Shown here: piece by piece, positions 1 through 48,480 of the stretch | How positions within the stretch are numbered: the first letter of the stretch is position 1 | Layout: every line of letters begins with the position of its first letter | From: Lachnospiraceae bacterium | GTDB lineage: Bacteria > Bacillota > Clostridia > Lachnospirales > Lachnospiraceae | DNA length: 48,480 nucleotides | Direction: 5' to 3' | Assembly: GCA_022797535.1 (NCBI GenBank) | Contig: JAAWKU010000008.1 | Location: forward strand, 1 to 48,480 | Notes under the pieces: model-generated | Seen by the model: the letters and a program-made list of their open reading frames with translations, nothing else | What the model was told of the DNA's origin: nothing | Database searches by the model: none | Made by a program: the position numbers and the translations under genes

Positions 1-2
1 AA

Positions 3-17
3 AGTATAATTTATACT
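3..17 (+). promoter_or_regulatory. Palindrome containing a TATAAT -10-like box
   Basis: The sequence AGTATAA-T-TTATACT is a perfect 15-bp palindrome and contains TATAAT at 5-10. It could be the -10 region of the opp operon promoter, but any -35 box would lie before the window, so this cannot be confirmed. It could instead be a regulator site or part of an upstream gene's end. Confidence 0.3.
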
Positions 18-40
18 GGATTATACAAATTGCACATAGA

Positions 41-58
41 TTAATTGTATACAAGTAT
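41..58 (+). promoter_or_regulatory. GntR-type operator-like palindrome upstream of the opp operon
   Basis: The site contains the palindrome TTGTATACAA. Over 18 bp it agrees at 16 positions with the Bacillus subtilis GntR operator as I remember it, ATACTTGTATACAAGTAT. It lies about 150 bp upstream of the solute-binding protein start and just downstream of a possible -10 box at 5-10. That position would suit repression. The regulator itself is not in the window. Confidence 0.4.
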
Positions 59-210
59 TCGCAAAGGAGTGAAGAATTATTTTCAATCTTTTTTTGTTGT
101 ACTTGCATTTTTGTACAATACAGTATCGAAGTGTGCGATGAAACTGCCATTTTCCGCTCTGCCACCGGCAGTCGTTGGGAAATGCGCAAAATTTTAAAGG
201 AGGAGAATTT

Positions 211-2778
211 ATGAAAAAAAAGAAGCTACTTGCTCTTGTGCTGTCTTTTACGCTGGCTATGTCCATGGCTGCCTGCGGCGATAACAATGCCCCCGGCAAC
301 AGTACGGCCACCGACGGCACAGGCGCGGAAAACAGCAGCTCCGATACTGCCGGCGGCAGCGTCGAGAGCACGGAAAGCGGCGAGAACACCACTCCGGCCG
401 CGGGGGATACTTATACCTTTTATGATTATGCTCCCGCCCTGGCTACCAACTGGAATCCCCACACCTGGGAGATGAATGCGGATGATGCCATCCTGAGCAC
501 TTATCTTTCGTCTGGTTTCGTGGATATCTCCATACTGGATACTGAGGAGATGCTGTACCAGTGGACTTACGAGATGGCCACCTCTGTAGAGGATGTAACC
601 GGGGAGCATCAGGATGATCTGACCAAGTACGGCGTCACCCTGCAGGAAGGCAAGACCGCCGAGGATACCACCGAGGGGTATGTATTTGAAATCAAGTTAA
701 ACCCTGACGCAAAATGGGAAGACGGCACGCCCATCAATGCGGACAGCTACATCTATTCCATGAAGCAGCTCCTTGATCCTGCCATGAAGAATTACAGGGC
801 CAATCTGTACTATTCCGGAGAATCTGCCGTAGCCGGCGGCGAATCCTATTACTTCCAGGGTTCCACCGTATGGATGGACAATTCCACTTCCGGAAACTAT
901 ACCATAGACGACCTGGTACTGGGAGATGACGGCGTTTACACCACTCCCGACGGCGCAGCCGTGACCATTCTGGTCAAAGCGGAATCCGCTTATCTGGGTG
1001 GTGACACCCTTGACACCTATGTGGGAACCTACGGCGAGGAATACTTCAATGTAGCGGATTATGAGAAGCTGGCTGCACTGGCTGACGAAGAGGGCCGTGC
1101 TCCCCTGACTGAGGAGTCTCTGAATCTGCTGGTGAGCGTCATCAGCACGCAGGCCGCCTGGGGCGAGACTGCCGAAAATGCGCCCAGCTATCTGGCCTAC
1201 AGCAAGGAGTTCCCCGAAGTGAGCTACGATGATGTGGTGGGCTGCTATAAAGTGGACGATTACACCATCCGTTATGTAAACCAGTTCTATATCGACAAGA
1301 ATTACTTCCTGGTATCCTGCGCCAGCACCTGGCTGGTGTACGAGGATCTCTACGAAGCCGGCAAGGATACTTCCGGCAGCCTGGTAACCACCAACTACGG
1401 TACCAGCGCGGAGACCACCAAATCCTACGGTCCTTACAGACTGGAGTCCATGCAGCAGGACAAACAGATGGTATTCGTGCAGAACGAAAACTGGTACGGC
1501 TACGAGAAGGATGAGAACGGCGAGCTTGTCTCCTACACCAACTTTGAGGTGGACGGGGAGAAAAGGCAGCAGTACATCTCCGACAAGGTAGTTATCAATG
1601 TAATGGACAACGCCACGGCAAAGCAGGCTTTCCTGAAGGGAGAACTCTCCAGCTGGAGTCCCGATGCCGACGATCTGGTAGCCTATTCCACCAGTGACAA
1701 GCTGTACAAGGCTGATGAAACCTATACCATGTCCTTCTTCTTCAACTGTGGTCTGGACAATTTAAAGACCATGGATGCGTCCAAGGGCAATACCAACTCT
1801 GTTGTACTGTCCAATGTGAATTTCCGTGAGGCCATGAGTCTTGCCATAGACCGCAATGAGTATGTGTCCGCAACCGCTGGTTACAAGCCCGCTTATTCAC
1901 TGCTCAACAGCCTCTACTACTATGACGTGTACAATGACCCGTCCTCCATGTACAGGAGTTCCGACGAGGCCATGCAGGCAATCTGCAACCTGTACGAAGT
2001 TTCCTACGGGGAAGGCACCCCTTACGCCACCCTGAAGGACGCCTATGACTCCATCAACGGCTACAACCTGACCCAGGCCAAGGAATTGATGGCTCAGGCC
2101 TGCCAGGAGCTGGTAAGCGAAGGCCTCTACACTGAGGGAGATCCCATCTCCATCCGCGTTGCATGGGCAGCCGGCGCACTGGAGTCCTCTGACACCCAGC
2201 AGTGCGAATTAATGAACAAGTACATCAATGCCGCCGCTGAGGGATCCGGTTTCGGTCCCATTACTTTGGAGCCCATCGGTAACCTGAACAACCGCTATGC
2301 AGACGTATCCAACGGGGAATATGCCATCGGTTATGGCGCATGGGGCGGCGCGGCGTTCTATCCCTTCCGTAACTTCCGGGTATACTGCGATCCTGACTAT
2401 GTGCAGATCCATGAGGCAGGCTGCTGGGATCCCGCTACGGAGACTCTCACCCTGGATGTTAAGGGCGAGCCTGTTACCATGACCTGGAAAGAATGGTCCA
2501 ACGCTCTGACTGGTTCCGGCGTATACAGCAACAGTGACTTTGACGTGAAACTCTCCGTCACTGCCCAGATGGAGGAGGAATACCTGAAGAAATATTATCG
2601 TATCCCTCTGTGCGCTACCACCGTTAGTACCCTGCTCTCCTGGCAGTGTGAATACTACACCGATGAGTACAACATTATGTACGGCTTCGGCGGCTTCCGT
2701 CTGATGCAGTATGATTACACGGATGCAGAGTGGGCTGAGTATGTCAGCAGCCAGAATGGCGCCCTGAACTATGAATAA
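211..2778 (+). CDS. Oligopeptide-type ABC transporter substrate-binding lipoprotein (SBP family 5), very large
   Basis: This is the extracellular capture subunit of the peptide/nickel-type importer encoded by the next four genes. The protein has 855 residues. The N-terminus is a lipoprotein signal: a lysine cluster, a hydrophobic stretch, then the lipobox SMAAC with the cysteine near residue 24. A Ser/Thr/Gly/Glu-rich linker follows to about residue 65. The rest resembles SBP_bac_5 proteins, with segments such as LNPDAKWEDGTPINADSY and a later NFREAMSLAIDR motif typical of DppA/OppA. Family members usually have 520-600 residues, so roughly 250-300 are extra. The chosen ATG at 211 follows AAAGGAGG by a normal distance. 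An in-frame ATG at 175 lacks such a site. The ligand cannot be read from sequence. Confidence 0.9.
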   Translation: MKKKKLLALVLSFTLAMSMAACGDNNAPGNSTATDGTGAENSSSDTAGGSVESTESGENTTPAAGDTYTFYDYAPALATNWNPHTWEMNADDAILSTYLSSGFVDISILDTEEMLYQWTYEMATSVEDVTGEHQDDLTKYGVTLQEGKTAEDTTEGYVFEIKLNPDAKWEDGTPINADSYIYSMKQLLDPAMKNYRANLYYSGESAVAGGESYYFQGSTVWMDNSTSGNYTIDDLVLGDDGVYTTPDGAAVTILVKAESAYLGGDTLDTYVGTYGEEYFNVADYEKLAALADEEGRAPLTEESLNLLVSVISTQAAWGETAENAPSYLAYSKEFPEVSYDDVVGCYKVDDYTIRYVNQFYIDKNYFLVSCASTWLVYEDLYEAGKDTSGSLVTTNYGTSAETTKSYGPYRLESMQQDKQMVFVQNENWYGYEKDENGELVSYTNFEVDGEKRQQYISDKVVINVMDNATAKQAFLKGELSSWSPDADDLVAYSTSDKLYKADETYTMSFFFNCGLDNLKTMDASKGNTNSVVLSNVNFREAMSLAIDRNEYVSATAGYKPAYSLLNSLYYYDVYNDPSSMYRSSDEAMQAICNLYEVSYGEGTPYATLKDAYDSINGYNLTQAKELMAQACQELVSEGLYTEGDPISIRVAWAAGALESSDTQQCELMNKYINAAAEGSGFGPITLEPIGNLNNRYADVSNGEYAIGYGAWGGAAFYPFRNFRVYCDPDYVQIHEAGCWDPATETLTLDVKGEPVTMTWKEWSNALTGSGVYSNSDFDVKLSVTAQMEEEYLKKYYRIPLCATTVSTLLSWQCEYYTDEYNIMYGFGGFRLMQYDYTDAEWAEYVSSQNGALNYE

Positions 2779-2860
2779 AGGCTAATTAAGCCGACGGCGG
2801 GAGGCGGACTATCGTCTCCCGCTTTCAGCGTATAGACGCATGTCAAAGGAGAGACTGTAC

Positions 2861-3826
2861 ATGAGAATGGCCAAGTACGTAATAAAACGAATCATCCTGA
2901 TGCTATTCACTTTTTTCGTCATCACCACCATTAGTTTTATCCTCATCAGGATCCTTCCCCGGGAACTGCCCCAGGAGAAGGTTATGGCAGCCCTCATCCA
3001 GGCCCGTTGGGAGGCACTGGGATATAATGAGCCGCTGCTCACCCAGTATTTCATCTATTGGAAAAATATCCTCACCGAATGGGACTTCGGCACCTCCTGG
3101 TATATTTCCTTCCGTCAGCCCGCCATGGAGACGCTGACCAGCCGGCTGCTGCCCTCTGTCCTGGTGAATTTTTACTCCCTGCTTTTCTCAGTCCCCCTTG
3201 GCATCGCCCTGGGCATCTTTGCCGCCATCAAGAAAAACAAATGGCAGGATTCTCTGATCAGCACGGCTGTCATGGTGTTCGTATCAGTGCCCAGCTATGT
3301 GTATGCGTTTCTGGTGCAATATATCTTCTACTTTAAATTGGGCTGGCTGCCGCTGCAGCTCTACTCTGTGGCAGACGCAGGCGGCTCCTACATGACCTGG
3401 AAGATGTTCCACAGCATGATTGCTCCTATTCTGGCGCTGTCCTTTGGTGAGATTGCGGGCCTGTGCCGCTTTACCAGGGCGGAACTGACGGAGACTCTCA
3501 CTTCCGACTATATGCTGCTGGCCAGGACTAAGGGACTGACCAGAGGACAGGCCACTACCCGTCATGCGCTGAAAAACGCCATGGTCCCCATCCTGCCCAT
3601 GGTAATCTCCAGCTTTATCAGTATCTTGGGCGGCTCTTTCATCATTGAGAAGATTTTCGGTATTCCGGGCGTTGGGCAATTATTTCTGATGTCCATCAGC
3701 CAGCGGGACTTTGACGTGTTTATGGCTGACTCCATGTTTTATATCTTTATCGGGCTGCTGGGCGGCATTCTGGTGGATATCAGCTACGGCTTCATTGATC
3801 CCAGAATCAGAATGGGGGAAAAATAA
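2861..3826 (+). CDS. oppB: Oligopeptide-type ABC transporter permease, OppB/DppB family
   Basis: This membrane subunit (321 residues) pairs with the next permease to form the channel. It begins with a cytoplasmic KYVIKRIILML segment and a first membrane helix. A periplasmic loop follows, then five further hydrophobic segments in the BPD_transp_1 fold. The ATPase-contacting EAA loop is visible as DYMLLARTKGLTRGQATTRH. Length is normal for OppB, so this subunit has escaped the expansion seen in its partners. The ATG at 2861 follows AAAGGAGAG by nine bases and is preferred to the ATG at 2840, which has no such site. The stop codon directly abuts the next gene, so the two are very likely translated together. 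Confidence 0.9.
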   Translation: MRMAKYVIKRIILMLFTFFVITTISFILIRILPRELPQEKVMAALIQARWEALGYNEPLLTQYFIYWKNILTEWDFGTSWYISFRQPAMETLTSRLLPSVLVNFYSLLFSVPLGIALGIFAAIKKNKWQDSLISTAVMVFVSVPSYVYAFLVQYIFYFKLGWLPLQLYSVADAGGSYMTWKMFHSMIAPILALSFGEIAGLCRFTRAELTETLTSDYMLLARTKGLTRGQATTRHALKNAMVPILPMVISSFISILGGSFIIEKIFGIPGVGQLFLMSISQRDFDVFMADSMFYIFIGLLGGILVDISYGFIDPRIRMGEK

Positions 3827-5401
3827 ATGGCAGAGAAAATAACAACATACGAAAATATCCCAAAAGAAAAATTCGCTTTTGCTCACAGCGGGGAAAGGCT
3901 TACAGACCGGAAGTTCGATGACAAACCCATCGGATACTTTAAGGACGCCTGGATCCGTTTCCGCAAAAACAGAGCTTCCGTGATTGCGGCAGTTATCATT
4001 ATGCTGGTGATACTGTACGCCTTTCTTGCACCCCTGCTGCTCTCCCACGAATCCTCCTTCATGGTGGCCTTTTACGCCAAAAAGCCTCCCCGCAATGTAT
4101 TCCTGCGCGAACTGGGCTTCTGCGACGGCGGCATGGATCGGGATTTTACAGAGAAAAGCCTGATCAAGGCCATCGGCATCGGTATCGGCGCCGAAGACTT
4201 CGATGGACACGGCGCAACCCTGGAGGAGGGCATGGCCAGCTACTATCAGCCTATTCTGGAAGTGGATGAGGGAACCCTGTCCACCTCCACGGGCAAGAAG
4301 GAATCCATGATCTATTCCGGCCGCATCGACTCTTACCTGGAAACTGGCTTTATGTATCTGACCATCGAGCAGCCCGAGTACGAAAAAATCCTCTCCTGGG
4401 AACAGGAGACGGGGATCCATGTGCTTTACCCCCTGGTGGAAAACAATGAGTGGAACGCAGATCCCACGGATGCCAACAACTGGTACAAAACCAAAAAAAA
4501 CTCCCCAGTCACCATCACGGACAACGGCAGGGCCAAAACCATCGAATATGCTCCCGGCATGGTATTGGAGGACAATTATAAGAGGGATTCCGAAGGCAAT
4601 CTGGTCTACTTTGAGTACGCTGGCGGCGGAACCCTGGAGTCGGCCCTGTACAAGGTCCGCATCCTCTATTACAACTACTACCGCTATCTGTACGATGAAG
4701 AGCCCAACTATCTCCTGGGTACGGACAGCCAGGGATATGATCTGGCCGTGCGCATGGCTGACGGCATCAAGCTGAGTATCCTGGTGGCTTTGTGCGTGTC
4801 CGCCATCAATCTGGTCATCGGCGCAGTATACGGCGCTGTGGAAGGATATTACGGCGGTACTGTGGATATCGTGTTGGAGCGAGTCTCTGATATTTTAGGC
4901 GGCGTGCCTTTTATCGTAGTGGCCACTCTTTTCCAGATCCACCTCTCTCAGAAGGTAGGGGCGATTCCCAGTCTGCTCTTCGCCTTTGTGCTCACAGGCT
5001 GGCTGGGCACGGCCTACCGGGTCCGCAGCCAGTTCTATCGGTTTAAAAACCAGGAATATGTGATGGCGGCCAGGACGCTGGGAGCCAGGGACCGGCGCAT
5101 CATCTGGAAGCATATTTTCCCCAACTCCCTGGGCACCATCATCACTTCCTGCGCATTGGTCATTCCGGGCGTCATCAATCAGGAAAGCACCTTGAGTTTC
5201 CTGGGAATTGTGAAGTTCAGCACGGCCAAGACAACCTCCCTGGGAACACTGCTCTCGGACGCCAGCGGCATATGGACCAACTATCCCCATCTGATGATAT
5301 ATCCCGCGCTGTTTCTCGCGCTTCTGATGATATGCTTTAACCTGTTTGGAAACGGCCTGCGCGACGCCTTCAACCCGGCGCTGCGTGGAGTGGAAGAATA
5401 A
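3827..5401 (+). CDS. oppC: Oligopeptide-type ABC transporter permease, OppC/DppC family with a large extracytoplasmic insertion
   Basis: This is the second channel subunit (524 residues; OppC is usually about 300). The N-terminal OppC region and first membrane helix lie at roughly residues 47-70 (VIAAVIIMLVILYAFLAPLL). The usual LGTDSQGYDLAVR motif that precedes helix 2 appears only near residue 295. About 180-200 extra residues therefore lie in the loop predicted to face outside the membrane. The remaining helices and the EAA loop (EYVMAARTLGARDRRIIWKH) are standard. The start codon immediately follows the oppB stop. The insertion is mainly polar and has no obvious cysteines pairing or signal. 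It may contact the oversized binding protein, which is inference. Confidence 0.88.
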   Translation: MAEKITTYENIPKEKFAFAHSGERLTDRKFDDKPIGYFKDAWIRFRKNRASVIAAVIIMLVILYAFLAPLLLSHESSFMVAFYAKKPPRNVFLRELGFCDGGMDRDFTEKSLIKAIGIGIGAEDFDGHGATLEEGMASYYQPILEVDEGTLSTSTGKKESMIYSGRIDSYLETGFMYLTIEQPEYEKILSWEQETGIHVLYPLVENNEWNADPTDANNWYKTKKNSPVTITDNGRAKTIEYAPGMVLEDNYKRDSEGNLVYFEYAGGGTLESALYKVRILYYNYYRYLYDEEPNYLLGTDSQGYDLAVRMADGIKLSILVALCVSAINLVIGAVYGAVEGYYGGTVDIVLERVSDILGGVPFIVVATLFQIHLSQKVGAIPSLLFAFVLTGWLGTAYRVRSQFYRFKNQEYVMAARTLGARDRRIIWKHIFPNSLGTIITSCALVIPGVINQESTLSFLGIVKFSTAKTTSLGTLLSDASGIWTNYPHLMIYPALFLALLMICFNLFGNGLRDAFNPALRGVEE

Positions 5402-5442
5402 CTCGCGGGTAAGATGCGGAATTATGATTGAGAGGAATGACT

Positions 5443-7641
5443 ATGGACAAAATATTAGAGGTAAAAGATTTAAAGATTTCTTTCCGGACATCCGGCGGCA
5501 CGTTAAAGGCAGTACGGGATATCTCCTTTGACCTGGAGCGCGGCAAAACCCTTGCCATCGTAGGCGAATCCGGCTCCGGCAAATCCGTGACCTCCAAGGC
5601 GATCCTGGGAATCCTGGCGGGCAATTCCATTGTGGAAGGCGGAGAAATCTTTTATGACGGCAAGGATCTGCTGAAAATAGATGAGGATGAAATGTATAAG
5701 CTGCGGGGAGACAAGATATCCATGATCTTCCAGGACCCTCTCTCCTCCCTGAATCCCATTGTAAAGATCGGCAGGCAGATCACGGAGGCCATGCTCCTCA
5801 AGAACAAGGCAAAACGCCGGGAAGCCAGGACTGAATTCAACAGCCTCCTGGAAACCCTGCGCAAAAATATGGCGGCTGCAGTGGGCCCGGCCAGCGCCGC
5901 AGAAGTAAAACGGATGACGGAGACCTTTGACAAGTTCTGCATCGAGGCCAACCGTCTGGAGAATCGTTATAATCTGTCTGGTTCCAAAGCCGAGGACCTG
6001 GAAGACGCCCTTCAGGATTTCCTGTTCCTGGCCGAGAAAGGGCAGAAAACAGATGTCCGAGGCACATTGCGGGATTATCTGCACCGCATCCAGAAGATAA
6101 ACGACCCCTTCTACACCGCCCGTTACGAAGACAGACTGTCTGCCTGCGCAGGCAATCTGCAAAAAGCGTTGACGGCGTACCAGCCTGTAAAGGACAAGAA
6201 GGGCAAGACCGCTCCCCTGCCCCAGGAGATCACAGCTGCGCTGAAAGATTTGGAGACTCTTCTTGAGGAAATGAAAGCCCAGGAAAGGCCCAACTTTTTC
6301 AGAATCGGATACTACAAGATGGAACATCCGAATGAGGATCTGCGCCACCGCCCTATCGAAGAGTTAAACGCCGTGGCTTTGGAATGCCTGAACGAGAACT
6401 TTATGGATAATTTTCTGACAGTGGAGGAAAAAGGCATCCGGCACTCCTATGAGACTGCCCTGGAGGCCAAAAAAAAGCTGCTGGCAGATCTGGAGAATGC
6501 CAGAAAGTTCTTTGGCGGCACATTTGACAAGGCTTCTGCGGGTAAACTGTGTAAAGCACTGTCCGCCAAGGTAGAAGAAACCATCGACCGGCTGGAGATT
6601 GTGAAAGACAGCACTGCCTATACCTTCCATAGCAGCCTGAAAAGCGCCATAGAAAAGTATTTCTACTACAAGGCTCACAACCCCAGGGAGGAGGCCCGTT
6701 ACGCCCGGCAGACCAAAAAGCTGGAGGCTATGACAGCCAGAGGCAAAACCGTGGATTGGAAAGTCATGCCGAAAAGAGTTTATGATCTGGAAGATCTGCA
6801 GAACGATATCATCCAGATTATTCAGAGGCTGGAGGATCATTATCGTTCCTGCATCGCCGCCCCGGAGACCGATTTCCGTCAGAGAAGCATTGCCATCGTA
6901 GATCATCTGAAGTCCAAGGCCTCCGATGTGGTATATCGGGTCACCAAGAGCATGGCTAGGGAGAAGGCCATCAAACTGATGGAGGAAGTGGGAATCAGCG
7001 AGCCCCGTATGCGTTATAAACAATACCCCTTTGAGTTCTCCGGCGGTATGCGGCAGCGCATCGTGATCGCCATCGCTCTGGCGGCAGATCCGGAAATACT
7101 GATCTGCGACGAACCCACCACCGCTCTGGACGTGACCATACAGGCCCAGATTCTGGAACTGATCAACCGCCTGAAGGAGGAACGCAACCTGTCAGTCATC
7201 TTTATTACCCATGACCTGGGTGTGGTGGCTAACATGGCGGACGATATAGCCGTTATGTATGCCGGCAAGATCGTGGAATACGGCTCTGCGGAAGATATCT
7301 TCTATGATCCCCGACATCCTTACACCTGGGCACTGCTGTCCTCCATGCCGGACCTGGATACTAATGAGAAACTGGACGCCATTCCGGGTACGCCGCCCAA
7401 TATGATCTATCCCCCTGAGGGCGACGCTTTTGCCCCTCGAAATAAATATGCTTTAAAAATTGATTTTGAGAGGCAGCCTCCCATGTTTGAGGTTTCGCCG
7501 GGACATCAGGCGGCCACCTGGCTGCTGCACCCGGATGCGCCGAAGGTGGAAGTACCCAGGATCATTACAAAAAGAATTGAACGCATGAAAGCAAAATTAA
7601 GGGAAAGCGAACAGGAAGGAGGCGGCCAGAGTGGAAACTGA
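5443..7641 (+). CDS. oppD: Oligopeptide-type ABC transporter ATPase, OppD-like with a ~375-residue helical insertion
   Basis: This ATP-hydrolysing subunit has 732 residues, about double the usual 330-360. Walker A is GESGSGKS (residues 41-48) and the Q-loop is MIFQDPLSSLNP (Gln97). The signature FSGGMRQR lies near 532-539, followed by Walker B LICDEPTTALDV and the H-loop ITHDLGVV. In normal OppD about 60 residues separate Q-loop and signature. Here about 436 do, and the extra stretch is charged and probably alpha-helical or coiled-coil. All catalytic motifs are intact, so the protein should be active. The C-terminal oligopeptide-transporter extension (YPPEGDAFAPR) is present. The start at 5443 follows AGAGGA; TTG 5428 and ATG 5437 are in frame but badly spaced. 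The next gene overlaps the end by 11 bases. Confidence 0.88.
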   Translation: MDKILEVKDLKISFRTSGGTLKAVRDISFDLERGKTLAIVGESGSGKSVTSKAILGILAGNSIVEGGEIFYDGKDLLKIDEDEMYKLRGDKISMIFQDPLSSLNPIVKIGRQITEAMLLKNKAKRREARTEFNSLLETLRKNMAAAVGPASAAEVKRMTETFDKFCIEANRLENRYNLSGSKAEDLEDALQDFLFLAEKGQKTDVRGTLRDYLHRIQKINDPFYTARYEDRLSACAGNLQKALTAYQPVKDKKGKTAPLPQEITAALKDLETLLEEMKAQERPNFFRIGYYKMEHPNEDLRHRPIEELNAVALECLNENFMDNFLTVEEKGIRHSYETALEAKKKLLADLENARKFFGGTFDKASAGKLCKALSAKVEETIDRLEIVKDSTAYTFHSSLKSAIEKYFYYKAHNPREEARYARQTKKLEAMTARGKTVDWKVMPKRVYDLEDLQNDIIQIIQRLEDHYRSCIAAPETDFRQRSIAIVDHLKSKASDVVYRVTKSMAREKAIKLMEEVGISEPRMRYKQYPFEFSGGMRQRIVIAIALAADPEILICDEPTTALDVTIQAQILELINRLKEERNLSVIFITHDLGVVANMADDIAVMYAGKIVEYGSAEDIFYDPRHPYTWALLSSMPDLDTNEKLDAIPGTPPNMIYPPEGDAFAPRNKYALKIDFERQPPMFEVSPGHQAATWLLHPDAPKVEVPRIITKRIERMKAKLRESEQEGGGQSGN

Positions 7642-8887
7642 AAACAAACAGGAGGTTCTGCTGCGGGTAGAACATTTAAGCCAGCATTTCGGCAAGGTCA
7701 AAGCTGTGGACGACGTAAGTTTTGAGATTATGAAGGGCGAAGTGTTCGGCCTGGTGGGAGAATCCGGCTGCGGAAAGACCACCACCGGTCGCTCCATCAT
7801 AAAAATCTACGACATTACGTCCGGCAGTATCTATTTCAAGGGCCAGCGCATCTGCGCAGGCACTGCCTCCTACAAAGAGGCGATCCGGCAGGCACGCCAG
7901 GACACTGCCGCCGCCATCCGGCAGTTGAAAAGCCAGTCTGCGAAAAAGCCGGAGCAAAAGAAAGAGAATGATGCCCGCATTGCCGAACTGAAGAAGGATC
8001 TGCAGGATACCATAGCGCAAAACCGCAGGAAAATAGCCGATGCCAAATACGATCACAAGTATTCAGATCGGGAATACGCCAAACGGCTGATCCAGGAAAC
8101 CCATGAACGCTATAAGCCTCTTCTGGAAGCCGCAAAAAATTCTCCGGCAGAACTGGGAAAACTGCGGAAAAAATATGCGGATGATCTCCGCATTGCCAAA
8201 AACACCAAGTTAATCACCAAGATCCAGATGATTTTCCAGGATCCCATTGCTTCCCTGGATCCCCGTATGACCATCCGGGAAATCATCTCCGAGGGACTGA
8301 TCGTAAATGGAATCAAAGACAGGAAATATCTGGATGAAAAGGTCTATGAACTTCTGGAACTGGTGGGACTGGTACGGGAACACGCAGGGCGCTACCCTCA
8401 CGAATTCTCCGGGGGCCAGAGGCAGCGAATCGGCATCGCCCGCTCTGTGATCATGTCTCCGGATCTGCTCATCGCCGACGAGCCCATTTCCGCATTGGAC
8501 GTATCCATACAGGCCCAGGTAATCAATCTGCTCAATGAGCTGCGGTCCAGCCTGGATCTGACTATCCTGTTCATCGCCCACGACCTGTCCGTGGTAAAAT
8601 ATTTCTCTGACCGGATCGGGGTAATGTACTTTGGCAAAATGGTAGAACTGGCTTCCTCGGACGAACTTTTCGCCCATCCGCTGCACCCTTATACACGCTC
8701 GCTCCTGTCCGCCATTCCGCTGCCCGATCCACATTCGGAGAAAAAGCGCACGCGTATCACCTACAATGCGCTGGCTGAACATGATTACAGCGTAGATAAG
8801 CCCACGCTGCGGGAAATCCTTCCCGGGCATTTTGTACACTGCAACAATGCGGAGGAACTTCGATATAAAAAGGAGTTAGGTCTGTGA
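7631..8887 (+). CDS. oppF: Oligopeptide-type ABC transporter ATPase, OppF-like with a ~110-residue insertion
   Basis: This is the second ATPase subunit (418 residues; OppF is usually near 320). Walker A GESGCGKT is at 43-50. The Q-loop MIFQDPIASLDP carries its Gln near residue 203 instead of about 95. The signature FSGGQRQRIGIA, Walker B LIADEPISALDV and H-loop IAHDLSVV follow normally. The insertion lies between Walker A and the Q-loop (about residues 75-195) and is rich in Lys, Glu and Ala, suggesting a coiled coil. It sits at a different point from the insertion in OppD, so the two arose separately. The start is GTG, preceded by GGAAGGAGG inside the end of oppD. The downstream gene overlaps the stop by four bases. 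Confidence 0.88.
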   Translation: METENKQEVLLRVEHLSQHFGKVKAVDDVSFEIMKGEVFGLVGESGCGKTTTGRSIIKIYDITSGSIYFKGQRICAGTASYKEAIRQARQDTAAAIRQLKSQSAKKPEQKKENDARIAELKKDLQDTIAQNRRKIADAKYDHKYSDREYAKRLIQETHERYKPLLEAAKNSPAELGKLRKKYADDLRIAKNTKLITKIQMIFQDPIASLDPRMTIREIISEGLIVNGIKDRKYLDEKVYELLELVGLVREHAGRYPHEFSGGQRQRIGIARSVIMSPDLLIADEPISALDVSIQAQVINLLNELRSSLDLTILFIAHDLSVVKYFSDRIGVMYFGKMVELASSDELFAHPLHPYTRSLLSAIPLPDPHSEKKRTRITYNALAEHDYSVDKPTLREILPGHFVHCNNAEELRYKKELGL

Positions 8888-9303
8888 AAAAACCTTCCGG
8901 AAAAATTTTAATCAAATACACTGCGGCGTCTCTTTTCTGCGCTGGGCTCACTTGGCTGTATCTGGCGCTGAGGGATTTTTCCTCAGCGCCGGAACTGGAG
9001 CGCTGTCGTATGCTCAGCGACGCTTTTCTGATTCCTGGCCTGCTCATGGTTCTCTTCGGCCTGCTGGTCGTCCTCTCAGGCAAAGGAGCGCTGGACGGCA
9101 TCTCCTATGCTTTAAGGCGGGCGGTGGGCATGCTTCTGCCGGGCAGCCGCCTAAGGGAAGAACGCTTCTTCGACTACGTTGAACGGAAACGGGAAAAGCC
9201 CCTGCGTGGCTACGGTTTTCTGTTCGTGGTAGGAGGAATCTTTCTTCTGGTATCCATCTTCTACTATATCCGGTTCTACCAACTCTATCTCCCCGGGAAA
9301 TAG
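8884..9303 (+). CDS. Small membrane protein, DUF3899-like
   Basis: This 139-residue protein has three clear hydrophobic segments: residues about 8-26, 49-67 (PGLLMVLFGLLVVLSG) and 112-132. A charged loop containing the run RLREERFFDYVERKR separates the last two. The LSDAF-IPGL start of the second segment and the following GALDGISYALRR resemble DUF3899 proteins of Firmicutes, whose function is unknown. The assignment is from memory and moderate. Its GTG start overlaps the oppF stop codon (GTGA), so it is the last gene of the opp operon and may be translated through coupling. It is not a usual Opp component. It could help assemble or stabilise the enlarged transporter, which is speculation. Confidence 0.7.
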   Translation: MKKPSGKILIKYTAASLFCAGLTWLYLALRDFSSAPELERCRMLSDAFLIPGLLMVLFGLLVVLSGKGALDGISYALRRAVGMLLPGSRLREERFFDYVERKREKPLRGYGFLFVVGGIFLLVSIFYYIRFYQLYLPGK

Positions 9304-9329
9304 GCTCCTATGCCAAATTCCCGGGTTTT
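9292..9329 (+). terminator. Intrinsic terminator of the opp operon
   Basis: Arms CCCGGGAA (9292-9299) and TTCCCGGG (9318-9325) are perfectly complementary and are followed by TTTT. The stem includes the last codons and stop of the preceding gene, and a small ATAGG/CCTAT hairpin sits in the loop. Confidence 0.65.
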
Positions 9330-9379
9330 CTCATATCCCCATACTAATATTTATAAAACACGACAATTTTCCAAAACAT

Positions 9380-9426
9380 AAAAAAGGCAGATTTTCATTG
9401 ATTCAACAATGTAATCTACCTTTTTT
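9380..9426. terminator. Bidirectional intrinsic terminator between the opp operon and ssrA
   Basis: A long imperfect stem around GG-AGATT-CATTG / CAATG-AATCT-CC with an ATTCAA loop is flanked by AAAAAA on the left and TTTTTT on the right. It can therefore stop transcripts from either side. It would serve as a second stop for opp and as the main terminator for leftward ssrA, whose mature end lies 18 bases away. Confidence 0.85.
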
Positions 9427-9443
9427 ACATACTTCTCTAATCA

Positions 9444-9829
9444 TGGAGTAGACGGGAGTCGAACCCGTGTCCAAAAGCCCATTCCCTGTCCTTCTACTAT
9501 CATAGTCTGCTGTTCCGCAATCAGCATTTTGCCGCTGCATTTCCTGTTACCGACTGGCGAACAGACTCCCCAGCCGGAACAGTAGCTTCATAATACGCCC
9601 ATGCGGGCAAAGCTTACCGCAAGTCGTTTCCCACAAAGTCGATGCCCGGACTCCAGAGTGTGGGTGCCCTGGACCGGACAAGCCGCCTGAGGCGGCGTCA
9701 CTCACAGCTTATTAGGCTGCAAATGCTAACTGATTATTGTCTTCAGCGTTTAGTTTAATTGTGCGATTAACGTGTCGCAACGGATAGCTTCTCCAGCTGC
9801 AAGACCCCTGTCGAAACCTTTACTACCCC
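9444..9829 (-). ncRNA. ssrA: tmRNA
   Basis: Transfer-messenger RNA rescues stalled ribosomes and tags the unfinished protein for degradation. Read leftward, the 5' end GGGGTAG pairs with the 3' CTACTCC to form the tRNA-like acceptor stem. The 3' part carries a T-arm-like GGTTCGACTCCCGT motif. The tag reading frame lies at 9747-9712 and encodes AEDNNQLAFAA followed by TAA. It ends in the usual small hydrophobic residues recognised by ClpXP. The terminal CCA is not encoded: TGA follows the discriminator A, so CCA must be added after processing. Ends are placed from the acceptor stem and may be off by a base. The gene lies just downstream of smpB, whose protein is its obligate partner. Confidence 0.95.
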
Positions 9830-9889
9830 GTATAACCAGCCGTCCAAACCATCGGACCACTGCTTTTCTGCTCTCTTGCGAGCATTTTT

Positions 9890-9918
9890 ATTATAGCATC
9901 TTCCATCGTTTTTGGCAA
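9890..9918 (-). promoter_or_regulatory. Promoter of ssrA
   Basis: Read leftward: -35 TTGCCA, a 17-bp spacer, and a consensus -10 TATAAT. The predicted start is about 55 bases upstream of the mature tmRNA, leaving a 5' leader with two small hairpins (GCTC/GAGC and GTCC/GGAC) that processing would remove. Confidence 0.8.
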
Positions 9919-9990
9919 GTGAACCTGTCAATCATTTTTTTAGAAAATCAACCATTTTTTGGCAATCATCCATTTGGGCAAAATTGGCAT

Positions 9991-10461
9991 TTACAGGTTT
10001 TTAACCTTAAATTCCTTCTCTGCCTCCCGGCGCTGGTCTTTTTTGGCGATATCCTGACGCTTGTCGTACAGCTTCTTCCCCCTTGCAAGGCCGATTTCCA
10101 CCTTAACTTTGCCCTCCTTGAAGTACACCTGCAGCGGCACCAGGGTCAGTCCCTTCTCTGCCACCTTACCAGACAGCTTGTTGATCTCGTATTTGTGCAG
10201 AAGCAGCTTCTTGATCCGCAGCGGATCCTTGTTGAAAATATTTCCCTTCTCATAAGGACTCACATGCATGCCATACACATATACCTCCCCGTTTTCTATA
10301 CGGATAAAGGATTCCTTGATGCTGCACTTACCCTGGCGCATGGATTTAACCTCTGTGCCGTGGAGGGCAATACCCGCCTCGTAACTCTCCTCGATAAAAT
10401 AGTCATGGTAAGCCTTTTTGTTATTGGCGATCAATTTCTGCTTTTCTTTCTGCTTTGCCAT
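9991..10461 (-). CDS. smpB: SsrA-binding protein SmpB
   Basis: SmpB binds the tRNA-like part of tmRNA and brings it into the empty A site of stalled ribosomes. The protein has 156 residues, normal for the family. Recognisable blocks are [19 protein letters not shown] and [14 protein letters not shown] near the start, the HVSPYEKGN loop, and the basic tail ([14 protein letters not shown]) that enters the mRNA channel. The start ATG follows a GGAGAGAGG sequence. It lies 16 bases after rnr and just upstream of ssrA, so an exonuclease, the tagging RNA and its carrier protein are grouped, as in many Firmicutes. Confidence is very high. Confidence 0.97.
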
Positions 10462-10477
10462 GTTCCTCTCTCCTTAT

Positions 10478-12775
10478 TCAAAGTTCTGCTTCCCCATCCT
10501 CTGCCAGATCAAAATCAATGGTGCGCAGCAGCCGATCCGTGCCCGCCACCCGCACGGCCACCGGCTGCCCCAGGCCAAAGACGCGGCCCGTGGCCTCTCC
10601 CACCATCTCATAGCTGTCCTCGTGATAACAGTAATAATCTCCGGGCAGGCGGGACACATGCACCAGTCCCTCCACGGTGTTGGGCAGTTCCACATAGATC
10701 CCCCAGGCCGTGACGCCGGATACCACCCCCTCATAGACCTCTCCGATCCGTTCCTCCATATACTGGACTTTTTTCAGCTTATCCGTCTCTCGTTCCGCCT
10801 CATCGGCACGGCGTTCCAGTCGGGAGGACTGATTGGCCACCTCCGGCAAAATGTCCCGGTAGTGGCGAACCCGCTCTTCGTTCAGCCTGCCCCGGAGCTG
10901 CTCCTTGATGATACGATGAATCTGCAGATCCGGATAACGCCTTATAGGGGAAGTAAAATGGCAATACTGTTGGCAGGCCAGGCCAAAATGCCCGTCGCAT
11001 TCGGTGCTGTATTTGGCCTGTTTCATGCTTCGCAGTGTAAGCCTGCTGATCATGGCTTCCTCCGGCTCACCCTCCACTTTCTGTAAGAGTTTCTGGATCT
11101 CCTTGGGATGAATATCGGCCGGACGGCCTTTCGCCCGGTCTCTTCGGATGTTCTCACGTCCCCCCGCCGCCCGGCCTCCCATCTGGCCGATATTTTTAAT
11201 ATAGTATCCAAAATTGTGCAGAAAAGCCGCCAGCTTCTGAATCTTGTCCTGATCGGGAGCCTGATGCACCCGATATACAAAGGGCAGTTCCTGCCAGTAA
11301 AAATGCTGTGCCACAGTTTCGTTGGCCGCCAACATAAAGTCCTCGATCATTCGGGTAGCCACATTGCGCTCATAAGGTTGTATCTCCTGGGGCATGCCCT
11401 TTTCATCCAGCAAAATTTTGCATTCCGGGAAATCAAAGTCGATACCGCCCCTCTCCCACCGCTTTTTTCGCAACAGCGCCGACAGGGCTTCCATCTCCCT
11501 GAGCATGGGTAAAAGCTGTGCATACTCTGCAAAAGAGGATTCCTTCTCCGTCAGACCCTCCTCCGTAAGCAGCCGTTTTACCCCGGTATAGGACATGCGG
11601 TGGCGCACCCGGATCACGGATTCGCAGATCTCATAATCCGTGATATTTCCCCTGAGATCAATGGTCATCAGGCAACTCAGCGCCAGACGGTCCACCCCCT
11701 CATTCAGGGAACAGATACCGTTGGACAGCACATGGGGCAGCATGGGGATCACCCGGTCCACCAGATAGACGCTGGTGCCCCGCTTCAAGGCTTCCCGATC
11801 CAGGGCCGATCCCTCCTGCACATAATTGGTCACATCCGCAATATGCACTCCCAGACGGTAATATTCACCGTCAAATGTGACGCTCACCGCATCGTCCAGA
11901 TCTTTGGCGTCTTCCCCGTCTATGGTGATCAGCTGCTGCTCCCGCAGGTCCCGGCGCCCCGCCATATCTGCCCCCGAGACCTCCTGGGACACCCGCTCCG
12001 CCTGGTTCAGCACCTTTTCCCCAAAGCCTTCCGGAAGTTCATAGCCCCGCACGATGGACAGGATGTCCACTCCCGGATCATTCACATGTCCAAGGATCTC
12101 TGTTACCTTTCCCTGGGGATTGCGGTCACCGCTGCCGTAGTCGGTGATCTCCACCACCACTTTATGACCGGTAACAGCCCCTTTAGACCATTCCTGAGGT
12201 ACAAAAATATCCTGAGACAGCCTGCGGTTATCCGGCGTTACGAATCCGAAATTCCTGGACTTCTGATAAATCCCCACCACCTGAGTAATGCCCCTGGTCA
12301 AAACCCGCAGCACACGGGCCGTTGTCCGGGTCTCCGTTCGGATTCCTTCCCGGGCTTCCCGGGACCGGCCGCCAGCATTCCCGCTGTTCAGCAGAACCAC
12401 CTGAACCTTGTCCCCGTAGAAAGCGCCACCGGTCATCTCCTGGGGAATATACAGATCCTCGGACAGTTCCTCTACCTCCACGAACCCAAAACCTTTGGCA
12501 TGGCTGATAAATGTACCCGTCAGAATCTGCCCGTCCGGCTTTTTATATTTTCCCTGGGCATTTACGGTCAGCCGTCCCTCCACCAAAAGTTCTTCCAAAA
12601 GACAGCGCAGTTCCCCGCGTTCTTCCCGGGGCACCTGCATCAGCATAGCCAGTTCTTTCTCTTTCATGGGAACATACTGCCTGTCCGCCACCAGTTCACA
12701 CAGAAGATCCTTCCTCTTTTCTCTGGCTGTTTTCTCTATACTTTCTATATGATCCATATTTTCCCTATTTTGCAT
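10478..12775 (-). CDS. rnr: Ribonuclease R (3'-5' exoribonuclease, RNB family)
   Basis: RNase R degrades structured RNA from the 3' end and also removes the faulty mRNA during tmRNA rescue, which fits its place before smpB and ssrA. The 765-residue protein has an N-terminal helical domain and cold-shock-like OB folds, one of them around ISHAKGFGFVEVEEL. The RNB catalytic block has the metal-binding aspartates in TIDGEDAKDLDDAVSV. A C-terminal S1 domain (YEGVVSGVTAWGIYVEL) and a short acidic tail follow. The frame stays open further upstream, but I chose the ATG at 12775 because GGAG sits seven bases before it. The ATG at 12757 is an alternative. The distance from the secG terminator suggests its own promoter, which I could not place with confidence. 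Confidence 0.95.
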   Translation of the reverse strand: MQNRENMDHIESIEKTAREKRKDLLCELVADRQYVPMKEKELAMLMQVPREERGELRCLLEELLVEGRLTVNAQGKYKKPDGQILTGTFISHAKGFGFVEVEELSEDLYIPQEMTGGAFYGDKVQVVLLNSGNAGGRSREAREGIRTETRTTARVLRVLTRGITQVVGIYQKSRNFGFVTPDNRRLSQDIFVPQEWSKGAVTGHKVVVEITDYGSGDRNPQGKVTEILGHVNDPGVDILSIVRGYELPEGFGEKVLNQAERVSQEVSGADMAGRRDLREQQLITIDGEDAKDLDDAVSVTFDGEYYRLGVHIADVTNYVQEGSALDREALKRGTSVYLVDRVIPMLPHVLSNGICSLNEGVDRLALSCLMTIDLRGNITDYEICESVIRVRHRMSYTGVKRLLTEEGLTEKESSFAEYAQLLPMLREMEALSALLRKKRWERGGIDFDFPECKILLDEKGMPQEIQPYERNVATRMIEDFMLAANETVAQHFYWQELPFVYRVHQAPDQDKIQKLAAFLHNFGYYIKNIGQMGGRAAGGRENIRRDRAKGRPADIHPKEIQKLLQKVEGEPEEAMISRLTLRSMKQAKYSTECDGHFGLACQQYCHFTSPIRRYPDLQIHRIIKEQLRGRLNEERVRHYRDILPEVANQSSRLERRADEAERETDKLKKVQYMEERIGEVYEGVVSGVTAWGIYVELPNTVEGLVHVSRLPGDYYCYHEDSYEMVGEATGRVFGLGQPVAVRVAGTDRLLRTIDFDLAEDGEAEL

Positions 12776-12833
12776 ACACCATCTCCATGCCTGCCCCGGA
12801 CGCACCCGGAGCAATATCCAGGCGGAATAATGT

Positions 12834-12862
12834 AAAAAAACACCCTTGACCAGCAAGGGTGC
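12834..12862 (-). terminator. Intrinsic terminator after secG
   Basis: Read leftward: CACCCTTG, a CTGGT loop, CAAGGGTG, then seven T. It begins 14 bases after the secG stop and separates secG from rnr. Confidence 0.9.
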
Positions 12863-12875
12863 TCTTCTTTCGCCT

Positions 12876-13115
12876 TTAGAATGCGTTCAGGTTCAGTACC
12901 ACAGCAAAAAGGATAAATGCCACAGCCAGGATCTTGGTGAGTTTCACCAGCATTCCCTCCATGGAACGACCCTTATTTTTACCCCAATAGGTTTCTGCTG
13001 CTCCGCTGATCGCGCCAAGTCCTGCCGCCTTGCCTTCCTGCATTAATACTACAATCACCAGTGCTATACAATCAATAATGAACAAAACTGTCAGAATAAT
13101 TCTCAATACTCCCAT
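12876..13115 (-). CDS. secG: Preprotein translocase subunit SecG
   Basis: SecG is the small accessory subunit of the SecYEG channel that exports unfolded proteins. This 79-residue protein has the expected two membrane helices, about residues 3-23 and 56-77. Between them is a cytoplasmic loop with the family motif [17 protein letters not shown] and the pattern [10 protein letters not shown]. Length and layout are typical. It is preceded by a good promoter and a structured leader and followed by a strong terminator, so it appears to be a single-gene transcript. The start ATG follows AGAGGT. Confidence 0.95.
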
Positions 13116-13150
13116 TACAATACCTCTTTCCTCTTAGCCCTTCGATGAGA

Positions 13151-13180
13151 GTGCGGTCCTTACACCCTGTGGTGTCGCAC
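13151..13180 (-). other. Hairpin in the 5' leader of secG
   Basis: Arms GTGCG/CGCAC and ACACC/GGTGT form one interrupted stem with a CTGT loop and a six-base bulge on one side. It lies directly after the predicted transcription start and about 35 bases before the secG start. Its role is unknown; transcript stability is one simple possibility. Confidence 0.5.
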
Positions 13181-13187
13181 AAAAATG

Positions 13188-13216
13188 ATTATAGCATAAT
13201 TATTCCCTATACGCAA
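13188..13216 (-). promoter_or_regulatory. Promoter of secG
   Basis: Read leftward: -35 TTGCGT, a 17-bp spacer, and -10 TATAAT. The hairpin leader starts within about ten bases of the -10 box. Confidence 0.75.
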
Positions 13217-13234
13217 GTACCTTTCATTTTATTT

Positions 13235-14599
<1,365 letters not shown>

Positions 14600-14642
14600 C
14601 TATGAGTGTCTCCAAAAAGGGGGCTGTTTATGCACTTTTCCA

Positions 14643-15665
14643 TTATTCAAAGACCCAGAGATGCTTCATCTGCCTGCTGATCTGTTCATAACTCCAGCTT
14701 TGACGGCTCCGGGCCACGCAGTTGGGATCATTGACCAGAAAGCCGTCCTGGTCATAGCCGTATATCACAATAAAATGTCCGCCTGCCGTAAAGTCCCCGG
14801 GCTTCATGGAACAAATCAGCACGGCTCCCTGGTCCAGTGCGGCTTTCATTTCCCACTCCGACCCTTCTGGCTGGCTCACTCTCACCCCGTAGATAGGGGC
14901 CACATCCTCCATCAGGGCCCACAGCGTACCGGTTCCCGGCAGATAATACCCGTTATCCATGCTGTAGTCCCCGATGAAGTCCGGCGTCAAACGCTCATCC
15001 TCTGTGAGATAGTATAGTGCCATGGACAGGCAGGTGGGGCCGCAGCCGGAAACGGCGATGCAGCTGTTGTCCCCGTAGGGCGCATAGCCCCAGCGGGGAT
15101 CCCATTGCAGAAAGAGAGGAAATTCCTCTTTCTTTTCACCGTTGGTGAGCCCCCCTGCGCCCATATGCTCCGCTGTGGGCCAGCCTTCCACAAAATCCGC
15201 CATCTCCGGGTTATTGGCCAGAGCCTCCAACAGCCTGGCCGGGTACGCCCCGCTGTCACGCAGGATGGCGGCAATCCGTTCGTCCTGTTTTCCCAATTCC
15301 TCAAGTCTCTCCATCACCTGGCGGTCGGTTCGGTCCTGGGGCCTTTCCACATAGTCCAGCCCACATTTTTCCGGGTAAGACAACTCCAGGGTGCCTATCA
15401 CCTCCTCACCGGCGCCATCATGACCCAAATCCGCGGTGCGAAAAATGTCCTGCCCCACATCGCTGCCCTCCGAAGCTCCGGCGTTTTCTCCGCAGTACAG
15501 AGAAAGTATATTGTAAGCGTAGCTGATCTGCTCCTTCTGTTCCCTGAGCTGTGCCCGAACCTGTGTCAGCTGCACCAGACACAGCACGATACAGACCCAT
15601 GCCGCCATCATCCCTACTGTCAAAAAGTAAATTTGCTGTTTTCTCTTTATGTTCTTCTGCTGCAT
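14643..15665 (-). CDS. Membrane-anchored C39-like (papain-fold) cysteine peptidase
   Basis: The 340-residue protein begins with a basic segment and one membrane helix (about residues 12-31, FLTVGMMAAWVCIVLCLVQL). A short coiled-coil-like segment and an acidic linker follow. The C-terminal half matches Peptidase_C39_2 proteins: a catalytic cysteine in SGCGPTCLSMALYYL (about residue 208), histidine in GGHFIVIYGYD (about 292) and aspartate in VNDPN (about 307). The expected location is the outer face of the membrane. These domains cut peptides or cross-link bridges, but the substrate is unknown. There is no ABC-transporter domain, so it is not a bacteriocin exporter of the LanT type. The start follows GGGAGG. 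It lies upstream of eno with no clear functional link. Confidence 0.8.
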   Translation of the reverse strand: MQQKNIKRKQQIYFLTVGMMAAWVCIVLCLVQLTQVRAQLREQKEQISYAYNILSLYCGENAGASEGSDVGQDIFRTADLGHDGAGEEVIGTLELSYPEKCGLDYVERPQDRTDRQVMERLEELGKQDERIAAILRDSGAYPARLLEALANNPEMADFVEGWPTAEHMGAGGLTNGEKKEEFPLFLQWDPRWGYAPYGDNSCIAVSGCGPTCLSMALYYLTEDERLTPDFIGDYSMDNGYYLPGTGTLWALMEDVAPIYGVRVSQPEGSEWEMKAALDQGAVLICSMKPGDFTAGGHFIVIYGYDQDGFLVNDPNCVARSRQSWSYEQISRQMKHLWVFE

Positions 15666-15796
15666 CCTCTCATCCTCCCATTTTCAGACAGGATACCTTT
15701 GCATCCGGCTTCCTGTCCTGTCATGGGTTTTATTTTCCTGCCATGCTGTCACATACTTGTATCTACATTGTCTAATTTATGCCTAATCTGAAAATG

Positions 15797-16819
15797 TCAT
15801 AGCGGCTTTCCCTCCAGGATCTCCAGATAATCCTGATAATTCTTTTCCAGCAGCGCAGGCGTATCCAGTCCGTAGGGACACTTGCTCCTGCATTTTCCGC
15901 AGTGCAGACACTCTTTAATCCTGTGCATCTTCTCCTGCATCTGGGGCGTAAGCTGGGCCTGAGAAGGAGCCCTGCGGATCATCAGGCTCATCCGGGCCAT
16001 ATTGTTGATCTCAATTCCCACAGGGCAGGGCATACAATATCCGCAGCCCCTGCAAAAATCCCCCAGCAGTTCCTGCCTGTCATGGGCGATCACCGCCTCC
16101 AGCTCCGGATCCATCCCGGGGGGATTGTCAATATAGGAAAGGAATTCGTCCAGTTCCGACTCCCGCTGAACCCCCCATATGGGCAGCACATTCCCGTACT
16201 GCGCCAGGAAGGCATAGGCCGCCGCGGAATTGGTAATCAGCCCGCCGGACAGCGCCTTCATGGCGATAAAGCCCATATCGGCCTCTTCCGTTTTCCTCAC
16301 CAATTCAATGTCTTTCTCCGTGGCCAGATAGCAGAAGGGGAATTGCAGCGTCTCATACAGGCCGCTCTCCACAGCCTCTGTTGCCACGTTCAGCCGGTGG
16401 TTGGTGATGCCAATATGGCGCACCTTCCCCTGGGCCCTGGCCTCCAGCATGGCCTCGTACAGCCCTGTGCCATCCCCCGGTCTGGGGCAAAAGGAAGGAT
16501 TGTGGAACTGGTAGATGTCAATATAATCTGTCCGCAGATTTCCCAGAGAGGTCTCCAGATCTTTCCAGAACTCCTCCGGGGTGGAGGCCCCGGTCTTGGT
16601 GGCTATGTACACCTTTTCCCGCATGCCCTGAAAAGCCTCCCCCACCTTCTCCTCACTGTCCGTATACCATCTGGCCGTGTCAAAAAAAGTCACTCCCTGG
16701 CAGTAAGCCCTGCGCAGCAGCTTCACAGCCTCCTCCCTGCCGATGCGCTGGATGGGTAAGGCTCCGAACGCATTTTTCTCCACTGTGATCCCTGTTTTCC
16801 CCAATGTAACCTTCGCCAT
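15797..16819 (-). CDS. Aldo/keto reductase with C-terminal 2x[4Fe-4S] ferredoxin domain
   Basis: The 340-residue protein joins a TIM-barrel aldo/keto reductase to an iron-sulfur module. The catalytic tetrad is visible as Asp47, Tyr52, Lys75 and His106, in FFDTARWY, ATKTG and YQFHNP. The tail carries cysteine groups CRGCGYCMPCPVG and CLHCGKCRSKCPYG. The first has two residues between its last cysteines instead of the usual three, which may change or weaken that cluster. Proteins of this type are common in Clostridia and are presumed redox enzymes with unidentified substrates. A good AAGGAGGA site precedes the ATG. Upstream lie a single copy of the 33-bp repeat found near tsf and a 30-bp tandem repeat array. 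Confidence 0.88.
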   Translation of the reverse strand: MAKVTLGKTGITVEKNAFGALPIQRIGREEAVKLLRRAYCQGVTFFDTARWYTDSEEKVGEAFQGMREKVYIATKTGASTPEEFWKDLETSLGNLRTDYIDIYQFHNPSFCPRPGDGTGLYEAMLEARAQGKVRHIGITNHRLNVATEAVESGLYETLQFPFCYLATEKDIELVRKTEEADMGFIAMKALSGGLITNSAAAYAFLAQYGNVLPIWGVQRESELDEFLSYIDNPPGMDPELEAVIAHDRQELLGDFCRGCGYCMPCPVGIEINNMARMSLMIRRAPSQAQLTPQMQEKMHRIKECLHCGKCRSKCPYGLDTPALLEKNYQDYLEILEGKPL

Positions 16820-16831
16820 ACTGTCCTCCTT

Positions 16832-16864
16832 ATTTTAGTTCCGCGTCTTTCCGGAAAGCACACA
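16832..16864 (-). repeat. Single copy of a 33-bp intergenic repeat (element C)
   Basis: This 33-base segment has the same length and the same ends as the repeat copies between rpsB and tsf. It shares 13 identical bases ATTTTAGTTCCGC at one side and CACACA at the other. Read leftward it ends in GCGGAACTAAAAT and runs straight into the ribosome binding site of the aldo/keto reductase gene, the same placement as in elements A and B. Confidence 0.6.
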
Positions 16865-16890
16865 CCACCGGTACTGAGGGACCTGCCGCT

Positions 16891-17010
16891 ATGCCGTCCC
16901 ATTCCCCGGCAATACGTAAAATATCGTCCTGTTCTCCGGCTGTGCGCATAATATCGTTCCGTTCTCCGGCTGTGCGCATAATACCGTCCCGTTCTCCGGC
17001 TGTGCGTAAA
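16891..17010. repeat. Four tandem 30-bp repeats
   Basis: Four consecutive 30-bp units start at 16891, 16921, 16951 and 16981. The middle two differ at only two positions; the outer ones are more diverged. The shared core is GTTCTCCGGCTGTGCG. The array fills the gap between the gpmI terminator and the aldo/keto reductase gene. There is no spacer between units and no long open frame needed to explain them. Confidence 0.85.
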
Positions 17011-17020
17011 ATAATGTGTT

Positions 17021-17050
17021 AAAAGGGTAAGCGCCTGACGCGCTTACCCT
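17021..17050 (-). terminator. Intrinsic terminator after gpmI
   Basis: Read leftward: AGGGTAAGCGC, loop GTCAG, GCGCTTACCCT, then a short T run. The 11-bp stem is perfect. It begins 27 bases after the gpmI stop. Confidence 0.85.
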
Positions 17051-17076
17051 CTGGGAAATCCCCTGTGTCCTGTCTC

Positions 17077-18621
17077 TTACTTTCTCACCAGCAGACTCTT
17101 GCCAGTCATCTCCACAGGCTGCTCCTTACCCATGAGCTCTATCAGCGTGGGAATGATATCCGCCAGACAGCCGCCTTCCCGCAAACCGTAAGCCGGATCC
17201 GCGTTCACCAGGATAAAGGGCACCTGATTGGTGGTGTGAGCGGTGAAAGGCGCACCAGTGTCATAGTCCACCAGCTGCTCCGCATTGCCATGGTCCGCGC
17301 AGATAAACATAACGCCACCTGCTTCCCGGATGGCGTCTACCGCCCTGCCCACACAGGTATCCACGGCCTCCACAGCTTTTACGGCCGCCTCCTGTACGCC
17401 GGTATGCCCCACCATATCCGGATTGGCAAAATTGATGATGATCACGTCATATTTGTCACTGCGGATAGCCTCGCACAGCCTGTCACACACTTCGTAAGCG
17501 CTCATCTGGGGTTTCAGATCATAGGTGGCCACATCCTTGGGAGAATTCACCAGCACTCTGTCCTCGCCCGGGTTGGGCTCCTCCACGCCGCCGTTAAAGA
17601 AGAAGGTCACATGGGCATACTTCTCGGTCTCGGCGATCCTGGCCTGGGTCATATGATTGGCCGCCAGCCACTCGCCAAAGGTATTGGTAACGGCCACCTT
17701 GTGGAACGCCACATCCTTGTTGGGAATGGTAGGGTCGTAATCGCTGAAGCACACAAAGGTGATGTCCTTCCTGGCTCCCCGGTCAAAGCCCTTGAAATCA
17801 TCGTCGCAGAAAGCCCTGGTGATCTCTCTGGCGCGGTCCGGCCGGAAGTTGAAGAATACCACGGAGTCCCCGTCCTGCACCACCGCCACAGGCTTGCCGT
17901 CCTCCACCGCCACCGTGGGCTTTACAAACTCATCGGTCTCCTCCCGGTCGTAGGACTGCTGGATGCCGCAGATGCCGCAGGCGGCAGTCAGTCCCTCTCC
18001 CCTGGTCATGGCATCGTAGGCCAGCTTCACCCGGTCATAGTTATTATCCCTGTCCATGGCATAATAGCGGCCCATAACGGAAGCGATTTTTCCTACGCCA
18101 ATCTTCTCCATCTCCGCCGCCAGGTCCTGGGCAAAACCCTTGCCGCTTGCGGGAGGCGTGTCCCTGCCATCCAGAAAACAATGTACATACACCTTGTCAA
18201 GTCCCTGCCTCTTAGCAAGTTCCAGCAGGCCATACAGATGGGTATTGTGGCTGTGAACGCCGCCGTCGGAGAGAAGGCCCATAAGATGCAGGGCGCTGCC
18301 ATTCTTTCTGCAGTTTTCCACCGCCTTCAAAAGGGCCGGATTCTCAAAAAATGTCCCGTCCATAATCTCCTTTGTAATCCTGGTCAGTTCCTGATACACG
18401 ATGCGGCCTGCGCCCATGTTCAGGTGACCCACCTCGGAGTTGCCCATCTGCCCCTCCGGCAGGCCCACAGCCATGCCGCTGGCATTGCCCCTCACCCAGG
18501 GACATTCCTGCATCAATCTATCCAAATTGGGCTTCGCCGCCTGGGCCACAGCGTTGCCCTCTGCCTTTTCGTTCAGCCCGTAGCCGTCCAGGATCATTAA
18601 AACCACCGGTTTCTTGCTCAT
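17077..18621 (-). CDS. gpmI: 2,3-bisphosphoglycerate-independent phosphoglycerate mutase
   Basis: This enzyme interconverts 3- and 2-phosphoglycerate using two manganese ions and a phosphoserine intermediate. The 514-residue length is typical. Visible blocks are the N-terminal metal site VVLMILDGYGL, the phosphorylated serine in LPEGQMGNSEVGHLNMGAG, HCFLDGRDTPP, NFRPDRAREITRA, and the C-terminal metal ligands in FANPDMVGHTG and CADHGNAEQLVD. The ATG at 18621 follows GGAGGGAAT. An upstream in-frame start adding ten residues lacks that spacing. The gene has its own strong promoter and terminator. With eno nearby it covers two successive steps of lower glycolysis. Confidence 0.97.
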   Translation of the reverse strand: MSKKPVVLMILDGYGLNEKAEGNAVAQAAKPNLDRLMQECPWVRGNASGMAVGLPEGQMGNSEVGHLNMGAGRIVYQELTRITKEIMDGTFFENPALLKAVENCRKNGSALHLMGLLSDGGVHSHNTHLYGLLELAKRQGLDKVYVHCFLDGRDTPPASGKGFAQDLAAEMEKIGVGKIASVMGRYYAMDRDNNYDRVKLAYDAMTRGEGLTAACGICGIQQSYDREETDEFVKPTVAVEDGKPVAVVQDGDSVVFFNFRPDRAREITRAFCDDDFKGFDRGARKDITFVCFSDYDPTIPNKDVAFHKVAVTNTFGEWLAANHMTQARIAETEKYAHVTFFFNGGVEEPNPGEDRVLVNSPKDVATYDLKPQMSAYEVCDRLCEAIRSDKYDVIIINFANPDMVGHTGVQEAAVKAVEAVDTCVGRAVDAIREAGGVMFICADHGNAEQLVDYDTGAPFTAHTTNQVPFILVNADPAYGLREGGCLADIIPTLIELMGKEQPVEMTGKSLLVRK

Positions 18622-18680
18622 ATTCCCTCCATTTCCGCTCTCACAGAGCACATTCCTTCAGTATTTGGCTTTTCGTGGAA

Positions 18681-18709
18681 ATTATACACTTTATTTCCAC
18701 ACCGCGCAA
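18681..18709 (-). promoter_or_regulatory. Promoter of gpmI
   Basis: Read leftward: -35 TTGCGC, a 17-bp spacer, and -10 TATAAT, giving a leader of roughly 50 bases. The region is divergent from the cation transporter promoter at 18796-18824. Confidence 0.75.
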
Positions 18710-18795
18710 CTGTATTTTGTATTTCGGTTCAACGAATTTGGCAATATGCATGCCCCCGCTTTTTGAAGTCCCCCAGTTGCCCCGGGGCTTGGGGG

Positions 18796-18824
18796 TTGCA
18801 TTTCACACGACCATGGGGTAAAAT
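18796..18824 (+). promoter_or_regulatory. Promoter of the cation diffusion facilitator gene
   Basis: -35 TTGCAT, a 17-bp spacer, and -10 TAAAAT. A GC-rich hairpin (CCCCCAG/CTTGGGGG, 18770-18795) directly abuts the -35 box on the upstream side. Confidence 0.6.
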
Positions 18825-18830
18825 AGTAAG

Positions 18831-18875
18831 ACGTCCAGATTGATGAGCCCTGCCGGGTAGGCTGAAAGGAACGAC
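18831..18875 (+). other. Short structured 5' leader of the cation transporter mRNA
   Basis: The predicted transcript leader is only about 45 bases. It contains a CCTGC-CGG-GTAGG hairpin (18849-18861) that stops just before the AAAGGA ribosome binding site at 18865-18870. ACGTC near the predicted start could also pair with the GAC just before the ATG. I do not recognise a known riboswitch class here; it is too short for the published Mn or Ni/Co types as I remember them. Confidence 0.35.
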
Positions 18876-20042
18876 ATGATTACCCTTCTAACCAGACTTT
18901 TTATAAAAGACAGAGAAAATACCACCGCTCCCGGAGTACGGCAGGCATACGGCATGCTGTGCGGCGCGGTGGGAATCGGACTGAATCTGCTGCTCTTCGC
19001 AGGCAAATTTTTTGCGGGCATGTTCAGCGGGTCCATCGCCATCACGGCAGATGCTTTCAACAATCTGTCAGACGCCGGCTCCTCCATCATCACCCTGATC
19101 GGTTTTAAAATGGCGGGACACAAACCGGACCCGGGCCATCCTTTCGGGCATGGCCGCATCGAATATATCTCCGGCTTTCTGGTGTCTCTGCTGATCCTGC
19201 TGATGGCACTGGAACTGATCAAGGGTTCCGTGAGCAAGATCCTTCATCCCGAGGAACTGATTTTCTCCCCCAGTATTGTGGTGATTCTGGTCCTGTCAAT
19301 CCTGGTGAAATGTTATATGGCCCTGTACAATGCCCGGATCGGCAGGCAGATTGATTCCGCCGCCATGAAAGCCACCGCCACCGACAGCCTCAGCGACATG
19401 CTGGCCACTGCCGTGGTGCTGGCCGCCACTCTGGCGACCCATTTTACAGGATTGTCCATAGACGGCTACTGCGGCGTGCTGGTGGGGCTGTTCATTCTCT
19501 ACGCAGGTTTCCAGGCGGCCAGGGACACTCTGAATCCCCTGCTGGGCCAGCCGCCCGAACCGGCATTTGTGAAGCAGATCGAGAAAATCGTACTTTCCTA
19601 CCCGACCATTCTGGGAATTCACGACCTGATCGTCCACAATTACGGACCGGGACGGGTACTGATCTCCCTCCATGCGGAAGTGTCCGCGGACGGTAATCTG
19701 CTGGAACTTCACGATACCATTGATCTGGCAGAACACCGGCTTCGCAGCGAACTGGGGTGCAGCGCCGTGATCCATATGGATCCCGTATGTATCCACGATG
19801 AACAGACCCAGAAGCTGAAAGCCATGGCTCAGCAGACTATCTCCCGCATTGACGGGCGGCTGACGCTCCATGATTTTCGCGTTGTGGCCGGCCCCACCCA
19901 CACCAATCTGATCTTTGATGTGGTGACCCCCTATGATTTCGACTACAGCGACGCCGGGCTCTGTGAACTGATCGACCGGCGCCTGAAGGAGCAGGACCCC
20001 GGCTACTGCGCCGTCATAGACGTGGATAAACAGATGGTTTAG
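18876..20042 (+). CDS. Cation diffusion facilitator (CDF) family metal exporter
   Basis: This proton-coupled exporter of divalent metal ions has 388 residues: six membrane helices, then a cytoplasmic ferredoxin-like domain and an extra C-terminal segment. The metal-binding helices read ITADAFNNLSDAGSS (helix 2) and ATATDSLSDMLAT (helix 5), and HPFGHGRIEYISG follows helix 2. The site pattern is Asn-x3-Asp with Asp-x3-Asp, which I associate with manganese-exporting members; zinc members have Asp or His there. Manganese efflux is therefore likely but inferred. The ATG is preceded by AAAGGA in a short structured leader with its own promoter. The gene ends four bases into the convergent thiamine pyrophosphokinase gene. 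Confidence 0.9.
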   Translation: MITLLTRLFIKDRENTTAPGVRQAYGMLCGAVGIGLNLLLFAGKFFAGMFSGSIAITADAFNNLSDAGSSIITLIGFKMAGHKPDPGHPFGHGRIEYISGFLVSLLILLMALELIKGSVSKILHPEELIFSPSIVVILVLSILVKCYMALYNARIGRQIDSAAMKATATDSLSDMLATAVVLAATLATHFTGLSIDGYCGVLVGLFILYAGFQAARDTLNPLLGQPPEPAFVKQIEKIVLSYPTILGIHDLIVHNYGPGRVLISLHAEVSADGNLLELHDTIDLAEHRLRSELGCSAVIHMDPVCIHDEQTQKLKAMAQQTISRIDGRLTLHDFRVVAGPTHTNLIFDVVTPYDFDYSDAGLCELIDRRLKEQDPGYCAVIDVDKQMV

Positions 20043-20692
20043 CAGCAGGCCGTCACGATCCCCAGCAGCTGGCCGCAGTCCACGCTGACCAGGGCCTCCT
20101 GTCCGATAAACTCATTGCTGATACCGATGGGAAAGTCATTGGTGATTCTGGCGTTGTCAAGTTCATACTTCATCCCCCGGATATTCACTCCCAGGGCTTC
20201 CTTCCCCAGAGAAAGCAGGGACAGGTAACCCTCCATGGAGGCGGGAAAGCCCACTTCTTCATTTTCCATCACAAATATTTTCCCCCTCCCGTCTGTCATA
20301 TATCCCACAGCGCCGTGGCTCTTCAGGAAAAGCAGACACTGGATATTGGCCAAGGTGTGTTCCAACCGCCCTCCCGTGGCCCCATAGAGCACAAAGGAAG
20401 TGTAACCCCGCCCCAGGGCCAGCCGTATGGCAGCCAGGGTATCCGTATCGTCCTTTTCGGGCTTAAGGCGTACCACACGCCAGGGCTCTTCCCGCTCCCA
20501 CCGGGCGATCCGGGTAAGCTGCTCTTCCCCTGCCGAGTCGAAATCCCCCAGCACCAGATCCGGCTCCAGCCCCAGCCGGGAGCAGTAGTCCAGTCCCCCG
20601 TCTACGGCTATGACCAGATCCTCCCCGGCTACCGGGATCTGCGCCGCCTTTTGTTCACCCGCCGCCACAATAATACATTTTCCTGCCTGCAT
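20039..20692 (-). CDS. thiN: Thiamine pyrophosphokinase
   Basis: The enzyme transfers pyrophosphate from ATP to thiamine to make the cofactor thiamine diphosphate. The 217-residue length is normal. Diagnostic blocks are IAVDGGLDYCSRLGLEPDL, VLGDFDSAG, the LKPEKDDTDTLAAIRLAL substrate site and YGATGGRLEHTLANI. A C-terminal beta-sandwich contains SLLSLGKEALGV and ITNDFPIGISNEF. The start follows AAGGAGGAAGAC. In many Firmicutes this gene follows rpe and rsgA; here it stands alone with its own promoter and overlaps the end of the convergent metal exporter by four bases. Confidence 0.95.
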   Translation of the reverse strand: MQAGKCIIVAAGEQKAAQIPVAGEDLVIAVDGGLDYCSRLGLEPDLVLGDFDSAGEEQLTRIARWEREEPWRVVRLKPEKDDTDTLAAIRLALGRGYTSFVLYGATGGRLEHTLANIQCLLFLKSHGAVGYMTDGRGKIFVMENEEVGFPASMEGYLSLLSLGKEALGVNIRGMKYELDNARITNDFPIGISNEFIGQEALVSVDCGQLLGIVTACC

Positions 20693-20727
20693 GTCTTCCT
20701 CCTTGCGCCTCTCAACTGACTGGTTTG

Positions 20728-20756
20728 ATTATGGCAGATTTTGCAGGCTATTGCAA
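20728..20756 (-). promoter_or_regulatory. Promoter of thiN
   Basis: Read leftward: -35 TTGCAA, a 17-bp spacer, and -10 CATAAT, about 30 bases upstream of the thiN start. No thiamine riboswitch is present in this short leader. Confidence 0.6.
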
Positions 20757-20797
20757 GAGACAGCAACACCAAAATCCAAAATAGAAGGAGTCATCCC

Positions 20798-21214
20798 ATG
20801 TGTAAGGCTATAGGCGTATATCCCCCAGAGAATATAAAACGTATGGAAGTCATGGACCGGCGCTGTCGGCAGGCGGCGCGGGAGTACTTTGCCGAACGCT
20901 GCCGGTATTTTCTGCAGTTTACCGGCGGCAGCTACAGCCGCATTACCATTCGTGACCAAAAGACCCGCTGGGGAAGCTGTTCTTCCACCGGCACCCTGTC
21001 CTTCAACTATCGCCTCATGTTCGCTCCGCCCCGGGTGCTGGACTATGTGGTGGTACACGAACTCTGCCATCTGACTCATATGAATCACTCCAGAGAATTC
21101 TGGAACCTGGTGGCCTCCGTCATGCCGGAGTACAAAACGTACCGAAACTGGCTGAAGGAACATGGCCGGGAACTGAATATCGAATATCACATGAAAAGGC
21201 TGAATCTTTTATAG
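20798..21214 (+). CDS. YgjP-like (DUF45) zinc metalloprotein, short form
   Basis: The 138-residue protein carries the gluzincin-like motif VVHELCHLTHMNHSREFW, in which HELCH plus the later His would bind zinc. It is preceded by TRWGSCSSTGTLSFNYRL and the LDYVV stretch diagnostic of YgjP/DUF45 proteins. Family members usually have 220-240 residues with an N-terminal beta-rich half; only the C-terminal half is present here. The ATG at 20798 has AGAAGGAG before it. The frame is open 19 codons earlier, but that would not supply the missing half. The gene is therefore a short form with a good ribosome site, not an obvious fragment. Its substrate is unknown. It stands alone, divergent from thiN. 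Confidence 0.82.
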   Translation: MCKAIGVYPPENIKRMEVMDRRCRQAAREYFAERCRYFLQFTGGSYSRITIRDQKTRWGSCSSTGTLSFNYRLMFAPPRVLDYVVVHELCHLTHMNHSREFWNLVASVMPEYKTYRNWLKEHGRELNIEYHMKRLNLL

Positions 21215-21227
21215 ATCCAGCCTTTTA
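21194..21227. terminator. Bidirectional terminator between two convergent genes
   Basis: Arms AAAAGGCTG and CAGCCTTTT with an inner ATC/GAT pair form a stem that ends in T runs on both strands. It overlaps the YgjP stop and lies 30 bases after the end of the leftward lipoprotein gene. Confidence 0.85.
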
Positions 21228-21257
21228 CTGATCCGTCCGGCATTGTATGCCGACGTC

Positions 21258-23564
21258 CTATCGATTTTCGTTCACAAACACCTGTGCTCTGGACTGAATC
21301 ACACCCGCCACGTCCTGTGCGCTCTTCTGCCCGCTGAAGAATGCCTCTGCCTCCTCCACAATGATATTGCGGATATCTTCGTTGTAGTACGCCGTGCGGT
21401 TCACGGTGTAGATAAATTCACAGATGGCATCCACTTCTTCCTGGGTGAAAGGCTCCAGAATAACTTCTTCGCCGTTGATATTCCAGGTATCGTCATAATA
21501 CTGCTTGTTGCCGTCCTCGTCCGTCCAGTAACTCCTTTCCGTGGCCTGCTTTGCCTTTTCCACGAAGGCAGACTTCAGCACCGGCATATCGTACAGCTGG
21601 TCGCTGCTCTGGTACTCTTCTGTCAGGAATTGACGTACAAACTGCCAGGCCCCGTCCTGGTGTTTGGATCTGGCGGAGATCATAAATGTATAATTGCCCG
21701 AGTTAAGTACAGAACCATTGGAGTCCGCCGTGGGGAAGCCCACAAAGGAGATCTCCTCGCCCATATAACCCTTGATCTGGTACTTGCAATCCTTGATATT
21801 GCTGATATACAGGTCATACAACAGGCTGCGGTTCTCCCGGTACTGGCTTTCATTGTAAGCGTAATCGTAATCCTCCCAATAGTCCTGGGGATACTCTGTG
21901 GGAAGAGTCTTGGCATACTCCAGCATATCAATGAAACTCTGGGAGTTAAAATTACATTTACCTGTCCCTACATCAATAAAGTCCTGGCCCGCGTAACTCA
22001 GCATATAGTAGATATAGCTGTCCCGCATCATATCTCCAAAAGCCTTGGCCCCTTCGGGCATAGTGGCCAGTACAGCCTCCACATCCTCCATGGTCCAGGA
22101 CTGAGGCTCTCCCACCAGAGACTTTTTGGCGATCATAGTCCTTACATTAAAGCTGGGCACCACTGCGTACAACTTTCCGTTTACGGAATAAGCCTCCCAG
22201 ACATTTTGCAGATATTCCAACTGACCCAGTTCCTCGTCCGCCTCCAGCAGCTTACCAATATCCGCCAACAAACCCTTGGAAATATAGTTACCGTAGCTGC
22301 TCATATTATTTAAAAGCATGATATCCGGCATCTGTCCGCTGGTAATGTCGCTGTTGAGCCGGGTCTGCCCCGCCGTCCAGTCCTCATTGGTATTGTATAC
22401 ACTGTAATCCTTTACAGTGATTCGGTACTGGTCGCTGGCTTTGTTAAAAGCAATGACCTTAGCCTTGACATCCGAACTCACATACTCTCCGCCCAGCACC
22501 ACCACTTCCTTGTCCGGAATGTCCGCCGGATCCACATAGGTAAAGTAAGCGCATTTCTGCTCCCAATTTTCCATATCGTTATAGATGGCCACAAAATGCT
22601 GGTCATCAACGATCTGTAAATACTGTACATTGTTGGCTGGGAGATCAGAATTCACAAAATTCATGACTGTTTTGGGCTCTGCATCTCCCACATTCCAGGT
22701 GTATATACCGGAATTATTGGTGAGAAGCAGATCTGAATTGACTCCCGGACGCACATTGTAACTGAATATAAAGGGGACTTCCGTCTGCTCCCCCATGAGG
22801 TTGGAATCCATATCATAATTGGTCAGATAGCATTTGGTCCAGTCCTCGTCATAGGTCAGCATCATCAGCGTGCCGTCCGCCTTGGTAAAGAGCGTGTTGA
22901 CACGCTCTAAAAGGTTCTGATCCAGTTCCTTGCGGCTGATATCCTTACCTTCAGGCCCATATGTTACCGCCTCGTACTTGCTGCCTCCCATGATGGCCAG
23001 AGCCCTTCCCTCGCCGCCGTCCAGCAGATAGTTACAATAGGTATATTCGTCCGTATTCCCACTGTCGATCCGCTCCGACCAGGCCAGATTGCCCTCAATG
23101 TCCCAACAGTTCAGATAGTATCTGTCCTCATAGACATAGTTCTCCGGATCCGAAGTATCCTCGTAGGAAGCGTTTTCCACAGCATAGATATACCCGCCCT
23201 TTGTAAAGAGGGTATTGTTGATCCAGCTGCGGCCCTCCCCCTCCCGCTTGGGAGTTGTGAGCTGAACAAAATTTTTGTCCGTACCGTCCGCATTTGACAC
23301 ATGGTAACCAAATACGATTTCGGAATTCCCCTCCTCATCCCAGGAATACTTAGTAGTCATCAGATACAGTTTACCGTCCAGAAATACCATGTCATTGACA
23401 TTTTCATCATTGTCAATCTGGGTAATTTCCTGGAAGGAATATACATATTCCTTGGCCAGCTGGCTGTTTTCATCTCTGCCGCCACCGCCGCAGGCGGCAA
23501 GCCCCAGGGCCATGACCGCTGCAAGCCCCAGAGCCAACCCTTTTTTCAATAAATCCTTTTTCAT
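21258..23564 (-). CDS. Large extracellular solute-binding lipoprotein, second of two paralogues (propeller-like N-domain plus SBP family 1 domain)
   Basis: This 768-residue lipoprotein has a signal with lipobox LAAC (cysteine about residue 25). Residues about 35-340 contain repeated beta-strand motifs such as DGKLYLMTTKY, GGYIYAVEN and DGTLMMLTYDED, consistent with a beta-propeller; this is inferred from pattern. From about residue 345 it resembles sugar-type SBP family 1 proteins: KAKVIAFNKASDQYRITVKD, TSGQMPDIMLLNN and KLYAVVPSF. The last 40 residues (EEAEAFFSGQKSAQDVAGVI) closely match the end of the paralogue at 28501-30819. It is the last gene of the cluster, after the HlyD- and MacB-like genes. 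A proven ligand is not deducible. The start follows AAGAGGATGTA. Confidence 0.82.
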   Translation of the reverse strand: MKKDLLKKGLALGLAAVMALGLAACGGGGRDENSQLAKEYVYSFQEITQIDNDENVNDMVFLDGKLYLMTTKYSWDEEGNSEIVFGYHVSNADGTDKNFVQLTTPKREGEGRSWINNTLFTKGGYIYAVENASYEDTSDPENYVYEDRYYLNCWDIEGNLAWSERIDSGNTDEYTYCNYLLDGGEGRALAIMGGSKYEAVTYGPEGKDISRKELDQNLLERVNTLFTKADGTLMMLTYDEDWTKCYLTNYDMDSNLMGEQTEVPFIFSYNVRPGVNSDLLLTNNSGIYTWNVGDAEPKTVMNFVNSDLPANNVQYLQIVDDQHFVAIYNDMENWEQKCAYFTYVDPADIPDKEVVVLGGEYVSSDVKAKVIAFNKASDQYRITVKDYSVYNTNEDWTAGQTRLNSDITSGQMPDIMLLNNMSSYGNYISKGLLADIGKLLEADEELGQLEYLQNVWEAYSVNGKLYAVVPSFNVRTMIAKKSLVGEPQSWTMEDVEAVLATMPEGAKAFGDMMRDSYIYYMLSYAGQDFIDVGTGKCNFNSQSFIDMLEYAKTLPTEYPQDYWEDYDYAYNESQYRENRSLLYDLYISNIKDCKYQIKGYMGEEISFVGFPTADSNGSVLNSGNYTFMISARSKHQDGAWQFVRQFLTEEYQSSDQLYDMPVLKSAFVEKAKQATERSYWTDEDGNKQYYDDTWNINGEEVILEPFTQEEVDAICEFIYTVNRTAYYNEDIRNIIVEEAEAFFSGQKSAQDVAGVIQSRAQVFVNENR

Positions 23565-23606
23565 TACATCCTCTTTTCTTGAATCCCACTTCCAATTTTT
23601 CGATGC

Positions 23607-24842
23607 TTACTTCCGTTTACCGGATTTCTTCGACTCCGTCTGAAATTCTTTCTCCAGCCTGCGGCGTCTGCGCGCCTCCTGCTTCTGTTGCCTGCGCGCC
23701 TCCCGGTCTCTCCTTTTCTGCTCTTTGTCCGAAAAAGAAGGATCGTCATCCAGCCAGGATTTCTCCTCCCCGGACCTGCGCCGCGCCCTTCGCTTTTCGC
23801 CGGCCCGCTGCAGCTTATCCTGTGCGGCCTCCAGCACGGTTTTGGCAGTCCATCTCTTGTTCTTCCAGCGGATCACGATCCACACCAGCAGAACTCCGGA
23901 AGGGTACACCAGGAATACCATCTGAAACAGGGTGAGCAACGCCAGAATATCCTCATAACCCCTGGCCACATTCTCCCAATAGGGATAGATAATGGCCTTG
24001 CCATTCATGGAGCGGGTTCCAAAATCCAGCAACAACTGCAGTCGCTTCCCAAGCTGGTAGCGGGTGCCATTCTCCAGCACCTCCACTTCCTTCTCCGGGT
24101 TCCCCAGCTGTTCCCTCACATAGTTCAGGGCATACTGTTTTACCGGATTCGGCATGACAATTTCAAAGTGATTGATGCCGTTGCTCTTCCCGTAGGTGGT
24201 CAGCGTTTCATAGGACACATAGACCCTGGTTGCGTCCAGCCCTCCCGCCTCGTAGAGTCTCCCGGCAGGGCGTTCCACCACGCCGGTTACAATATGAGGC
24301 TTCCCGCCTATATTCACATACATGCCCGCCACATCCGTGGAGCCGAAAAGCTGCCATGCAGCGTCTCTGTCCAGAATCACATAGTCCTGCATGAGATCAT
24401 TGCCGGAGAAGTAGGCACCATTTATCAGCTGCAGCTGGTGAAACAGGAAAAAATCGCCTCCGATGCCCAGTGCATCCGCCTCCACAGATCCTTTATCCGT
24501 GGAAAGAGTAATGGTGCCATCTGCGCTGTAGGCATCGGCCCAGAGTCTCGCGCCGGGATTGGGCGAGTCCAACTCAATGGATGCCTCCTTGAGCGCGCTG
24601 TCCAACGAATGCTCAAAACTCCTTATACTGTCCTGTGTAACCTCCGCATTAGGAGAAAAGAAGCAACTTACCTGCGCCACTCCTCCTTCGCTGTCCCAGC
24701 GCTGATCCACATGCTGCTCCGTCTGCCTACCCGCAAGCAGGGCGATCACGCTGGTCAGCGCCAAAAACAGTACTGCGGAGATCCCGGCCGACATTCCCAG
24801 CCTGATTTGCCTGCCGGATAAAGATCTCAACCATTTTTTCAT
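23607..24842 (-). CDS. MacB-type periplasmic-core membrane protein with only two membrane segments
   Basis: The 411-residue protein has an N-terminal membrane helix (about residues 15-38). An extracytoplasmic domain resembling the MacB periplasmic core follows, with blocks such as DALGIGGDFFLFH, INGAYFSGND, YVILDRDAAWQLFGS, HIVTGVVERPAG and RVYVSYETL. One strong C-terminal hydrophobic segment (about 305-333) is followed by a roughly 80-residue, extremely basic and charged tail. Normal MacB/FtsX permeases have four helices and a partner ATPase; neither is visible here. It directly follows the HlyD-type gene, the usual MacA/MacB pairing. ATG 24842 follows AGAGGT; ATG 24860 follows AGGA overlapping the upstream stop and is possible. 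Function is unknown. Confidence 0.7.
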   Translation of the reverse strand: MKKWLRSLSGRQIRLGMSAGISAVLFLALTSVIALLAGRQTEQHVDQRWDSEGGVAQVSCFFSPNAEVTQDSIRSFEHSLDSALKEASIELDSPNPGARLWADAYSADGTITLSTDKGSVEADALGIGGDFFLFHQLQLINGAYFSGNDLMQDYVILDRDAAWQLFGSTDVAGMYVNIGGKPHIVTGVVERPAGRLYEAGGLDATRVYVSYETLTTYGKSNGINHFEIVMPNPVKQYALNYVREQLGNPEKEVEVLENGTRYQLGKRLQLLLDFGTRSMNGKAIIYPYWENVARGYEDILALLTLFQMVFLVYPSGVLLVWIVIRWKNKRWTAKTVLEAAQDKLQRAGEKRRARRRSGEEKSWLDDDPSFSDKEQKRRDREARRQQKQEARRRRRLEKEFQTESKKSGKRK

Positions 24843-24868
24843 ATCTACCTCTATATGCATATCGCGTC

Positions 24869-26554
24869 CTAATTGTCTGCCAGCCTTACCTGCTTTCCGG
24901 CCTCCACGGGCTTGGTGGAAGTGGTAATGACATAGGAATAGGACTCCACAGCGCCACTGATTGCCGACTTGGTGTCATCCGATGCCAGCACTTCCACATC
25001 CACGCGGGACGCAAAATACCGGGTTCCAATGGGGGAACTCTTGGAAGTGATTACCAAGATAAACTTGCCGTTATTATCCTCACGGATGGCACTGTTAGGC
25101 ACTGTCATATCATAATTGGCGCTTTTCTGGCCCACGGACACGTTCAGGCTCTGACCTGCGATCACACTCTCTCCTGTCACGTCAAAAGTCAGCAGCTTGT
25201 TCTGTCCCGGGTTGTTGGGGTCGGGCTTAATGCTGGCAAGAGTCAGCTGGATATCATCATACCTCCAGGCATTGACCAATTCCGCCTGATCACCCACTGA
25301 CACGCGCTGAGCCTGCTGATTGGTTACGGAGAAGCTCAGGGTATATCCCTTGCCTTCGGGCTGCATGGTGAATACGATTCCGTCAGAGGGGGTTTCCACA
25401 CCGGATTTTACATTGACAGCGGTAATCAGGCCGGAAATCGGCGCCGTCACCTCACTGCCCATGGCGCCCGTGGTCAGTTTATCTACCTTAGCCTGGGCAG
25501 CCTCCACCTCTTTCTGCGCAAGGGTAATGGCCTCACTGGCTTCACTGAGCGCATAGGTATCTCCGATATTTTTGATCAGTTCATCATATGCTTTCTTCTT
25601 CAGTTCGTAGTAATCCCTGGCATTTCCAATAGATAACTCCGCAAATGCCTTCTGCTGATTCAACGCATTATTAAGATCTGTTGTGCCCTTCTTGGCGTCC
25701 AGCGCCGCCTGAGCATTTTTCAGAGTCTGGTCTGCCGAACGCTGCCTGCTCTCCAGGCTGATCACATTCTGATTGGCTGTCAGACGCTGGGATTCCAGAT
25801 TTTTCAGGTTGTCGCTGCTAGAGACGCTGCCGCTGCCGATAACCGCTTTCTCCTGCGCGATCTGGGCATCCAGAGAGGTGAGCCAGTTCCGAGCCCCGGT
25901 CAGATCATTGTTGATGGCGTCCAGCGCCGCCTGGGCTTCATTCACTGCCTTGGTCTCCTTGCTCACGTCAACGCTGTAGGGGTTGAAGGCAAGCTGCCGG
26001 TCAATATTGGAAATCACCAGCGTCCACTCATCTACCTTATCCTGCGCCGCCTCCATCTCCGCCTTGGCGGTATAAATCTGTTTCAGATAGCCGCTCACAG
26101 AACCTGTATTGCCTGCGTTCTGCATTATGGCCACATCATAGCTGCCGGTCAGCAGCTGTTTTTCAAAGTTGAACTGTGCCTTTTCCAGCGCCTGTTGCTT
26201 CTGTTCAAGTTCTGTCTTGGCCTGGTCAAGTTCCTGGCTGTCCTCCTCAGTCAGGTAGCAGAGCACCTGACCCTTTTCCACCTTATCGCCTACCTTAACC
26301 TCCACGCTGGCAACCTGCCTGACTTCCTTGATCTTCACGTTGTACGGGTCGCCGCTCTCCACGACTCCCATCCCCCTGATCTTGGCCGTGATGGAACCGC
26401 TCTCTACATACTGGGTCGCCACCTCAGGCAGGGAATAATTCTGGATCGTATTAGAGAAAAATGTTAAGAGCAGCAGGATAATCAGAAAAACAATCGCCGC
26501 GTTTTTAACCCATTCTTTTCTCTTGGTTCCGTTCTCGTTCATTGTGTTAACCAT
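24869..26554 (-). CDS. HlyD/MacA-type membrane fusion (adaptor) protein
   Basis: The 561-residue protein has one N-terminal membrane helix (IVFLIILLLLTFFSNTI) and faces outward. A split lipoyl-like domain (VKIKEVRQVASVEVKVGDKVEKGQVLCYL ... EVTAPISGLITAVNVKSG, quoted in parts) flanks a long alpha-helical hairpin of about 250 residues rich in Ala, Gln, Glu and Lys. Beta-barrel and membrane-proximal domains follow. This is the layout of MacA-like adaptors that join an inner-membrane pump to outer parts. Such proteins also occur in Gram-positives beside ABC exporters. Here the neighbours are importer permeases and a MacB-like protein. Starts at 26623 (GTG), 26554 and 26542 are possible; 26554 has an A/G-rich site. 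Confidence 0.82.
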   Translation of the reverse strand: MVNTMNENGTKRKEWVKNAAIVFLIILLLLTFFSNTIQNYSLPEVATQYVESGSITAKIRGMGVVESGDPYNVKIKEVRQVASVEVKVGDKVEKGQVLCYLTEEDSQELDQAKTELEQKQQALEKAQFNFEKQLLTGSYDVAIMQNAGNTGSVSGYLKQIYTAKAEMEAAQDKVDEWTLVISNIDRQLAFNPYSVDVSKETKAVNEAQAALDAINNDLTGARNWLTSLDAQIAQEKAVIGSGSVSSSDNLKNLESQRLTANQNVISLESRQRSADQTLKNAQAALDAKKGTTDLNNALNQQKAFAELSIGNARDYYELKKKAYDELIKNIGDTYALSEASEAITLAQKEVEAAQAKVDKLTTGAMGSEVTAPISGLITAVNVKSGVETPSDGIVFTMQPEGKGYTLSFSVTNQQAQRVSVGDQAELVNAWRYDDIQLTLASIKPDPNNPGQNKLLTFDVTGESVIAGQSLNVSVGQKSANYDMTVPNSAIREDNNGKFILVITSKSSPIGTRYFASRVDVEVLASDDTKSAISGAVESYSYVITTSTKPVEAGKQVRLADN

Positions 26555-26626
26555 ACCCTTTCCATATGAAATAAGTCTTTTCCGCCACACACCCTCACCA
26601 GGCGTGCCGGAAAATCTTCCCACATC

Positions 26627-27583
26627 TTATCCCTTCACGCCGCCCTGGTAGGTGATACCATCCACCAGATACTCTTCCCCGTACAGGAACACCAGCAGGC
26701 CGGGAACCATATAAATCGTCGCCACGGCGAAGGCCAGGCCGATCTCGCCGGCATTGATCTTGCTCAGAAACACCGACAGGGGATGCATCTCCGCATCCGC
26801 CAGCAGGATCAACGGCTGTTCCACCATGTTCCAGTAGTCGATAAACACCAGGATCGCCGCCGATGCAATGGCTCCTTTACAGAGCGGGAAGCACACCTTA
26901 CAGAACACCTGCCACTCCCCGGCGCCGTCTATCTGTGCCGCCTCCACCAGAGAGGCGGGAATTCGCCGCATAAACTTTGTCAGCATAAACACCGCAAAGG
27001 GAGAAAAGATGCCCGGCAGCCAGATAGCCCACCTGGTATCCAGAATATTCAGCCAGTCAGACACCAGATAGTTGGGCACCAGCGTCACCTGATAGGGCAT
27101 CAACATCAATATGATGTACAGGAAGAAAATAATCTCCCTGATCCTTCCCCGGTATCTGGCAAACCCATAGGAAGCCAGGGTTGCCACTGTGAGCTGGAAC
27201 ACCACGATGGGCCCCACCAGGATCACCGAATTCCAGAACTTCAGCAGATACTCCGGGCTTTTCAGCAGCACGGTCACATACTGACTGAAGGATACCATAT
27301 CCGGTATGAATTTCAGCGTCACCTTTTCCGCAATGTACACCTTTCCCCCGGAGGAGGTGGTGGCAAAGACCATGCCATAATTAGAACTGATCTCCGATGA
27401 GGACATGAAGGAGTTGGTGATGGTCAGCACAATGGGCATCAGAAACAGGATTGCGAAAAAGGCGGCGAACACAGTGCCGAAACCCCTTTTCGTGTAGGAC
27501 CAGGTCCGACGTCTCCTGGCGGCCTTTTTGACCCTGTCCCGCTCCAGTTCCCAGGGCTGCAGGGTTTTCGTTGGCTTACTCAT
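26627..27583 (-). CDS. Carbohydrate-type ABC transporter permease (MalG-like)
   Basis: This 318-residue membrane subunit has six predicted helices. A basic cytoplasmic N-terminus (KKAARRRRTW) precedes helix 1 (AAFFAILFLMPIVLTITNSF). The EAA loop is standard for this class: SLVEAAQIDGAGEWQVFCK. The C-terminus FLYGEEYLVDGITYQGGVKG is typical of MalG-like proteins. Its first bases overlap the stop of the partner permease (ATGA), so translation is likely coupled. Without a cluster ATPase, it probably depends on a shared MsmK/UgpC-type ATPase encoded elsewhere, as is common in Firmicutes; this is inference. Confidence 0.9.
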   Translation of the reverse strand: MSKPTKTLQPWELERDRVKKAARRRRTWSYTKRGFGTVFAAFFAILFLMPIVLTITNSFMSSSEISSNYGMVFATTSSGGKVYIAEKVTLKFIPDMVSFSQYVTVLLKSPEYLLKFWNSVILVGPIVVFQLTVATLASYGFARYRGRIREIIFFLYIILMLMPYQVTLVPNYLVSDWLNILDTRWAIWLPGIFSPFAVFMLTKFMRRIPASLVEAAQIDGAGEWQVFCKVCFPLCKGAIASAAILVFIDYWNMVEQPLILLADAEMHPLSVFLSKINAGEIGLAFAVATIYMVPGLLVFLYGEEYLVDGITYQGGVKG

Positions 27584-28485
27584 CCCTCCACATCCTTTCC
27601 GAAGCGGTTCTCCACGATGAACAGCAGTCCGATGATCAGCACCATGACGATGGACATCAGCACGGCCGCAGAGGAGAGCTTCTGATAGTCAAGGTTCCGG
27701 AACGTATTATTCATGAATGTCTGCAGCATGTAAATGCTCTCGTAGGGGTAATCCCCGCTCAGCAAATAAATTTCGCGGAACACCTTGAAGGAATTAATCA
27801 ATGACATAATCGTCACAAACAATATGGTAGACGACAGATACCGAATCTTAATATGGAAGAACGTTTGCAGCGCAGTAGCGCTCTCCATGCGGGCCACCTC
27901 CAGGATATCCTTGGGGATACTGGAGAGAGCCGCCATGAACAGAATCATATTATATCCCAGATTTTTCCAGAGAAAAAGGATTGTCAGCACGATGCGGCCA
28001 TGGTCGGACTTCAGCCAGTCAATGGGGCTGGCCCCAAACACAGACATCATATCGTTTACTACGCCGTTGTAGTGGAACAGAACCTGCCAGACCAGCACCA
28101 CCGAAGCCACCGGTACCATCATGGGGCTTAGGAAAAAAGTCCTGAACTGGCTTTTGAAAGGAATCTTGGATTCCAGCAGGATTGCCAACAGCAAGGACAA
28201 TACCACGGCCATGGGCACCGAAATGCCGGCAAACTTGGCGGTATTGGACACCGCCGATCGGAACGCCGCATTGTTTATAATATTTTTAAAATTATCTAAA
28301 AATACAAAATTTCGGCTGATGGGATTGTCTACCATGGCATAATAAATGATCACGATAAAGGGAATTACAAAAAAAGTCATAACCCCCAGGAAGCTGGGGG
28401 CTATGAACAGCCCCGAGCTTCTCTTCTCCCTCTTTAACCGTCTGCCCATACTGGCATGGGCCTTTTTCTGTTTCGATTTCTTCAA
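27580..28485 (-). CDS. Carbohydrate-type ABC transporter permease (MalF-like) with an unusual EAA loop
   Basis: The 301-residue membrane subunit has six predicted helices, beginning FIAPSFLGVMTFFVIPFI. It is the partner of the MalG-like permease, with which it overlaps by four bases. The cytoplasmic coupling loop reads ILEVARMESATALQTFFHI. The conserved glycine of the usual EAAxxDGA pattern is replaced, giving MESA, and the following leucine-proline is altered. This could change how it engages an ATPase. The gene follows the first lipoprotein by 15 bases and belongs to the same transcript. The start ATG lies behind a GGAGG-containing stretch. Confidence 0.88.
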   Translation of the reverse strand: MKKSKQKKAHASMGRRLKREKRSSGLFIAPSFLGVMTFFVIPFIVIIYYAMVDNPISRNFVFLDNFKNIINNAAFRSAVSNTAKFAGISVPMAVVLSLLLAILLESKIPFKSQFRTFFLSPMMVPVASVVLVWQVLFHYNGVVNDMMSVFGASPIDWLKSDHGRIVLTILFLWKNLGYNMILFMAALSSIPKDILEVARMESATALQTFFHIKIRYLSSTILFVTIMSLINSFKVFREIYLLSGDYPYESIYMLQTFMNNTFRNLDYQKLSSAAVLMSIVMVLIIGLLFIVENRFGKDVEG

Positions 28486-28500
28486 GGCTCTTATGCCTCC

Positions 28501-30819
28501 TTAGCTGTTCTCACTTACATAGGTCTGCACCCGGCTCTGAATCACATCCGCAACCTCCCGGGCACTCCTCTGTCCTTCGAAGAAGGGCTGAGCCTCCTCC
28601 TGGATGATGTTGAGTATGGTCTGGTCATTGTTGGTGGCTGCCACCGAACTGTTGATCAGATCCCTTAAATCCTGTATCTGTTCCGGCGTGGCGGCATAGA
28701 TTTCACACTCCCAGTCATCATACCCCCAGGTAACCTTGGGCCAGATCATGGGATTGCCGTCTTCGTCCAGCATAATCTCCCCGTTTTCATCGTAAGAGCC
28801 GTTTTCCTCCATGGCCTTCGCAAAGGTTTCTTCCAGCATATCCTTTCTGATGGGCAAATAGCTGATGCCGCCGCGTTCCGATACCTCCTCATACTGCAGC
28901 ATGGACTCGATAAAGGCCCACGCGCCCTCAGGGTTAGCGCTCTTGGTGGTGATGGCATAGCAGTTCTGACCGTTGATACGATTGCCGCCGCTGCCATCCA
29001 CTGTAGGATAACCGATAAAGGTAATGGGATCATTGAACATCTGGCAATACATCTGCATCTGTGTTACTTCCCAGATACTTATGTCATTGAGCAGTACCTT
29101 GCCGTCGGAAATCTGTTTCGGAAGGCTCTCCCCCTCTCTGTCCCATTCTGTCTCCGCCTCAAAGGTATTGGCAAACTCCAGAATATCCAAAAAGTCCTGA
29201 CTGTCAAAGCTGCATTTTCCAGTGCTGTAGTCTATGAAAGAATCACTGCTGTACTGCAGGCAGGTGCTCAGCATACTGGCCTTGGAAGAATAGCTGAAAA
29301 GTTTTGCCTCCGGATACTGGGCCGCAAATTCCATAACATCCTTGATGGTCCAGCTGGTGCGGTCGCCCAGTTGGGAAGTCCGCCCTATGATGGTGGAAAT
29401 CGAGAACCCTGTGGGGATGCACACCAACTGATCCTTAAAAGTGTATGCATTCAGCACTGTTTCCATCAATTCATCCCGCTTCACGGAACTGGATTCCAGA
29501 TAGGGGGACAGATCCGTCAGAAGCCCCTTGGCCACATATGTGTTCACATTGCCAAAAGTCAGATCTATGATATCCGGGCAGTTGCTGCTGGTAATAGCGT
29601 TATTCAGCGCTGTCATGGCATCCTGGTACTTGGTTTCTGACCACTCCGTGCTATCGTCAAAATATGTAACAATTCGAACCTTATATATATCACTCTGCTT
29701 GTTAAAGTTGACCACAGCCTCCTGTATTTCCTGGTTGCTATACATGGTAGCCAGTGTAATAATCTTCTTCTCTGTCACTTCGGAGGCTTCCTTCTTGGTC
29801 AGTAAAGCAATCTCCCTGCTGTTGCTGCTCCAGTTCTCCGAGTACACCGCAATCCGGCCGTCCTCCAGAGGCTGGATCATCCGAATATAGCCACCGTTAA
29901 TATCACAGTCCGTCCAGACCAGAATCTCCTCGGCGGTTCCCGTCTCCAGGTCGTACTTCCAGAGTTTGGAGCCATCGTTGACCAGAAAACCGCCTTCCGG
30001 CGCAGGAGTCAACGCACCACTGTTGTAAGAAGAAGGCATGCCGCTGTGAACGGTTCCCATGGCTTTGTTGACCAGATCCACCTCCACACACTCCATACCG
30101 GATCCATTGCCATAGCGAGTAATCAGCACCTTGCCATCTTCTGTAACGCCAAGGGAATTAACCCAGTCAGAACCAGTGTCAATCTTCGCCAGAAGTTTTG
30201 CGTCCATGTTGAACACTATGATAAATGCGTTCCCTCTTGTCATACCGCTGCCGCTCACCTGGGCGTATAGTCTTCCCTCGTTGTCGATAACCATGTTCTG
30301 CACATAGCCGTCTTCAGAATCCTCCAGCTTCAACGCCTCAGTGATATCCTCCTTCAGCAGCTGTTTCCCCTCCGGGTTAAATTTCAGCAGAAAATAATTC
30401 TGGCTGTAATTTCCTTCCTCATCCGTTACAGATGCGTTCAGCAGACAGATCATATTGTTTTCCTGGTCAAAAACCAGACCATTCATGGGATATGTATAGT
30501 CTGCGCCCTCTATGGTCAGGTCCAGGGGCAATTCCACCGTCTCTCCTGTCTCCAGGTTCCTGCGGTAAAATTTCTGACCGCTCTCCTGGGTCTCCTCATT
30601 ATAAAAGTAGGAAGAATAATACAGATCCCCTCCCCTGAGCACGGGGTCGCTTATGTTCTGCTCCCCCTCGTCGGCCGTCAGATCTATAAACTCAGGCACA
30701 TAGAGAAAGCCCTGTGGTATCTCCTCCTGCTGCTCCTTACCGCAGGCTGCCAGTGATAACAGCAGCGCCGCCGCCGAGACCAGGGCAAGTATTCTCTTTA
30801 TATATCCTTTTTTCTTCAT
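28501..30819 (-). CDS. Large extracellular solute-binding lipoprotein, first of two paralogues
   Basis: The 772-residue lipoprotein has a basic N-terminus, a hydrophobic run and the lipobox LAAC (cysteine about residue 26). Residues about 45-355 show repeated strand motifs (GGDLYYSSYFYN, DGKVLITRYGNG, EGGFLVNDGSKLW, DGRIAVYSENW), suggesting a beta-propeller. From about residue 365 the sequence resembles SBP family 1: NFNKQSDIYKVRIVTYFDD, SSNCPDIIDLTFGN and QLVCIPTGFSI. It shares layout and C-terminal end (EEAQPFFEGQRSAREVADVI) with the 768-residue protein that closes the cluster. The frame is open 62 codons upstream, but only the ATG at 30819 has GGGAGGAG and a signal peptide behind it. It heads the operon. 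Confidence 0.85.
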   Translation of the reverse strand: MKKKGYIKRILALVSAAALLLSLAACGKEQQEEIPQGFLYVPEFIDLTADEGEQNISDPVLRGGDLYYSSYFYNEETQESGQKFYRRNLETGETVELPLDLTIEGADYTYPMNGLVFDQENNMICLLNASVTDEEGNYSQNYFLLKFNPEGKQLLKEDITEALKLEDSEDGYVQNMVIDNEGRLYAQVSGSGMTRGNAFIIVFNMDAKLLAKIDTGSDWVNSLGVTEDGKVLITRYGNGSGMECVEVDLVNKAMGTVHSGMPSSYNSGALTPAPEGGFLVNDGSKLWKYDLETGTAEEILVWTDCDINGGYIRMIQPLEDGRIAVYSENWSSNSREIALLTKKEASEVTEKKIITLATMYSNQEIQEAVVNFNKQSDIYKVRIVTYFDDSTEWSETKYQDAMTALNNAITSSNCPDIIDLTFGNVNTYVAKGLLTDLSPYLESSSVKRDELMETVLNAYTFKDQLVCIPTGFSISTIIGRTSQLGDRTSWTIKDVMEFAAQYPEAKLFSYSSKASMLSTCLQYSSDSFIDYSTGKCSFDSQDFLDILEFANTFEAETEWDREGESLPKQISDGKVLLNDISIWEVTQMQMYCQMFNDPITFIGYPTVDGSGGNRINGQNCYAITTKSANPEGAWAFIESMLQYEEVSERGGISYLPIRKDMLEETFAKAMEENGSYDENGEIMLDEDGNPMIWPKVTWGYDDWECEIYAATPEQIQDLRDLINSSVAATNNDQTILNIIQEEAQPFFEGQRSAREVADVIQSRVQTYVSENS

Positions 30820-30896
30820 ATTCTCCTCCCTTTCCATATGGATCAGGTATACCAGCGCGTCCATTAATCCATACCGTATGCTATTTTCACCAAATA

Positions 30897-30953
30897 AGTA
30901 TAGCACAGCAGTCTGCAAAATGCATCTTAAGACTTCATGAATAATTCTTAAGA
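30897..30953 (-). promoter_or_regulatory. Promoter with two TCTTAAGA boxes for the transporter/HlyD cluster
   Basis: Read leftward: an extended -10, TGC-TATACT (30905-30897), lies about 80 bases before the first lipoprotein gene. The -35 region is poor. Two identical palindromic boxes TCTTAAGA at 30925-30932 and 30946-30953 are 21 bp apart, or two helical turns, with the nearer one abutting the -35 position. A weak -35 plus phased boxes suggests an activator. The boxes could also pair with each other as an RNA hairpin from upstream readthrough. Confidence 0.5.
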
Positions 30954-30964
30954 TTTTTTTACGA

Positions 30965-31864
30965 TTATGCAACATTCTGTTCATGGTCCATGAACGCAGA
31001 ACCATTTATTATCATGATTATGAATACCAGGACGATACCCGCCCCCCCGATGACGGCATACCAGACCACACTCTCCGGAATCCAGGCATATGCCATATCA
31101 CTCAACAGAGCGGACATACCGTTAAACACCAGATGGGCCAGCATCCCCGGAATCAGGCTGCGGTAGCGCTGGCACAGATATCCCAGCACCAGCCCGATCA
31201 CAAACGCATAGACACCCTGGACCAGATTCATATGATAAATGCCGAACAATAACGCCTGGATGCAATTAGCGATCCAGAATGCCGCCCTGGGGCTGCGCAT
31301 TCCCTCCACTGCTTTACGGGAATAGTGGAAGGCTACGCCCCTGAATGCCAGTTCCTCCCCCACAGGGGCCAGAATCACAGCCGCCATATTGGCCCACAGA
31401 TCGTTCCCTATGCCGGCGTTTTCCATCAACTGCTGATAGCGCTCCAGCACCTGCGGAACCAGCGTATAAACCAGCTGCAGCAGACAGTTTATTCCATAAT
31501 TCAGCGCCACGGCAATAAAAAACACCACTAACAGCGTCCGGGGAGAGAACACTCTGGCAGCGGACATTCTGGTGAATTTCTGTCTGCCGCAGCCAAAATA
31601 ATACCAGGGAACAAATACCAGCAACAACAGCACGCCAGTCACCACCAGGACAACTCCCATAATACTTCCCAGATTTACCAACAAATCTTTTGTCATCTGA
31701 CTGGTATCCCCTCCGTTCGCAGCCGCCTGCATCCCCCGGCGCACGCCTTCTATGAACGCATACGGAAGAATCGTCACCATACTGCCCACAAGCTGCACGC
31801 CAAGTGCCGCCAACAAAGTCAAAACACTCAATCCAGCCCAGCCGATCCTCTTTCCAACCGTCAT
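30965..31864 (-). CDS. CPBP-family (CAAX-like) intramembrane metalloprotease
   Basis: The 299-residue protein has about eight hydrophobic segments. The protease motifs are in order: EELAFRG (about residue 168), FGIYHMN and HLVFNGMSAL, supplying the glutamates, arginine and histidines of the ABI/CPBP site. Bacterial members are linked to bacteriocin self-immunity, anti-sigma-factor or signal processing, but none of those partners is evident here. The start follows GGAGGCAG. It lies about 90 bases after tsf with no visible terminator, so readthrough is possible. The transporter cluster promoter lies immediately beyond its stop. Confidence 0.88.
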   Translation of the reverse strand: MTVGKRIGWAGLSVLTLLAALGVQLVGSMVTILPYAFIEGVRRGMQAAANGGDTSQMTKDLLVNLGSIMGVVLVVTGVLLLLVFVPWYYFGCGRQKFTRMSAARVFSPRTLLVVFFIAVALNYGINCLLQLVYTLVPQVLERYQQLMENAGIGNDLWANMAAVILAPVGEELAFRGVAFHYSRKAVEGMRSPRAAFWIANCIQALLFGIYHMNLVQGVYAFVIGLVLGYLCQRYRSLIPGMLAHLVFNGMSALLSDMAYAWIPESVVWYAVIGGAGIVLVFIIMIINGSAFMDHEQNVA

Positions 31865-31952
31865 TTCTGCCTCCTGCCATTTAAGAAAAGCAGAAAGAAA
31901 TCCGTTTGCCAGATCTCTTCCTGCCCGTTATCCGTTGTCTTAATTAATCTGC

Positions 31953-32891
31953 TTATTTGCCCATCTGCGCGGCAACCTCCGCCGCAAAATCCTCGTTCTT
32001 CTTCTCCAGGCCTTCACCTGTTTCGAAGCGGACAAACCTCTTAATCTTCAGATCCGCACCGTTGTCCTTTGCCACCTGAGCCACATACTGAGAAACGGTC
32101 TGCTTGCCATCCTCGGCTTTTACATATACCTGTTCCAGCAGACATACTTCCTTGAGTTCCTTCTTAAGCCTGCCTTCCACAGCTCCTTCGATCACCTTCT
32201 CGGGCTTGCCCGCCATCTTGGGATCCTGCTCAATCTGTGCGGCAATGATCTCCCTCTCATGAGCCTTGAACTCCTCTGATACTTCCTCGGTAGCCACATA
32301 CTTGGGGTTCAATGCAGCCACCTGCATGGCCAGATTGGTCAGAGCCTCCTTCACCCCGTCGTTCACCACATTGGTCTCAGCTTCCACGATAACGCCGATA
32401 CGGCCGCCGCCATGTACATAGGACACCACACAGCCGTTCTCTGCAACCACTTTCTCGAACCGGCGGATACTCAGCTTCTCACCGATCACCGCAATCTTAT
32501 CCACCAGCGCCTCCTGTACGGTCTTGCCAGGCTCTCCCTTCCACTGTTCAGCCAGAAAAGCCTCCATATCCCCGGCTTCCGTCTCCACAGCCTGCTCCGC
32601 CACAGCTTCAACAAACTGCTGGAAGGTTTCGTTCTTGGCCACGAAGTCGGTCTCAGAATTTACCTCCACCACTGCGGCGGCATTGTCGCCCTTAGTGGCG
32701 ATGCGGCAAATGCCCTCCGCTGCAATCCTTCCTTCTTTCTTTACTGCCTTTGCCTGGCCGCTCTTCCTCAGAACCTCCACGGCCTCTTCCATATTTCCAC
32801 CTGTCTCATTCAGGGCCTTCTTACAATCCATCATGCCTGCGCCAGTCATCTCGCGCAGTTCCTTTACCATTGCTGCGGTAATCTCAGCCAT
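31953..32891 (-). CDS. tsf: Translation elongation factor Ts
   Basis: EF-Ts releases GDP from EF-Tu so that it can reload. The 312-residue protein starts with the UBA-like N-terminal domain (AMVKELREMTGAGMMDCKKA). It continues with EGRIAAEGICRIA, VEVNSETDFVAKN and the C-terminal block LLEQVYVKAEDGKQTVSQYV. Length is normal. The ATG follows AGGAGGAAGGGAAT. It is paired with rpsB as in nearly all bacteria, but the 154-base gap holds an unusual repeat element (element A) whose last copy runs up to this ribosome site. Confidence 0.97.
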   Translation of the reverse strand: MAEITAAMVKELREMTGAGMMDCKKALNETGGNMEEAVEVLRKSGQAKAVKKEGRIAAEGICRIATKGDNAAAVVEVNSETDFVAKNETFQQFVEAVAEQAVETEAGDMEAFLAEQWKGEPGKTVQEALVDKIAVIGEKLSIRRFEKVVAENGCVVSYVHGGGRIGVIVEAETNVVNDGVKEALTNLAMQVAALNPKYVATEEVSEEFKAHEREIIAAQIEQDPKMAGKPEKVIEGAVEGRLKKELKEVCLLEQVYVKAEDGKQTVSQYVAQVAKDNGADLKIKRFVRFETGEGLEKKNEDFAAEVAAQMGK

Positions 32892-32905
32892 ATTCCCTTC
32901 CTCCT

Positions 32906-33040
32906 ATTTTAGTTCCGCATATTCCCTCACGGCACACATTCCTGTGATCTATTCATGGCCGCCTGCGCGTCCCTGCATAGATCAGCGCGCCTTCCGGGAA
33001 TATGCTGATTTTAGTTCCGCATTTTCCCTTCCGGCACACA
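32906..33040 (-). repeat. Paired-repeat intergenic element A between rpsB and tsf
   Basis: Two 33-bp direct copies (32906-32938 and 33008-33040) differ at three positions. Read leftward each ends in GCGGAACTAAAAT. The 69-bp spacer holds the inverted repeat GATCTAT/ATAGATC (32946-32952 and 32977-32983). A second pair GCGCG/CGCGC (32965-32969 and 32986-32990) interleaves with it. The copy next to tsf leads directly into its ribosome binding site. Element B at 40430-40553 has the same design. Confidence 0.75.
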
Positions 33041-33045
33041 GAGTC

Positions 33046-33798
33046 TTACGCTTCCTCTGCCACTTCCTCAATATCGGTTGCCTCGGCCTGCACGTCCTGA
33101 GCAGTGTACACTGCCTCACCCTGGTTGGCCTCGATCACGGCGTCTGCCATCTTGGACACAATCAGTTTAACGGCCCTGATTGCGTCGTCATTGCCGGGGA
33201 TGATGTAATCCAGTTCCTCGGGATCGCAGTTGGTATCGCCGATACCGATCAGGGTGATGCCCAAAGCCCTGGCTTCCTGTACGCAGATTTTCTCCTTCTT
33301 GGGGTCTACTACAAAAATCGCGTCGGGAATTCTGGTCATATCTTTAATGCCACCCAGGTTCTTCTCCAGCTTTTCCCATTCCTTCTTAAGCTGAATAACC
33401 TCTTTCTTGGGCAGTACGTCAAATGTACCATCGGTGGACATGGTCTCTATGGCCCGCAGTCTGGTAATACGGGACTGAATGGTCTTGAAGTTGGTCAGCA
33501 TTCCGCCCAGCCATCTCTCGTTTACATAGTACATACCGCAGCGCTCGGCCTCAGCTTTAACTGCATCCTGCGCCTGCTTCTTGGTGCCGACAAACAGGAT
33601 CGTGCCGCCCTGCGCAGCAATCTCGGAAACGGCTTTATATGCCTCGTCTACCTTGACCACAGATTTCTGCAGATCAATGATATGAATACCGTTTCTCTCG
33701 GTGAAGATATAGGGAGCCATCTTGGGGTTCCATCTTCTGGTCTGGTGTCCAAAATGTACACCTGCTTCAAGTAACTGCTTCATGGAAATAACGCTCAT
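33046..33798 (-). CDS. rpsB: 30S ribosomal protein S2
   Basis: S2 is a protein of the small ribosomal subunit. The 250-residue sequence begins with [20 protein letters not shown] and continues with [11 protein letters not shown], the [17 protein letters not shown] block, [13 protein letters not shown] and [17 protein letters not shown]. The acidic tail is typical of Firmicutes. The ATG follows ACGGAGGTAG. It has a strong promoter and a long structured leader, and it lies downstream of the flagellar/chemotaxis cluster, as in Bacillus subtilis. Confidence 0.98.
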
Positions 33799-33958
33799 TT
33801 TTCTACCTCCGTTTGGTTATCCGGCCCGTGTCCCGGCGCCGTCCTCCGTGCTTTCTGATCTGCCGACACCGCGTTAAAGCCCCGGCCGCTTCGGCCGCTA
33901 TCCCGTCCTGAAAGGGGGACACCACCGCCGAATAAAAGCACGTGTGTTTTTTCACAAC
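33799..33958 (-). other. Structured 5' leader of rpsB (possible S2 autoregulatory leader)
   Basis: About 155 bases separate the predicted transcription start from the rpsB start. The leader contains the perfect hairpin CGGCC-GAAGC-GGCCG. A distant pair GTGTCCC...GGGACAC would close a large multi-branched structure around it. Ribosomal protein leaders often bind the encoded protein to limit its own synthesis. That role is inferred here and no specific published S2 motif has been matched. Confidence 0.5.
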
Positions 33959-33964
33959 ATTGCG

Positions 33965-33993
33965 AGTATATCATAAAAAAAGCCTGTTGGCAA
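33965..33993 (-). promoter_or_regulatory. Promoter of rpsB-tsf
   Basis: Read leftward: -35 TTGCCA, a 17-bp spacer, and -10 TATACT. It begins six bases after the end of the last flagellar-cluster gene, with no terminator between. Readthrough from that cluster into rpsB is therefore also likely. Confidence 0.8.
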
Positions 33994-33998
33994 GTTTT

Positions 33999-34841
33999 TT
34001 ATCTTAATTTACAAATAATTCTGGCAATTTCTTCATGGGTTGCCCCCAGGGGGATCTCATGGGTGCCGGTAATGATGGAGTGGTCGTACCCATTGTCACA
34101 CAGGAATCGGTCAAAAACCCAGTAATCCTCCACCAGCCCCAGTTCCTGCAGGTTCTTGCTCACCGTTACCGAACTCTCCCCACGACTGATAACCAGGACG
34201 ACCACGTCCTCTGCCTGAGAAGGGCTGACTATAGGCTCCTCTGTAGGCTTGGGCGTTGCGCTGGCCGCAGGCTCCGCTGTGGGCTCGGGTGATGCGCTGG
34301 CCGTGGGCTTGGGTGTAGCGCTGGCCCCAGGCTCCGTTGTGGGCTTGGGCGTTGCGCTGGCTGTGGGATCCGCTGTGGGCTTGGGCGTTGCGCTGGCCGT
34401 GGGCTTGGGTGTAGCACTGGCCCCAGGCTCCGTTGTGGGCTTGGGCGTTGCGCTGGCCGCGGGCTCCGCTGTGGGCTTGGGCGTTGCGCTGGCCGTGGGC
34501 TTGGGTGTAGCACTGGCCCCAGGCTCCGTTGTGGGCTTGGGCGTTGCGCTGGCTGTGGGCTCAGGCGTAGGACTGGCTGTGGATTCTATTGCGGGTTCGG
34601 GAGTTGCGCTGACTGCCGGCTCTGCCGTGGGTTCCACAGCCGCTCCGGGCACGGGGCTGGCGGTGGCCAGATCCGCCAGTACCCCTCCCTGGCTTTCCAG
34701 CTCCAGTTCCGCCGCCCTCCGCAAGATTTCCTCATCGGTCATCTGCGCCTGTCCCTGGCTATAACCCATGAGCAGCGCCGTCACGATAATGCCGATGCCC
34801 AGCGCTCGCAAGTAATATTTTAATCGTGTTCTATTCATCAA
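33999..34841 (-). CDS. Membrane-anchored protein with Pro/Thr repeat stalk and MltG-type LysM-like domain
   Basis: The 280-residue protein has an N-terminal membrane helix (about residues 10-28). A low-complexity stalk of about 150 residues follows, built from ATPKPT, TEPG and AEPA units. The C-terminal 65 residues (ISRGESSVTVSKNLQELGLV, then GTHEIPLGATHEEIARI) resemble the LysM-like N-domain of MltG/YceG lytic transglycosylases. The catalytic domain is absent, so it is not an MltG enzyme. It probably binds peptidoglycan at a distance from the membrane. The ATG overlaps the stop of the DUF6115 gene (ATGA). It is the last gene of the flagellar cluster before rpsB. Confidence 0.68.
   Translation of the reverse strand: MMNRTRLKYYLRALGIGIIVTALLMGYSQGQAQMTDEEILRRAAELELESQGGVLADLATASPVPGAAVEPTAEPAVSATPEPAIESTASPTPEPTASATPKPTTEPGASATPKPTASATPKPTAEPAASATPKPTTEPGASATPKPTASATPKPTADPTASATPKPTTEPGASATPKPTASASPEPTAEPAASATPKPTEEPIVSPSQAEDVVVLVISRGESSVTVSKNLQELGLVEDYWVFDRFLCDNGYDHSIITGTHEIPLGATHEEIARIICKLR
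34250..34560 (-). repeat. 96-bp tandem repeats inside the stalk of the MltG-like gene
   Basis: Identical segments beginning GCTCCGTTGTGGGC on the + strand occur at 34331, 34427 and 34523, exactly 96 bp apart. Each repeat encodes 32 residues. It is built from shorter 12- and 20-residue ASATPKP subunits, so the array is a repeat of repeats. The frame is kept throughout, so copy number could vary between strains without destroying the protein. Confidence 0.85.
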
Positions 34842-35590
34842 TCATTTCTTCCTTCAAACAAATCAATGACCAGTTTCACTTCTCCCACTCCAAGATCCAA
34901 CTGTCTGGCAATGGCCACATCTGAATGACCCTGGCGGTGAAGTTCCAGGATCTGGTCGTTTTTATTGCTGTAACTCTCTGTGCCCTCCAGCTCCTGTTGA
35001 GGTTCTGAGGCATTCTCCTCTCCTGATTCTGGCTCCGGCAGAAGGACCTCCTCTCCAGCTTCCTCTCCCCCGGCCTGCAAAACCTGAAACGCAGGGGCTA
35101 CCACTTGGCGGGCCATCTGGGTTGCCGCCTCAGTCTCTCTCAGCGCCATCTCCGCCTCCCGGGTCACTGCTTCCACTTCCCTGCCCGCAATCTCAGCCTC
35201 CTTGACTCTCTGCTCCACTTCCGAAGCCGCATTTTTCAGATTGTCATGCTTGGCGTTGAGCATATCATACAGGAACATGATTTCCTGTTGACTCTTGTTG
35301 ATCTGTCCCAGCACAGTCTCCGAGTATTCGTCCACCGCCATGATTTTCTCATTGGATAAACGCTCCAGAGAACGCTCCGTCTTTTCCATGGACTCCCTGA
35401 TGGCTTCCTCCACGGTGTCGTCCACCTGGCTGCGTATTCTCTCCAACTCCTTGGCTACCAGATCGCCTATCTCGTCCCGGGCCATCTCCCTGTCGTGGAC
35501 CAGGCTGTCGTCTTTCCCGTTTGGAATCAGAAAGCTGGCCGCAAACACAAGGATTCCGATGACCAGAAGCACTATCTCCATACTATTCAT
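34838..35590 (-). CDS. DUF6115 protein in the SwrB position of the flagellar cluster
   Basis: The 250-residue protein has one N-terminal membrane helix (IVLLVIGILVFAASFLIP). A long acidic coiled-coil region of about 140 residues follows. The last 45 residues, with QILELHRQGHSDVAIARQLD and GVGEVKLVIDLF, resemble a helix-turn-helix of DUF6115. Bacillus subtilis SwrB, which promotes flagellar type III secretion, has the same layout (helix, helical body, HTH-like end) and lies between sigD and rpsB. The match in position and design makes a SwrB-like role likely. This protein is longer than SwrB (about 167 residues). The downstream gene overlaps its stop. Confidence 0.7.
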   Translation of the reverse strand: MNSMEIVLLVIGILVFAASFLIPNGKDDSLVHDREMARDEIGDLVAKELERIRSQVDDTVEEAIRESMEKTERSLERLSNEKIMAVDEYSETVLGQINKSQQEIMFLYDMLNAKHDNLKNAASEVEQRVKEAEIAGREVEAVTREAEMALRETEAATQMARQVVAPAFQVLQAGGEEAGEEVLLPEPESGEENASEPQQELEGTESYSNKNDQILELHRQGHSDVAIARQLDLGVGEVKLVIDLFEGRND

Positions 35591-35627
35591 AGTCCCATTA
35601 TTCCTTCCCCTCTGACTGTTCGTTACG

Positions 35628-35942
35628 CTATATCTTCATGTCAAAGCTCTGGCGCGGACGATCTTTCACCACCATCTTTTCCGAGGAGGCCGCCCCTTTG
35701 CGCTTCCTGCCGCCATCCCCGTGGTATTCATTGCTTCCCTTTTCACGGGCGTCCTGACGCTTGTTCTTCCATTCCGTCTCCTGGCCGGAACGCACCTGCC
35801 GGGCTTTCTGCTGATTATCATGTTCCCTGTCCTGGCCGATGCTGACCTGATTCATATATCCTTTATTGTCCTCATTCTGCTTGATCGTCGAGTAATCCTG
35901 TACTCTGGCGATTGTCGCATTCTGAATTGCGCTTACAGCCAT
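35628..35942 (-). CDS. Small hydrophilic flagellar-cluster protein of unknown function
   Basis: The 104-residue protein has no membrane segment. It opens with MAVSAIQNATIARVQDYSTI, continues with a strongly charged, Gln/Lys/Arg/Asp-rich middle, and ends in DRPRQSFDMKI. I recall similar short proteins in flagellar clusters of Lachnospiraceae, but no function is known to me and I assign none. The composition suggests an intrinsically disordered protein. The ATG follows AAAAGGAGG, which lies inside a 36-37 bp tandem duplication that begins in the end of the upstream DUF342 gene. Confidence 0.65.
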   Translation of the reverse strand: MAVSAIQNATIARVQDYSTIKQNEDNKGYMNQVSIGQDREHDNQQKARQVRSGQETEWKNKRQDAREKGSNEYHGDGGRKRKGAASSEKMVVKDRPRQSFDMKI

Positions 35943-35946
35943 ACGA

Positions 35947-36019
35947 TCCTCCTTTTCCGTGCCAGGGCGTTATAACCCCACCATCCTCCTTTTCCGTGCA
36001 GGGTGTTATAGCCCCACCA
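35947..36019 (-). repeat. Tandem duplication of the end of the DUF342 gene with a ribosome binding site
   Basis: Two units, 35947-35983 (37 bp) and 35984-36019 (36 bp), are nearly identical. Read leftward, each contains GGATGGTGGGG, a TAA, and CACGGAAAAGGAGG. One copy supplies the true last codons and stop of the upstream gene. The other supplies the ribosome binding site of the 104-residue protein. A slip or unequal exchange is the simplest origin. Confidence 0.85.
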
Positions 36020-37595
36020 TCCTCACCTCTCCGCCGATGCGTTTAAAACGACAGTGCTGATAATTGCTTCGCAGCGACATGGAGACTTCCTTGATCACGA
36101 TAACCGTGCCGTGAAAAGCCTCCCCTGTAACCTCCACGTATGCGTCGTTCTGCCCTTCAAAGGCGGAACGCAGCGCCTCCCACTTTTCATTTTTTTCCAC
36201 CAGTTCTTTTTTCTTAGCCTCGGTCTCCTTCACCAGGGAACGGATGTACTTCACCTGTTCCGGGGTAAACTGGACACCCTTGCCTCTCTTATCCGCGAAA
36301 TTGGTCAGAATAGGCTCTGTCCTTTTGATCACCTTCTGGATTTCCAGAAGTTCATCCTGCAGCGCCTCATATTCCCTCTTCATGCGGGGATTTACTCCCA
36401 CCTCAATCACCGTGGAAGCCCCCATATTGGCTCCCAGGTTCTTGGCGCTTACCTTATATCCGGCGCAGGCATGACCCCCTGTGATAAAACCTCTCTTGCC
36501 CGTAACAGTGATTTCACTCCCTGCCGTAACCTTGCTGTGTAGGATGGACTCGGCGGAAATATACCCGGCGGCATCGGCCCTGGTATTCTCCAGGAATTTG
36601 GCTACGATATTGCCGCCCGCCTCCAGATAACCCTTGCTCATGCCATTCATGCCCCTGGTGATCACGATGTCGCCCTCCGCTCGGACGGAAGCTCCCTCCA
36701 CTACGCCTCTGACGATCACATTGCCCTTGGCGGTCACACTGAACCCTGAGCAGACATTGCCGTTCACCTGCACACTGCCCTCGAAATCAATGTTGCCGGT
36801 GCTGTTATCCACGTTCTCCACCTCGTACAGATCGGTTACAAACACCTGGTCGTCAACCAGGGTTACACAGCCATTCACCGCCGAACTGATGGACATGTGA
36901 TCCGCCGACTGCACCACATTCTTGCCAAACCGCAGAGTAGCCCGCTTCACCGCCCGGGGTTTGATGTCCACGCCCGCCACATTAATGCCCCTCCGGCCCA
37001 CATCCTCCGGGATGATCTTGGCCAGCAGATCTCCCTTCTTACAGTGGTTGATGGTATTTAAATTGAAAAAGTCCACGCTGCCATCCGCCTTCAGAGTGGG
37101 AACCGCATGAGGATCCGTGTTGAAAAAGTACTGGATCTCCGCATCCTTCCCATGCTGGGGCGGCCTTCCCTCAGCCACCACCAGGGTCTTGCAATACTCG
37201 CCTTTCTGAAAATGGCTCTCCAGCAGCTCCTTGTTCAAGCCATATATAATCTTTTTATATTTTAAATCCGCTGTAAACTCCTCCAGAGTCATACGCTGCC
37301 CCGTTTCTGAGGGGGGATAGAACCGCGCTGTCACGATCATGGAGTCCTCACTGACTTCCAGCAGATAACTCTCCTGTTCCGGCGGACATTGCCCCGGCCC
37401 CAGCGGCACCACCTGTACCGTCCCGGAGCTCACCGCCTTTTTCAGCGCGGAAATATCATACGCCATGTTGCGCGCACCCAGATAATCGGTCAGTTCCCCC
37501 AGAGGGACGTTCTCCCCCCCTTCCTGGGGCGGCACGCACTTGACACCAAATCCCCCACGGGTATTCACCAGTTGAAAATAACCGTTCACAGCCAT
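36006..37595 (-). CDS. DUF342 (FapA-type) flagellar-cluster protein
   Basis: The 529-residue protein has an N-terminal alpha/beta region (about 1-170). A long run of short beta repeats follows (about 190-410), with motifs such as GNVCSGFSVTAKGNVIVRG, VEGASVRAEGDIVI and AGGNIVAKFLENT, consistent with a polymer-forming beta-helix. A coiled coil (about 420-490) and a short end follow. This matches the FapA/DUF342 family, linked to flagellar assembly or polar placement in some bacteria. Its precise role is unsettled. The ATG follows GGAGGAAG. It lies just after sigma-D in the operon. Confidence 0.85.
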   Translation of the reverse strand: MAVNGYFQLVNTRGGFGVKCVPPQEGGENVPLGELTDYLGARNMAYDISALKKAVSSGTVQVVPLGPGQCPPEQESYLLEVSEDSMIVTARFYPPSETGQRMTLEEFTADLKYKKIIYGLNKELLESHFQKGEYCKTLVVAEGRPPQHGKDAEIQYFFNTDPHAVPTLKADGSVDFFNLNTINHCKKGDLLAKIIPEDVGRRGINVAGVDIKPRAVKRATLRFGKNVVQSADHMSISSAVNGCVTLVDDQVFVTDLYEVENVDNSTGNIDFEGSVQVNGNVCSGFSVTAKGNVIVRGVVEGASVRAEGDIVITRGMNGMSKGYLEAGGNIVAKFLENTRADAAGYISAESILHSKVTAGSEITVTGKRGFITGGHACAGYKVSAKNLGANMGASTVIEVGVNPRMKREYEALQDELLEIQKVIKRTEPILTNFADKRGKGVQFTPEQVKYIRSLVKETEAKKKELVEKNEKWEALRSAFEGQNDAYVEVTGEAFHGTVIVIKEVSMSLRSNYQHCRFKRIGGEVRMVGL

Positions 37596-37632
37596 TTTTA
37601 GCTTCCTCCATTTCTGTCTTTCAGAAGTATCC

Positions 37633-38406
37633 TTAACGGTCGCCCAGAATACCCATATAGATTCCCATCTTGCCCCTCATTTTCTGAAGCGCCCTGGTAT
37701 GCAGCTGGGAAATCCGGGACTCCGAAACTCCCAGCACATTACTGATCTCCTTCAGCGTCAGATCCTCATAATAATAGAGGGTGATGACTTTTTTCTCTTT
37801 TTCCGTCAGCAGTTCCAGCGCCTCTCCCAATACCCGGGCCAGTTCCTGCTTCTCCACATTTTCTTCCGGGCTGACGAACCTGGCTGCCGTATGCTGGCCG
37901 CCGTCCTGAGATATTTCGCTGCCCTGTTCAATGTATTCGTTCAGGGAGACCAGCCCTGTAATCTTCATCTGGGACTGCCAATCCACGTACTCGTCGCCCG
38001 TGATCCCCAGCCCCTGTGCAATTTCTTGATCGGTGGCGCTCCTGCCCGTCTCTGTCTCGATCTTCCGAATCACAGCGTCAATCTGTTTCTGTTTCTGCCG
38101 GATGGTTCTGGGAATCCAGTCCATCTTGCGGATCTGATCCAGTATGGATCCTCGAATCCGCAGGCTTGCGTAAGTCTCAAATTTTACTTCCTTGAGGGTG
38201 TCAAACTTGTCAATCGCGTCAATCAGTCCAAAGATGCCATAACTGACCAGGTCATCATATTCCACATTGTAGCCCAGGTACATGCTCAATCTCCCGGCAA
38301 CAGTCTTAACCAGAGGAGCATATTCCAGAATAATTTTTTCCCGAAGCTCCGCCGATCTTGACTTCATATATTCCTCCCAGAGCTTCTTTCTGCCTGCATC
38401 GTCCAT
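37633..38406 (-). CDS. sigD: RNA polymerase sigma factor for flagellar operons (sigma-D/FliA)
   Basis: This alternative sigma factor directs RNA polymerase to late flagellar and chemotaxis promoters. The 257-residue protein has region 2 (YAPLVKTVAGRLSMYLGYNV, DLVSYGIFGLIDAIDKFD, KFETYASLRIRGSILDQIR). Region 3 includes DWIPRTIRQKQKQIDAVIRK. Region 4 has the helix-turn-helix EDLTLKEISNVLGVSESRISQLHTRAL. The layout is that of FliA/WhiG. The start follows AAAGGAGAG. It follows cheD and a small membrane protein, the same place as sigD in the Bacillus subtilis fla/che operon. Its anti-sigma factor FlgM is not in the window. Confidence 0.95.
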   Translation of the reverse strand: MDDAGRKKLWEEYMKSRSAELREKIILEYAPLVKTVAGRLSMYLGYNVEYDDLVSYGIFGLIDAIDKFDTLKEVKFETYASLRIRGSILDQIRKMDWIPRTIRQKQKQIDAVIRKIETETGRSATDQEIAQGLGITGDEYVDWQSQMKITGLVSLNEYIEQGSEISQDGGQHTAARFVSPEENVEKQELARVLGEALELLTEKEKKVITLYYYEDLTLKEISNVLGVSESRISQLHTRALQKMRGKMGIYMGILGDR

Positions 38407-38448
38407 GGCACTCTCCTTTCCGCAATTACCCGCTGCTATTTCATGCCT

Positions 38449-38715
38449 TTACTCCGCTGTGGCAGCATCCGCCTCCCCCTCCGGGGCTTCCTCTCCCTCA
38501 AGCGCAGCCGTTTCCGCTGCCAAACGCTTTTCATTTTCCCTGTCAAAATAATTAAGGACGCCGCAAAACGCGCATCCAAGGCCATAGAACAACAACATGG
38601 ACCCCAGGAGAGCCGACATGCGGAACAACAAACTCTCTCCCCGGGCCATGGTAAACAGGCAGCTAATGGCCCCTGACACCAGCATCATTATTACCGGTAT
38701 TAAATTTCTCTTCAT
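38449..38715 (-). CDS. Small two-helix membrane protein between cheD and sigD
   Basis: The 88-residue protein has two hydrophobic segments (about residues 5-24 and 32-54, SALLGSMLLFYGLGCAFCGV). An acidic, Ala/Glu-rich tail rounds off the sequence. I do not recognise a family and assign no function. The ATG follows GAGGAAACT, and the gene lies in a tight run with its neighbours, so it is probably real and co-transcribed. Position beside sigD suggests a part in motility or its control; this is inference only. Confidence 0.65.
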   Translation of the reverse strand: MKRNLIPVIMMLVSGAISCLFTMARGESLLFRMSALLGSMLLFYGLGCAFCGVLNYFDRENEKRLAAETAALEGEEAPEGEADAATAE

Positions 38716-38776
38716 AGTTTCCTCGCTAGATAGATCGCAGTCCCCCTGCGATAAGGTATCAATCAGTATCCGCCCG

Positions 38777-39262
38777 CTATATGATAGTCTCGTTCCTGCC
38801 CACCGCCCGGATATGGAAATCCCCTGTTTCCGGAAAAAAGGTGACAGTACGGCCGTAGTTGGCCCCGGTGTCCGCAGCCAGCAACGGAATGTTAAGTCCC
38901 TTCAAAACGGCGCGGCAAGCCACTGCGTTGCGCTCGCCCACATTCATCAAATCATTCTTGCTCATGGATTGGAACATGGTGGCTCCACCTGCAATCTTCG
39001 CTACCATCCGAACCTTTGACGCTCCCATCCGCTCCATCTGCCGCACCAGTTCCACAATGCCGGTGTCTGCAAACTTCGCAATATTCTGGTTACCCCGAAT
39101 CGCCGTGCTGTCCGGCAACATGATATGCGCCAGACCACCGATTCCCGTCTTGGGATCCCGTATGGCTATTCCGATGCATGATCCGAGTCCCAGCGTGATC
39201 AAACCGTCCGGGCTCTTGCAGGTCTTTAAATCCGCCATGCCTACTGTAATGATATTACCCAT
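38777..39262 (-). CDS. cheD: Chemotaxis protein CheD (receptor glutamine deamidase)
   Basis: CheD deamidates receptor glutamines and, in Firmicutes, binds CheC to stimulate its phosphatase action. The 161-residue protein carries the catalytic cysteine in LGLGSCIGIAI (Cys29), histidine in GGLAHIMLP (His46) and the motif KIAGGATMF. Length is typical. The next gene upstream encodes CheC, its partner. The ribosome site AAGGAGG lies 12 bases before the chosen ATG, longer than usual. A nearer ATG in another frame would give only a very short peptide. Confidence 0.95.
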   Translation of the reverse strand: MGNIITVGMADLKTCKSPDGLITLGLGSCIGIAIRDPKTGIGGLAHIMLPDSTAIRGNQNIAKFADTGIVELVRQMERMGASKVRMVAKIAGGATMFQSMSKNDLMNVGERNAVACRAVLKGLNIPLLAADTGANYGRTVTFFPETGDFHIRAVGRNETII

Positions 39263-39291
39263 CCGTACATTTCGCCTCCTTGCCTTCGCCC

Positions 39292-39909
39292 CTATACAAT
39301 GCCCAGTGCTGACAGTATCTTTTGATATGAAGGCAAATCCGGAATCAATATGAAGTATCCATCCACCTCTACTTCGTCAAAAAAGCGGGACTGGATCATC
39401 AGAATATTGTCTCCAAGTTCGCCAAACATTATGGCAGGCACGCTCAGAATTGCACCCGCCATATCCACGGTCAGGCTGGGTGGCGTGGGGAAAATGCAAA
39501 GATTGGTCAATGTGGCCAGTGAATTCAGATACGCTCCCGTGATGATATTACTCAGTTCCATCATGGCGGAGGTCTCCATCTCGTCCAGCCCTGACTGTCC
39601 TGAGTCATATCCCATCATCATCTTTTTTACCAATCCCTTGGCCGCCTGCAGTTCTACCAGGAACATGATGCTTCCGGTGATATCTCCTTCAACGCCCAGG
39701 AGCACGCCCACCATAAGCTGCTCCTCGCCGCCCACCATGGCTCCCACCTCCGAAAACTCCAGGAGACGTACCTGTGGAACCTGCATATCCACCTTACTCT
39801 GCAGCATCTGTGAGAGCGCTGTCATGGCATTGCCAGCGCCGATATTTCCGATCTCGCGCAACACGTCCAAATAGTTGTTTGTCACATGCTCCAAACTCAT
39901 CTCTGGCAT
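39292..39909 (-). CDS. cheC: Chemotaxis protein CheC (CheY-phosphate phosphatase)
   Basis: CheC removes phosphate from CheY-P and is regulated by CheD. The 205-residue protein has both active-site helices with the E-x2-N pattern: one in REIGNIGAGNAMTALSQ near the start and one in MMELSNIITGAYL in the middle. This is the two-site form like Bacillus subtilis CheC, not CheX. The start ATG follows AGGAGATAAATT. Genes cheW, cheC and cheD follow each other as in Bacillus. Confidence 0.95.
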   Translation of the reverse strand: MPEMSLEHVTNNYLDVLREIGNIGAGNAMTALSQMLQSKVDMQVPQVRLLEFSEVGAMVGGEEQLMVGVLLGVEGDITGSIMFLVELQAAKGLVKKMMMGYDSGQSGLDEMETSAMMELSNIITGAYLNSLATLTNLCIFPTPPSLTVDMAGAILSVPAIMFGELGDNILMIQSRFFDEVEVDGYFILIPDLPSYQKILSALGIV

Positions 39910-39932
39910 AATTTATCTCCTACTATCGTCAA

Positions 39933-40412
39933 TTATAATGTGTTTTCCCTCTCCTGCATCACCAGGTTAAAGTCCAGCAGGGAGATCAGTCCCCCGTCAT
40001 ACTTGCCGATTCCGCCCAGAAAGTTAAGCCGCTCCTCCTTGGAATCATAGGATACCTTTTCGATATGCTCCTCGTCCAAGGTCACCACTTCCTTCACCTC
40101 ATCCACTATGACGCCTATGCTTCCATATTGTTCCAGCTTCAGAATAATAATGCGGGTGGCCTTGGTGATTTCGTCCTCCGGCAGGAACATCTTCAGCCGC
40201 AGGCTCATAATCGGGATCACTTCGCCCCGCAGATTGATCACGCCCTTGAGGTAGGGCGCCACTTTGGGCACCCGGGTGATTTTCTGCATTCTTACAATAT
40301 TGTCTATATACCGTATATCCACGCCGTATTGTTCCTCGCCCAGGCGCACTACGATATATTGCTGCTGCACGCCCGTTGTATTGTTACTCTCGACTACCTT
40401 CAACTCTTCCAT
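39933..40412 (-). CDS. cheW: Chemotaxis coupling protein CheW
   Basis: CheW links CheA to the chemoreceptors in signalling arrays. The 159-residue protein is a single CheW domain with typical blocks YIVVRLGEEQYGVDI, ITRVPKVAPYLKGVINLRG and VIPIMSLRLKMFL. The later VIVDEVKEVVTLDEEHIEKV is typical too. Length is normal. The start lies after AGGAAGGGG, which is the end of the second repeat copy of intergenic element B. The gap to cheA is 145 bases, unusually long inside this otherwise tight cluster. Confidence 0.95.
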   Translation of the reverse strand: MEELKVVESNNTTGVQQQYIVVRLGEEQYGVDIRYIDNIVRMQKITRVPKVAPYLKGVINLRGEVIPIMSLRLKMFLPEDEITKATRIIILKLEQYGSIGVIVDEVKEVVTLDEEHIEKVSYDSKEERLNFLGGIGKYDGGLISLLDFNLVMQERENTL

Positions 40413-40429
40413 ACCGCTGTCCCCTTCCT

Positions 40430-40553
40430 ATTTGTAGTTCCGCATGACCCCCGTACACCACATCCTGCCCTCGCTCCATGTGCGGCTGCCGAACATCCGC
40501 CCATGGAGCCGCACGCTGTCCGGGTACATGCTGGTTGTAGTTTCGCACGACCC
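40430..40553 (-). repeat. Paired-repeat intergenic element B between cheA and cheW
   Basis: Copies TTGTAGTTCCGCATGACCC (from 40432) and TTGTAGTTTCGCACGACCC (from 40535) bracket the element. Between them are the perfect inverted repeats GCTCCATG/CATGGAGC (40473-40480, 40502-40509) and GTGCGGCT/AGCCGCAC (40480-40487, 40507-40514). The two stems interleave and slightly overlap, so they either alternate or form a pseudoknot-like fold. A 29-bp flank at 40519-40547 matches element A (32993-33021) at 24 positions. Confidence 0.7.
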
Positions 40554-40557
40554 TTTT

Positions 40558-42675
40558 TTAGATCAGCGCATTGGCATCCAGTATCAGAGCAACCTCGCCG
40601 TCTCCCAGAATGGTGGCGCCGCTGATGAACTTGCACTGCTTGATATATTTTCCCAGGGACTTAATAACAATCTCCTGCTGTCCGATCATGTCGTCAATCA
40701 CCAGGCCCGCCAGCTTATCGCCCTTTTTCACGATGACCACCATCAGGTGCTCCTGGGGGGACTTGGTACTCTCCACATCCAGTACATTAGACAGGCGGAT
40801 CAGGGGGATAACCGATCCCCGCAGATGGATAACCTCCTTGTTCTGCACCAGTTTGATATCCTCGGGTGCAATATCCTCTATGGTCTGGATCGTTCCCAGG
40901 GATATGGCGTACTTCTCGCCGCCCACCACCACCATCAATGCCTGGATAATGGCCAGTGTCAGAGGCAGCCGGATGGTCCAGGTACTTCCCTCTCCCAGCT
41001 TGCTCTTGACCTCCACCTCGCCGCTCAGAGCCTCGATCTTGGATTTAACCACATCCAGTCCCACGCCCCTGCCGGATACATCCGTAACCTTCTTGGCGGT
41101 GGAAAAGCTGGGCAGGAATAACAGATCAATGATCTCCTTATCTGACATGTTGGACGCCTGCTCCGGGGTGATGGCCTCCCTCTCCAGAGCCTTGGCCTTC
41201 ACCTTCTCCACGTCTATACCGTTACCGTCATCCCTGACCTCGATCACCACGTTGTTGCCATCCTGATAAGCGTCCAGGAAGATGGACCCCACCGCAGGTT
41301 TGCCTCTCTGGGCACGGATTTCAGCCGATTCCAGACCGTGATCCGCAGAATTGCGCAACAGATGCATCAGAGGGTCGCCGATCTCATCCACCACTGTACG
41401 ATCCAGTTCGGTCTCTTCACCCGTCATATACAGTTCCATCTTTTTATCCAGCTTTTTGGACAGATCACGGATCATCCTGGGGAATTTGCTCACCACGCTC
41501 TCAATGGGGACCATCCTCACCTTCATAACGGACTCGTGCAGATTGGTAGTCACATTCTCCAGATATTCGATCTGTTCGTTTACTCCCTGGTTCTGTCCCT
41601 GTACCTGATTAGACACGGATACCAGGGAATTCTTGGCTATGATTAATTCGCTCACCAGGTTCATCAGCACATCCAGCTTCTCGATGTCCACTCGGACAGT
41701 ACGATTTACCACCGGCTTGCCGGGCGCCTGTTTCTTGTCTCCTGTCTTGGAAGCCGCCGCAGGCTTGACTGCGGGCTCCGCCGCATGGGCCGCCTCAGGC
41801 GGCTGCACGGCTGCCGGCGTCGCCTCCTCGGGAACGGACTGAGGCTTTTGCTCCGGCTCCGGGACGGAATCCTCATACGGATCTGCTGTGCCCATGTTCT
41901 CCAGAACAATAGGCTCCCCTACCACCGAGGCGATCTCCGACACACTGGCCACCGCCGCCTTCAAGGCTTCAATATCTCCGTCCGACACCACGACCAGGCT
42001 GAAGTCCAGGTCAAACTTCTCATCCTCCACATCCTGTGCGGGAGGATTGGAGACAATGATCTCTCCCCGCTCTTCCACCGCCTTGAACACCAGAAATGCT
42101 CTGGCGGCCTTCAGGATACAACTCTCCTGTACGGTAACCGTCAGGCCAAAGACATTTTTGCCCTGCTCCTTCGCTGCCCTGATCACATGCTGCTGGGCGG
42201 AATCCAGCTGGATCTCCAGCCATTTGCGACCGTCTCCCTTCTCCTCAGACGGTTCCCCGGTCTGCGCTGGAACCTCCTCCCCGGGTTTGTCGGGACCATT
42301 CAGCACGGCGTTCAGCTGCCGGATCAGGGGCTCGTTTTCATTGGTTCCCTCATCCGCGGACTCCTTGACATTGTTCACATACTCATCCAGGGCGTCCAGA
42401 CATTGGAACAAAATATCAACCATGTTCGGAGTGACTTTGATGTTCCCGTTGCGTACCTCCGAAAATACATTCTCCATGTCATGGGTCAGCGTCTGCATCC
42501 GTTTATACCCCATGGTCCCGGCCATGCCCTTCAGGGAATGAGCCGCCCTGAAAATCTCATTGATCGTATCCATATTCTCCGGATCCGACTCCAGATTCAG
42601 AATCTGTGTATTCAGGTTCTGTAAATGTTCATTGCTCTCGTCAATGAAAATTTCTAGATACTGGCTTATGTCCAT
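40558..42675 (-). CDS. cheA: Chemotaxis histidine kinase CheA
   Basis: CheA is the receptor-coupled kinase that phosphorylates CheY and CheB. The 705-residue protein has the P1 domain with phospho-accepting His46 (FRAAHSLKGMAGTMGYKR). A P2-like region follows at about 165-260, then a Pro/Ala-rich linker at about 265-325. The P3 dimer helices include NLVSELIIAKNSL. The P4 kinase domain has LLRNSADHGLES, RDDGNGIDV and GRGVGLDVVKS. The P5 CheW-like domain ends the protein (GGEKYAISLGTIQTIEDI). All key motifs are intact. Its start follows the cheB stop by one base. Confidence 0.97.
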   Translation of the reverse strand: MDISQYLEIFIDESNEHLQNLNTQILNLESDPENMDTINEIFRAAHSLKGMAGTMGYKRMQTLTHDMENVFSEVRNGNIKVTPNMVDILFQCLDALDEYVNNVKESADEGTNENEPLIRQLNAVLNGPDKPGEEVPAQTGEPSEEKGDGRKWLEIQLDSAQQHVIRAAKEQGKNVFGLTVTVQESCILKAARAFLVFKAVEERGEIIVSNPPAQDVEDEKFDLDFSLVVVSDGDIEALKAAVASVSEIASVVGEPIVLENMGTADPYEDSVPEPEQKPQSVPEEATPAAVQPPEAAHAAEPAVKPAAASKTGDKKQAPGKPVVNRTVRVDIEKLDVLMNLVSELIIAKNSLVSVSNQVQGQNQGVNEQIEYLENVTTNLHESVMKVRMVPIESVVSKFPRMIRDLSKKLDKKMELYMTGEETELDRTVVDEIGDPLMHLLRNSADHGLESAEIRAQRGKPAVGSIFLDAYQDGNNVVIEVRDDGNGIDVEKVKAKALEREAITPEQASNMSDKEIIDLLFLPSFSTAKKVTDVSGRGVGLDVVKSKIEALSGEVEVKSKLGEGSTWTIRLPLTLAIIQALMVVVGGEKYAISLGTIQTIEDIAPEDIKLVQNKEVIHLRGSVIPLIRLSNVLDVESTKSPQEHLMVVIVKKGDKLAGLVIDDMIGQQEIVIKSLGKYIKQCKFISGATILGDGEVALILDANALI

Positions 42676-42676
42676 A

Positions 42677-43756
42677 TCATTTTACCCCCACGTTTAGTAT
42701 GATCTCCTGTGCAACCTGTTCCAGCGGCACAATCTGGTCCGCAAGGCCCGCCTTGGCAACGCTTCTGGGCATGCCATATACCACGCTGGTCTCCTGGTCC
42801 TGTGCAATAACATGTACCTTTTTCTTTGATTTCAGATTCTGTATGCCCTCCGTTCCGTCTGCGCCCATCCCCGTGAGGACCACGCAGATAATTTCATCAT
42901 ATCCACAGTCCATCAAGGACTCATACATATAGTTGGCACAGGGTTTCACACCTTCCCGGCCGGGCTCGTCGGAGTAGTGGATCACCGTCCTGCCGCCGGC
43001 GGCGGGACGGGCGTTCATATGACTCCCCCCCATGGACAGATACACCGTGCCGCTCTGCAGCTCGTCGCCCTCCTCGGCCTCTTTTACCCGAATCTCCCCC
43101 AGGCAGTCCAGGCGGTCGGCCAGGGATGCGGTAAAGCCCTTGGGCATATGCTGGACGATCAGCACCGGAGCCTGAAGTTCCGCCGGAAGCCTGGGAATCA
43201 CCGACTGCAGGGATTTTGGCCCTCCAGTGGAACTGGCGATGGCTACAATCTTCCGGCTGCCGTTTCCTGCCCCGTGCTTTCTGGCAATCTCCACGATCTT
43301 CCGGGTGGTGGCACGCACCTCCTGCTTCTGCACCGGGCTCTCCAGAACGGGCAGACGGCTGTCTGCCACCGCCCCTAATGTCTTTAAGAATTCCCTCTTG
43401 AAATCCTCCACCCGGCAGCTCACAGCATTGTCCGGCTTATGTACAAAATCCAGAGCGCCAAGTTCCAGTGCGTCCAGGGTGGTTTTCGCCCCTTCCCGGG
43501 TGTCCGTACTGGCCATCATGATCCGTGCGGTAATACGGGCTTTCCGCAGTTCATACAGAAGCTGCAGCCCATTCATCCGGGGCATATTCACATCCAGCAC
43601 CACCGCATCATAGCTGTTCTTGCGCAGCAGTTCCAGCGCCTCCTGGCCGTCTCTTGCCCGGTCAGCAACCTCGAACCTTTCATCACTGCATATTATATCA
43701 CACAGGACTCTTCTCATGAGTGCAGAGTCATCTACTACCAATATTTTTTTCGTCAT
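42677..43756 (-). CDS. cheB: Chemotaxis response regulator methylesterase CheB
   Basis: CheB removes methyl groups from receptors when phosphorylated by CheA. The 359-residue protein has an N-terminal receiver domain (VVDDSALMRRVL; phosphorylated Asp55 in VVLDVNMPRMNG). A linker precedes the methylesterase domain, whose catalytic serine is in IASSTGGPKSL, histidine in IVQHMPKGFTASLADRL and aspartate in VLTGMGADGTEG. Length is normal. The methyltransferase CheR is not in the window. The first bases overlap the end of the PilZ gene (ATGA), so the two are probably coupled. Confidence 0.97.
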   Translation of the reverse strand: MTKKILVVDDSALMRRVLCDIICSDERFEVADRARDGQEALELLRKNSYDAVVLDVNMPRMNGLQLLYELRKARITARIMMASTDTREGAKTTLDALELGALDFVHKPDNAVSCRVEDFKREFLKTLGAVADSRLPVLESPVQKQEVRATTRKIVEIARKHGAGNGSRKIVAIASSTGGPKSLQSVIPRLPAELQAPVLIVQHMPKGFTASLADRLDCLGEIRVKEAEEGDELQSGTVYLSMGGSHMNARPAAGGRTVIHYSDEPGREGVKPCANYMYESLMDCGYDEIICVVLTGMGADGTEGIQNLKSKKKVHVIAQDQETSVVYGMPRSVAKAGLADQIVPLEQVAQEIILNVGVK

Positions 43757-44493
43757 GATCCCAGCCGTTCCCTTTTTCTATGCTTTCTCTCTTCTTCAAA
43801 AATATACTTGATTATCTCTTCCCGAACTTCCGCTTCAATATCTACGTACTGCACCCGATGCTCATAGGAATCCCTGCGGCCCTCCTGTTTTACCGAGCTG
43901 AGCACCTTGCCCACCAGTTCGTATTCCTTCTTCCTGCCGTTTATCAGAAGATTATAACTTATGTAAATCAGACTGTCCGGCTCATAGGAGTGAGTGGATA
44001 GAAAGCGGAGGCCGCCGCCGCTGATATCCAGGATAACGCTGCGCTTCAGTGGAAGCCCCGGAATCAGGTTGCTGTAGGGATCCCTCTCCTCGATGGCCCT
44101 GACCTCCTCTTCCTCCAGGTTTCGGGAATTCATTTCCAGCGCGCAGCTGAAGCGGTAATACTCCCTCCTCTGATATTTACGCAGATTACTGGTCAGTTCC
44201 ACCACCAGAGTATATATATTGTTGCTCTTATAGCGGTCAATGATCCTGGCGAAACACTGGAAGAGATTGTTCCCCGCATAGATTACCAGATTATACTCCT
44301 TATCCATGGGAAGCAGAATCAGCTTGCCCTTCTCCATGGGCATCACAAGTTCTATCTGGTTCTCCGACAGGATATCCTGGATCTGGCTGGCATAGGTCCT
44401 GGGGGCTTCATTGCTCTGGTTCCTCTGGGACTCCACCATCTGAATCTCGACCTTGTTGCCCGGTTCAATAAAGCTGGAAATCATGCTGTTCAT
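43753..44493 (-). CDS. PilZ-domain (YcgR/YpfA-type) c-di-GMP effector
   Basis: The 246-residue protein has an N-terminal YcgR-like domain (about 1-105) and a C-terminal PilZ domain. The c-di-GMP ligands are visible: R-x3-R in QRREYYR (Arg110, Arg114) and D-x-S-x2-G in LDISGGG (Asp156, Ser158, Gly161). Such proteins slow or brake flagellar rotation when c-di-GMP is high. A basic end (ERKHRKRERL) follows. It lies between flhG and cheB and overlaps cheB by four bases, tying the brake to flagellar and chemotaxis expression. The start lies behind a CAGGAGGT sequence. Confidence 0.9.
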   Translation of the reverse strand: MNSMISSFIEPGNKVEIQMVESQRNQSNEAPRTYASQIQDILSENQIELVMPMEKGKLILLPMDKEYNLVIYAGNNLFQCFARIIDRYKSNNIYTLVVELTSNLRKYQRREYYRFSCALEMNSRNLEEEEVRAIEERDPYSNLIPGLPLKRSVILDISGGGLRFLSTHSYEPDSLIYISYNLLINGRKKEYELVGKVLSSVKQEGRRDSYEHRVQYVDIEAEVREEIIKYIFEEERKHRKRERLGS

Positions 44494-44541
44494 GCCTTTA
44501 ACCTCCTGATTTAAATGCCGCGTTACCCCTCTGGCCTGCGC

Positions 44542-45417
44542 CTATATCTTCCTACCTGATATTATATGAGAAAAAAACGCCGCCATGCCACGCCTTGGCT
44601 GCCGCTCTGTCTCCTCCCGGTTCATCAGCTTCGCCGCAATCTTCTCAAATGCCTGTGTAGATTTTGCGCCCGGGCTCTGGATGGACACGGGGGTTTGCTG
44701 CATCACCGCCCGGGCCAGCAGCGGATCCTGAGGAATCATGCCCAGATAGCTGATGGGGATCTTCAGATACCTGGCCACTACAGCATCCAGCTTGTTGAAA
44801 AGCGCTTGCCCTTCCGACTCCTTCTCCACCCGGTTGGCAATCATCTTCACAGTCGTGGTATTGCGGTCATACCTGGGATGGTTACTCAGGGATTTAAGCA
44901 GGGAATAGGAATCCGTTATGGAAGTGGGCTCCGGCGTGGTCACCAGCAGAATCTCACCGCTGGCCACCAAAAATTCCAGTACCGCGTCGGAGATGCCCGC
45001 GCCGGTGTCCACTATAATTATATCAGCAATTGCGTCCAGTTCCGCCAGGTTCCGAATGATATACACCAGATAATCCCGACTTAGGTTGGACATGCCCGCA
45101 ATCCCTGACCCGCCGGAGATAAAGCCCACATCCATGGCGCCCCAGGTGATGATTTCCTTGATGTTCTTCCCCTGGTAGATCAGATCGCACAGGTTGTGTT
45201 TGGGCACTGTGCCGAACATGATCTCTATGTTGGCCAGTCCGAAGTCAGCGTCCAGTATGATTACCCGCTGTCCCATCTTCCGAAACTGTATCGCCAGATT
45301 GATCGAAGTATTGGACTTGCCCACGCCGCCCTTTCCACTGGTGACGGTGATCACCCGGGCCAGCGGCCGGGACTGCTGTCCGGCTTTGATGATTCGTAAT
45401 TGTTCCGCCTGGTCCAT
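44542..45417 (-). CDS. flhG: Flagellar number regulator FlhG (MinD-like ATPase, YlxH)
   Basis: FlhG is a MinD/ParA-type ATPase that works with FlhF to set flagellum number and position. The 291-residue protein has the deviant Walker A KGGVGKS (Lys29 to Ser35 in VTSGKGGVGKSNTS), VIILDADFGLANIEIMFG and VDTGAGISDAVLEFL. An N-terminal basic segment precedes them (MDQAEQLRIIKAGQ), the part that in the family activates the FlhF GTPase. ATG 45417 follows GAGAGG at a good distance; a TTG five codons earlier is in frame but less likely. It follows flhF by 24 bases. Confidence 0.93.
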   Translation of the reverse strand: MDQAEQLRIIKAGQQSRPLARVITVTSGKGGVGKSNTSINLAIQFRKMGQRVIILDADFGLANIEIMFGTVPKHNLCDLIYQGKNIKEIITWGAMDVGFISGGSGIAGMSNLSRDYLVYIIRNLAELDAIADIIIVDTGAGISDAVLEFLVASGEILLVTTPEPTSITDSYSLLKSLSNHPRYDRNTTTVKMIANRVEKESEGQALFNKLDAVVARYLKIPISYLGMIPQDPLLARAVMQQTPVSIQSPGAKSTQAFEKIAAKLMNREETERQPRRGMAAFFSHIISGRKI

Positions 45418-45441
45418 ATAACATCCTCTCAAAATTATCTG

Positions 45442-46722
45442 TTATTGCTTTCCCCCGCCCAGCAACTTTTTCACTGTACTTTGGGGATTGAACACCTCGA
45501 TATCGTCCGGCACATTCTGTCCGTAGGTCACATAGGCGATGCTTGCGTCCGTGTATAGACGCATGTTTAACAGATTTCCCAAAGCCTCCGTCTCATCCAG
45601 TTTGGTAAAGATCAACTGGTAGTCCGCAATCTGACGGTAACTGTCCGCAATTTTTATCAAATCTCTGTACTTTGTGGTGGCGCTCAGCACCAGATAAAAA
45701 CAGCACTCCGCCGACTGCCGCATCTGCGCCAGCAGACGCTTCAGATTGCCAAGCTGTTCCCTGTTCTGGGGGGAATGCCCCGGCGTATCTACCAGGATAT
45801 ACTCATAGTCCTGAAAATCCTGAATGGCCGTGGCAAGTTCATCCTCCGTGTACACCACACGGAATGGGACCATCAGAATATTGGCGTAAGTGCGAAGCTG
45901 TTCCGCTGCCGCAATACGGTAGGTGTCCAGAGTCAGCAGCGCCACCTGTTTTTTCTGCTCCACCACATAACGGCTGGCTATCTTGGCGATAGTAGTGGTC
46001 TTTCCCACGCCGGTAGGCCCGATAAAGGTGAGGATCCGGGGTCTCCGGGTCACTTCCGTCTCTTCCTCCGTCTTGCCGAACTTCAGAATCATGCGCTGGT
46101 ATATGGTGGCCAGCACATAATCAAAGGGCATGTTGGGCTTCTGGATCTTGTCAATCTCCTCCATGACTTTGGCCAGATATTTGCCGTCCACTTCGTTTTC
46201 CAGCATGGTATCATAGATCAGTTTGCGGAACTTGGTCAACTCGTCGTTCTGATCCACATCCTCTGCCGTCTCAGGCGCCTGCTCCCGCTGGGACTGCGCT
46301 GCCTCACCCGGGCGTGCCTCGCCTGCCGGCCCATCCTGCCTTTCCGTCCCGGGCTGCCTCTCCTCTGATGGAAGAACCTGTCGCCCCTGCATCTGGCTTT
46401 CCAACAGGCTCTGTAGATTCTCCAGCTTTTCCTCTATACTCCGGGCGGCATCGGAAGCCGGAGCAGGAGGGACCGCCGGTTTTCTTCTGGCAGCCGCCGG
46501 GAGCGCCGCAGTCTGCACAGGTTCCCGCCTTATGTGAGAACTGCGCTGGGACTCCTCCTCCATAGCGACAGTCACCTCCGTCAGCTTCGGACGGAAAGAG
46601 GCAAACAGCCCTTTGGGCTTTACCTGCCTGACACTCATGATGACTACGCCACTGCCCAACTCCTTCTGCGCCGCTTCCGTGGCTTCCGCCTCTGTTTTCC
46701 CCGTAAACTTTTTTATAATCAT
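45442..46722 (-). CDS. flhF: Flagellar biosynthesis GTPase FlhF
   Basis: FlhF is an SRP-type GTPase that helps place new flagella. The 426-residue protein has an N-terminal B domain (IIKKFTGKTEAEATEAAQKE, VRQVKPKGLF), a variable Ala/Pro/Glu-rich linker (about 75-150) and the NG domain. The G motifs are GPTGVGKTTTIAKIA (G1), DTYRIAAAEQL, VDTPGHSPQNREQL and TKLDETEALGNLLN. The order and length fit FlhF, not Ffh or FtsY. The start codon shares one base with the flhA stop (TAATG), so translation is coupled. FlhG, its partner, follows. Confidence 0.95.
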   Translation of the reverse strand: MIIKKFTGKTEAEATEAAQKELGSGVVIMSVRQVKPKGLFASFRPKLTEVTVAMEEESQRSSHIRREPVQTAALPAAARRKPAVPPAPASDAARSIEEKLENLQSLLESQMQGRQVLPSEERQPGTERQDGPAGEARPGEAAQSQREQAPETAEDVDQNDELTKFRKLIYDTMLENEVDGKYLAKVMEEIDKIQKPNMPFDYVLATIYQRMILKFGKTEEETEVTRRPRILTFIGPTGVGKTTTIAKIASRYVVEQKKQVALLTLDTYRIAAAEQLRTYANILMVPFRVVYTEDELATAIQDFQDYEYILVDTPGHSPQNREQLGNLKRLLAQMRQSAECCFYLVLSATTKYRDLIKIADSYRQIADYQLIFTKLDETEALGNLLNMRLYTDASIAYVTYGQNVPDDIEVFNPQSTVKKLLGGGKQ

Positions 46723-48480
46723 TATGCTGTCACCATCCCTACTGACTGTAATTCAATATCGGATTCGATCTCGTTGTAGGACACTACCACCAGATCCTTG
46801 TAATAGTCCTCCGTCAGACGCTTGAAATACATTCTGACAATGGGGGACGTAATGATGATGGGACTTTTTCCCATATTCTCCAGCTTTTGCAGTTCATTCC
46901 CCACAGAATTCAGAATGGCTTTGGACCGGGCAGGATCCAGGTTCAGGTAGGCTCCTGTCTCCGTCTGCTTGATACTGCCCATAATTTCCTGCTCAATCTT
47001 GGGATCCAGAGTCACCACGCTGCTGGTTTCATTAGCCGGGAAGAATCTGCGGGAAATGGCGCGCTTCAGGCTCTGCCGCACATATTCCGTGAGAACGTCC
47101 GTATCTCTGGTGGTGGAGCCATAGTCTGCAAGCGTTTCCATAATGGTGAGCATATCCCGGATAGAGATACCCTCGCCAAGCAGGTTCTGCAACACCTTCT
47201 GGATCTCGCCGATCCCCAGCAGCTTGGGAACCAGTTCCTCCACCAGCGTGGGATTGGTCTCCTTCATATTGTTGATCAGGTTCTGCACGTCCTGTCTGGT
47301 CAGGAGTTCGGAAATGTACTGCCTGATGATCTCCGTCAGATGGGTAGCTATGATGGAAGGAGGATCCACCACCGTGTACCCCAGGCTTTCCGCCCTCTCC
47401 CGCTGACCCTCTGTAATCCAGATCGCGGGAAGGTGGAAGGAAGGCTCAAAGGTGGGAATGCCTGTGATCTCCTCCTCCACATAGCCAGGATTCATGGCCA
47501 TGTAATGGTCAAAAAGGATCTCGCCTTCGCTGACCTGTATTCCCTTCACCTTAATAATGTACTGGTTGGGATTTAGCTGGATATTATCACGCAGTCTGAT
47601 AATGGGAACCACGGTTCCAAGCTCCAGCGCCATCTGCCGCCGGATCATTACCACCCGGTCCAGCAGGTCGCCTCCCTGGTTCACATCCGCCAGAGGGATG
47701 ATGCCGTAACCGAACTCCAACTCGATGGGATCCACCTGCAACAGGCTGTTCACGTTCTCCGGCTGGCGGATTTCCTCGGCCGCCGCTTCCTCCGTGTCCA
47801 CCGCCGTCTCCGTGGCCGCCGTTTCCAGATTGGCCGCAATCCCCCGGCCGCCCACCACAAACAGCAGACCCATGCCCACAAACAGGATGGTGTTCAGATC
47901 AGTGGCAAAGCCAAGGACGGACAGGGTGGCTCCCACGAAATACATCACCTTGGGGATACCAAAGAGCTGCTTGATAATAACGGGGCCGAACTCCGCCTCC
48001 TTTCCGCCCTTAGTCACCAGAATACCGGTGGACAGGGAAATCAGCAGGGAGGGAATCTGGCTCACCAGGCCGTCACCGATGGTCAGGATTCCATAATTGT
48101 CCAAAGCGCCGCCGATATCCATTCCCTTTCGCAGCATACCCATGGCTATGCCGCCGATCAGGTTGATGGCCGTCAGCAACAGGCCCGCTATGGCGTCTCC
48201 CTTTACATACTTTACCGCACCGTCCATGGAACCGAAAAAGCTGGATTCCAGCTGGATCTTTTCTCGCCGTATCTTAGCCTCCTCATCAGTAATGGCGCCG
48301 GTATTCAGATCCGCGTCAATGGCCATCTGCTTTCCGGGCATGGCATCCAGCGTAAATCTTGCCGTAACCTCAGCCACACGCTCGGAACCCTTGTTGATTA
48401 CCAGGAATTGGATCAGGATCAGAATGATGAAAATAATGGAACCCACGATCAGATCCCCGCCTCCCACAAACTGTCCAAAA
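46722..48480 (-). CDS. flhA: Flagellar type III export protein FlhA (5' end cut by window edge)
   Basis: FlhA is the export-gate protein of the flagellar secretion system. The window holds about 585 residues of the C-terminal part. The frame continues past 48480, so the first membrane helices (roughly 100 residues) are missing. Seen here are helix-rich segments with GSIIFIILILIQFLVI, the FHIPEP-family motif TLDAMPGKQMAIDADLN, a second membrane group (GLLLTAINLIGGIAMG, SLLISLSTGILVTKGG), and the full cytoplasmic domain to the end. Short start-like codons inside the window are not the real start. It heads the run flhA-flhF-flhG. Confidence 0.96.
   Translation of the reverse strand, partial: FGQFVGGGDLIVGSIIFIILILIQFLVINKGSERVAEVTARFTLDAMPGKQMAIDADLNTGAITDEEAKIRREKIQLESSFFGSMDGAVKYVKGDAIAGLLLTAINLIGGIAMGMLRKGMDIGGALDNYGILTIGDGLVSQIPSLLISLSTGILVTKGGKEAEFGPVIIKQLFGIPKVMYFVGATLSVLGFATDLNTILFVGMGLLFVVGGRGIAANLETAATETAVDTEEAAAEEIRQPENVNSLLQVDPIELEFGYGIIPLADVNQGGDLLDRVVMIRRQMALELGTVVPIIRLRDNIQLNPNQYIIKVKGIQVSEGEILFDHYMAMNPGYVEEEITGIPTFEPSFHLPAIWITEGQRERAESLGYTVVDPPSIIATHLTEIIRQYISELLTRQDVQNLINNMKETNPTLVEELVPKLLGIGEIQKVLQNLLGEGISIRDMLTIMETLADYGSTTRDTDVLTEYVRQSLKRAISRRFFPANETSSVVTLDPKIEQEIMGSIKQTETGAYLNLDPARSKAILNSVGNELQKLENMGKSPIIITSPIVRMYFKRLTEDYYKDLVVVSYNEIESDIELQSVGMVTA

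Follow-up and report, generated by a model that had tools for sequence, protein, structure and literature searches.

The window, a stretch of 48,480 nucleotides from a Lachnospiraceae bacterium, carries a row of six minus-strand genes (21258-30819) that are read in one direction and encode two long solute-binding lipoproteins (SBP1 and SBP2), two importer permeases (PermA and PermB), an HlyD adaptor and a MacB-like protein, hereafter MacBL (Table 1). The ORF map and the Pfam domains agree that these same-strand genes make up one cluster, as an earlier note on this DNA had proposed. From SBP1 to SBP2, successive ORF ends are separated by 15 nt, a 4-nt overlap, 3, 8, and 42 nt, so that spacing never exceeds 42 nt. 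The ATG at 30819 was chosen as the SBP1 start, the longest ORF beginning at 31005, while HlyD starts at a GTG for its 584 residues, an internal ATG being possible.

That a single promoter serves the whole set has indirect support at most. Small gaps and the TCTTAAGA-N13-TCTTAAGA box upstream of SBP1, which is also kept in the 5 closest testable relatives, favor it, but a terminator-like hairpin of 13 pairs with a T-run (28377-28406) lies in the first PermA codons, after the APSFLG codons. Being unevenly retained among the ten relatives checked, this hairpin was set aside as an operon break and is still a candidate terminator.

Table 1. Genes and upstream element of the cluster, with positions in the window
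Feature	Position	Strand	Domains and remarks
SBP1 lipoprotein, 772 aa	28501..30819	-	Pfam SBP_bac_8/SBP_bac_1; predicted beta-propeller-like N-domain (about 38-344), then family 1/8 solute-binding domain
PermA, 301 aa, CUT1-type (UgpA/GlcT-like) importer permease	27580..28485	-	Pfam BPD_transp_1; EAA loop partly retained
PermB, 318 aa, CUT1-type (UgpE/GlcU-like) importer permease	26627..27583	-	Pfam BPD_transp_1; EAA loop canonical
HlyD/MacA-type membrane fusion (adaptor) protein, 584 aa	24869..26623	-	Pfam HlyD_3
MacB-like protein (MacBL), 417 aa	23607..24860	-	Pfam MacB_PCD
SBP2, second lipoprotein solute-binding protein, 768 aa	21258..23564	-	Pfam SBP_bac_1
TCTTAAGA-N13-TCTTAAGA box upstream of SBP1	30925..30953		Candidate response-regulator site, putative function

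Domain architecture of the encoded proteins

The two lipoproteins, which are about 27% identical and encoded by the first and last genes, are indeed related and flank the set. Two hallmarks of an importer are present, namely a family 1/8 extracellular solute-binding protein (Pfam, fold search) and two BPD_transp_1 permeases with an EAA loop. The suggestion that a propeller precedes the solute-binding domain finds moderate support: prediction gives SBP1 an all-beta N-terminal domain, with 24 strands over residues 38-344 (structure model, mean pLDDT 86.4); propellers (sialidase, NHL, Kelch, galactose oxidase) make up many of the named matches when a library of viral structures is searched; and propeller-type Pfam models give eleven weak member-by-family matches among 50 aligned SBPs at E <= 0.01 (SBBP 4, Phytase-like 2, Reg_prop 2, PQQ_2 1, BNR_4 1, SGL 1). 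The 50 matches listed in the fold search of SBP1 against the PDB are filled by SBP chains, which leave the propeller domain unprobed.

The adaptor is of the MacA/HlyD type known from exporters, its profile matching MacA (5nik_D, E 2e-11) and its lipoyl halves being separated by a long interval (about 124-392). It does not group with exporter adaptors, however: an unrooted tree separates 62 sampled importer-linked HlyDs from 32 other adaptors by an exact split with support 0.97. The exporter control for the family uses the best RND_mfp match per genome, where importer-linked adaptors (e.g. G000:C190, G023:C9, G033:C19) score lower.

The label MacB-like holds for the core domain of MacBL and fails for the rest of a MacB transporter. 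The protein consists of a first TM helix, a MacB periplasmic core domain, one more TM helix, and a basic C-terminal tail; its profile matches MacB (5lj8, E 5.7e-12), and structural alignment of the model picks up 5xu1_S and 5gko_A, with LolC/E, YtrEF, and BceAB at lower Z. Pfam and structure comparison reveal no FtsX domain and no ATPase part, and instead of the four TM helices and FtsX domain of an exporter MacB, the window MacBL has two TM helices and MacB_PCD only. The predicted TM count ranges from two to four-six across relatives; distant MacBLs have four to six predicted TM helices, yet MacB_PCD is their only Pfam match (L147, L152). The L147 type of MacBL has just 9 relatives among the matches listed.

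Conservation of the gene set and the ATPase question

In the search for relatives 7996 candidates were scored, and the 80 best of 93 relatives went into the analysis. PermA-PermB-HlyD-MacBL is complete in 117 of the 127 loci found with a MacBL, the ten incomplete ones comprising eight contigs that start inside the set, one split HlyD, and one ordinary exporter. In the distant MacBL search, strong matches in G402, G436, and G467 were left out of the locus set; among the weak MacB matches (E about 1e-10 to 1e-22), L148 (G453), an ordinary HlyD-ATPase-MacB exporter, was alone taken in. In a second subfamily MacBL is called in just two of eight places, or, at weak scores of 19-29 bits, in 4 of the short stretches. 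The order of the four-gene block is the same in Lachnospiraceae and in genomes related to them no more closely than by phylum, a conservation far beyond chance, and sets in Lachnospiraceae usually include two long SBPs. A cluster peculiar to the source genome is thereby ruled out, and the view of the cluster as a single system, having passed the test of gene order well beyond that genome, is strengthened. Conversely, the idea of an unrelated MacAB-like part finds no support because HlyD and MacBL travel with the permeases and the tree sets the importer-linked HlyDs apart from other adaptors.

No ABC ATPase gene lies in or beside the six-gene set, as the earlier note had stated, but this is a trait of the lineage and not of the system. 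Indeed, nine distant loci, representing five families, have a MalK-type ATPase gene directly after the MacBL gene, and the two of these ATPases that were scanned both contain the OB/TOBE domain. The ABC ATPases found in the window (plus-strand ORFs 5428-7641 and 7631-8887) are more than 12 kb off and score 98 and 131 with the MalK profile, whereas the MalKs linked to the operon in relatives reach 600-658. Furthermore, the EAA loops, which dock the ATPase, are retained in the permeases even where no ATPase is linked; the PermB loop is canonical, and the glycine of the PermA loop is substituted in most sequences. An ATPase-free channel was rejected because of these retained loops, which together with the linked MalK-type genes of distant relatives argue for the proposed importer relying on an ATPase from elsewhere. 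The candidate to act in trans in the source genome, G000:C64, is below the curated UgpC cut-off, the best match of the UgpC-family search in this genome reaching 340 bits against a cut-off of 432. UgpC-family ATPases are present in 12 of 14 control genomes, so that their presence in a genome is merely permissive.

The operon could instead encode two machines, one a CUT1 importer and the other a MacAB-like exporter built from HlyD, MacBL, an FtsX permease, and a LolD-type ATPase encoded upstream or elsewhere, a reading we hold to be unlikely. Of the 80 loci taken from the best of 93 relatives, 19 do have an FtsX-type exporter gene upstream, and a LolD-type ATPase is visible in 5, a lower bound since many stretches are cut on that side, in most of the others before the ATPase is reached. 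In the source genome the FtsX gene is in two pieces, at the contig ends C33 and C103; against this reading, the ATPase frame breaks after Walker A in this assembly. The family commonly has HlyD-ATPase-MacB exporters, and L112 has a separate ATPase-HlyD-MacB exporter about 1.2 kb downstream of the set; together with the upstream FtsX genes, this means that some of the six proteins might work for an exporter. However, no FtsX gene was found by profile in 46 stretches from more distant genomes that contain the set (L110-L147, L149-L156), nine of which have MalK adjacent, and the MacBL of the window lineage is without the third and fourth MacB helices. The upstream FtsX protein carries its own MacB_PCD and FtsX domains and hence has no obvious need for MacBL. 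Nor does the window operon contain a fused or adjacent MacB/LolD-type ATPase, and where distant relatives have a linked ATPase it is MalK-type. We do not adopt an exporter as the main view, since the FtsX gene with a LolD-type ATPase upstream was seen in a single clade and MalK is linked elsewhere.

A proposed uptake machine and competing readings

We consider it probable that the six genes specify an ABC importer of type I (CUT1-like) whose regular subunits include a MacA-type adaptor and a stripped MacB pedestal, and whose MalK-type ATPase is, in Lachnospiraceae, encoded elsewhere. Conservation of the same set in distant Gram-positive relatives suggests an uptake machine of an undescribed kind, and a literature search with narrow term sets returned no description of a system joining importer and adaptor. 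In such a machine, the SBPs would catch the ligand at the surface and pass it to PermA/PermB, powered by a MalK-type ATPase that more distant genomes of the phylum carry in the same gene row and that in Lachnospiraceae is probably a shared MsmX/UgpC-like protein encoded elsewhere, G000:C64 being the candidate in the source genome. MacBL, with its MacB core between two membrane helices, is probably a pedestal beside the permeases on which HlyD would dock as MacA does on MacB, physically tying adaptor to importer. The HlyD ring or tube would then stand over the importer and reach into the cell wall, organizing or funneling SBPs and substrate. All parts may form one complex with this pedestal and funnel geometry, working inward in putative carbohydrate import, possibly of an oligosaccharide or wall glycan. 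More tentatively, and with somewhat less than even confidence, we propose that a membrane-fusion-protein tube on a stripped MacB pedestal atop an ABC importer, carrying or positioning substrate inward through the Gram-positive wall like an efflux adaptor in reverse, could define a new architectural class of ABC importers across Bacillota. The envelope-spanning adaptor of the earlier note cannot be one that crosses two membranes, because the relatives (Lachnospiraceae/Acetatifactor) are Gram-positive Bacillota.

CUT1 importers with a linked or shared MalK/MsmX (MalEFGK, Ugp, and the MsmX-dependent importers of B. subtilis) have the same family 1/8 SBP, two EAA-loop permeases, and the MalK-type ATPase linked in relatives of the cluster. 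To this plan the cluster adds the HlyD adaptor and the MacB-core protein as regular subunits and, in most Lachnospiraceae sets, two long SBPs bearing the propeller-like domain. MacA-MacB(-TolC) and the Gram-positive MacAB-like exporters (YknXYZ; S. pneumoniae 5xu1) share the adaptor and MacB-core families, but in the cluster these accompany importer permeases, and the core has no fused or adjacent LolD-type ATPase, no FtsX domain, and, in the window lineage, two TM helices. Bce-type and LolCDE-type (type VII ABC) modules have the same MacB-like ectodomain architecture, and some relatives of the cluster adjoin a two-component system as well, while the permeases of the cluster are of the type I importer kind. 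Membrane fusion proteins are regarded as export components. In the modules of the Bce and LolCDE types, the own ATPases drive the own FtsX helices (in part after PMC5985334), and a passage of the same paper poses the role of membrane fusion proteins in bacteria without an outer membrane as an open question. If true, an importer conserved together with an adaptor and MacB core of its own would mean that the module is also used for uptake, provide a concrete gene set, and imply that the MacB ectodomain can be uncoupled from its own ATPase and joined to another transporter.

Since we infer the physical link between importer and adaptor, HlyD and MacBL could conceivably be passengers that sit in the operon of an ordinary importer for co-regulation and do unrelated envelope work. 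We regard this as highly improbable, the order of the four-gene block being kept across the phylum and its HlyDs standing apart from other adaptors.

Rather unlikely, too, is a mainly sensory function, in which an importer-like complex would use HlyD and MacBL to signal the state of the envelope, or a ligand, to a two-component system in a Bce-like manner. Response-regulator genes adjoin all five L152-L156 sets and five of the eight second-subfamily sets (L158, L175, L177, L178, L180), the OmpR type being assigned by Pfam in L152, L154, and L158 and the other regulators by similarity to L152. A D-Ala-D-Ala carboxypeptidase gene is found upstream in three of the five L152-L156 sets, and the paired TCTTAAGA box precedes the window operon. 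However, among the other stretches collected the same regulator query matches just L055, L126, L134, and L135, plus the exporter control L148, so that the regulator link is not general, and the scanned flanking genes of the window operon include no regulator. The EAA loops and the linked MalK favor transport, with which sensing is compatible, and we retain the importer with adaptor and MacB pedestal as the preferred reading.

Separately, 20 of the 80 stretches from the best of 93 relatives encode a thiamine pyrophosphokinase homolog, a link that we judge weak.

Composition and conservation of the gene set

The earlier note had described six genes in one direction and had named the protein families from sequence alone; ORF coordinates and translations confirm the six genes as co-directional and closely packed on the minus strand, and Pfam and NCBIfam concur with the families named. 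The set encodes two lipoprotein solute-binding proteins (SBP1 and SBP2), two CUT1-type importer permeases (PermA and PermB), a MacA-type adaptor (HlyD) and a MacB-like protein devoid of FtsX domain and ATPase (MacBL). In the scanned flanks, the genes on both sides are of a housekeeping-like kind: rpsB, tsf and a gene for a CPBP/Rce1-type protease upstream, and downstream those for thiamine pyrophosphokinase, phosphoglycerate mutase, enolase and, on the plus strand, a CDF-type transporter. The window also contains a tmRNA, at 9444-9829.

Locations of the importer genes in the window and of related genes elsewhere in the source genome (G000)
Feature	Location	Strand	Assignment
SBP1	28501-30819	-	ORF translation
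PermA	27580-28485	-	nearest UgpA/GlcT, under curated cut-off (Pfam, NCBIfam)
PermB	26627-27583	-	nearest UgpE/GlcU, under curated cut-off (Pfam, NCBIfam)
HlyD	24869-26623	-	nearest RND_mfp/HlyD (Pfam, NCBIfam)
MacBL	23607-24860	-	MacB_PCD, sole Pfam match
SBP2	21258-23564	-	ORF translation
Second set, SBP-PermA-PermB-HlyD without recognised MacBL	L158 (G000:C144:18000-29000) 3020-8771	-	
ATPase-FtsX piece	G000:C33 (L105 1-1442)	-	
ATPase-FtsX piece	G000:C103 (L106 1-1317)	+	

Conservation of the gene order, a check proposed in the same note, is borne out, the block PermA-PermB-HlyD-MacBL being entire in 117 of 127 loci overall. Genome contigs were searched with a profile from an 18-sequence MacBL alignment, and among the best 80 of 93 relatives, mainly Lachnospiraceae and Acetatifactor, PermB-HlyD are adjacent in 78, HlyD-MacBL in all 80, and the four-gene block is entire in 74. 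Five of the six incomplete loci are contigs starting inside the set (L004, L006, L008, L038 and L057), and the sixth, L010, keeps the order with HlyD split over two ORFs. MacBL is matched at E <= 1e-10 in 25 of 250 genomes drawn from the family; besides the source genome, 22 of 24 family loci have the entire block and the other two (L111 and L118) start inside HlyD. Wider draws gave mostly weak matches, in 45 of 293 genomes of the class and 46 of 398 of the phylum, from which 15 and 8 distant loci were fetched. PermB-HlyD-MacBL occurs in 14 of the 15 class loci, with PermA in 13 (L146 starts at PermB), and the fifteenth, L148, picked as a control from the weak end of the matches, is an ordinary HlyD-ATPase-MacB exporter; all 8 phylum loci have the four-gene block.

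Thiamine pyrophosphokinase, encoded near the set at 20039-20692, has homologues in 20 of the 80 stretches, and genes judged by eye to be thiamine-biosynthesis-like lie near the set at L150 (15232-18981). A strong terminator-like hairpin with a T-run occupies the PermA start region (28377-28406) and is present in some relatives; it may simply result from the codons for APSFLG.

Descent of the adaptor and the second subfamily

A FastTree tree was built from 94 adaptors: 54 importer-linked (the window, nine of the 80 relatives, 22 of the 24 family loci, and 14 and 8 distant ones), 8 of a second subfamily of related sets resembling that on contig C144, and 32 others (30 control loci, the L148 adaptor and the second HlyD of L112). 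In this unrooted tree, one exact split (support 0.97) parts all 62 importer-side adaptors from all 32 others, and the second subfamily forms its own split (0.994) within the importer side. The controls were the best RND_mfp match in each of 30 genomes; none lies beside a CUT1 permease, 20 lie beside an ATPase or MacB, and 10 have neither in the short stretch examined. The separation of importer-linked from other adaptors fits a single recruitment to the importer, which would have been followed by long retention.

The C144 set, encoding an SBP of 770 aa and an HlyD of 501 aa, is adjoined by a divergent OmpR-type regulator and an apparent kinase (the latter by eye), and its HlyD is matched in 7 of 120 family genomes. 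SBP-PermA-PermB-HlyD is found in all 8 second-subfamily places (the source genome's own and seven from six other genomes); MacBL is called in 2 of the 8, with weak scores in four short stretches.

Energisation and possible role of MacBL

In nine loci (L147 and L149-L156) spanning five families (f21, f95, f139, f187 and f77), the next recognised gene after MacBL is an ORF of 364-438 aa encoding a MalK-type ATPase, in the order SBP-PermA-PermB-HlyD-MacBL-MalK or PermA-PermB-HlyD-MacBL-MalK-SBP; both linked MalK proteins scanned carry OB_MalK and TOBE_2. Linked MalK is absent from the closest relatives (best 80 of 93) and from all 24 family loci. The EAA loop, the permease site docking the ATPase, is kept in PermB without a linked ATPase (E in 120/121 sequences, A-A and D-G in 121/121), and in PermA the E is present in 114/114, with the glycine substituted in most sequences. 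Sharing of ATPases among importers is known, for example for MsmX (PMC7658222 and PMC5730181). In the source genome, the PermB protein finds 28 matches, partner permeases among them, as against only two full-length MalK-type matches, both under the curated UgpC cut-off, in operons that by eye look like a sugar importer (C64) and potABCD (C50). A UgpC-family ATPase is matched at E <= 1e-80 in all 32 tested system-bearing genomes, three of which carry a linked MalK, and 28 exceed the cut-off; this presence is permissive only, because 12 of 14 unrelated control genomes match too.

These features are consistent with an ABC importer having HlyD and MacBL as regular subunits, in which HlyD would dock on MacBL in the way known for MacA and MacB, MacBL would be positioned beside the permeases, and an adaptor ring or tube would work in uptake. 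In MacB, as PMC5985334 describes, ATP use shifts the stalk helices and the work is done outside the membrane. MacBL has the MacB-core fold and, like MacB, keeps the helices flanking the core on both sides but, unlike MacB, lacks helices 3-4 in the window's lineage, so that it may be driven by the importer or serve as a mere pedestal. A narrow search of the open-licence PMC literature found no description of such a system.

Regulatory surroundings and exporter-type neighbours

Response regulators lie beside all five sets of L152-L156 and 5 of the 8 second-subfamily sets. In three of the five (L152, L153 and L156), genes for a response regulator and a histidine kinase stand upstream of PermA, with one for a D-Ala-D-Ala carboxypeptidase (Peptidase_S11) between kinase and permeases. 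In the remaining stretches, the regulator query matched only L055, L126, L134 and L135, plus the exporter control L148. The window operon is preceded by a TCTTAAGA-N13-TCTTAAGA box at 30925-30953, found in 0 of 100 shuffles. This box, including much of the spacer, is shared by the five nearest testable relatives (L002, L003, L005, L007 and L009) and occurs in a looser version in L011, a total of 7 of 60 upstream regions. Since such surroundings hint at control linked to the envelope, a glycan or muropeptide derived from the wall is a reasonable guess for the substrate.

In one clade, the set is preceded by an FtsX-type permease (19 of 80 loci) and by a PHP-type phosphoesterase gene, the latter directly upstream of the importer genes, 5' of SBP1 (34 of 80, e.g. 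L048 1759-2574). The exporter-type ATPase-FtsX pair found ahead of the set in some relatives sits apart from it in the source genome, at two contig ends, and its ATPase frame breaks after Walker A and continues into the FtsX frame, through either a real deletion or an assembly fault. At L112, the importer set is followed after about 1.2 kb by a separate ATPase-HlyD-MacB exporter (12213-15832), and at L122 (12084-13760) MacBL bears a C-terminal extension that by eye is HAD-type hydrolase-like.
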